Source: Bacteroidales bacterium (lineage in GTDB: Bacteria; Bacteroidota; Bacteroidia; Bacteroidales; UBA10428). Taken from it: 33,001 nt of DNA. The notes beneath the pieces were generated by a model, which saw nothing but the letters and a program-made list of their open reading frames with translations, did no database searches and had not been told where the DNA came from. The position numbers and the translations under genes are program-made. Below, piece by piece: positions 1 through 33,001 of the stretch; within the stretch, counting starts at the first letter, position 1; every line of letters starts with the position of its first letter. Location: the NCBI GenBank assembly GCA_016935355.1, contig JAFGRC010000136.1, positions 1 to 33,001 on the forward strand, written 5' to 3'.

Positions 1-1692
1 ACTGGCAATAAATTTACTGATAATCAGTTCTCCGGTATTGATCGCAGCATCCAGATGCATGGGGGAAGGAAACATAAACAAAGGTTTCTCACGGGTATCA
101 GTTGCTACGGAAGATTTTTCGAAATACCTGCTTAAATTTAAAGCCTTTGAAGAAATTTTTAGGTTGGAATAGAGAGTGTCCTTGTGCGCAAGATGGTTAT
201 ATAAATTATCAATGGTACCGTTTACAAGATACTCATTCTCATGGATGGTCATTGAAAGGCTGTCGAGTGTAAATATTTTATCAATACTGATCCTGCCTCC
301 CACATGTTGCAGATTAAGTCCTCTTCCGCTTATAATCTCTACATTTTCAGCAATAAATTCACCTTTTTTCAGGTATGATAAGTATTGATGTGCAGTACCG
401 GACCGTTTGACACCAATTGGCCATTCAGCATTGAAATCCGAAATGACAGTACCATTTAAATATTTAAGAGAATCATTATCAATTAAATGAAATAAATTAT
501 TTAATTTGATGGTTGAATTAACATGCAAGCTTGCTGATTTTTGATTTTGTGCACTGGTATACACGGTAGCGCTTATTTGTCCGGTTCCGATGGAAGCATC
601 AAAACGATCAATTTGAATGAAAAAACGATCGATTAAATTGCCCGAAGCAATACCTTTCATATTGATGTCACTGATTGCAGACTTTTTACGTTCGCTTGTG
701 ACAGTACACTTGGTAAATTCGAAAGTTATATTGGTTGCAAGCCGTCCATGCAGTAAGGGATTACCAGAGAGGGAAATCATTAAACTACCATTGCCATCAA
801 TATTGAACTGATCCGGAATACCTGTTATATCGTCGGAGAAGAGGGACATCAGGTCCTCAATTTTAAAACCGGAAACAGCAATAAGCATATTTACCTGACA
901 GTTTTCCCTCTCTGGAATCACTGTGCCGGAAAAAGACAAAGGGAGGTTGTTCAGCAGAAGCCGGCTTTCTTCCAGTTTGATTTGTCCGTTGCTATAATGC
1001 GATTTGGTTTGAAGTTGCATATTGGCATTCCTGATCAATGTTCGGTTTCCTGACGAGATGCTGTTGACTTTAAGATTGCCTTTGGCTTCAATGGATGCCA
1101 TACTGGCACCGAAAGAACCTTTTAAGACCAGCCTGTTACTGTTACTTAAAAATGAGAATTTGCCGGAAGCGGTTATTATATTTACATCCACATCATTTAA
1201 ATGGATGCTGCTCAGATCAAAGTTGTAATCATCCTGTGCGGAATTTTTCGAGTTTTTTTTCCAGACCGACAGATTATTCCGGTTGTTCTTGTCGAAAAGG
1301 ATGTTGACATGTCCCCTGGCAATATTGATCTGCTTCAGCTCATAGTTACTCCGGAGGAGTTTAATAAAGTCAAACTGGAAGGTAAGCCTTTTGGCTTCCA
1401 GCAATGTATCAGCATCAATAGCTGTAAAATCGGAAGCAGAGAAATTTTCTCCCGAAAGAACAACAATGTTTCTCAGCTCAATAGAGGCATTAGGAAAACC
1501 TTTCAGTAACCTGAAATGAATGTCATCAACAGTGATCTGGGTTCGCAAATGCTCATCCAGGTATGATTTCAGATAGCGAATGACCGCTTTCTCATAAAAA
1601 AATGAAATTACTGCAGAAGTGAGGATAAACAGAATCACGGCAGTCAGCAACACCTTGATTAATATGCGATATATTTTCTTCGTGTAAAACAT
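1..1692 (-). CDS. AsmA-family protein, C-terminus cut by window edge
   Basis: The reading frame is open from the ATG at 1692 to base 1 without a stop, giving 564 visible codons; the C-terminus lies outside the window. The N-terminus begins MFYTKKIYRILIKVLL and has one membrane segment at about residues 8-30. It is followed by a region starting YLDEHLRTQITVDDIHF and LKGFPNASIELRNI, the typical start of AsmA-like proteins: an N-terminal inner-membrane anchor followed by a long periplasmic beta-rich domain. The family (AsmA, TamB, YhdP) is linked to lipid transport across the periplasm or to outer-membrane biogenesis. The repeated short beta-strand pattern continues to the edge (INTGELIISKFIA). 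It has its own intergenic region and is not obviously co-transcribed with the kinase upstream. The family call is by eye and the exact role is unknown. Confidence 0.8.
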   Translation of the reverse strand, partial: MFYTKKIYRILIKVLLTAVILFILTSAVISFFYEKAVIRYLKSYLDEHLRTQITVDDIHFRLLKGFPNASIELRNIVVLSGENFSASDFTAIDADTLLEAKRLTFQFDFIKLLRSNYELKQINIARGHVNILFDKNNRNNLSVWKKNSKNSAQDDYNFDLSSIHLNDVDVNIITASGKFSFLSNSNRLVLKGSFGASMASIEAKGNLKVNSISSGNRTLIRNANMQLQTKSHYSNGQIKLEESRLLLNNLPLSFSGTVIPERENCQVNMLIAVSGFKIEDLMSLFSDDITGIPDQFNIDGNGSLMISLSGNPLLHGRLATNITFEFTKCTVTSERKKSAISDINMKGIASGNLIDRFFIQIDRFDASIGTGQISATVYTSAQNQKSASLHVNSTIKLNNLFHLIDNDSLKYLNGTVISDFNAEWPIGVKRSGTAHQYLSYLKKGEFIAENVEIISGRGLNLQHVGGRISIDKIFTLDSLSMTIHENEYLVNGTIDNLYNHLAHKDTLYSNLKISSKALNLSRYFEKSSVATDTREKPLFMFPSPMHLDAAINTGELIISKFIAS

Positions 1693-1737
1693 TTTTGATA
1701 ACAGTAATATTAATTAACAAACTTCAGGTATCAAAAG

Positions 1738-1768
1738 CAAAATACCAAAACCCCGGTTCATATGCAAA
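1738..1768 (-). promoter_or_regulatory. Possible promoter of the AsmA-like gene
   Basis: On the minus strand TTTG (1768-1765) is followed after 19 bases by GTATTTTG (1745-1738). This keeps the TTTG half of the Bacteroides -7 consensus TAnnTTTG but not the leading TA. A similar GTATTTTGC occurs about 25 bases before the histidine kinase start. Weak candidate. Confidence 0.3.
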
Positions 1769-1817
1769 GTTAATCTGGTACGCTGATAGTCAGGTTTTAT
1801 AACGGAAAGGAAGGTCC

Positions 1818-4505
1818 TTAATTGTCACTGTAAGGTGAATTTAAATGACTATGGGTTTTTGTCATTTCAGAAGACATGTCAGATTGCGTTGAAATTGTTC
1901 TGATTTCATGTTTCAGATAGTAATTCACAACAGACATAAATTGCTTTATGTCTGTTGGCTTTGCAATATAATCATCGCAACCCGATTCTTTAATTCTGTC
2001 TTTATCACCTGCCATTGCAAATGCTGTATGGGCAATTACAGGGAGATCTCCTTTGATCTTTTTAATTTGCTGTGTAGCTTCAATACCATTCATTTCAGGC
2101 AACCGGATATCCATGACTACGAGGTCGATTTTCTCCTCAGAACGGCAAATTTCAACAGCTTCAAGGCCTGAACCGGCATGCAGGATCTCAACATTCGTTT
2201 TTCGCAGCAATTCTTTCAGAAAATTAAAACTACTGGGATCATCTTCCGTGATTAATATTCTTTTACCGGTCCAGTCATAATTTTTTTCTGCCGGGTATAT
2301 TTCAACTTTCCGGTCTTCCACCCGGGCAGTCCTCAAATAAGGGAGCGTAAAAAAGAAGACAGTACCCTCACCGGGTTCGGAATCAACCCACATTTCACCT
2401 CCCAGCAACTGTACCAGATTTTTTGAAATTGCAAGTCCAAGGCCGGTGCCGGCAATATTCCTGTTTTCGGAATGACTGGAACGCTTAAAACGCTCAAATA
2501 TCAGATCAAGTTCATTTCTTGACAATCCAACTCCCGTATCCTTTACATAAAACTCAACAGTTCTTTCATCTTTCAACCTGTATCCGAACTCAACATACCC
2601 TTCTTCCGTAAATTTGATTGCATTATTGATCAGATTTGTAAAGATTTGCCGCAACCTGAATGGATCCGTTTTAAGCAACATTTTATCCATGCTTTTTTCA
2701 GGTTTGAAAATAAGCTTCAGTTGTCCCTTGTTGTATTTCTTTTTAGCTTCTTCAGAGGTTTTCAGGAGCTCTTCCCCCAATGTTCTTAATTCGCATTCTT
2801 TCTTGCTGATTTTCAGTTCGCCTGCTTCAATCTTTGCTATATCTAGGATATCATCAACCAGGTTTATCAATATTTCACTGCTCGAACGGATATAATTCAC
2901 AAAATCTTTTTTCTGAAGGTCCGGAATTTGCTCTAATGCAAGCAAATTTGAAAAACCGATAATTGAATTGATAGGGGTCCGGATTTCGTGTGACATGTTG
3001 GCAAGGAAAGAGGATTTGAGTTCATCAGAAGTTTTCGCTTTGGTAGTTTCTTTTTCTAATGTATCAATATACCGGATCTTGTCTGTAATATCAACAATGA
3101 GTCCCCTTCGTCCAACCACCGTTCCGTTGATAATGATATTATCAGAATATACAGAAGCCGGAAACTGCGTCCCGTTCTTACGGATGGCAATGAAATTCAG
3201 ATTTTCTATTTTGTTAATACCCATGATGTCATTGTCTTTTGACTCTGAAATCAGCGTTTCAATCAGGTTTAAACCTTCAAGAAGGTCTTCTTCAGCATAT
3301 CCAAAATGATCATACCAGGCTTTGTTAACGTATGTATAGTTACCCCATGAATCGGTCTCAAAAATACTTTGAGGCAGCATATCTGCAAGATCCTGATAGC
3401 GCTTCAGTGAATTTTCAGCATTTTGCAGGGCTTTATCACGTTGTTTCCCGCCAATGATCAACTGGCTGATCAGATTTCGAAATTCCCTGTAAATCTGACC
3501 GATTTCATAAGTTGGATTGCGCAGCTTGAAGGGAGGAACATCTGCAAGCCGGTCTTTTTTTAGTCCGGATATATATCTGGTTAAGGATTCAAGCTGGTAT
3601 ACCAGGCGTTTTGACAGGATATAACTCAAAAAAACGATCAGTGAGATGATAAAAGCCAGAAATAAAGCATAGTATATATTGAGTGCGGAAATCAAAGCTT
3701 TTTGTACCATGCCGGATTTTTCGATGATTCCCTGTAACAGCACTTCTATTTGTCCGCCAAGTTTATTGAGTTCTGCTTTCAGTGCAATGTTTTTCCTGAT
3801 GCCCGCCTGCGCATCCAGCTTGACGATCCGGTCGAATGCACTAAGGTAACCGTTAATTAAATCTATTGATTGAGACATTTCCCGGGCAGTCAGGTTTTGA
3901 TTTGCCAGAACGCTGTTCCTTAAGTCCGGAAGAAGATTATAAAAGGCATCGACGATGCCGGGTTCATCCTTTAACAGATAGTCCTGTTCAATTCTTCTGA
4001 TCTCAATGACTTTAGACTGATCAATACCGGATTCATTTTCGAGTAAAGTCCCGTAAGTATACAATTCACCCTCAAGGCCATAATCTTCATATCCTCTTTT
4101 ATATACCAGATAAACAAGACTGTCAAAAAAATGATTATACTGCTGGAGGTTTTCTGAAAGTATGCCAAGATCACCTTCTATCTCAAAGTGCCGGATCTGC
4201 TGTGTGCTTTTTATTTCTAACAGCTCGTCGTCAATAAGGTTGCTGATGCTGATGTGTGAATTCAGATATGGACTTTCTCCGGTAAGAAAGAAATTGGCAT
4301 TGACAGGTTCAACAAACAGGAAATCATTAATTGTCTTGAAATCTTTGAGAAAATTGATGTACAGTGTATTGATGGAAAAAGCCACCTGGTTGATTTTCTT
4401 TTCCTTTTTAGCATGAATGATATTGGCCGGGATAATTAACAAAACTGTAAGTACAACAAATGCCAATAACCAAGCAAGCAATCTGTATCGCAATGAGTTA
4501 AGCAT
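1818..4505 (-). CDS. Hybrid sensor histidine kinase with PAS and C-terminal receiver domains
   Basis: This is an 895-residue inner-membrane two-component sensor. It has a membrane segment at residues 9-28, a roughly 240-residue periplasmic helical sensor region, a second membrane segment at about 270-298 and a HAMP-like linker at 300-350. A PAS domain follows at about 368-478. The dimerisation/phosphoacceptor domain has His506 in SHEIRTP. The ATPase domain shows the N box near 622-632, DTGVG at 656-660 and GTGLGLA at 686-692. A receiver domain at about 748-865 has acidic residues Glu754/Asp755/Asp756, phosphoacceptor Asp799 in VMDIRLPE and Lys849. All catalytic residues are present, so an active kinase with intramolecular phosphorelay is expected. 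No response regulator or HPt gene is adjacent, so its partner is unknown. The orphan receiver at 25009-25401 is one possible partner only by elimination. Confidence 0.93.
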   Translation of the reverse strand: MLNSLRYRLLAWLLAFVVLTVLLIIPANIIHAKKEKKINQVAFSINTLYINFLKDFKTINDFLFVEPVNANFFLTGESPYLNSHISISNLIDDELLEIKSTQQIRHFEIEGDLGILSENLQQYNHFFDSLVYLVYKRGYEDYGLEGELYTYGTLLENESGIDQSKVIEIRRIEQDYLLKDEPGIVDAFYNLLPDLRNSVLANQNLTAREMSQSIDLINGYLSAFDRIVKLDAQAGIRKNIALKAELNKLGGQIEVLLQGIIEKSGMVQKALISALNIYYALFLAFIISLIVFLSYILSKRLVYQLESLTRYISGLKKDRLADVPPFKLRNPTYEIGQIYREFRNLISQLIIGGKQRDKALQNAENSLKRYQDLADMLPQSIFETDSWGNYTYVNKAWYDHFGYAEEDLLEGLNLIETLISESKDNDIMGINKIENLNFIAIRKNGTQFPASVYSDNIIINGTVVGRRGLIVDITDKIRYIDTLEKETTKAKTSDELKSSFLANMSHEIRTPINSIIGFSNLLALEQIPDLQKKDFVNYIRSSSEILINLVDDILDIAKIEAGELKISKKECELRTLGEELLKTSEEAKKKYNKGQLKLIFKPEKSMDKMLLKTDPFRLRQIFTNLINNAIKFTEEGYVEFGYRLKDERTVEFYVKDTGVGLSRNELDLIFERFKRSSHSENRNIAGTGLGLAISKNLVQLLGGEMWVDSEPGEGTVFFFTLPYLRTARVEDRKVEIYPAEKNYDWTGKRILITEDDPSSFNFLKELLRKTNVEILHAGSGLEAVEICRSEEKIDLVVMDIRLPEMNGIEATQQIKKIKGDLPVIAHTAFAMAGDKDRIKESGCDDYIAKPTDIKQFMSVVNYYLKHEIRTISTQSDMSSEMTKTHSHLNSPYSDN

Positions 4506-4626
4506 GCTTAAATTATGATATCATAAAGAAGCAAAATACTCATAATAACTGAATGGCTCCGTAAGGAAATTCAAAAAGTTATTGACATTTTTATCTGAAC
4601 GACTTTAAACTGTTAACTTTTATGTT

Positions 4627-5370
4627 TTAGTTTTCAGGTTTTCTGACAACAGGTTCAATCTTTATACTGTAATCAGTTATTTTAAAAGTAAGCAATTGAC
4701 CGCTGAGATTTACATGATGGCCCAGAATAATAGCAAGGACTTCATTTGCCATGATCGTCCCGGTGATGTTGTAAAGTAGACCGGGAGCAAAGATTCCTTC
4801 GTCGCCGGGGCTTTTTGCCTTATCCGGTTTCTTCGGGAAGAGGCATCTGAAAGAAGGGCCATCGTTGAAATTGAATACTGATACCATACCAAACATGTGA
4901 AATACTGAACCGAAAACAACCGGTTTCTTGAGACTGACTGCTGCATCATTTATAAGATAATGCACATCAAAGTTATCTGTCGCATCAACGATAATGTCAT
5001 ATGAATCAATGATTTTAAAGATATTATCGGGAGACAGGCAGATGTTATGTACTTCATACATTACGGAGTTCGCAATTTGCCTGATCCGCTGCCTTGAAAT
5101 GATCGCCTTTTGCTTGCCAAGATCTGCATCTCCATATAACCTTTGTATGGAGATGTTTTCTTCCCCCACAAAAGAATTATCGGAAATACCAATAAAACCG
5201 ACTCCTGTTACAGCCAGGTTCTGAAGAACTGCAGATCCTTTACCCCCTGCTCCGATTATGAGGATGCGGGACTTTTTGATTTTCTCCTGGCCAGGAATGC
5301 CTACTGAAGGTAATTTTATCTGTTTTGAAAAGAGTCTGATCTCCCTTTCTGTTAGAATTTCTGATGACAT
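4627..5370 (-). CDS. ThiF/MoeB/HesA-like adenylyltransferase, divergent
   Basis: 247 residues. The family (E1-like enzymes) adenylates the C-terminal Gly of a small sulfur-carrier protein such as ThiS or MoaD. Seen here: an N-terminal helix with the REIRLFSKQI pattern, a nucleotide-binding loop GAGGKGS at 40-46 (usually GAGGLGS/C), and the conserved DATDNF at about 129-133. Departures from the family are clear. The CxxC zinc pairs are missing: the first position reads SFRC with only Cys176, and the C-terminal half has no CxxC. The cysteine expected in the SCAEAG segment is replaced in SPGDEG (187-192). No sulfur-carrier gene lies nearby. It may keep adenylation activity without persulfide chemistry, or act on another substrate. 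The start is ATG with a candidate promoter 18 bases upstream. Confidence 0.85.
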   Translation of the reverse strand: MSSEILTEREIRLFSKQIKLPSVGIPGQEKIKKSRILIIGAGGKGSAVLQNLAVTGVGFIGISDNSFVGEENISIQRLYGDADLGKQKAIISRQRIRQIANSVMYEVHNICLSPDNIFKIIDSYDIIVDATDNFDVHYLINDAAVSLKKPVVFGSVFHMFGMVSVFNFNDGPSFRCLFPKKPDKAKSPGDEGIFAPGLLYNITGTIMANEVLAIILGHHVNLSGQLLTFKITDYSIKIEPVVRKPEN

Positions 5371-5388
5371 GGCAGGATTGTTTTAACA

Positions 5389-5396
5389 CAAAGATA
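5389..5396 (-). promoter_or_regulatory. Candidate -7 box for the ThiF-like gene
   Basis: On the minus strand TATCTTTG matches TAnnTTTG exactly, 18 bases before the ATG at 5370. No good TTTG element is found about 20 bases further upstream, so this rests on the -7 box and its position after a hairpin. Confidence 0.4.
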
Positions 5397-5451
5397 AGCA
5401 ATTATGCGATGTGGGCCAGTTGAAGGTTTTGCCGGTGTGTCATAAAACATG

Positions 5452-5490
5452 CGATACCGGTGCCATTTTCATAAGATCACACCGGTATCG
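5452..5490 (-). terminator. Hairpin after the outer-membrane protein gene, probable terminator
   Basis: A perfect 11-base inverted repeat (CGATACCGGTG at 5452-5462 and CACCGGTATCG at 5480-5490) encloses a 17-base loop. It lies 28 bases after the stop of the upstream minus-strand gene. On the minus strand it is followed by CATGTTTTATG, only a short T-run, so it may end transcription weakly or protect the mRNA 3' end. A second 3' arm at 5432-5439 could pair with the same 5' arm. Confidence 0.5.
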
Positions 5491-5517
5491 AATATGAACA
5501 TGGATCAGGATCAGAAA

Positions 5518-6393
5518 TTAAAATGCCAAAGAGAGCCCGATAGAAAAAGGATTAAGCTTTGGACCCTTATCATCGGTAAAAAATGGAATGAAATAATAGT
5601 CAAAGAAAATATTGGAGTTCCCGTAGCCGATCCTGGCAGTTATACCATAGTGAAAAGGATTAATATTGAAATCATCCGAGTTCTTGTCTTTCTTCTTATC
5701 ATCGCCCTCTTTGTAAACCACTTTGGTATGTGCTCCCAGCTTTAGTCCACCCACAACCCCTGCTGAAACAAATGCCCTCTTATGCCTGAATGATCCGGGA
5801 AACTGAACTTCAAAGATCAGCGGGACACGAAGCCAGGTAGTCGTCAGTTTGCTTTTCACCAGATCCAGTGCGCTCAGATCAACAACTTCAATTTCATCAG
5901 CAACTTCCTCAATGGTCAGATCGTTATCAAAGAAATAATTGTTGAATTCAAGACCCATTCCGGTCACCAGTCCCGCATAACGGGTACCGAATCCCAGGCT
6001 GTACTGGGCAAAGTTCAAATTAATGACCCAGGACCTGCCCGTATTCAAGTCCATAAACCAGGCATCACCTTCTCTTGATACCGTTTGCTCTTCATCCAGG
6101 AAATTATTCAGGCCCCATTCAAAACCCGCCCAATGACCCTTGAATTTATCCGCAAATGAATCACGCTTCCGGCCTCCGGTTTGCAATCCCGTTCTGGCAC
6201 ACCCTTCCGGTACGGTATTGTATTGATAATCGTATGTTGCAGAAGCATGGCCATGATTAAATTCATCAGATGCGTTTTCAAAGTCAGGGAATTTCCTTTG
6301 ATTTTGCATGATTGCAATCAGGGATTCAAGCTCCTGTCCGTAAAGTCCCGGAACGAACAATGCCGAAAGCAACAGAAATAGTATCCGCTTCAT
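5518..6393 (-). CDS. Exported outer-membrane beta-barrel protein (porin-like)
   Basis: 291 residues with a clear signal peptide (MKRILFLLLSALFVPGLYG, cut near residue 19-20). Alternating beta-strand patterns and a terminal aromatic residue (IGLSLAF) are typical of outer-membrane barrels. An acidic, lysine-rich loop (KEGDDKKKDKNSDD) lies in the C-terminal third. It resembles the small PorT/OmpW-like barrels common in Bacteroidota, but no specific function can be assigned. It follows the anti-sigma gene by 57 bases. It has its own copy of the GTAAC-N16-CGTC motif found before the sigma gene, so it is probably a direct target of that sigma factor. Confidence 0.8.
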   Translation of the reverse strand: MKRILFLLLSALFVPGLYGQELESLIAIMQNQRKFPDFENASDEFNHGHASATYDYQYNTVPEGCARTGLQTGGRKRDSFADKFKGHWAGFEWGLNNFLDEEQTVSREGDAWFMDLNTGRSWVINLNFAQYSLGFGTRYAGLVTGMGLEFNNYFFDNDLTIEEVADEIEVVDLSALDLVKSKLTTTWLRVPLIFEVQFPGSFRHKRAFVSAGVVGGLKLGAHTKVVYKEGDDKKKDKNSDDFNINPFHYGITARIGYGNSNIFFDYYFIPFFTDDKGPKLNPFSIGLSLAF

Positions 6394-6429
6394 AGTTATA
6401 CAGTATTAGTTTTTTTTCTTTAAATATGG

Positions 6430-6454
6430 GACGTTTAAGATGAAAAGAAGTTAC
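6430..6454 (-). promoter_or_regulatory. ECF-type promoter before the outer-membrane barrel gene
   Basis: Minus strand: GTAAC (6454-6450), 16 bases, then CGTC (6433-6430), ending 36 bases before the ATG at 6393. The -35-like element contains the TAA stop of the anti-sigma gene (6451-6453). Spacing and flanks (CTGTAACTT) equal those of the motif before the sigma gene at 8037-8061. Confidence 0.6.
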
Positions 6455-7524
6455 AGGTCAGGCTGTTTTTTCCCCGTTGTAAAGAGTGTGCGCTCTCCGG
6501 TATCGATGACTATTTGTGTAATCCTGCCCTGATCATCACTGACTTTTTCAATTGAAAGGCTGGATTCGGTCAGGAGGTTGAATCCCTCAAGAGCAATAAG
6601 GGCGGTTTCCCATGCGTTTAATCCCCTGATATAATCGATCAGTTTGTTACCCGAAGATCCGGCATCCTCACTGAGCTGATCAGGAGACTCTGCAAGGCCA
6701 TAATTTATATGGCCCGGATCACTCATTGCCAAAGCCATTTCACCGGAATAATCATGTGATGCAAGATTGATGGTATGTACAGGATCCATTAACGGAAAGT
6801 CGACCTCTTCTTTTTCTCTCTCTTTTGTTTCTGATTCACCTGAAAGGATCGTATCAGAACTGAAGTCAGACTTTTGATGAACAGCGGTTTCGACAAAAGC
6901 ATATTTTGTATCGGAGGCGGATATTTCGATATGCAATTCAGCCGGATCCGGCACATAAATGATGATTGTGTCGGCCGTTACATTATGAGCGGCATATGTT
7001 TCCCGGGATGAAGTGTTTTCGGGATTGCCCGTAAAAATGAACAGCAGCAGCATGACTGATGCTGCTATTGATGCGGCCAGCAATAAGATCCTGTATTGCG
7101 GGGAAAGGGATACAGGTTTCTTCAGGGCCGATTTGCCGGGAAAATGTATTTGAGCATCGGCTTTTAATTTAAGTTGCCTGTAAATCGTTAATTCACTTTC
7201 TTTATCGGGATGTTGACTGATATACCGGTCTAATCGTTCTTCATTATAATCGTCCAGCAATCCCTCCGAACCCGCAATGCAAAACTCATCAAAATTACTG
7301 TCATCGATCCGGGCAAAATCCCCGAAATCCTTTTTCAGAAGATCCTTAAGGGGAAAATTTAGCCTGTCCGGGTGCAGCAGCAAATCGCCAGCATTGTCAT
7401 GCGGTATACCCAGGTCAGGATTTTCTGAAAGAAATAACATCAACTCAGCCGTTTTAACAGGATCGAGTTGCCTCTCAAGAAAAAGGTTCAGATAGTATTC
7501 GTAATTGTATTTGCTGATCTTCAT
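6451..7524 (-). CDS. Probable membrane-anchored anti-sigma factor
   Basis: 357 residues. The cytoplasmic N-terminal part (1-143) has two segments of the kind found at the start of Bacteroidota anti-sigma factors: YEYYLNLFLERQLDP..ELMLFLSENPDL and LLDDYNEERLDRYISQHPD, helices that resemble repeated sigma-binding modules. One membrane segment (145-165) follows, then a roughly 190-residue acidic periplasmic domain with no recognised fold. No zinc-binding HxxxCxxC motif is visible. The gene starts 5 bases after the sigma factor gene, the arrangement expected of a cognate pair. The periplasmic domain would be the signal-sensing part. Function is inferred from topology and gene order. Confidence 0.72.
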   Translation of the reverse strand: MKISKYNYEYYLNLFLERQLDPVKTAELMLFLSENPDLGIPHDNAGDLLLHPDRLNFPLKDLLKKDFGDFARIDDSNFDEFCIAGSEGLLDDYNEERLDRYISQHPDKESELTIYRQLKLKADAQIHFPGKSALKKPVSLSPQYRILLLAASIAASVMLLLFIFTGNPENTSSRETYAAHNVTADTIIIYVPDPAELHIEISASDTKYAFVETAVHQKSDFSSDTILSGESETKEREKEEVDFPLMDPVHTINLASHDYSGEMALAMSDPGHINYGLAESPDQLSEDAGSSGNKLIDYIRGLNAWETALIALEGFNLLTESSLSIEKVSDDQGRITQIVIDTGERTLFTTGKKQPDL

Positions 7525-7529
7525 TTTTT

Positions 7530-8015
7530 CTATATTAATGCTTCTATACTTCCCAGGTAATTTTTCAGGAACATCCTTCCACGGAAAATGTAAACTTTGA
7601 CCTGGGATTCACTTAACCCTGTCAGTTCGGCTATTTCTTCATATGAATATCCTTCATAATCACGTAACAAAATGACTGATTTCTGATCAGCCGGTAAATG
7701 TGTGATTGCTTTATTCAGGACTTCCTGAATACCTGTATATTGAATTTGACACTCGGAAGCATCAATGTTGTGATCATCCAGGGAGGAAAATCTTTTTTCT
7801 TTACGCAATATGTCGATCATCGTATGATAAGCTGTGGTATAAAGATAGGATTTGACTTTTTCGTAATTGACAAAAGAAATTCGCATCCAAAGCTTCTCAT
7901 AGGTATCCTGAATAATGTCTTTGGCCTTATCCTCATTGCCCGTGTTTTTGAGAACAAAGCGGTACAGCCCGTCAGAAAAGTCATCGACGCTTTTATTGTA
8001 TTCAGCAATTGTCAT
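7530..8015 (-). CDS. ECF-type RNA polymerase sigma factor
   Basis: 161 residues, a usual length for group IV sigma factors. Region 2 contains DKAKDIIQDTYEKLWMR, the core-binding/-10 recognition helices. Region 4 contains LPADQKSVILLRDYEGYSYEEIAELTGLSESQVKVYIFRGR, with the helix-turn-helix that reads the -35 element. No region 1 or 3 is present. It is the first gene of a unit with the anti-sigma gene (5-base gap) and the outer-membrane barrel. An ECF-like motif GTAAC-N16-CGTC lies 22 bases before the start codon and recurs before the barrel gene, suggesting autoregulation. Confidence 0.93.
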   Translation of the reverse strand: MTIAEYNKSVDDFSDGLYRFVLKNTGNEDKAKDIIQDTYEKLWMRISFVNYEKVKSYLYTTAYHTMIDILRKEKRFSSLDDHNIDASECQIQYTGIQEVLNKAITHLPADQKSVILLRDYEGYSYEEIAELTGLSESQVKVYIFRGRMFLKNYLGSIEALI

Positions 8016-8036
8016 GAGAAGTACAATCAGATATAT

Positions 8037-8061
8037 GACGAACGATACGGGTTAAAGTTAC
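8037..8061 (-). promoter_or_regulatory. ECF-type autoregulatory promoter of the sigma gene
   Basis: Minus strand: GTAAC (8061-8057), 16 bases, then CGTC (8040-8037), 21 bases between motif end and ATG at 8015. An AAC-containing -35 and a CGT-containing -10 at this spacing are usual for ECF promoters. The same motif with the same spacing precedes the third gene of the unit. Confidence 0.6.
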
Positions 8062-8107
8062 AGTGAATAAAAAAAATCAGAAAACCTGATAAAAAAATTA
8101 AAAAAAA

Positions 8108-8139
8108 CTTGACATGATGATATTTTTGTTTTATATTTG
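8108..8139 (+). promoter_or_regulatory. Bacteroides-type promoter of the TetR/LolCDE-like operon
   Basis: CTTG at 8108-8111, 20 bases, then TATATTTG at 8132-8139 (perfect TAnnTTTG). The -7 box overlaps the first putative TetR operator by 2 bases, so a bound repressor would block RNA polymerase. Confidence 0.65.
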
Positions 8140-8155
8140 ACTAACCGTTCAGTCA
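8138..8155 (+). promoter_or_regulatory. Putative TetR operator 1
   Basis: An 18-base imperfect palindrome, TGACTAACCGTTCAGTCA (14 of 18 positions symmetric), with TGAC/GTCA outer arms typical of TetR-family operators. It begins inside the -7 box. Confidence 0.6.
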
Positions 8156-8201
8156 TTAATTACTAATGAAATATTAATTTGATATTCAAGTAATAATGGT
8201 A

Positions 8202-8219
8202 TGACCGGTCATTCAGTCA
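8202..8219 (+). promoter_or_regulatory. Putative TetR operator 2
   Basis: TGACCGGTCATTCAGTCA shares the 3' half TTCAGTCA and outer TGAC with operator 1. It contains the perfect 10-base palindrome TGACCGGTCA. It ends 20 bases before the TetR start codon, in the presumed 5' untranslated region, and starts 64 bases from operator 1. Confidence 0.55.
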
Positions 8220-8239
8220 ATATTAGAGACGTAAAATAA

Positions 8240-8824
8240 ATGGCACCGAGAACAGAATCTGAGTTCGAGAAGTTGAGGCTGGAACGAAAGAGCCAGATCA
8301 TGGAAACAGCCCTGGAATTATTTGCACGGGATGGATATCATCAAACTGCGGTCAGCAAAATTGCTGACCGGGCCGGAATATCCAAGGGACTCATGTACAA
8401 CTATTTTGCAAGCAAGGAAGAACTGCTTGATGCAATCATAACAAAGGGTATTGATCTGTTCCTGGAAAGTTTTGATCCGGATCAGGACGGGACCCTGACA
8501 AGTGAAGAATTTGATTATTTTGTGTATGGTTTATTCAACATACTGAGCAGGTATCAGAGATTTTTCAGGTTGTACATCTCGGTTTTATCGCAACCTGAGG
8601 CATTACAAATCATTAAAACCAAGTTTGAAGAGTTCTATGAATTTTATTTGCAATTGCTGACACAATATTTTGCCAGGATCGGATCAAAAAATCCGGAAGC
8701 CGAAGCCAGACTTTTTGCGGCTATGGTGGATGGCATTATGTTTCATTTTTTATTTTTAAAGGACTATCCTCTGGATGAGGTCAAAAAGATCATAATAAAC
8801 AGGTTTAAAGCCGGTATATCATGA
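8240..8824 (+). CDS. TetR/AcrR-family transcriptional regulator
   Basis: 194 residues. The N-terminal DNA-binding domain covers about residues 15-62, with helix-turn-helix TAVSKIADRAGISKGLMYNYF followed by SKEELL, the diagnostic TetR pattern. The C-terminal helical ligand-binding domain (about 65-194) is variable, as in all members; its phenylalanine-rich character would suit a hydrophobic ligand, but this is inference. It is the first gene of a plus-strand operon. Its TGA overlaps the ATG of the LolA-like gene (ATGA at 8821-8824), so the regulator is translationally coupled to the system it controls. Two operator-like palindromes upstream suggest autorepression. Confidence 0.93.
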   Translation: MAPRTESEFEKLRLERKSQIMETALELFARDGYHQTAVSKIADRAGISKGLMYNYFASKEELLDAIITKGIDLFLESFDPDQDGTLTSEEFDYFVYGLFNILSRYQRFFRLYISVLSQPEALQIIKTKFEEFYEFYLQLLTQYFARIGSKNPEAEARLFAAMVDGIMFHFLFLKDYPLDEVKKIIINRFKAGIS

Positions 8825-9591
8825 ACGGAATAAATAAAATTATTGGATCCGGTATTGCTGCCATGCTTTTCTTTATTCAACTGCAAGCAAACGGGCAACA
8901 GCTTTCGGCATATGAAATTGTGAAAAAAGCAGATGACAAACTCAGAGGTGAGCAAACCGGTTATGCGGAAATGACAATGGAAATCATAAGACCAACGTGG
9001 AACCGTACAGTGGCATTCAAGTCCTGGAACATGGAAACGGAATACTCACTGGTACTCATTACCGGTCCGCCCAAGGAAGAGGGTCAATCTTTCCTGAAAA
9101 GGGGAAATGATATGTGGAACTGGAATCCGACAATCAACAGAATGATCAAGCTCCCGCCGTCCATGCTTGCACAGGGATGGATGGGCTCTGATTTTACGAA
9201 CGATGATCTTCTTAACCAGTCTTCTATTGTTGTGGACTATACCCATACCATTATCTCGGAAGAAACCATAACAGGCAGGGATTGTTATGTAATTGAACTG
9301 ATTCCGGAGGAAGATGCTCCGGTCGTTTGGGGCAAGGTTATACTCTGGATCTCAAAATCAGATTACCTGCAACTGAAAGCGGAATATTATGATGAGGATG
9401 AATACCTGGTAAAAACCGAAACGGCATATGAGATCAAAACGATGGACGGCAGACTGATTCCCACAAGGTTCGAACTGATACCGGCTGATAAGCCGGGAAA
9501 TAAAACAATTGTGACAATGGATCAGGTCAAGTTTAACATTTCACTTTCGGAAAGCTTCTTTTCCCAGCAGAACATGCAAAAAGTCAGATAA
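8821..9591 (+). CDS. LolA-like outer-membrane lipoprotein-sorting/lipid carrier protein
   Basis: 256 residues with a signal peptide (cut near residue 25, after QANG). The sequence matches the LolA-like family often annotated as outer membrane lipoprotein-sorting protein: YEIVKKADDKLRG near the mature N-terminus, the middle segment MGSDFTNDDL, and a C-terminal part with RLIPTRFELIP. It is longer than classical LolA (about 180 mature residues). Members have a half-barrel fold with a hydrophobic pocket and typically sit beside RND/MMPL or FtsX-type transporters. Here it is coupled to a TetR gene upstream and lies 17 bases before the first permease. It probably carries a lipid or lipoprotein across the periplasm from the ABC transporter to the outer-membrane barrel encoded at the operon end. 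Confidence 0.87.
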   Translation: MNGINKIIGSGIAAMLFFIQLQANGQQLSAYEIVKKADDKLRGEQTGYAEMTMEIIRPTWNRTVAFKSWNMETEYSLVLITGPPKEEGQSFLKRGNDMWNWNPTINRMIKLPPSMLAQGWMGSDFTNDDLLNQSSIVVDYTHTIISEETITGRDCYVIELIPEEDAPVVWGKVILWISKSDYLQLKAEYYDEDEYLVKTETAYEIKTMDGRLIPTRFELIPADKPGNKTIVTMDQVKFNISLSESFFSQQNMQKVR

Positions 9592-9608
9592 ACCTAAAAA
9601 CAGATATC

Positions 9609-10826
9609 ATGAGAGAATGGCGTATGGCATGGCGCAATCTATGGCGGAACCGTAAAAGGACACTGATAACAGCCGCAGCTGTTGCCATGGCTGTGCTGTT
9701 GTCAACAATCATGAGCTCAATGCAGGAAGGGACGTATTCAAAAATGATTGACAATGTTGTGAAGTTTTATTCCGGATACATTCAGATCCAGCATCCTGAC
9801 TACTGGGATACACGGTCATTAAATGATTCTTATGCTCCGGATGATTCATTATACGAAACCATCGGGCAGATTGACGGGATTACCCTTCATATTCCAAGGA
9901 TCGAATCGTTTACACTGATCTCATCCGGTGAAATCACCAAAGGATGTGCACTCATCGGGATTGATCCCGAGGGTGAGGACCGGACGACAAATCTGTCAAA
10001 CTGGGTTGATCGGGGCGAATATCTGAAACAGGGAGATGACGGTATATTACTGGCAACCAATCTGGCAAAAAACCTGAATGTTAGCACTGGGGATACACTG
10101 GTCCTCCTCAGTCAGGGTTACCACGGAGCAAGTGCTGCAGCTCTTGTCCCCATTAAAGGCATCCTGGATTTTCCGTCGCCCCAGATGAACAGTTTCGGAG
10201 CTTATATAACTCTTGAAAAAGCGGGGGAATTTTACGGCATGGATAATAATATTACTTCCATGGTTTTGATGCTGAATGATTATATGGAGGTTGAAAGGGT
10301 AAAAAACAAACTTGCCAGTATGTTGGGAGCATCATATGAAATTATGTCCTGGGATGAAATGCAACCGGACCTGGTGAACATGATCCGGGGCGACCGTGCC
10401 GGGGCGATCGTAATGAAGGGTATCCTTTATTTGGTGGTGGGATTCGGGATACTGGGGACCATTATTATGATGATGTCGGAACGCAAAAAGGAAATGGGTG
10501 TAATGGTTGCCATTGGCATGAAAAAAATCAGAATGCAAAAAATGCTTGTTTTTGAAACTATTTCAGTCGGTTTGCTTGGCGTTCTTATTGGTTTTGCCAT
10601 CAGTCTGCCGGTAATACTGGTAATGGTGCATAATCCCATCCCGCTTACAGGTGAGCTTGCAGAAGCCTATGAAATGTTTGGTATTGAACCCAATATGTAT
10701 TTCAGTATGATGCCCAAAGTATTTGTAAACCAGATGATCACGGTATTTGTCATCGCACTGGTCATTGCAGCATACCCCATATTTCAAATTATCAACATGA
10801 ATGCTTTAAAAGCGATAAGAAATTAA
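9609..10826 (+). CDS. FtsX/LolC-like ABC transporter permease 1
   Basis: 405 residues, close to LolC/LolE length. Topology is typical of the MacB/LolCE superfamily: a cytoplasmic start rich in W, R and N (AWRNLWRNRKRT), one membrane segment at about 15-38, a large periplasmic domain at about 40-265, then three segments at about 265-287, 307-335 and 373-395. The conserved ERKKEMGVMVAIGMKKIRM coupling stretch follows the second segment. Members of this family drive transport by moving the periplasmic domains rather than by passing substrate through a channel. The gene lies between the LolA-like gene and a paralogous permease 20 bases downstream, so a heterodimer is expected. Confidence 0.9.
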   Translation: MREWRMAWRNLWRNRKRTLITAAAVAMAVLLSTIMSSMQEGTYSKMIDNVVKFYSGYIQIQHPDYWDTRSLNDSYAPDDSLYETIGQIDGITLHIPRIESFTLISSGEITKGCALIGIDPEGEDRTTNLSNWVDRGEYLKQGDDGILLATNLAKNLNVSTGDTLVLLSQGYHGASAAALVPIKGILDFPSPQMNSFGAYITLEKAGEFYGMDNNITSMVLMLNDYMEVERVKNKLASMLGASYEIMSWDEMQPDLVNMIRGDRAGAIVMKGILYLVVGFGILGTIIMMMSERKKEMGVMVAIGMKKIRMQKMLVFETISVGLLGVLIGFAISLPVILVMVHNPIPLTGELAEAYEMFGIEPNMYFSMMPKVFVNQMITVFVIALVIAAYPIFQIINMNALKAIRN

Positions 10827-10846
10827 ACCATTTAAAAACTGATGTT

Positions 10847-12067
10847 ATGATCTGGGCAATCTCTTGGAGAAATGTATGGCGCAACAAACTGCGAAGCGCT
10901 GTAATTATTATTTCCGTTGCCATTGGTATATTTGCAGGTGTATTTTCCTGGGCGTTCTATGCCGGTATGGTTGACCAGAGAATACAGACTGCAATCATCA
11001 CAGAAGCGTCCAATATTCAGATCCATGAAAAGAATTTCCTTGAAAATCCCGACCAGAAATTTTATATGGCAAATGCCTCAGGTATTGCAAATGATGTCAG
11101 AGCAATTGAAGAAGTCCGTGCGGTAAGCGAACGCCTTATTGTAAATGCAATGGCCACATCGGCCGAAACCGGTTCCGGTGTAAAAATCATGGGGATTGAC
11201 CCGGAAAAGGAGAAAAATGTCACCAACATATACAGCAAAGTCATGGAAGGATCCTATTTTGAAGATGAAGGGAAAACTCCGGTGGTGATTGGAGAAAAAC
11301 TGGCAGAAAAGCTTTCCATAAAACTGCGTTCAAGAATTGTGCTAACGCTGCAAAACATGGACGGAACAATAACATCCGGACTTTTCAGGGTTGAAGGTAT
11401 TTACAGGACAGCAAATTCGGTTTATGATGAAACGAATATTTTTATTAAGCATGAAGATGTGATCAACCTGATCGGGTTAAATGAATCAGCAGGTCATGAA
11501 ATTGCTATTTTACTGCATGATAACAACAAGCTTGATGACGTTTGTAATTTGATACAAAGCAGCTATCCTGAACTTGACATCAAAACCTGGAAGGAGTTGA
11601 TGCCTGATGTGAGCCTTGTTGAAGAAACCATGAATTTTAGTATGTACATTTTCATGGCGATCATTCTGGCCGCACTCGTCTTTGGCATCGTAAATACCAT
11701 GCTGATGGCTGTATTGGAGCGTGTTAAGGAACTGGGCATGCTAATGGCCGTCGGCATGAATAAAATCAGGGTTTTCACAATGATTGTCCTTGAAACGGTA
11801 TTTCTCTCCATTCAGGGAGGTGTTATCGGCATTATTATTGCTTATCTGGTTACGCTCATTTTTAACCGGAGAGGCATCGATCTGTCTCCGTGGATCGAAG
11901 GATTTGAAAAACTTGGTTATGAGGCAATGGTTTATCCTGCAACGAATGCAGGTATTGCCGTCAGGGTTGCAATTATGGTTCTGATTGCCGGCATTGTTGC
12001 ATCTGTATATCCGGCAATAAAGGCACTTCAGTTAAAACCTGCAGAAGCTTTACATATTGACATATAG
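10847..12067 (+). CDS. FtsX/LolC-like ABC transporter permease 2
   Basis: 406 residues, nearly the same length as permease 1 and with the same plan. It shows an N-terminal SWRNVWRNKLRSAV motif matching AWRNLWRNRKRT of permease 1, one membrane segment (about 18-40), a periplasmic domain, and three C-terminal segments. The LERVKELGMLMAVGMNKIRV coupling stretch is also conserved. The two are clearly paralogous, as LolC and LolE are. The gene is followed 24 bases later by the ATPase. Residues that bind LolA in LolC (the Hook) cannot be judged from sequence by eye. It could also be part of a MacB-like exporter, but no membrane-fusion protein is present. Confidence 0.9.
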   Translation: MIWAISWRNVWRNKLRSAVIIISVAIGIFAGVFSWAFYAGMVDQRIQTAIITEASNIQIHEKNFLENPDQKFYMANASGIANDVRAIEEVRAVSERLIVNAMATSAETGSGVKIMGIDPEKEKNVTNIYSKVMEGSYFEDEGKTPVVIGEKLAEKLSIKLRSRIVLTLQNMDGTITSGLFRVEGIYRTANSVYDETNIFIKHEDVINLIGLNESAGHEIAILLHDNNKLDDVCNLIQSSYPELDIKTWKELMPDVSLVEETMNFSMYIFMAIILAALVFGIVNTMLMAVLERVKELGMLMAVGMNKIRVFTMIVLETVFLSIQGGVIGIIIAYLVTLIFNRRGIDLSPWIEGFEKLGYEAMVYPATNAGIAVRVAIMVLIAGIVASVYPAIKALQLKPAEALHIDI

Positions 12068-12091
12068 TAATGGAATATAATAGAATAAATC

Positions 12092-12790
12092 ATGAGCGTA
12101 ATAGAAATTCATAAAGTTACCAAGATTTATGATGATGCTGAGGTTAAGGTCAGTGCCATCAACGGAATCACTCTTACCATTGAGGAAGGTGAATTCACGG
12201 CTATTGTGGGCCCTTCCGGATCAGGCAAAACGACTTTGCTCAATTTACTGGGGGGACTGGACAAGCCGACGACGGGTGAGATTCAAATAAACGGTACGAA
12301 GATTAACGACCTGAGATCTTCTCAGATGATTGATTTCCGGTTGTTTAATATAGGTTTCGTGTTTCAGGCTTATAATCTGATCCCGGTGCTCTCTGCCAGG
12401 GAAAATGTTGAGTTCATTATGGAATTACAGGGTAAGGGCAAAACTGAAAGACGCAAAAGATCTTCAGATTTGCTGAAATCTGTCGGTCTGGCAGAAAGGA
12501 TGAACAGCAGACCTTCAAAATTGTCAGGTGGACAGCAACAACGAATAGCAGTAGCACGTGCCCTGGCATCAAAACCCCGTTTTATTCTTGCTGATGAACC
12601 CACTGCCAATCTGGACTCTGTTTCCACCAAGAACCTGCTGGATATTATGGAACGGCTAAACCATGAAGAGAAGATCACGTTTATTTTCTCGACTCATGAT
12701 CAAAGGGTAGTAAACAAAGCACACCGGGTAATAACCATTGAGGACGGTAAAATTATAAGTGACCGGAATCAGGAGCCTCAATCAAATTAA
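12092..12790 (+). CDS. LolD/MacB-type ABC transporter ATP-binding protein
   Basis: 232 residues, the same size as LolD (233). Walker A GPSGSGKTT at 40-48, Q-loop region around FVFQAYNLIP, signature LSGGQQQR at 144-151, Walker B FILADEPT with catalytic Glu169, D-loop NLDS and switch His202 in STHD are all intact. It powers the two permeases encoded just upstream. The FQAYNLIPVLSARENVE segment is typical of the LolD/MacB/FtsE subfamily. Downstream, a 110-base gap separates it from the barrel gene on the same strand. Confidence 0.94.
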   Translation: MSVIEIHKVTKIYDDAEVKVSAINGITLTIEEGEFTAIVGPSGSGKTTLLNLLGGLDKPTTGEIQINGTKINDLRSSQMIDFRLFNIGFVFQAYNLIPVLSARENVEFIMELQGKGKTERRKRSSDLLKSVGLAERMNSRPSKLSGGQQQRIAVARALASKPRFILADEPTANLDSVSTKNLLDIMERLNHEEKITFIFSTHDQRVVNKAHRVITIEDGKIISDRNQEPQSN

Positions 12791-12900
12791 AAGTTCCGCA
12801 TAATCCTGTAAGTTGATATGTTTTACACTGACCCTGCAAAATTCTTTGAATACGGGTATTCAGGCATCCCGCTGAGTCGATTAAACATTAATCCTTCACC

Positions 12901-14091
12901 ATGAAAGTTTTAAGGGTCCTGATCATGTTGTTTGTTTTTCAGGTTTATCCGGCCAATCTGACAGCCCAGAATACAATTAATCAAAAGTGGTCGTTAGACG
13001 GTTATTTGTCAAACATGCAAACCATATTGGACATAGATTCCCTGAACGGTTACTGGTTGTATCAGAGTCAGTTTCACAACAGACTGAATTTGAAACTGTA
13101 TCCCGTATCTCCACTATTAATATCAGTTGGCGCCAGAAACAGATTGATATTCGGAGATATGGTCAGAATGGATTTCAGTGGTGAATATGCCAGATCACTC
13201 GGTCAGGAGGCAGGCTGGATGGACCTCTCATTTAACCTGCTTGAAAAGAATTCATATATTTTGAATACAAATATTGACAGACTGTTTTTTCAGCTTCAGC
13301 TGAACAAGCTGTGGATCACTGTTGGAAGACAGCGGATCAACTGGGGACAGACTTTCGTCTGGAATCCAAATGACTGGTTTAACACCTATTCATTTTTCGA
13401 TTTTGATTATGAAGAAAGACCCGGCAGTGACGCTGTCAGAATACAGTACTTTACCGGTTTCACATCGTCTGCTGAGGTTGCGGTTAAACTGGATCATGAT
13501 GAGAATATTACTGCGGCTTTCCTGCTGAAAATGAATAAATGGCAATATGACTTTCAGTTACTCGGGGGTGTGTTGGCAGGAAAGGATTATGGAATTGGTG
13601 CGGGATGGTCGGGACAAATCAGAAATATGGGTTTCCGGGGTGAATTGAACTATTTTCGTCCGATTGAAAATTTTAAAGACACTGCTGGATTGTTTTTCGC
13701 TTCCATTGGTCTTGATTACATCTTTGACAATTCACTGATGCTCCAGTTTGAGGGTTTATACAATCAGCAACCGGAGGGATCTGACCAGGAGGATTTTGTC
13801 GATTATTATCAAAAATCATTGTCAGTCAAAGACTTGTCAATTACGGAATGGAGTTTATTCGGTCAGGTTTCATATCCGGTCACTCCGTTACTGACCGGCA
13901 CTTTATCAGGTATGATATTTCCAAAGCTCAGGGGATATTTTATCGGTCCCAATGTCACATATTCATTGTCTGATAATCTTGACTTTTCTTTCGTCCTGCA
14001 GGTTTTCAGCGGCGAATTTTCAAATTATGAGGGCATTGACAAGCGGCGCACAATTCATTTGGGCTTTCTGAGGTTTAAATATAATTTCTGA
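12901..14091 (+). CDS. Outer-membrane beta-barrel, DUF1302/alginate-export-like
   Basis: 396 residues with a signal peptide (cut near residue 22, after LTAQ), amphipathic beta-strands throughout and a C-terminal Phe (RFKYNF). The segment GRQRINWGQTFVWNPNDWFN (about residues 142-161), followed by a PGSDAVR stretch, closely recalls the conserved core of DUF1302-type barrels of Proteobacteria. Those are found beside LolA-like proteins and RND/MMPL exporters. Its place at the end of this ABC operon suggests it is the outer-membrane acceptor or conduit for what the ABC/LolA-like pair moves. This is inference from context. The start codon overlaps the stop of a possible 28-codon leader frame. Confidence 0.8.
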   Translation: MKVLRVLIMLFVFQVYPANLTAQNTINQKWSLDGYLSNMQTILDIDSLNGYWLYQSQFHNRLNLKLYPVSPLLISVGARNRLIFGDMVRMDFSGEYARSLGQEAGWMDLSFNLLEKNSYILNTNIDRLFFQLQLNKLWITVGRQRINWGQTFVWNPNDWFNTYSFFDFDYEERPGSDAVRIQYFTGFTSSAEVAVKLDHDENITAAFLLKMNKWQYDFQLLGGVLAGKDYGIGAGWSGQIRNMGFRGELNYFRPIENFKDTAGLFFASIGLDYIFDNSLMLQFEGLYNQQPEGSDQEDFVDYYQKSLSVKDLSITEWSLFGQVSYPVTPLLTGTLSGMIFPKLRGYFIGPNVTYSLSDNLDFSFVLQVFSGEFSNYEGIDKRRTIHLGFLRFKYNF

Positions 14092-14161
14092 GAAAGAGGA
14101 GTCGGTATTTTTGTCCGCTAAAACGGTGAAAATGACCGGCCATTGAATCCATTACTGCCTG

Positions 14162-15604
14162 TCAGTCCCACTGTGGATTCCTGTAAAGTCTGACATAAAC
14201 CTGCATACGACGGTATTCCTTTTCCATGATCCATTCTTTTGCGAGCATATCGATTTCTTCGTTGGTGAACATGTTAAAGATGTTGGAATAAAAAATGTAA
14301 CGATCCTTTTCGGGATCAGCCCTTCCAAATGAACGTTCATCATTGCTGGCATCTATATATTTAAAAGTTATGGTATTGGGTGATTCTGTACCGATATACT
14401 CAAAGGGAATATCATGTTCTTCGATATGGCGGATCATCTGTTTTCTCAGCTGGTGGTAGGGAAGATAAGCAAGACTGGCATCCCAGCCTTTAGCAATTTT
14501 GTCGGGGTATACCCAGAAATTTCCGCTGATCAGACCTGCCGTGATAACCAGTGTAAATATCCATTTTAGCTTTTGGCTTTGCAGCTTTGTAAGTATCAGA
14601 TAAGCAACGGTAAACGAAAGAAAAAGATTCACAGCCATCAGGTATCGATGCCCGTTTAATATTTTGAAAATGAGCATTGTCGGGATGGTTGCCAGTATCG
14701 TTAAGCATAGAAGTAATGCCAGGTCTCTGAAGGAAGTATCATTAAGTGTATGCTTGTGCTGTTTATTTACCAGAAGATAAAATCCTGCAATCCACAGGAA
14801 AATTTTCCCGAAATCAAGCATTCGCCAGACAAGGATCAGGATATTTCGCAGAAAGCCTTCAAAATTCACGGTTTCAAAACAACCGATCCAGGGTGAATGC
14901 TCGTGATATCCAGTCCAGCCTTTTGTTATGTGATGGAAAATCATCCAGGACAAAAAGACCAGTACGGCAGGGACATAGGTCCCGGTGAGCTTGATCATGG
15001 ATTTAAAAGTCCTTTTTGAACGGAATTTATAGATATCGAAAATGAAAAGGATAATAACCATCGGCACGCCGCGCATATGTGAAAACAACAGTCCAAATGC
15101 TGCAAGTGCCAGAATTCCCCTCCGGTTCTTGATAACTGAATTGATTCCGAGAAGCAGGAAAAACAACATGACGATGTCAGACGAAAAGACGGTTGTCTGG
15201 GCCAGAAAAGTCGAGTCAGCAAGAATGATGATCATCGCCAGCCCTATTGAATTTTTTGGAACGCAGGTTGACAGAAATACGTGGATTTGCCACAGGATAC
15301 CAATCGTGAATGGCAGAATGATCACATGCGACAGGAACAGACTTTTGCCTGTAATTTGCCATCCAAGGGCCAGCACATATGCAAGCATTGACGGATACCC
15401 GGGATCCAGGGAATCAGGTAAAACGGGACTAAATCCATTTTCCGGTAACCAGAAAGCGATTTTTGAGAAAAGGATATCCTTATCCAGAAAGAAGGGGTTA
15501 AATGCTGTAAGCGCAAAAAGCACCAAAAAGAAAGCAAAAAATGGCAGAAGGGTTACAAACCGTTCTTTGTTTGCTTCCGATACTTTGGTTCCGGAGGATA
15601 ACAT
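14162..15604 (-). CDS. Polytopic GT-C type membrane glycosyltransferase (GT39-like)
   Basis: About 480 residues with some ten or more hydrophobic segments, beginning FVTLLPFFAFFLVLFALTAF. The first extracytoplasmic loop has acidic residues (FLDKD; LPDSLDPGYPSMLAY), as expected for the polyprenyl-phosphate-sugar dependent GT-C fold such as PMT/ArnT-like proteins. The C-terminal 90 residues form a soluble domain with YIGTESPNTITFKYIDASN. Donor and acceptor are unknown. Start choice: ATG at 15604 lies 5 bases after the atpG stop; a GTG at 15613 overlapping the stop (GTGA) is also possible and adds three residues. It is the last gene of the long atp operon, an unusual passenger, and probably depends on atp transcription. 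Confidence 0.72.
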   Translation of the reverse strand: MLSSGTKVSEANKERFVTLLPFFAFFLVLFALTAFNPFFLDKDILFSKIAFWLPENGFSPVLPDSLDPGYPSMLAYVLALGWQITGKSLFLSHVIILPFTIGILWQIHVFLSTCVPKNSIGLAMIIILADSTFLAQTTVFSSDIVMLFFLLLGINSVIKNRRGILALAAFGLLFSHMRGVPMVIILFIFDIYKFRSKRTFKSMIKLTGTYVPAVLVFLSWMIFHHITKGWTGYHEHSPWIGCFETVNFEGFLRNILILVWRMLDFGKIFLWIAGFYLLVNKQHKHTLNDTSFRDLALLLCLTILATIPTMLIFKILNGHRYLMAVNLFLSFTVAYLILTKLQSQKLKWIFTLVITAGLISGNFWVYPDKIAKGWDASLAYLPYHQLRKQMIRHIEEHDIPFEYIGTESPNTITFKYIDASNDERSFGRADPEKDRYIFYSNIFNMFTNEEIDMLAKEWIMEKEYRRMQVYVRLYRNPQWD

Positions 15605-15609
15605 GATGG

Positions 15610-16509
15610 TCACTGTACACTCAGGGCATCGGCTCCGCTGACAATCTCGGTTATTTCTTTGGTAATTGCAGCCTGACGGGCTTTGTTATAGCTTAATTCA
15701 AGTTCCTTTATGAGATCAGTTGCATTATCAGTTGCCTTATGCATGGCCGTCATACGTGCACCGTGCTCTGAGGCGTAGGATTCCAGAAGTGTTCTGAAGA
15801 TCTGAAGCTTCAGGAAATACGGGATCATGACGTCATAGATCTCTTTTATGGATGGTTCCAGTATATAGTCGGTATATGTTTCGTATTTGCTTTCCGGCAG
15901 GTCAGCCAGTTCTTTTTCATAAACGACCGGAAGGAAACGTTCCTCTGTTATTTCCTGAACCGCTGCATTGCGGAACTGGTTATATATGATCTTGATTTCT
16001 CCGTATTTGGCCGATAGAAAACTGTTGATGATCTTTTCAGCAAGTTCGGAAACCGGATCAAACTTCAGATTGTCAAATATGTGATTATAGTTTTCAATAA
16101 CCGGATATTTTTTCGATCTGAAATAATCAGTACTTTTTTTCCCGATGCTGATAATGTCTAGCTTTCCATTCTTATATTCTTCAGAATAATTATTTTTTAT
16201 ACACTGAATGGTCCTTTTTATGATATTGGCATTAAATGCACCACAGAGCCCCCTGTTGGAAGTAAGAACGATCAGCAGTACCCTGCCGGATTCGTTCGGG
16301 ATCTCATAAATGCTTTTATAACTGTTATCCAGCTGTGATCCGACATGTTGCATAATTTCATCTAACTTAATGAAATAAGGGCGCAACCGGGTAATGCCAT
16401 CCTGAGCCTTTCTTAATTTTGCAGCAGAAACCATCTTCATGGCGTTGGTAATTTGCCGGATTGATCTGACTGAGTTAAGACGGATCCTTATTTCTTTCAG
16501 GTTTGCCAT
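15610..16509 (-). CDS. atpG: ATP synthase subunit gamma
   Basis: 299 residues. This is the central rotor stalk of F1, coupling c-ring rotation to catalysis in the alpha/beta hexamer. The N-terminal coiled-coil start MANLKEIRIRLNSVRSIRQITNAMKMVSAAKLRKAQ and C-terminal helix SEHGARMTAMHKATDNATDLIKELELSYNKARQAAITKEITEI are the highly conserved gamma signatures. A charged insertion after LTSNRGLCGAFNANI is modest in size. It follows atpA by 34 bases. The next minus-strand gene begins at its stop codon. Confidence 0.98.
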   Translation of the reverse strand: MANLKEIRIRLNSVRSIRQITNAMKMVSAAKLRKAQDGITRLRPYFIKLDEIMQHVGSQLDNSYKSIYEIPNESGRVLLIVLTSNRGLCGAFNANIIKRTIQCIKNNYSEEYKNGKLDIISIGKKSTDYFRSKKYPVIENYNHIFDNLKFDPVSELAEKIINSFLSAKYGEIKIIYNQFRNAAVQEITEERFLPVVYEKELADLPESKYETYTDYILEPSIKEIYDVMIPYFLKLQIFRTLLESYASEHGARMTAMHKATDNATDLIKELELSYNKARQAAITKEITEIVSGADALSVQ

Positions 16510-16543
16510 AATTTACAACGCATGGTAAAACATCATGTTCATA

Positions 16544-18124
16544 TTATTTCATTCTGTCTATGATCTCCTCTGCAATTTCAGTAAGCTGCTTTTCAATTAA
16601 TTCGGTTAGTTTACCTTCTTTCAGGTCCTTGAGGATATCTTTATGCTTCAACTCAATAAGATCCAGAAATTCTTTTTCAAATTCCTTGACTTTTTCAACT
16701 GGCAGATCAGAAAGTAAACCCCGGGTGCCACAAAAAATAATAGCAATTTGTTTTTCCACGGATAAAGGGGAATGCAGCGGTTGTTTCAATATTTCGACAT
16801 TTTTAGCACCTTTATCAAGTACGGCGAGCGTTGCAGCATCCAGATCAGAACCAAATTTTGCAAAAGCCTCAAGTTCACGGTATTGTGCCTGATCGAGTTT
16901 CAGTGTTCCTGCAATTTTTTTCATTGATTTGATTTGAGCATTGCCACCCACCCTGGATACTGAGATACCGACATTGATGGCGGGTCTCACACCTGCATTA
17001 AATAAATTGGTTTCAAGAAAGATCTGTCCGTCGGTGATCGAAATTACATTTGTAGGTATGTAAGCCGACACGTCACCTGCCTGTGTTTCAATAATCGGCA
17101 ATGCTGTCAGTGAACCTCCTCCCTTAACTTCTGCTTTTATCGTATCCGGAAGATCATTCATCTGTGCAGCCACTTCATCATTGTCTATTATTCTGGAGGC
17201 TCGTTCCAGCAAGCGGGAATGCAGGTAGAACACATCGCCGGGATAAGCCTCACGGCCGGGAGGGCGGCGCAACAACAAGGAAACTTCGCGGTATGAAACT
17301 GCCTGTTTTGAAAGGTCATCATAAATGATCAGGGCAGGCCGGCCTGTGTCCCTGAAATATTCTCCTATTGCACAACCTGCAAAAGGCGCATAGAACTGTA
17401 ATGCGGCCGGGTCGGATGCAGTGGCAGAAAGAATTATCGTGTAAGGTAAAGCACCATATGCTTCCAGTGTTTTTGCCAGGTGCGCTATTGTGGATCCTTT
17501 CTGACCAATTGCCACGTAAATACAAAAAACGGGTTCGCCTTTGTCATAAAACTCTTTCTGGTTGATGATCGTGTCAATTGCTATTGAAGATTTGCCCGTT
17601 TGTCTGTCGCCAATGATTAGCTCACGCTGACCTCTTCCGATGGGGATCATGGCGTCAATGGCTTTTATTCCGGTCTGCAACGGTTCATTGACAGGACGTC
17701 GGAAAATTACTCCGGGAGCTTTCCTTTCAAAAGGCATCTCATAGGTTTTTCCAATTATAGGCCCTTTTCCATCTATCGGCTCCCCGAGTGTATTGATGAT
17801 ACGGCCGAGCATTCCCTCAGTGACAAGAATGGATGCAATACGGTTGGTACGCTTGACTGTATCACCTTCTTTCACCTTTTCGGATGATCCCAGCAATACC
17901 GCTCCGATATTGTCTTCTTCCAGGTTGAGCACGATGCCCCGGATACCACTTTCAAATTCTATCAACTCATTGGAGTAAACGTTGGACATACCATAAATCC
18001 TTGCAATCCCGTCACCTACCTGTAAGACGGTTCCAACTTCATCAATCTGTGGAGTTTTTGTATCTACGTCTTTTAATTGTTGTTTTAATATTTTTGAAAC
18101 TTCTGATGGTTTAAGTGCCGTCAT
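16544..18124 (-). CDS. atpA: ATP synthase subunit alpha
   Basis: 526 residues, a usual length. Non-catalytic nucleotide-binding subunit of F1. Walker [10 protein letters not shown] at 172-180, the [27 protein letters not shown] stretch, and [20 protein letters not shown] near the C-terminal domain are all conserved. The arginine finger lies in the ISVSRVGG segment. It sits in the order atpB-E-F-H-A-G, with 25 bases after atpH. Confidence 0.99.
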
Positions 18125-18149
18125 AAGAATATGTTTAAATTAGATTATA

Positions 18150-18695
18150 TCACGAATTGATTTCAATCAGTTCTTTTTTAATCAGCTTTAATTTACTTGC
18201 AATGCTGGCATCAATTTGCAGATCACCGACACGTAAAATATAACCGCCTATTATGTTTTTGTCAACCGTCTCCTGTAATTCTACAGAAGATTTGAATTTT
18301 TGCTCTATAAGCTGTGTAATTGACTTTCTGATTTTTTCATTGATAGAAGCTGCAGAAATAAATTCTGCAGATTGTATGTTCTGGTCAGTTTTTAACAGAT
18401 CAAGGAAATACCTGGCCATACCGGCTAAATATTCTTCCCTGCGGTTTTCGAGTACAAGACGGATAAAAGTAAATGTCAACTGACTAAAAATACTCTTAAA
18501 AGCTACCTCAAACAGCCTGATTTTCTCTTTTGTCCTTATTACAGGACTTTGTATCACATACTGTAATTCAGGTATTTCGCCAATACCCTGATAAAGAAAT
18601 TCAATGTCTTTTTTCAGAACATTCAGAGAATTGTCTTCTTTACCTGCGGTAAAAAGTGCCTTGGCATATCTGACAGAAATTTTGCTTTCGTTCAT
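18150..18695 (-). CDS. atpH: ATP synthase subunit delta
   Basis: 181 residues, usual for delta/OSCP. It holds the top of the alpha/beta hexamer to the peripheral stalk. Recognisable elements are the N-terminal ISVRYAKALFTAG, the middle LVLENRREEYLAGMARYFLDL, and the C-terminal ENIIGGYILRVGDLQIDASIASKLKLIKKEL-type motif (NIIGGYILRVGDLQID is seen). It is 19 bases after atpF and 25 bases before atpA. Confidence 0.96.
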   Translation of the reverse strand: MNESKISVRYAKALFTAGKEDNSLNVLKKDIEFLYQGIGEIPELQYVIQSPVIRTKEKIRLFEVAFKSIFSQLTFTFIRLVLENRREEYLAGMARYFLDLLKTDQNIQSAEFISAASINEKIRKSITQLIEQKFKSSVELQETVDKNIIGGYILRVGDLQIDASIASKLKLIKKELIEINS

Positions 18696-18714
18696 GATTG
18701 GGATGCGGCGTTAA

Positions 18715-19209
18715 TCAATTGAATTTCATTTCACTAAGCGATTTCTCTATCAATTTTTGCTGTTTGTCAGGATCCTTCAATTCCTGCATCAGAATTTTTT
18801 CTGAAATGGCGACAGATAATTCCGAGACCTGCTTTTTGATCTCATACAATGCAGCCGTCCGTTCATTGATAATTGCCTTTCTTGCTTCTTCAATCATCTT
18901 ATGCGTTTGTTTTTTAGCCAGTTCATTGGCTTCGCTCAGCACGGATTCTTTAAAATCACGTGCTTCCTGAATGATCTTATCGCTTTCATCTTTTGCCTGT
19001 GAAAGGATCTTTTCGCTTTCTGTTTGCAGTCGGGATACTTCGAGCCTTGCTTTTTCAGCATCCTTTATGGCTTCAGCTATCGAGGTGTCCCTTTCTTTTA
19101 AGGCATTTACAATTGGTTTCCATGCATATTTGGCAAGAATGAAAAATGCAATTGAAAAGCTAATGATCATCCAAAAAATTATTCCGATTTCAGGAATTAA
19201 TAAATCCAT
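18715..19209 (-). CDS. atpF: ATP synthase subunit b
   Basis: 164 residues. One N-terminal membrane segment (about 8-28, IGIIFWMIISFSIAFFILAKY), with the typical W-K-P-I-V start of the long charged helix, is followed by a coiled-coil of about 110 residues (ERDTSIAEAIKDAEKARLEV). It forms the peripheral stalk and binds delta at its C-terminus. Only one b gene is present, so a b homodimer is expected. It is separated from atpE by 78 bases that contain a strong hairpin. Confidence 0.97.
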   Translation of the reverse strand: MDLLIPEIGIIFWMIISFSIAFFILAKYAWKPIVNALKERDTSIAEAIKDAEKARLEVSRLQTESEKILSQAKDESDKIIQEARDFKESVLSEANELAKKQTHKMIEEARKAIINERTAALYEIKKQVSELSVAISEKILMQELKDPDKQQKLIEKSLSEMKFN

Positions 19210-19238
19210 ATGTATTCTGTATTAAGCTTGGCAATAAA

Positions 19239-19271
19239 ACCGGGAGTCCGGACCAACCGTCCGGTCCCGGT
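19239..19271 (-). terminator. GC-rich hairpin between atpE and atpF (attenuator or mRNA stabiliser)
   Basis: Plus-strand arms are ACCGGGA (19239-19245) and CCGGAC (19248-19253), pairing with GTCCGG (19259-19264) and TCCCGGT (19265-19271). This makes a 13-base-pair stem with a 2-base bulge and a 5-base loop. On the minus strand it is followed by TTTTATTG, a short T-rich run. It is far more GC-rich than its surroundings. Because atpF-H-A-G downstream must still be expressed, a partial terminator or an RNase barrier is more likely than a full stop. Confidence 0.7.
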
Positions 19272-19287
19272 AAAACAAATATCAACC

Positions 19288-19542
19288 TCAGGCTGTAACA
19301 ACAGCAAGCAGGCTGACAATTACAGCAAACAGGGAAATACCTTCGATCAGTGCTGCAGATACAATCATGCTGGTCCGGATATCACCGGCTGCTTCTGGTT
19401 GACGAGCAGTAGCCTCCATGGCATTTCCGCCGATTTTACCAATGCCGTAAGCTGCTCCAATAGTTACTATAGCACCGCCAATAGCTCCGCCCAGTTTTGC
19501 CAGAGCAGCTCCGCTTGCAATCTGTAAGATAATAGATAACAT
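19288..19542 (-). CDS. atpE: ATP synthase subunit c
   Basis: 84 residues, two membrane helices joined by the polar loop ARQPEA (46-51). The ion-carrying carboxylate is Glu67 in AALIEGISLFA. The position that is Gln in sodium-type c subunits (Gln32 of Ilyobacter) is Ile34 here, and the residue after the glutamate is Gly68 rather than Ser. The ring is therefore expected to be proton-coupled. It is preceded by a very AT-rich leader (31 bases between atpB and atpE), which could favour strong translation. A strong hairpin follows. Confidence 0.98.
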   Translation of the reverse strand: MLSIILQIASGAALAKLGGAIGGAIVTIGAAYGIGKIGGNAMEATARQPEAAGDIRTSMIVSAALIEGISLFAVIVSLLAVVTA

Positions 19543-19573
19543 AGTATATATATATTAATTAATAAAAAAGCCG

Positions 19574-20695
19574 TCAATCATGTCCATGATTGTGTTCTTC
19601 GACTGCCATCCCGATATATAGGGCAGACAAAAAAGTAAATACATATGCCTGAATGAAAGCAACAAGCAATTCCACAAAGACCATGAAAACATTAAAAAGT
19701 ACTGAAATAACGGAAATCCCATATGCCATGGAAGAAGACATCTTGGCAAAAATGAAAATAATGCTGAAAAATCCCAATGCAATGATGTGACCTGCGGATA
19801 TGTTAGCAAACAATCGGACCATCAGGACAAAAGGTTTTGTGAATATTCCGATTGCTTCCAAAATCGGCATTATAGGAAGGGGAAGCTTAAGCCAGAATGG
19901 TACACCGGGAGTATTGAAAATGTGGGTCCAGTAATTACGGTTGCCGCTGAAATTCGTAACAAACAATGTGAACGCAGCAAGTACAAAAGTAACTGCAATA
20001 TTACCGGTCAGATTGGCTCCTGCAGGTGGAATGGGAATCAATCCGAGCAGGTTGTTGATCAGGATAAAAAAGAACACAGTTAACAAATACGGTAAAAAGC
20101 GTTCATATTTTGGCCCTATGGAAGATTTTGCAATATCATCACGAACAAATAAAACCACGGGTTCTATTAATGACTGTATACCTTTTGGCTTGCTAACGGG
20201 ATTCTTCTTGTAAATCCTTGCTGCTGAAATAAAAATTAAAAACAACAGGATCATGCTGAAAAACATGGCTGCCACATTTTTGGTGATGGACAGATCCAGG
20301 GGCATTGTTCCGTCTTCATCTGTGATTTTGCCTTTATTCTCACCGCTTGTTTCAAGCCGGAAACCTCTGTATGTTGCATGTCCATGTTCAAACCTGCCCG
20401 ACATGAAGACATTCAATCCTTTTGTTTTGCTGTAAAGGATAACGGGTAAAGGTATGCTGACGGGTTTATGATTTATTTCTGTGATATGCCATTCATGAGA
20501 ATCCTTGATATGATCAAATATGAAATCTCCCGGATCGAATTCCTCTTCACCCTGTTCTTCCGGGTTATGTCCGGCAGTTTGATCCCCTGCCACCTGCTCT
20601 GTATGATCTTCCTCAGTGTTTGCAAATAATTCAAAATTCACCAACAGGAAAAACCCGAAAAAGATCACAACAATCCTGTACGTCCACCTATACAT
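19574..20695 (-). CDS. atpB: ATP synthase subunit a
   Basis: About 373 residues from the ATG at 20695; a TTG at 20704 would add three residues. It is much longer than the E. coli protein (271) because of an N-terminal extension. The extension has a signal-peptide-like segment (residues 6-25) and an acidic/His-rich stretch ending in DSHEWHI, as is usual in Bacteroidota. The proton half-channel region is intact, with the essential Arg at about residue 294 in VRLFANISAGH and the conserved INNLLGLIP helix. The last residues are HNHGHD. Confidence 0.96.
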   Translation of the reverse strand: MYRWTYRIVVIFFGFFLLVNFELFANTEEDHTEQVAGDQTAGHNPEEQGEEEFDPGDFIFDHIKDSHEWHITEINHKPVSIPLPVILYSKTKGLNVFMSGRFEHGHATYRGFRLETSGENKGKITDEDGTMPLDLSITKNVAAMFFSMILLFLIFISAARIYKKNPVSKPKGIQSLIEPVVLFVRDDIAKSSIGPKYERFLPYLLTVFFFILINNLLGLIPIPPAGANLTGNIAVTFVLAAFTLFVTNFSGNRNYWTHIFNTPGVPFWLKLPLPIMPILEAIGIFTKPFVLMVRLFANISAGHIIALGFFSIIFIFAKMSSSMAYGISVISVLFNVFMVFVELLVAFIQAYVFTFLSALYIGMAVEEHNHGHD

Positions 20696-20728
20696 ATCTT
20701 TCAAATTAGGGTGCGTAAATATAAAAAA

Positions 20729-21148
20729 CTAATTTGACATATGATTTGGCAATGTATTTTTTTCTTTTTTTCTTCTCAGCAGTTTCAACGTGACATAAAG
20801 ATCGTATGCGGTATAAATAATATACAATACAAGCAACGTGACTGAAAAGGGAATTGCATGTTGCGGGGTGGTCAGAATATAGGCCAAAACGAGAAAAAAA
20901 TAGAATATGGTTTTTATTCCTGAGGCACCCATAAAGTTGCGGATAAACTGTGTATTTGTCTTTTTCATTGAGTGAAAAAAGAAGATGAAAAAGGCAGCGT
21001 TAACAATCATGAAAATAAGCACCAGGTAAGGGAACATACTAAAGTAGTAGGGATCAAGTATTGTGTTAAACAGGAGTACACCCAGGCCTAAGATGATGAC
21101 AGTAATTGCTGTCAATCCAATCAGGATTTTTTTAAGCTTATGGTTCAT
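20729..21148 (-). CDS. Four-helix membrane protein in the AtpI position
   Basis: 139 residues with four hydrophobic segments (about 7-28, 36-58, 78-98, 103-122) and a basic C-terminal tail (KLLRRKKEK). It lies between the AtpZ gene (51-base gap) and atpB (about 33 bases), the place usually held by AtpI. AtpI/UncI is thought to help c-ring assembly. Sequence similarity to AtpI is not evident by eye, so it is called by position and topology only. Confidence 0.6.
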   Translation of the reverse strand: MNHKLKKILIGLTAITVIILGLGVLLFNTILDPYYFSMFPYLVLIFMIVNAAFFIFFFHSMKKTNTQFIRNFMGASGIKTIFYFFLVLAYILTTPQHAIPFSVTLLVLYIIYTAYDLYVTLKLLRRKKEKNTLPNHMSN

Positions 21149-21199
21149 GTGTTCAATTCTTGTGGATGATATTTACAGGTTATGTCCCGGTTTGGCAGT

Positions 21200-21442
21200 T
21201 CATGGTTTGTTTTTGTGCAGCAAATCCTTGACAGCATAATAAAGCGCAAGCACCATTGCGAGAAAAGAAAAAAGAATTGTAAAAAGAGGGAATTCCAGTT
21301 TAACCAGTTTATCAAGTTTTATCCCGCCAAATACGCCCAGTAAAAGAATAAACAGCATTTGAAATGCCAAACTGGAATAACGGGCATAATCAACCAGGTT
21401 ATTTGATATTTTCTTTTGGTTTTTCTGGTTCTTTTGTTGCAT
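21200..21442 (-). CDS. AtpZ/AtpI-family protein
   Basis: About 80 residues with two membrane helices (about 27-45 and 53-72), separated by GGIKLDKLVKLEFPLFT. The short-loop hairpin and the YARYSSLAFQM start of helix 1 are typical of the AtpZ/putative F0F1-ATPase subunit family. The chosen start is ATG at 21442; a GTG at 21463 is also open. Either way the N-terminal coding overlaps the last codons of the bactofilin gene (44 bases from ATG, 65 from GTG), an unusually long overlap for functional genes. The N-terminus is Gln/Lys/Asn-rich (QQKNQKNQKK). Confidence 0.82.
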   Translation of the reverse strand: MQQKNQKNQKKISNNLVDYARYSSLAFQMLFILLLGVFGGIKLDKLVKLEFPLFTILFSFLAMVLALYYAVKDLLHKNKP

Positions 21443-21797
21443 TGCCGGAATTGGTTTCAGCACTCATATTGCAATTACCCGTAAATTTTGCCCCGGGTTC
21501 AATAGCAAGCCTCCTGGTTATAATATCTCCTTTTACACTTGATGTTGATTTTAATGTCAGCAGTTCTGACACAACGATTTTACCGTCAATGCTACCTTCT
21601 ATTACTGAATTCTTGCAATTTACCTCTCCTTTAACGGAACCGGTTTCACCAACGACAACCTTGCCTTTTGTCATCAGATTGCCCACTAAACCACCCTCAA
21701 ACCGAATATCACCATTAGTGGTAATATCTCCCTTAATTGTTGTTCCTACGCCAATCTGATTGATAACATTGCTTTCGGTTTCAATTATTTTCGCCAT
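21399..21797 (-). CDS. Bactofilin (polymer-forming cytoskeletal protein)
   Basis: 132 residues. The central right-handed beta-helix is visible as repeated G-x-I/V turns: GVGTTIKGDITTNGDIRFEG, KGKVVVGETGSVKGEV, EGSIDGKIVVSELLTLKSTSSVKGDI and IEPGAKFTGNCNM. Short disordered tails flank it (C-terminal KEPEKPKENIK). Bactofilins form filaments without nucleotides and place cell-wall or envelope machinery. It is the first gene of the atp unit, with a -7 box 43 bases ahead, and its 3' end overlaps AtpZ. Confidence 0.93.
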   Translation of the reverse strand: MAKIIETESNVINQIGVGTTIKGDITTNGDIRFEGGLVGNLMTKGKVVVGETGSVKGEVNCKNSVIEGSIDGKIVVSELLTLKSTSSVKGDIITRRLAIEPGAKFTGNCNMSAETNSGNATKEPEKPKENIK

Positions 21798-21839
21798 TTG
21801 CGCTAAGTTTTAAAAATTGAACGGATTCTTGAATGCAAA

Positions 21840-21847
21840 CAAATATA
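21840..21847 (-). promoter_or_regulatory. -7 box of the bactofilin-atp operon promoter
   Basis: Minus strand TATATTTG, a perfect TAnnTTTG, ending 43 bases before the bactofilin ATG. A TTG lies 16 bases upstream of it, shorter than the usual 19-21, so the -33 element is uncertain. This is probably the main promoter of the gene run down to 14162. Confidence 0.5.
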
Positions 21848-21954
21848 AGCATAACATAATTTTCAACATGCTTATGTGTAATAATATTTTTTCACGGTAT
21901 CAGAAATTCTGCGATACATAATTTTCAGGTTATAACGTCTTGCCGGTCCATTTA

Positions 21955-22950
21955 TTATGACTGCAGGGCCCATTTTACATAAATAGCACCCCATGTAAAC
22001 CCGGCACCAAAAGATGTTAATATCAGATTATCACCAGGATTAAGCTGATTTTCATACTCCCAAAGACAAAGAGGTATTGTGGCAGCCGTTGTGTTTCCAT
22101 ATCTTTCGATATTGATCATAACCTGTTCCCGCTTAATTCCCATGCGCCTCGCTGTCGCTTCGATGATTCGCAAATTTGCCTGATGGGGGACCAGGTATTT
22201 GATATCGTCGTGACCAAGATCGTTCCTTTTCATGATTTCAAGGGAAACATCTGCCATTTTGGAAACGGCAAATTTGAAGACTGCTTGTCCTTCCTGATAT
22301 ACGTAATGCAATCCCGATTCAATGGTATCATGGGTGGCAGGCATCAGGGAACCTCCCGCAGCCATGTGGAGGTTTTTTGCGCCTGAACCATCCACTGAAA
22401 GTATTGCATCTATAATACCATAACCATTGTCGGCGGGTTCAAGCAAAACGGCTCCTGCTCCATCACCAAAGAGGGCGCAGGTTGTCCTGTCAGCATAATT
22501 GGTAATGGCAGACATTTTATCCGCTCCGACAACAATGATCTTTTTATAGCCGCCTGATTCAATAAAACGCCGGCCTGTTTCAAGAGCAAACAAAAATCCG
22601 GAACAGGCAGCGCTCAGATCATAACTGAAAGCATTTTTTAATCCGGTTTTATCACAAATGATATTTGCAGTCGCTGGAAAGTGCATATCCGGAGTAATGG
22701 TTGCACAAATCAGAAATTCAATATCTTCAGGAGGTGTTTTGGTCTTTTTCAGCAGATTACCGATAGCCTTTACAGCCATATATGAGGTGGCCTTGTTCCT
22801 GTCCTTAAGTATTCTTCTTTCTTTAATACCGACCCGTTGCATGATCCACTCATCGCTGGTGTCAACCATTTTGCTCAGCTCGAAATTATCCAGAATGGCA
22901 TCAGGAACATATGCCCCGATTCCGGTAATAGCTGCTCTTCTTTTTATCAT
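21955..22950 (-). CDS. fabH: 3-oxoacyl-ACP synthase III (KAS III)
   Basis: 331 residues, standard length. It starts fatty acid synthesis by condensing acetyl-CoA (or branched acyl-CoA) with malonyl-ACP. The catalytic triad is intact: Cys116 in SAACSGF, His256 in VPHQANLRI and Asn286 in YGNTTAA. GAGFTWGA near the C-terminus is also conserved. The start overlaps the plsX stop by one base (TAATG), so the two are translationally coupled. This is the last gene of the yceD-rpmF-plsX-fabH unit. Bacteroidota often have more than one fabH; this plsX-linked copy is likely the housekeeping one. Confidence 0.97.
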   Translation of the reverse strand: MIKRRAAITGIGAYVPDAILDNFELSKMVDTSDEWIMQRVGIKERRILKDRNKATSYMAVKAIGNLLKKTKTPPEDIEFLICATITPDMHFPATANIICDKTGLKNAFSYDLSAACSGFLFALETGRRFIESGGYKKIIVVGADKMSAITNYADRTTCALFGDGAGAVLLEPADNGYGIIDAILSVDGSGAKNLHMAAGGSLMPATHDTIESGLHYVYQEGQAVFKFAVSKMADVSLEIMKRNDLGHDDIKYLVPHQANLRIIEATARRMGIKREQVMINIERYGNTTAATIPLCLWEYENQLNPGDNLILTSFGAGFTWGAIYVKWALQS

Positions 22951-23888
22951 TATGTAAAAGCTTCTTTAATATTATCACATATATTTCCACTGATAACATC
23001 GACAGTATGCAGGATCAGGTTTTTTACGGTCACATCGTTGGAGATTCCGTGACCAATAACCACCGGTGCATTTATACCAAGTATCGGTGTGCCTCCGTAG
23101 TTTTCAAAATTAAATTTTTCAAAGAACGCATCATTGATGTTGCGTTTCCTGATCATGGCATAAAAAGCTTCGGCCTGCTTTACCATTACATTTCCAACAA
23201 AACCATCACATACCATGACATCTGCCTTGTCACTGAAAAGGTCATTTCCTTCCAGATTACCAATGAAATTAAAGTCCCTGGATTCTTTCATGACCTGAAA
23301 AGAAGCTTTTGTCAGTAAATTTCCCTTCTCTTCTTCAGAACCGATATTTAACAGGCCAACACGAGGTTGAGGTATATTTAAAACATGCCGGGCATAAATA
23401 TTACCGAGAATGGCATATTGATATAATACGTCCGGTCTGCAATCGGGATTAATACCTACATCCAGAACCAGCATGGGATGTTGATCCGGTCTCGGGAATG
23501 AGGCTGTGATACAGGGACGGATAATTCCGGGAACAACTTTTATTACCCGTGTTGCTCCAACCATCATGGCACCGGTATTCCCGACACTGGCAAAGCCATC
23601 AATTTTTCCTCCGGCCAGAAGTTTGAAACCGAGGACTATACTGGAATTTGATTTAACAGAAAACGCCCTTGCCGGATAATCTCCCATTTCAATGAGCTCA
23701 GTCGTGTGTACGATTTCGAAAACAGAACTGTCAAAGTTTTCCCTTTCACAAATAGAAGTTATGATGCTTTCATCGCCGATCAATACAAGCTGTATATCCG
23801 CTGAAATACTTTTTGAGGCTAAAATTGATCCAAGCACTGTTGACTCAGGTGCGAAATCTCCACCAAAAATATCAATACCGATTCTCAT
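22950..23888 (-). CDS. plsX: Phosphate acyltransferase PlsX
   Basis: 312 residues. It makes acyl-phosphate from acyl-ACP, the donor for PlsY in phospholipid synthesis; it is a peripheral membrane enzyme. The N-terminal RIGIDIFGGDFAPESTVLGSI is the family start (usually DxMGGD; here DIFGGD). DGFASVGNTGAMM, LLNIGSEEEKGN and VCDGFVGNVMVK are the other conserved blocks. It is about 37 bases after rpmF and overlaps fabH by one base. Confidence 0.97.
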   Translation of the reverse strand: MRIGIDIFGGDFAPESTVLGSILASKSISADIQLVLIGDESIITSICERENFDSSVFEIVHTTELIEMGDYPARAFSVKSNSSIVLGFKLLAGGKIDGFASVGNTGAMMVGATRVIKVVPGIIRPCITASFPRPDQHPMLVLDVGINPDCRPDVLYQYAILGNIYARHVLNIPQPRVGLLNIGSEEEKGNLLTKASFQVMKESRDFNFIGNLEGNDLFSDKADVMVCDGFVGNVMVKQAEAFYAMIRKRNINDAFFEKFNFENYGGTPILGINAPVVIGHGISNDVTVKNLILHTVDVISGNICDNIKEAFT

Positions 23889-23925
23889 GACCAGTTTGAA
23901 TGATTTAGATTTTCAGGGGTATTGT

Positions 23926-24111
23926 TCAGGATGAAACCTCTTTTTCAATAGCAGGCTTGCCTTTGTAATGGCCACATTCGGGACAGATCCTGTGGTATTG
24001 AACTGCTGAACCACAATTCTGACAAACACTCAGTGTAGGTATTTCAGCCTTGTAATGTGTTCTCCTTTTGTCTCTTCTTTGTTTTGAATGCTTACGTTTC
24101 GGATTAGGCAT
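23926..24111 (-). CDS. rpmF: 50S ribosomal protein L32
   Basis: 61 residues. It begins MPNPKRKHSKQRRDKRRTHYK, the invariant L32 start. Two zinc-binding CxxC pairs are present (Cys30/Cys33 and Cys43/Cys46), so this is the zinc-containing C+ form. It is placed between yceD and plsX, as in many bacteria, linking ribosome and membrane lipid synthesis. Confidence 0.98.
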   Translation of the reverse strand: MPNPKRKHSKQRRDKRRTHYKAEIPTLSVCQNCGSAVQYHRICPECGHYKGKPAIEKEVSS

Positions 24112-24262
24112 AATGTATCAATTATATATTTTTAATTATCATCTGTCAATTTGGTAAGTGTATTGTGTAATGCGCATTGTAAATAGAATTTATTAAAGTT
24201 AAAACCCGGTTTATTTTTAATTGTCAGTCTTCCAGGTTCAAAAGAAGCTCCAGCTCTTATGA

Positions 24263-24736
24263 TTATTCACTGATCAGGTGTTTCATCAGCAATTTTAGCA
24301 TTTCCGGATCACATCCTGATCTGCCATCCGGCATGTCAGGGTGAACTTTCCTCAGGGGAACTGAAAGGCTGATGCATTCATACAGGTAATGTTTCAGGTC
24401 GAGTTGGTTATCTTCAGGATGAAGAATCATGACCTCTTCATAAGATTCTTGTTGCTTTTCGTTGAATTTGACCATTAAGTGACCTGTAAAAGCAATTGGC
24501 AGGTCGAAATAAGTCAGGCAACGGTCACATTGTACCTGAATGTTACCCGAAAGATCAACATCAAGTTCCATGAAGTTGTTCTCCTTATTCAGCTTAACCT
24601 GTACCCCAACATTTCCATCAAAAATATCCAGGTTCATATACTCTTCAAAGAACGGCTTTTCGATTTTGTATTCAAAATCATGAATACCTTCTTTCAGCCC
24701 TTTGAAATAAATTATATATTGATTCTTGAATTTCAA
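24263..24736 (-). CDS. YceD/DUF177-family protein
   Basis: 157 residues. The CDRCL motif in VQCDRCLTYFDLPI and the later acidic EEVMILHPEDNQLDLKHYLYECISLSVPLRKVHP stretch are the DUF177 (YceD) signature. The family is almost always found just upstream of rpmF and has been linked to 23S rRNA accumulation. No ATG lies at the expected place. The frame begins with TTG at 24736 (MKFKNQYIIYFKGL), and the promoter about 23 bases upstream leaves little room for a longer start. Confidence 0.87.
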   Translation of the reverse strand: MKFKNQYIIYFKGLKEGIHDFEYKIEKPFFEEYMNLDIFDGNVGVQVKLNKENNFMELDVDLSGNIQVQCDRCLTYFDLPIAFTGHLMVKFNEKQQESYEEVMILHPEDNQLDLKHYLYECISLSVPLRKVHPDMPDGRSGCDPEMLKLLMKHLISE

Positions 24737-24758
24737 AAAACTGATTGTTAAAGTCCGG

Positions 24759-24789
24759 CAAAAGTAAAAATAATATTCTGAATAACAAA
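24759..24789 (-). promoter_or_regulatory. Bacteroides-type promoter of yceD-rpmF-plsX-fabH
   Basis: Minus strand TTTG (24789-24786), 19 bases, TACTTTTG (24766-24759): both elements match the Bacteroides consensus perfectly. Transcription would start about 7 bases on, giving a leader of roughly 15 bases before the TTG start at 24736. This is the best promoter in the window. Confidence 0.75.
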
Positions 24790-24994
24790 GCTAATTTATG
24801 TTACAGAATGCAGATGTTCATGCAATAATTCATCCGCTGCCGGGATTAAATAATGATCGGTAAAATTTACAGCAAGCAGCTTTTAGCATGGCGTGCTGTT
24901 GAATCAAACGCTGCAAAATCCGGATTTCCCGGTATAATGACCTTGCATTTGGTGATTCGCAATGTCGTAGAAAATTGCGTGATAAGCTGTACTT

Positions 24995-25035
24995 AAAAAA
25001 AGATCATTTCAGTCAAGATTTTCCATGAAATGATC
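24995..25035 (-). terminator. Intrinsic terminator of the orphan receiver gene
   Basis: A perfect 10-base inverted repeat (25002-25011 and 25026-25035) with a 14-base loop is followed on the minus strand by seven Ts (25001-24995). The stop codon and the last few codons of the receiver gene lie within the hairpin. Confidence 0.85.
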
Positions 25036-25401
25036 ATCTATCGTTTCGATGAGGGTATCAATGAAAAAATCATCCTTTATGACATATTCTTTTGCGCCAA
25101 ACTGAATAAATTGATTGATAAGCCTTTTATCTTTTTCACGGCTTAAGATGATCACCGGCATCTTATTGTTTAATGAATGGATTTTCTTAAGAGTTTCAAG
25201 TCCTGACATAGCATTTGACTCACCCTCTCCAAGATAATAATCCAGAACAATGACATTGGGATTCAAATGCAGGTTCCTCATGCACTCCTCTCCTGAAAAA
25301 AAAGACTTAACCTCAAATCCTTCACGGCATTTAAAGGTGTATTCCATCAGATCCAACATCATCTTATCATCATCGACAAAAAATATGAGCTTATTTTTCA
25401 T
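25009..25401 (-). CDS. Single-domain response regulator (receiver only)
   Basis: 130 residues from the ATG at 25401; a TTG 15 bases upstream is in frame but less likely. It is a complete receiver domain with no output domain: acidic pocket Asp10/Asp11/Asp12, phosphoacceptor Asp54 in VIVLDYYLGEG, Ser87 in place of the switch Ser/Thr and Lys109 in YVIKDD. Such proteins act as phosphate shuttles or bind partner proteins. It is monocistronic, with its own promoter-like element and terminator. No kinase is adjacent. Confidence 0.9.
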   Translation of the reverse strand: MKNKLIFFVDDDKMMLDLMEYTFKCREGFEVKSFFSGEECMRNLHLNPNVIVLDYYLGEGESNAMSGLETLKKIHSLNNKMPVIILSREKDKRLINQFIQFGAKEYVIKDDFFIDTLIETIDDHFMENLD

Positions 25402-25453
25402 GCGTATGGAATTCAATTTTAAGTCTCATTTTCTGTTTTTACGTTCCTCCTGA

Positions 25454-25484
25454 CAAAAGTTGGATAAATGTTACGAACAAGCAA
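25454..25484 (-). promoter_or_regulatory. Candidate promoter of the orphan receiver gene
   Basis: Minus strand TTG (25484-25482), 20 bases, AACTTTTG (25461-25454), seven of eight matches by position to TAnnTTTG counting the free positions. A Shine-Dalgarno-like AGGAGG follows, but it is too far from the ATG at 25401 to fix that start. Confidence 0.45.
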
Positions 25485-25531
25485 TTTTTACTGATGAATA
25501 ATCGGTTCACAATGATGTTAACCAGGAGCTG

Positions 25532-25599
25532 AAAAAACAAATTATCCCCGGAAGTCTGGTTGCATATGATATGGAATCCTATCCAGCTTCCGGGGATAA
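25532..25599 (-). terminator. Intrinsic terminator of the small outer-membrane barrel gene
   Basis: A perfect 13-base inverted repeat (25542-25554 and 25587-25599) is extended inward by CTGG/CCAG after a one-base bulge. On the minus strand it is followed by TTTGTTTTTT (25541-25532). It lies 30 bases after the barrel gene stop. Confidence 0.88.
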
Positions 25600-25628
25600 A
25601 TCTTAAAAATACAACTTATCCTAAACCT

Positions 25629-26204
25629 TTAAAATTTCAACGAAGCTGCAAGGCTTAAATAGGCTATTCCATAGCCAAGTTCAGCCATCACACCAAAATT
25701 CGGAGTGAAATAATACCGGGCTCCTGCAAAAAGTGAATATGCAACCCCGCTGGAATTGGCTGTATAATTGTAACCATAATAATCACCAAATTCCTTTGAA
25801 GTAACAATTCTGGCCCCAAGTAAGACACCACCATACAAATCGAGATTATCCACAAGATCCACAAAATGGTAAGTGCCGCGCGGTCCAATAATAAATGTAG
25901 AGTATTTATATCCCCATGTTCCTCCTGAATATGTATATTCCCATTTATAAGCATTATAACCCATATAGCCTCCTACGCCGAGATTTCCGGGGCCCAGTGC
26001 TTCCCTCAGGCAATAATCCCCTGAAACAAAGACTGGTGGGAAAGATGTCTTATAGTACAATCCTGTATAGTACGTAGCACCAATACCAAGTCCAAGATTA
26101 AGAACAAAGTCACCCTTATCAAAAATTTGCGCTTTTGCGGGAGCAGCCGGAATAAACAAAGCCATTATCAATCCCAGCATGGTAATCATTAGAGCTTTTT
26201 TCAT
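25629..26204 (-). CDS. Small outer-membrane beta-barrel protein
   Basis: 191 residues with a signal peptide (cut after AKAQ, residue 26). The mature part is rich in Gly, Tyr and alternating beta-strands (GDFVLNLGLGIGATYY; YSLFAGARYYFTPNFGVMAELGYG) and ends in LKF, the outer-membrane assembly signal. It resembles OmpW/OprF-like 8-stranded barrels of Bacteroidota. Substrate and role are unknown. It is a single-gene unit divergent from atpD, with its own promoter and a strong terminator. Confidence 0.85.
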   Translation of the reverse strand: MKKALMITMLGLIMALFIPAAPAKAQIFDKGDFVLNLGLGIGATYYTGLYYKTSFPPVFVSGDYCLREALGPGNLGVGGYMGYNAYKWEYTYSGGTWGYKYSTFIIGPRGTYHFVDLVDNLDLYGGVLLGARIVTSKEFGDYYGYNYTANSSGVAYSLFAGARYYFTPNFGVMAELGYGIAYLSLAASLKF

Positions 26205-26229
26205 AAGATTTATAAATTTAGGTTATAAT

Positions 26230-26261
26230 AAAAAATATTTATTTAATTGTCATTTGACAAA
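26230..26261 (-). promoter_or_regulatory. Candidate promoter of the small outer-membrane barrel gene
   Basis: Minus strand TTTG (26261-26258), 20 bases, TATTTTTT (26237-26230), missing only the last G of TAnnTTTG. It is 25 bases before the ATG. A second -7-like TAACTTTG lies just upstream without a -33 partner. Confidence 0.45.
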
Positions 26262-26404
26262 GTTATAAAATGGACAAATTAGTATTATTTAAAAATACTT
26301 TTTTTTTACCAAAAAATGAAATCGATTGACAGTAATAATTAATGGATTGATTAAATACATTGAAAGAAGATCGTTGTGAAATGAAAAAATAATGATATAA
26401 ATGA

Positions 26405-26412
26405 TATATTTG
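26405..26412 (+). promoter_or_regulatory. -7 box of the atpDC promoter
   Basis: TATATTTG, a perfect TAnnTTTG, 28 bases before the atpD ATG. The region 19-21 bases upstream holds no TTTG; the nearest TTG is 28 bases away. So the -33 element is weak or absent. Confidence 0.5.
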
Positions 26413-26437
26413 TGACCGTTAATTTTTTAAAAGATAA

Positions 26438-27955
<1,518 letters not shown>

Positions 27956-27973
27956 ATGTAAAGCCTGCAGGAT

Positions 27974-28216
27974 ATGAATCTTGAGATTATGACACCGGAG
28001 ACGAGACTGTTTGAAGGTGAAGTTAAACTTGTACAGGTGCCTGGCATAAAGGGGTCCTTTGAAGTATTAAAGAACCATGCACCGATTATATCAACACTTT
28101 CAAAAGGGGCGATCAAGATTATTACCGAAAAAGATAAAAAGGAAACCATTCTGATCAGTTCCGGAATTATCGAAGTAAAGGCAAATCATATCACTATCCT
28201 CGCACTGGTGGGATAG
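27974..28216 (+). CDS. atpC: ATP synthase subunit epsilon, short form
   Basis: 80 residues, against about 135 in E. coli. The N-terminal beta-sandwich is complete (MNLEIMTPETRLFEGEV; VPGIKGSFEVLKNHAPIISTLSKGAIKI; ILISSGIIEVKANHITILA), but the C-terminal two-helix domain that can inhibit ATP hydrolysis is absent. Short epsilon subunits are known in Bacteroidota, so this is not a truncation by mutation. It follows atpD by 18 bases, and the next gene starts one base after its stop. Confidence 0.95.
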   Translation: MNLEIMTPETRLFEGEVKLVQVPGIKGSFEVLKNHAPIISTLSKGAIKIITEKDKKETILISSGIIEVKANHITILALVG

Positions 28217-28217
28217 C

Positions 28218-29216
28218 ATGACGGTAAAATTTCTTATATTAAGATTCAGCTCAATCGGCGATATTGTATTAACCACACCGGTCATCCGTTGCCTGAAAGA
28301 ACAGGTTGAGGGAGCGGAAATCCACTACGCGGTTAAAAAGCAATATCATCCTTTACTTGAAGCCAATCCTTATATTGATAGAATCCACATGCTTGAGGGG
28401 AGTCTCAACTCATTAATCCTTAAGCTGAAGGAGGAAAGATACGACTATATTATTGACCTTCATAAAAACCTGCGCACCTGGATCATTAAGTCTAGATTAC
28501 GGTTATTATCCTTTGATTTTAATAAGCTTAACAAGGAAAAATGGCTGATGGTGAATTTCAGGATAAACAGGCTTCCTGACATACATTTGGTGGACCGGTA
28601 TATGGACTGTGTCAGTGAATTTGATGTCCACAATGATCATAAGGGACTTGATTATTTTATCCCCGGCCATGAACATGTTGATATTCAAACACTACCGGAA
28701 GCCTTTCATAAAGGATACATCGCCTGTGTTATCGGAGCCAGACACACCACAAAAAAACTGCCTGTGGAAATGATATCCGCTTTTTGCAATGAAATTAACC
28801 TCCCTGTAATTCTAATCGGAGGACCTGAAGATGCTGAGAACGGTGAATATATCAGTCAAAGGTCATTTGCCTATAATGCTTGCGGAAAATTCTCCGTCAA
28901 CCAGTCTGCCTCCATCATAAAACAGGCAAGGGTGATTGTTACGCATGATACCGGCTTTATGCATATTGCGGCGGCTTTTCATAAAAAAATAATATCGGTA
29001 TGGGGAAACACTATTCCTGAGTTTGGCATGGCGCCTTATATGCCGCATAAGGATTCAAAAATATTTGAGGTAAAAGGACTCAAATGCAGGCCTTGTTCAA
29101 AAATCGGATATGATTCCTGCCCCAAAAAGCATTTCAAATGTATGCGGGAAATCAACATCAGGGAATTGGCAACTTCAGTCAGAACATTGTTCGGTTTCAA
29201 TGACAATCCATACTGA
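28218..29216 (+). CDS. Glycosyltransferase family 9 (ADP-heptose:LPS heptosyltransferase-like)
   Basis: 332 residues. The two-domain GT-B fold starts KFLILRFSSIGDIVLTTPVIRCLKEQ, the standard GT9 N-terminus, with DLHKNLRT in domain 1. Domain 2 has LIGGPEDAENGEYI and THDTGFMHIAAAFHKKIISVWGNT, the nucleotide-sugar binding region. It probably adds a heptose or related sugar to the lipopolysaccharide inner core. The CxPC-type cysteine cluster near the C-terminus (LKCRPCSKIGYDSCPKKHFKC) is common in this family. The ATG is one base after the atpC stop (TAGCATG), so it is coupled to atpDC expression. Confidence 0.92.
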   Translation: MTVKFLILRFSSIGDIVLTTPVIRCLKEQVEGAEIHYAVKKQYHPLLEANPYIDRIHMLEGSLNSLILKLKEERYDYIIDLHKNLRTWIIKSRLRLLSFDFNKLNKEKWLMVNFRINRLPDIHLVDRYMDCVSEFDVHNDHKGLDYFIPGHEHVDIQTLPEAFHKGYIACVIGARHTTKKLPVEMISAFCNEINLPVILIGGPEDAENGEYISQRSFAYNACGKFSVNQSASIIKQARVIVTHDTGFMHIAAAFHKKIISVWGNTIPEFGMAPYMPHKDSKIFEVKGLKCRPCSKIGYDSCPKKHFKCMREINIRELATSVRTLFGFNDNPY

Positions 29217-29488
29217 CCGGACTCAATTAAACCTGAATTATTGACTATTGCACGGAATCAATGAATGCACGGATTATCAGGGCTACATGTTAACCGATTG
29301 TTATAAAAAAATTTACACAGACTTGCTTATTTGGCATAACTTACTATGGAAAAAATCGTATACTTTTCCAGGTTACACGTCCCCGTAACGGTTCTTTTTT
29401 ATATATTTATTTCAAATAAGTAAGAGACAAACACAATCTTATAACCGAAAATGAGTTTTCTTTTTCAGAAACAGAATCAAAAACAACA

Positions 29489-30955
29489 ATGTTAAACTTT
29501 AGGATTTTATTCGGTTTTGTCCCGAAAACAGCCGATTATGAAGCCAGTCAATCATCATTGAGAAAAGAATATGAAGAGTTGAAGGCTTTTTTGCAATCCA
29601 GGGAATTAGAAGAATTCAGGGAGCGTGAAAAGGAAGTGACTTCACCGGAATTCGCGAAGCGAAAAAAAGCCATTTTGTCACGCAAATATTCAGATACTCC
29701 GGAATTTTCAAAAGAAAAGGAATATCTCAAGCTTAAAAAGAAAAAGGAAATCAACAGGTATTTCCGTATTCGTGATTCCGTGGAGCTGAAAGATTTTATA
29801 GAGTTTGACAAATCTTATGATGTAAAGCATTATCATACGCTGGAAAAACTTGTGCATTCGGAAGAATTCATCAGTCAGCAAAAAAGACTCGGGAAAAAGA
29901 AGTTTAAGGAAACGGAAGAATATCAGAAATATCTGGAATTTCAGGCTCTTAAGAAATCCGAACGTTTCCGGGATTATTTCAAGTTTAAGACATCAAAGGA
30001 TTATGTGAATTTCACCTTATTGATCGGATCTGAAAAGATTACGGCTTTTGAAAACCTGGAACGGTTTGTAAAATCTGAAGAATTCCTGAAAGTCAAAGAA
30101 TACATGCTATTGCCTCCCGGCAAAAAACTGGAATTGTCCGAAGAATATAAGCTGGAGAAACAATACCTTGAACTTAAAAAATCCGACAAGATCCAATGGT
30201 ATCTGAAAGTAAAGGACAGTCATAAATTTGATGAAATAAAACGCTGGCAACTGACATTTGATGAAGAATTTGATTCGGATAAACTCGACGGTAAAAGATG
30301 GCTGACGCGTTATTTCTGGGGGGAAGTGTTGTTGAATGACAGCTATTCCCTGGATCATGAAAAACAGTACATGAATCATGATAAAAACATAGAAATTGCC
30401 GGCAGCACATTAAAAATCATCACAAAACGTGAAAAAATAAAAGGGAAGGCATGGAATCCTGCCATAGGATTCTTTCCCCGGGATTTTGAATACACATCAG
30501 GACTGGTCAATTCGGGAAGCAGCTTCAGACAGCAATACGGATTGTATGAAGCCAAAATCAGGTTTAACAATAGTTATCCGGTACATCACGCTTGCTGGCT
30601 GGTTTCGGACATGCTGCTGCCGCACATCGATATTGCCAAAGCATCGAAAAAAATATCTATGGGGAACTTCTGGGGAAGTGTTGCAGGAAAAGGTAAAGTC
30701 AGTAAAAATGAAACAAGGGTAAGCCTTAGCCGGTATGGCTCAGATTTCTTCATATTCTCTCTGGAATGGAATGAAAATCAATTAACCTGGAAAATCAACG
30801 GGATAACCGTAAATACTGTCAGGGAAGGTATCCCCAAGGTACCCATGTTTATCAACATCAGTTCATCGTTGTATACGGATGTGAAAAACTCCATATTGCC
30901 GGCTCAGATGGAAGTTGACTGGATACGTTGTTATAAGCAGGTTCAGCCGGATTGA
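29489..30955 (+). CDS. GH16-fold protein with N-terminal 72-residue repeats; catalytic residues lost
   Basis: 488 residues without a signal peptide or membrane segment. Residues 23-255 are a charged helical region made of about 3.5 repeats. VTSPEF (50-55), VHSEEF (122-127) and VKSEEF (194-199) recur at an exact 72-residue period, as do LKKKKEINRYF (82-92) and LKKSERFRDYF (154-164); LKKSDKIQWYL starts at 229. Residues 254-488 form a GH16-like concanavalin-type domain (WQLTFDEEFDSDKLDGKRW start; YGLYEAKIRF; FFIFSLEWNENQLTWKINGI; PMFINISSS; MEVDWIRCYK end). The GH16 active-site motif ExDxxE reads HIDIAK at 379-384, so both catalytic glutamates are missing. It is probably a sugar-binding or structural protein. 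Its function and location are unknown. Confidence 0.75.
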   Translation: MLNFRILFGFVPKTADYEASQSSLRKEYEELKAFLQSRELEEFREREKEVTSPEFAKRKKAILSRKYSDTPEFSKEKEYLKLKKKKEINRYFRIRDSVELKDFIEFDKSYDVKHYHTLEKLVHSEEFISQQKRLGKKKFKETEEYQKYLEFQALKKSERFRDYFKFKTSKDYVNFTLLIGSEKITAFENLERFVKSEEFLKVKEYMLLPPGKKLELSEEYKLEKQYLELKKSDKIQWYLKVKDSHKFDEIKRWQLTFDEEFDSDKLDGKRWLTRYFWGEVLLNDSYSLDHEKQYMNHDKNIEIAGSTLKIITKREKIKGKAWNPAIGFFPRDFEYTSGLVNSGSSFRQQYGLYEAKIRFNNSYPVHHACWLVSDMLLPHIDIAKASKKISMGNFWGSVAGKGKVSKNETRVSLSRYGSDFFIFSLEWNENQLTWKINGITVNTVREGIPKVPMFINISSSLYTDVKNSILPAQMEVDWIRCYKQVQPD

Positions 30956-31332
30956 CTACTCGGATTGAGTATCTGATTCCAGTATTTAATGACAGGATAC
31001 CTTCTGTTTTGTTGTCCGGTTATCTGTCCGCCGCCATCCTGGCCGTTCATCATGAATACAGATTCCCGCAAAAAACACATTACCAATATTATCCTTCTCA
31101 TCAGATGGATACAATAAGTTTAAGGATTATAAAAATGATATATTTATGACAGAATTCAAAGTAAGCTATCATCGACATATTCACTATGCATAATATTCCT
31201 GAATGTTGTTTATTAATTACCAAAATATCTCGTAATTTTTGACAGCGAGATTGTGTCTTTGAAGATTTAATTAATTTTGCTTGTGGAACTTTTAGGGCGA
31301 GAGGCTGTTTATAAAGTGATATCTATATAAGA
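30956..31332 (+). other. Intergenic region of 377 bases
   Basis: No supported gene. A 65-codon plus-strand frame from a TTG at 30952 overlaps the preceding stop and has no recognisable homology; a 45-codon minus-strand frame in the same stretch is equally unconvincing. Bases 31001-31060 are GC-richer than the rest and might be decayed coding sequence. The 3' part carries the promoter-like element at 31251-31279. Confidence 0.5.
31251..31279 (+). promoter_or_regulatory. Candidate promoter of the exported-protein pair
   Basis: TTG at 31251-31253, 18 bases, TAATTTTG at 31272-31279 (perfect TAnnTTTG). The -7 box is 53 bases before the ATG at 31333. Spacing is one base shorter than usual. Confidence 0.5.
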
Positions 31333-32334
31333 ATGGCGCAGAAATTATTAATAAGGCTTTTTTACTGTCTGGCGTGGACCCCCTTTATTTCATACAGTCA
31401 GGAATCTGTACCTGACCATGTCAGATATGAAGGCAGGTTATACCCTCTATATCCGGAAAGGATCACCGAGTTACCGGATATGCCTTCTCCATTATTAACA
31501 AATGATGGCAGGGAAGTCATCATTGGACATACAACGGATGATCAATATGTGCTTTTTGATGTCACTGTTGAAAATGGTGATGACTTGAGATATGATAGGG
31601 GAATGTACGGTAAAGGCAGGCAACTTGATGTTAATTCTTTAGATTTTCCGGATCTGGCAAATACCGGGCTCCATAATGAAGTAGCGCTGAAGCAGACAAA
31701 TAAGATAACAGGGTTACCAGTGCCAGAAATAACACAAACCGGCTGGCCTGAACAGTATTCCCAGGCAGGATTTATGGCTGAAGATGAAGACATCATATCA
31801 GTTTTGATCAATGACAATCAGCTGGTGAAAGAAATTGGACTAAAACACCCGGATCTCGCATCCCCCCTTTTTCATATCTGGAATATTGCTTTGGCCGGTA
31901 TTCAGCAGGGTATATTTTTTTTTGAAGCAATGCAGATTGATTATATATATTATAACGGTCATAAGGTATATATAAAATGGCAGGGCAGCAGGGGATGGCA
32001 GGAATCAATTTTCAATGACGAAATAATGGGACAGTTTCAGATCGAAGTATGGAGGGATATGGAAACGGTTGAAACCAATTTCCTGCAAACTTGCTACCCC
32101 GAACTCAATGATGAAGAAATGGCTGATATGATCAGGAAGCTTTCCTATATACATACGGGTGAAATGGTACCTTATTATATTGTGCGTTATGGGTTTTATG
32201 AAGGGCATACTGATTTCAGGGCGGACCCGATAGCCATTGCATCCATTTTCAGGTTGAGGGACCTGGAAGCAATTGAGACATGTTTAAACGGCAATTTATA
32301 CCTTAGGCTCAAAGAACATTATAACAGTAAATGA
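31333..32334 (+). CDS. Exported protein of unknown function
   Basis: 333 residues with a signal peptide (MAQKLLIRLFYCLAWTPFISYS, cut before QES). I do not recognise a family. The mature protein has an acidic N-terminal half with proline-rich segments (PLYPERITELPDMPSPLL). Around residues 195-235 it has a tyrosine-rich stretch with IYYNGHKVYIKWQGSRGW, and a helical C-terminal part (EMADMIRKLSYI; YYIVRYGFYEGHTDFRADPIAIASIFRL). There is no lipobox and no terminal barrel signal, so it is probably periplasmic or secreted. Its TGA overlaps the ATG of the next gene (ATGA), which implies joint expression and perhaps a shared role. Confidence 0.72.
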   Translation: MAQKLLIRLFYCLAWTPFISYSQESVPDHVRYEGRLYPLYPERITELPDMPSPLLTNDGREVIIGHTTDDQYVLFDVTVENGDDLRYDRGMYGKGRQLDVNSLDFPDLANTGLHNEVALKQTNKITGLPVPEITQTGWPEQYSQAGFMAEDEDIISVLINDNQLVKEIGLKHPDLASPLFHIWNIALAGIQQGIFFFEAMQIDYIYYNGHKVYIKWQGSRGWQESIFNDEIMGQFQIEVWRDMETVETNFLQTCYPELNDEEMADMIRKLSYIHTGEMVPYYIVRYGFYEGHTDFRADPIAIASIFRLRDLEAIETCLNGNLYLRLKEHYNSK

Positions 32335-32771
32335 AAATGATGCCTGCAATAAGACATTTCATATTGCGGATGCTTCTCGGGTGTATGGTTCTGATTTCAA
32401 GTACAAATTTTTTAAAGGCACAACATAACAGAGATTTGCTGATTGATGCTACACTTCACTATGTTTTGTCGGCAGAAATCACATTTGCCTCGTGCATGTT
32501 TTTCACCCTGAAAAGCCCGGAAATTACCTTGCAAAATAAGTATCTGGCCAGTGCGGGAATTGGAATTTTAGCCGGAATCAGTAAAGAACTGGTAGATATG
32601 ATACACTCAGACGGGAACTTTGACCTCCTGGATATTGGAATGGATGTGTTGGGGGTAGGAACAGGATTGTTATTGCATTATTTTATTTTTGACAAAAAAA
32701 CGGTCAGAAGCAACATTTCGTTTAACATTTCCGAATCAGGTTATCTGGCCTCAGTAAAAGTATATTTTTAG
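32331..32771 (+). CDS. Small exported or membrane protein, YfiM/DUF2279-like
   Basis: 146 residues. A hydrophobic N-terminus (residues 8-28, ending LKAQ) may be a signal peptide. Two further hydrophobic stretches follow at about 45-65 and 74-90. The segment GIGILAGISKELVDMIHSDGNFDLLDIGMDVLGVGTG recalls the KE..D...S...D...D..G pattern of YfiM/DUF2279-type proteins, a weak resemblance only. It is translationally coupled to the unknown exported protein upstream (4-base overlap). ATGs at 32337 and 32340 are alternative starts. Confidence 0.7.
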   Translation: MKMMPAIRHFILRMLLGCMVLISSTNFLKAQHNRDLLIDATLHYVLSAEITFASCMFFTLKSPEITLQNKYLASAGIGILAGISKELVDMIHSDGNFDLLDIGMDVLGVGTGLLLHYFIFDKKTVRSNISFNISESGYLASVKVYF

Positions 32772-32872
32772 GAAATTCCGGGGAATATTCATTTTTTAAT
32801 TGCAGCACCAAGGTGGATTAATTATTGACTTCGGCAGAATTCTGGCGGGGTAATCAATCAATAAATCAAAGT

Positions 32873-32977
32873 ATGAATAAATTTAAGTTGGAAATTTTTA
32901 GGCAAAGAATGCCGATTCTGAAATTTTTTATATTTGTAACAGCAGGAATGTTAATGATCAAAAACATTAATAAATAA
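32873..32977 (+). CDS. Possible 34-residue membrane peptide
   Basis: A short frame from ATG 32873 to TAA 32977 encodes a basic N-terminus (MNKFKLEIFRQRM), one hydrophobic segment (PILKFFIFVTAGMLMI) and a polar tail (KNINK), the layout of a small membrane protein. It has no clear ribosome site. A perfect -7 box TATATTTG at 32929-32936 lies inside the frame, so the stretch may instead be the promoter of a gene beyond the window edge. Confidence 0.3.
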   Translation: MNKFKLEIFRQRMPILKFFIFVTAGMLMIKNINK

Positions 32978-33001
32978 GAACATTCATTCATAACAAATAA
33001 T

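Follow-up and report, generated by a model that had tools for sequence, protein, structure and literature searches.

The closest described proteins to the one reported here are the laminarinases or endo-1,3-beta-glucanases of glycosyl hydrolase family 16 (GH16; structures 3azx, 4dfs and 4crq; Pfam PF00722), with which it has the beta-sandwich fold in common along the whole domain. Nearest to it on the GH16 tree are secreted GH16 proteins of other Bacteroidia that carry a WPPEIDIFE motif (L117, L118, L119 and L126). A parallel from further afield is provided by the beta-1,3-glucan recognition proteins (GNBPs) of insects, which serve in animal immunity, carry an N-terminal domain of another kind and are likened to our protein by description, not by alignment. 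They are GH16 proteins that lack the catalytic glutamates, serve in binding and have gained an N-terminal region; the same paper also mentions a GH16 protein that has no signal peptide (PMC6403176). They are an independent parallel, resembling our protein in kind and not in membership.

We analysed a stretch of 33,001 nucleotides from a Bacteroidales genome, referred to as the window. It contains a gene for a GH16-related protein, hereafter pseudo-GH16, with the following parts.

29489..30955, + strand: pseudo-GH16 gene with helical repeats, 488 aa, ATG start (ORF; Pfam PF00722; homologues)
29489..29527, + strand: residues 1-13, short hydrophobic, basic N-terminal segment preceding the first long helix (homologue N-termini; low AF2 confidence)
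29597..29812, + strand: repeat unit 1, residues 37-108 (72-residue period; z=7.1 against unit 2; AF2 helices)
29813..30028, + strand: repeat unit 2, residues 109-180 (period; helical model)
30029..30244, + strand: repeat unit 3, residues 181-252, which leads into the GH16 domain (period; helical model)
30245..30940, + strand: GH16 beta-sandwich domain, residues 253-484, catalytically degenerate (AF2; Foldseek)
30434..30478, + strand: family-specific insertion GKxW..xxGF, residues 316-330 (alignment; gapped in most active relatives)
30620..30640, + strand: P-HIDIAK, residues 378-384, where active enzymes have ExDxxE (alignment)

Unlike the laminarinases, pseudo-GH16 lacks both catalytic glutamates, the tryptophan that precedes them and a signal peptide, and has in addition the conserved GKxW..xxGF insertion and helical repeats in front of the domain. 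With the WPPEIDIFE-type proteins it shares the proline before the motif and the WG and F..Q positions, whereas these proteins have an intact EIDIFE, a hydrophobic, signal-like N-terminus and no repeats. No description of the pseudo-GH16 family was found in the titles and abstracts of the open-access literature searched. We give about even chances to the view that pseudo-GH16 is a catalytically dead, non-exported GH16 derivative acting as a cytoplasmic rod-and-head adaptor.

The GH16 domain and its former active site

The window protein scores well above the Pfam cut-off for PF00722 (E=1.1e-10; 41.7 bits, cut-off 22), which places it in the GH16 fold, and in a profile comparison with solved structures it matches the 3azx laminarinase (E=2.4e-19). 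The AF2 model has a mean pLDDT of 92.6, with mostly 90-97 in the GH16 domain, and a Foldseek search retrieved laminarinases (E=8.9e-18, about 1e-17) as well as carrageenases. HIDIAK (379-384) aligns with EIDIME of the T. maritima laminarinase 3azx, with the two glutamates changed and the central aspartate retained; the strand reads PHIDIAK in one and GEIDIME in the other. The first-pass annotation, which had proposed that HIDIAK replaces ExDxxE in a well-kept GH16 fold, was thus correct for the window protein, and the same is seen family-wide.

In 93 distinct homologues the motif takes the form P-[H/E/Q]-[I/V]-D-[I/V]-x-[K/R]. The proline before it is invariant (93/93), the nucleophile position is held by His in 62, Glu in 15, Gln in 15 and Met in one, and the aspartate between the former glutamates is present in 84, with Asn, Ser or Thr in some members. 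The acid/base position is Lys in 44 and Arg in 41 (85/93), and its single Glu occurs in a protein that has His at the nucleophile position. An intact ExDxxE pair was found in none of the 93, examined short forms included; homologues with intact glutamates, which would have told against the earlier annotation, are found only among secreted relatives outside the clade. In L022 and L197 the motif is weaker still (PMVSVVD and PMISLFHY), the former catalytic strand drifting.

Other positions are equally characteristic. The family-specific conserved residues are W277 (82/93), Y286, W322, G327-F328, R347-Q348, K356, N437 and W478; within the GKxW..xxGF insertion, which most active relatives lack, W322 and G327 are invariant and F328 is nearly so. 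The residue before the proline is Trp in all 31 aligned active relatives, and nearly every pseudo-GH16 protein has Thr, Leu, Val or Ile there. In Bacillus lichenase this tryptophan is the stacking residue of the -1 subsite. Because it has been lost and the acid/base position is now Lys or Arg, it is doubtful, judging from these residues, that the head retains the ancestral beta-glucan ligand, and a glycan is therefore no likelier a candidate than a protein partner or an anionic ligand.

These residues bear directly on the possibility that pseudo-GH16 is an intracellular lectin, anchored at the membrane by its rod and N-terminus, whose head would keep GH16-like recognition of a polysaccharide that is either intracellular or linked to lipid. 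The cleft strand with its central aspartate and the tryptophan of AFW (W370, 88/93) are retained, and the insect beta-glucan recognition proteins are GH16 proteins that lost catalysis (PMC6403176). However, the tryptophan before the motif is gone throughout the family, the nucleophile is His or Gln in most members (Glu in 15/93), the acid/base residue has become Lys or Arg, and no gene for glycan synthesis adjoins the pseudo-GH16 gene consistently; we consider this reading unlikely. The earlier proposal of selection for binding rather than hydrolysis can be kept in part: the catalytic residues are lost and the fold is under selection, but a glycan is one candidate ligand of the head among others.

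The helical repeats and the N-terminus

Serines 37, 109 and 181, spaced by exactly 72 residues, are invariant among 44 homologues, and a lag of 72 tops the BLOSUM autocorrelation of the window protein and is the best lag most often seen across the family. The three units are identical without gaps at 20, 14 and 14 of 72 positions (19-28%), and their pairs score above shuffled sequences with z = 7.1 (unit 1 against unit 2), 2.8 and 3.6, the scores being reached by 0, 91 and 4 of 20,000 shuffles. Given an identity of only 19-28%, the "exact" repeats of the first-pass annotation are exact in their period alone and not in sequence. At the DNA level, no tandem repeat was found. Each unit divides into segments of about 12-18 residues starting at Ser or Thr, which match the helices of the model, and residues 1-248 are modelled as entirely helical (AF2, pLDDT 93.5). 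We infer from the model that the array may form an extended rod.

A fold search with residues 1-248 gave a best PDB match at E=0.43 and a best viral match at E=1.2, so no known fold was recognised for the repeats. A PDB sequence search of the same region gave no match, and Pfam and NCBIfam gave just stray matches, in 1-2 of 44 members, in agreement with the earlier remark that no named domain covers these repeats. The shortest homologue ORF has 328 aa and the longest 907 aa, lengths that correspond to about one and nine units. The GH16 head accompanies the repeats in 43 of 46 ORFs, and the three exceptions stop at a contig or stretch end; fusion to another domain was not seen in the ORFs examined.

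The export signal was assessed by comparing hydropathy in 70 homologues whose start motif is clear, and by inspecting the N-termini of the remaining ones. Median peak N-terminal hydropathy was 1.22 in the 70 pseudo-GH16 proteins, 2.43 in active GH16 proteins and 2.97 in a neighbouring outer-membrane protein family, with overlap between the first two ranges (pseudo-GH16 up to 1.95, active GH16 from 1.41). Neither a Sec signal peptide nor a lipobox was detected in any homologue by the comparison and the inspection, which extends to the family the lack of a signal peptide first noted for the window protein. A Sec-type hydrophobic core is absent from this protein both from the annotated ATG and from the upstream open frame, and a signal peptide from a different start, which the earlier annotation had named as evidence that would count against it, is thus not gained by reading further upstream. 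A cytoplasmic location would follow from these missing signal features, which are its only ground.

What the homologues have instead of a signal is a segment mostly of 11-19 residues, hydrophobic and usually with one or two Lys/Arg; it is free of Asp and Glu in 77 of 78 homologues and contains Lys or Arg in 73 of 78. Its hydrophobic, acid-free character suggests that it may dock to a membrane or a partner. As an amphipathic helix it was rejected, its hydrophobic moment being no higher than in shuffled sequences.

Were pseudo-GH16 exported by a non-Sec route, it could act outside the cell, either as an adhesin on the surface or as a rod that binds polysaccharide, as might be expected from the secretion of its nearest active GH16 relatives and from a repeat number that varies as widely as in surface rods. 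Yet no homologue has a signal peptide, no secretion gene is constantly adjacent, the ORFs examined show no fusion to another domain and there is no positive evidence for non-classical secretion. We regard such export as quite improbable.

Distribution, origin and selection

Homologues are present in 25 of 60 close genomes, and at least 372 tblastn relatives were found among 84,980 species genomes (GTDB); in the genome-contig scan a single-protein query gave nothing and an alignment query was needed. In a class-wide sample of 296 genomes, full-length matches were confined to the same order, Bacteroidales, in which the repeat region occurs in 66 of 242 good genomes. The carriers are a group of marine and sediment Bacteroidales, as a rule with one gene per genome; those named among the matches listed are Marinifilum, Labilibaculum, Marinilabilia, Thermophagus, Anaerophaga and Perlabentimonas. 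The genome of the window also encodes an ordinary secreted GH16 protein with GEIDIME. One Chlorobiota record (L088) holds a protein resembling those of the Marinilabiliaceae L065 and L087, and is possibly a misassigned MAG. No pseudo-GH16 match was found in phage records. Matches on plasmids and viral contigs were set aside as weak (about 20-26% identity) and falling within the GH16 part or close to it; EIDVVE is kept in the three viral ones examined.

On the GH16 tree that includes the window protein, the pseudo-GH16 proteins form one clade (support 100/100), which was recovered with an SH-aLRT of 99 on a larger-set tree from which the window row and four others were absent. Its nearest outside relatives (L117, L118, L119 and L126) have intact WPPEIDIFE and hydrophobic, signal-like N-termini; their own grouping as a clade is unsure (71/18). 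As a single clade joined to active secreted GH16 proteins, pseudo-GH16 has its simplest history in one origin from a secreted GH16. It is shown or strongly supported that this clade lost both glutamates, the preceding tryptophan and the Sec signal, and gained N-terminal repeats of short helices capped by Ser or Thr.

For homologue pairs with usable dS, the median dN/dS is 0.076 in the repeats and 0.062 in the GH16 domain. Both halves are therefore kept, and pseudo-GH16 is under strong purifying selection and functional even though the usual catalytic residues are gone. One could ask whether this function is still enzymatic, with an altered chemistry built on the retained aspartate (84/93) and the new His, Lys or Arg (a basic residue at the acid/base position in 85/93). 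Residues that take part in catalysis should not vary, whereas the nucleophile position varies between His, Glu, Gln and Met (H62/E15/Q15/M1) and some members have Asn, Ser or Thr for the aspartate, making this reading very improbable. A decaying pseudogene or chance ORF, which the lost catalytic residues might suggest, is refuted by the dN/dS of about 0.06-0.08 in both halves over many pairs and by intact frames in many genera.

Proposed role and gene neighbourhood

Judged by its sequence features, pseudo-GH16 most likely has a binding or scaffolding task within the cell. In the adaptor model, a secreted GH16 ancestor would have lost catalysis and export once, gained the N-terminal rod of helical repeats and been kept long-term in the cytoplasm. 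The remodelled head, with its P-[HEQ]-[IV]-D-[IV]-x-[KR] cleft and GKxW..xxGF insertion, would bind a ligand or protein partner without hydrolysis; the repeat array would be a spacer setting distance, its length varying by lineage; and the hydrophobic, acid-free segment of about 11-19 residues would dock the protein to a membrane or partner. The fuller proposal, that a secreted glucanase gave rise to an undescribed Bacteroidales family of cytoplasmic scaffolds, with a rod of new repeats of lineage-specific length holding a rebuilt GH16 head, is offered tentatively, at somewhat less than even chances. If true, it would give a carbohydrate-enzyme fold a cell-biological and not a digestive role in bacteria; if the cytoplasmic role is right, this would be a clean, single-origin recruitment of an extracellular enzyme fold into the cell, together with a new repeat domain. 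Because members exceed the Pfam GH16 cut-off, automatic annotation is likely to name them family 16 glycosyl hydrolases, and a pseudo-GH16 protein so annotated would count as carbohydrate-degrading capacity in genome surveys. In the family to which the window belongs, PF00722 was scored in 22 of 23 genomes, a count that includes pseudo-GH16 proteins.

No constant neighbour of the gene was found among homologue loci, the neighbours differing by lineage. The candidates for a fixed partner (ECF sigma/anti-sigma, atpDC-GT9, SiaC and a histidine kinase) each occur in some lineages and none in all. The window order atpD-atpC-GT9-gene is common to L045 and L046, with one extra gene. At about 20 other loci the gene is immediately followed by a set of ECF sigma, anti-sigma and outer-membrane-protein genes, and homologues of that sigma and anti-sigma (51% and 30% identity) are located at window 6451-8015. 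They belong to a group of ECF sigma, anti-sigma-like and outer-membrane-protein genes (5518-8240) about 21 kb from pseudo-GH16, where the slot between the sigma gene and a divergent TetR gene (8016-8239) measures only 224 bases. A SiaC-like (PF09345) regulator gene is directly upstream of pseudo-GH16 in L099 (9562-9942, 23-base gap), L052, L055 and L069. SiaC was not adopted as partner: it occurs in 50 of 69 carriers and 53 of 178 non-carriers, a count confounded by phylogeny.

Directly downstream of pseudo-GH16, on the same strand, 31333-32334 encodes a 333-aa protein without a Pfam match and with a hydrophobic N-terminus. The ATP synthase genes of the window are split, with atpB to atpG on the minus strand (15610-20704) and atpD and atpC on the plus strand (26441-28216), and plsX and fabH are among the genes between the two parts (within 15610-28216).
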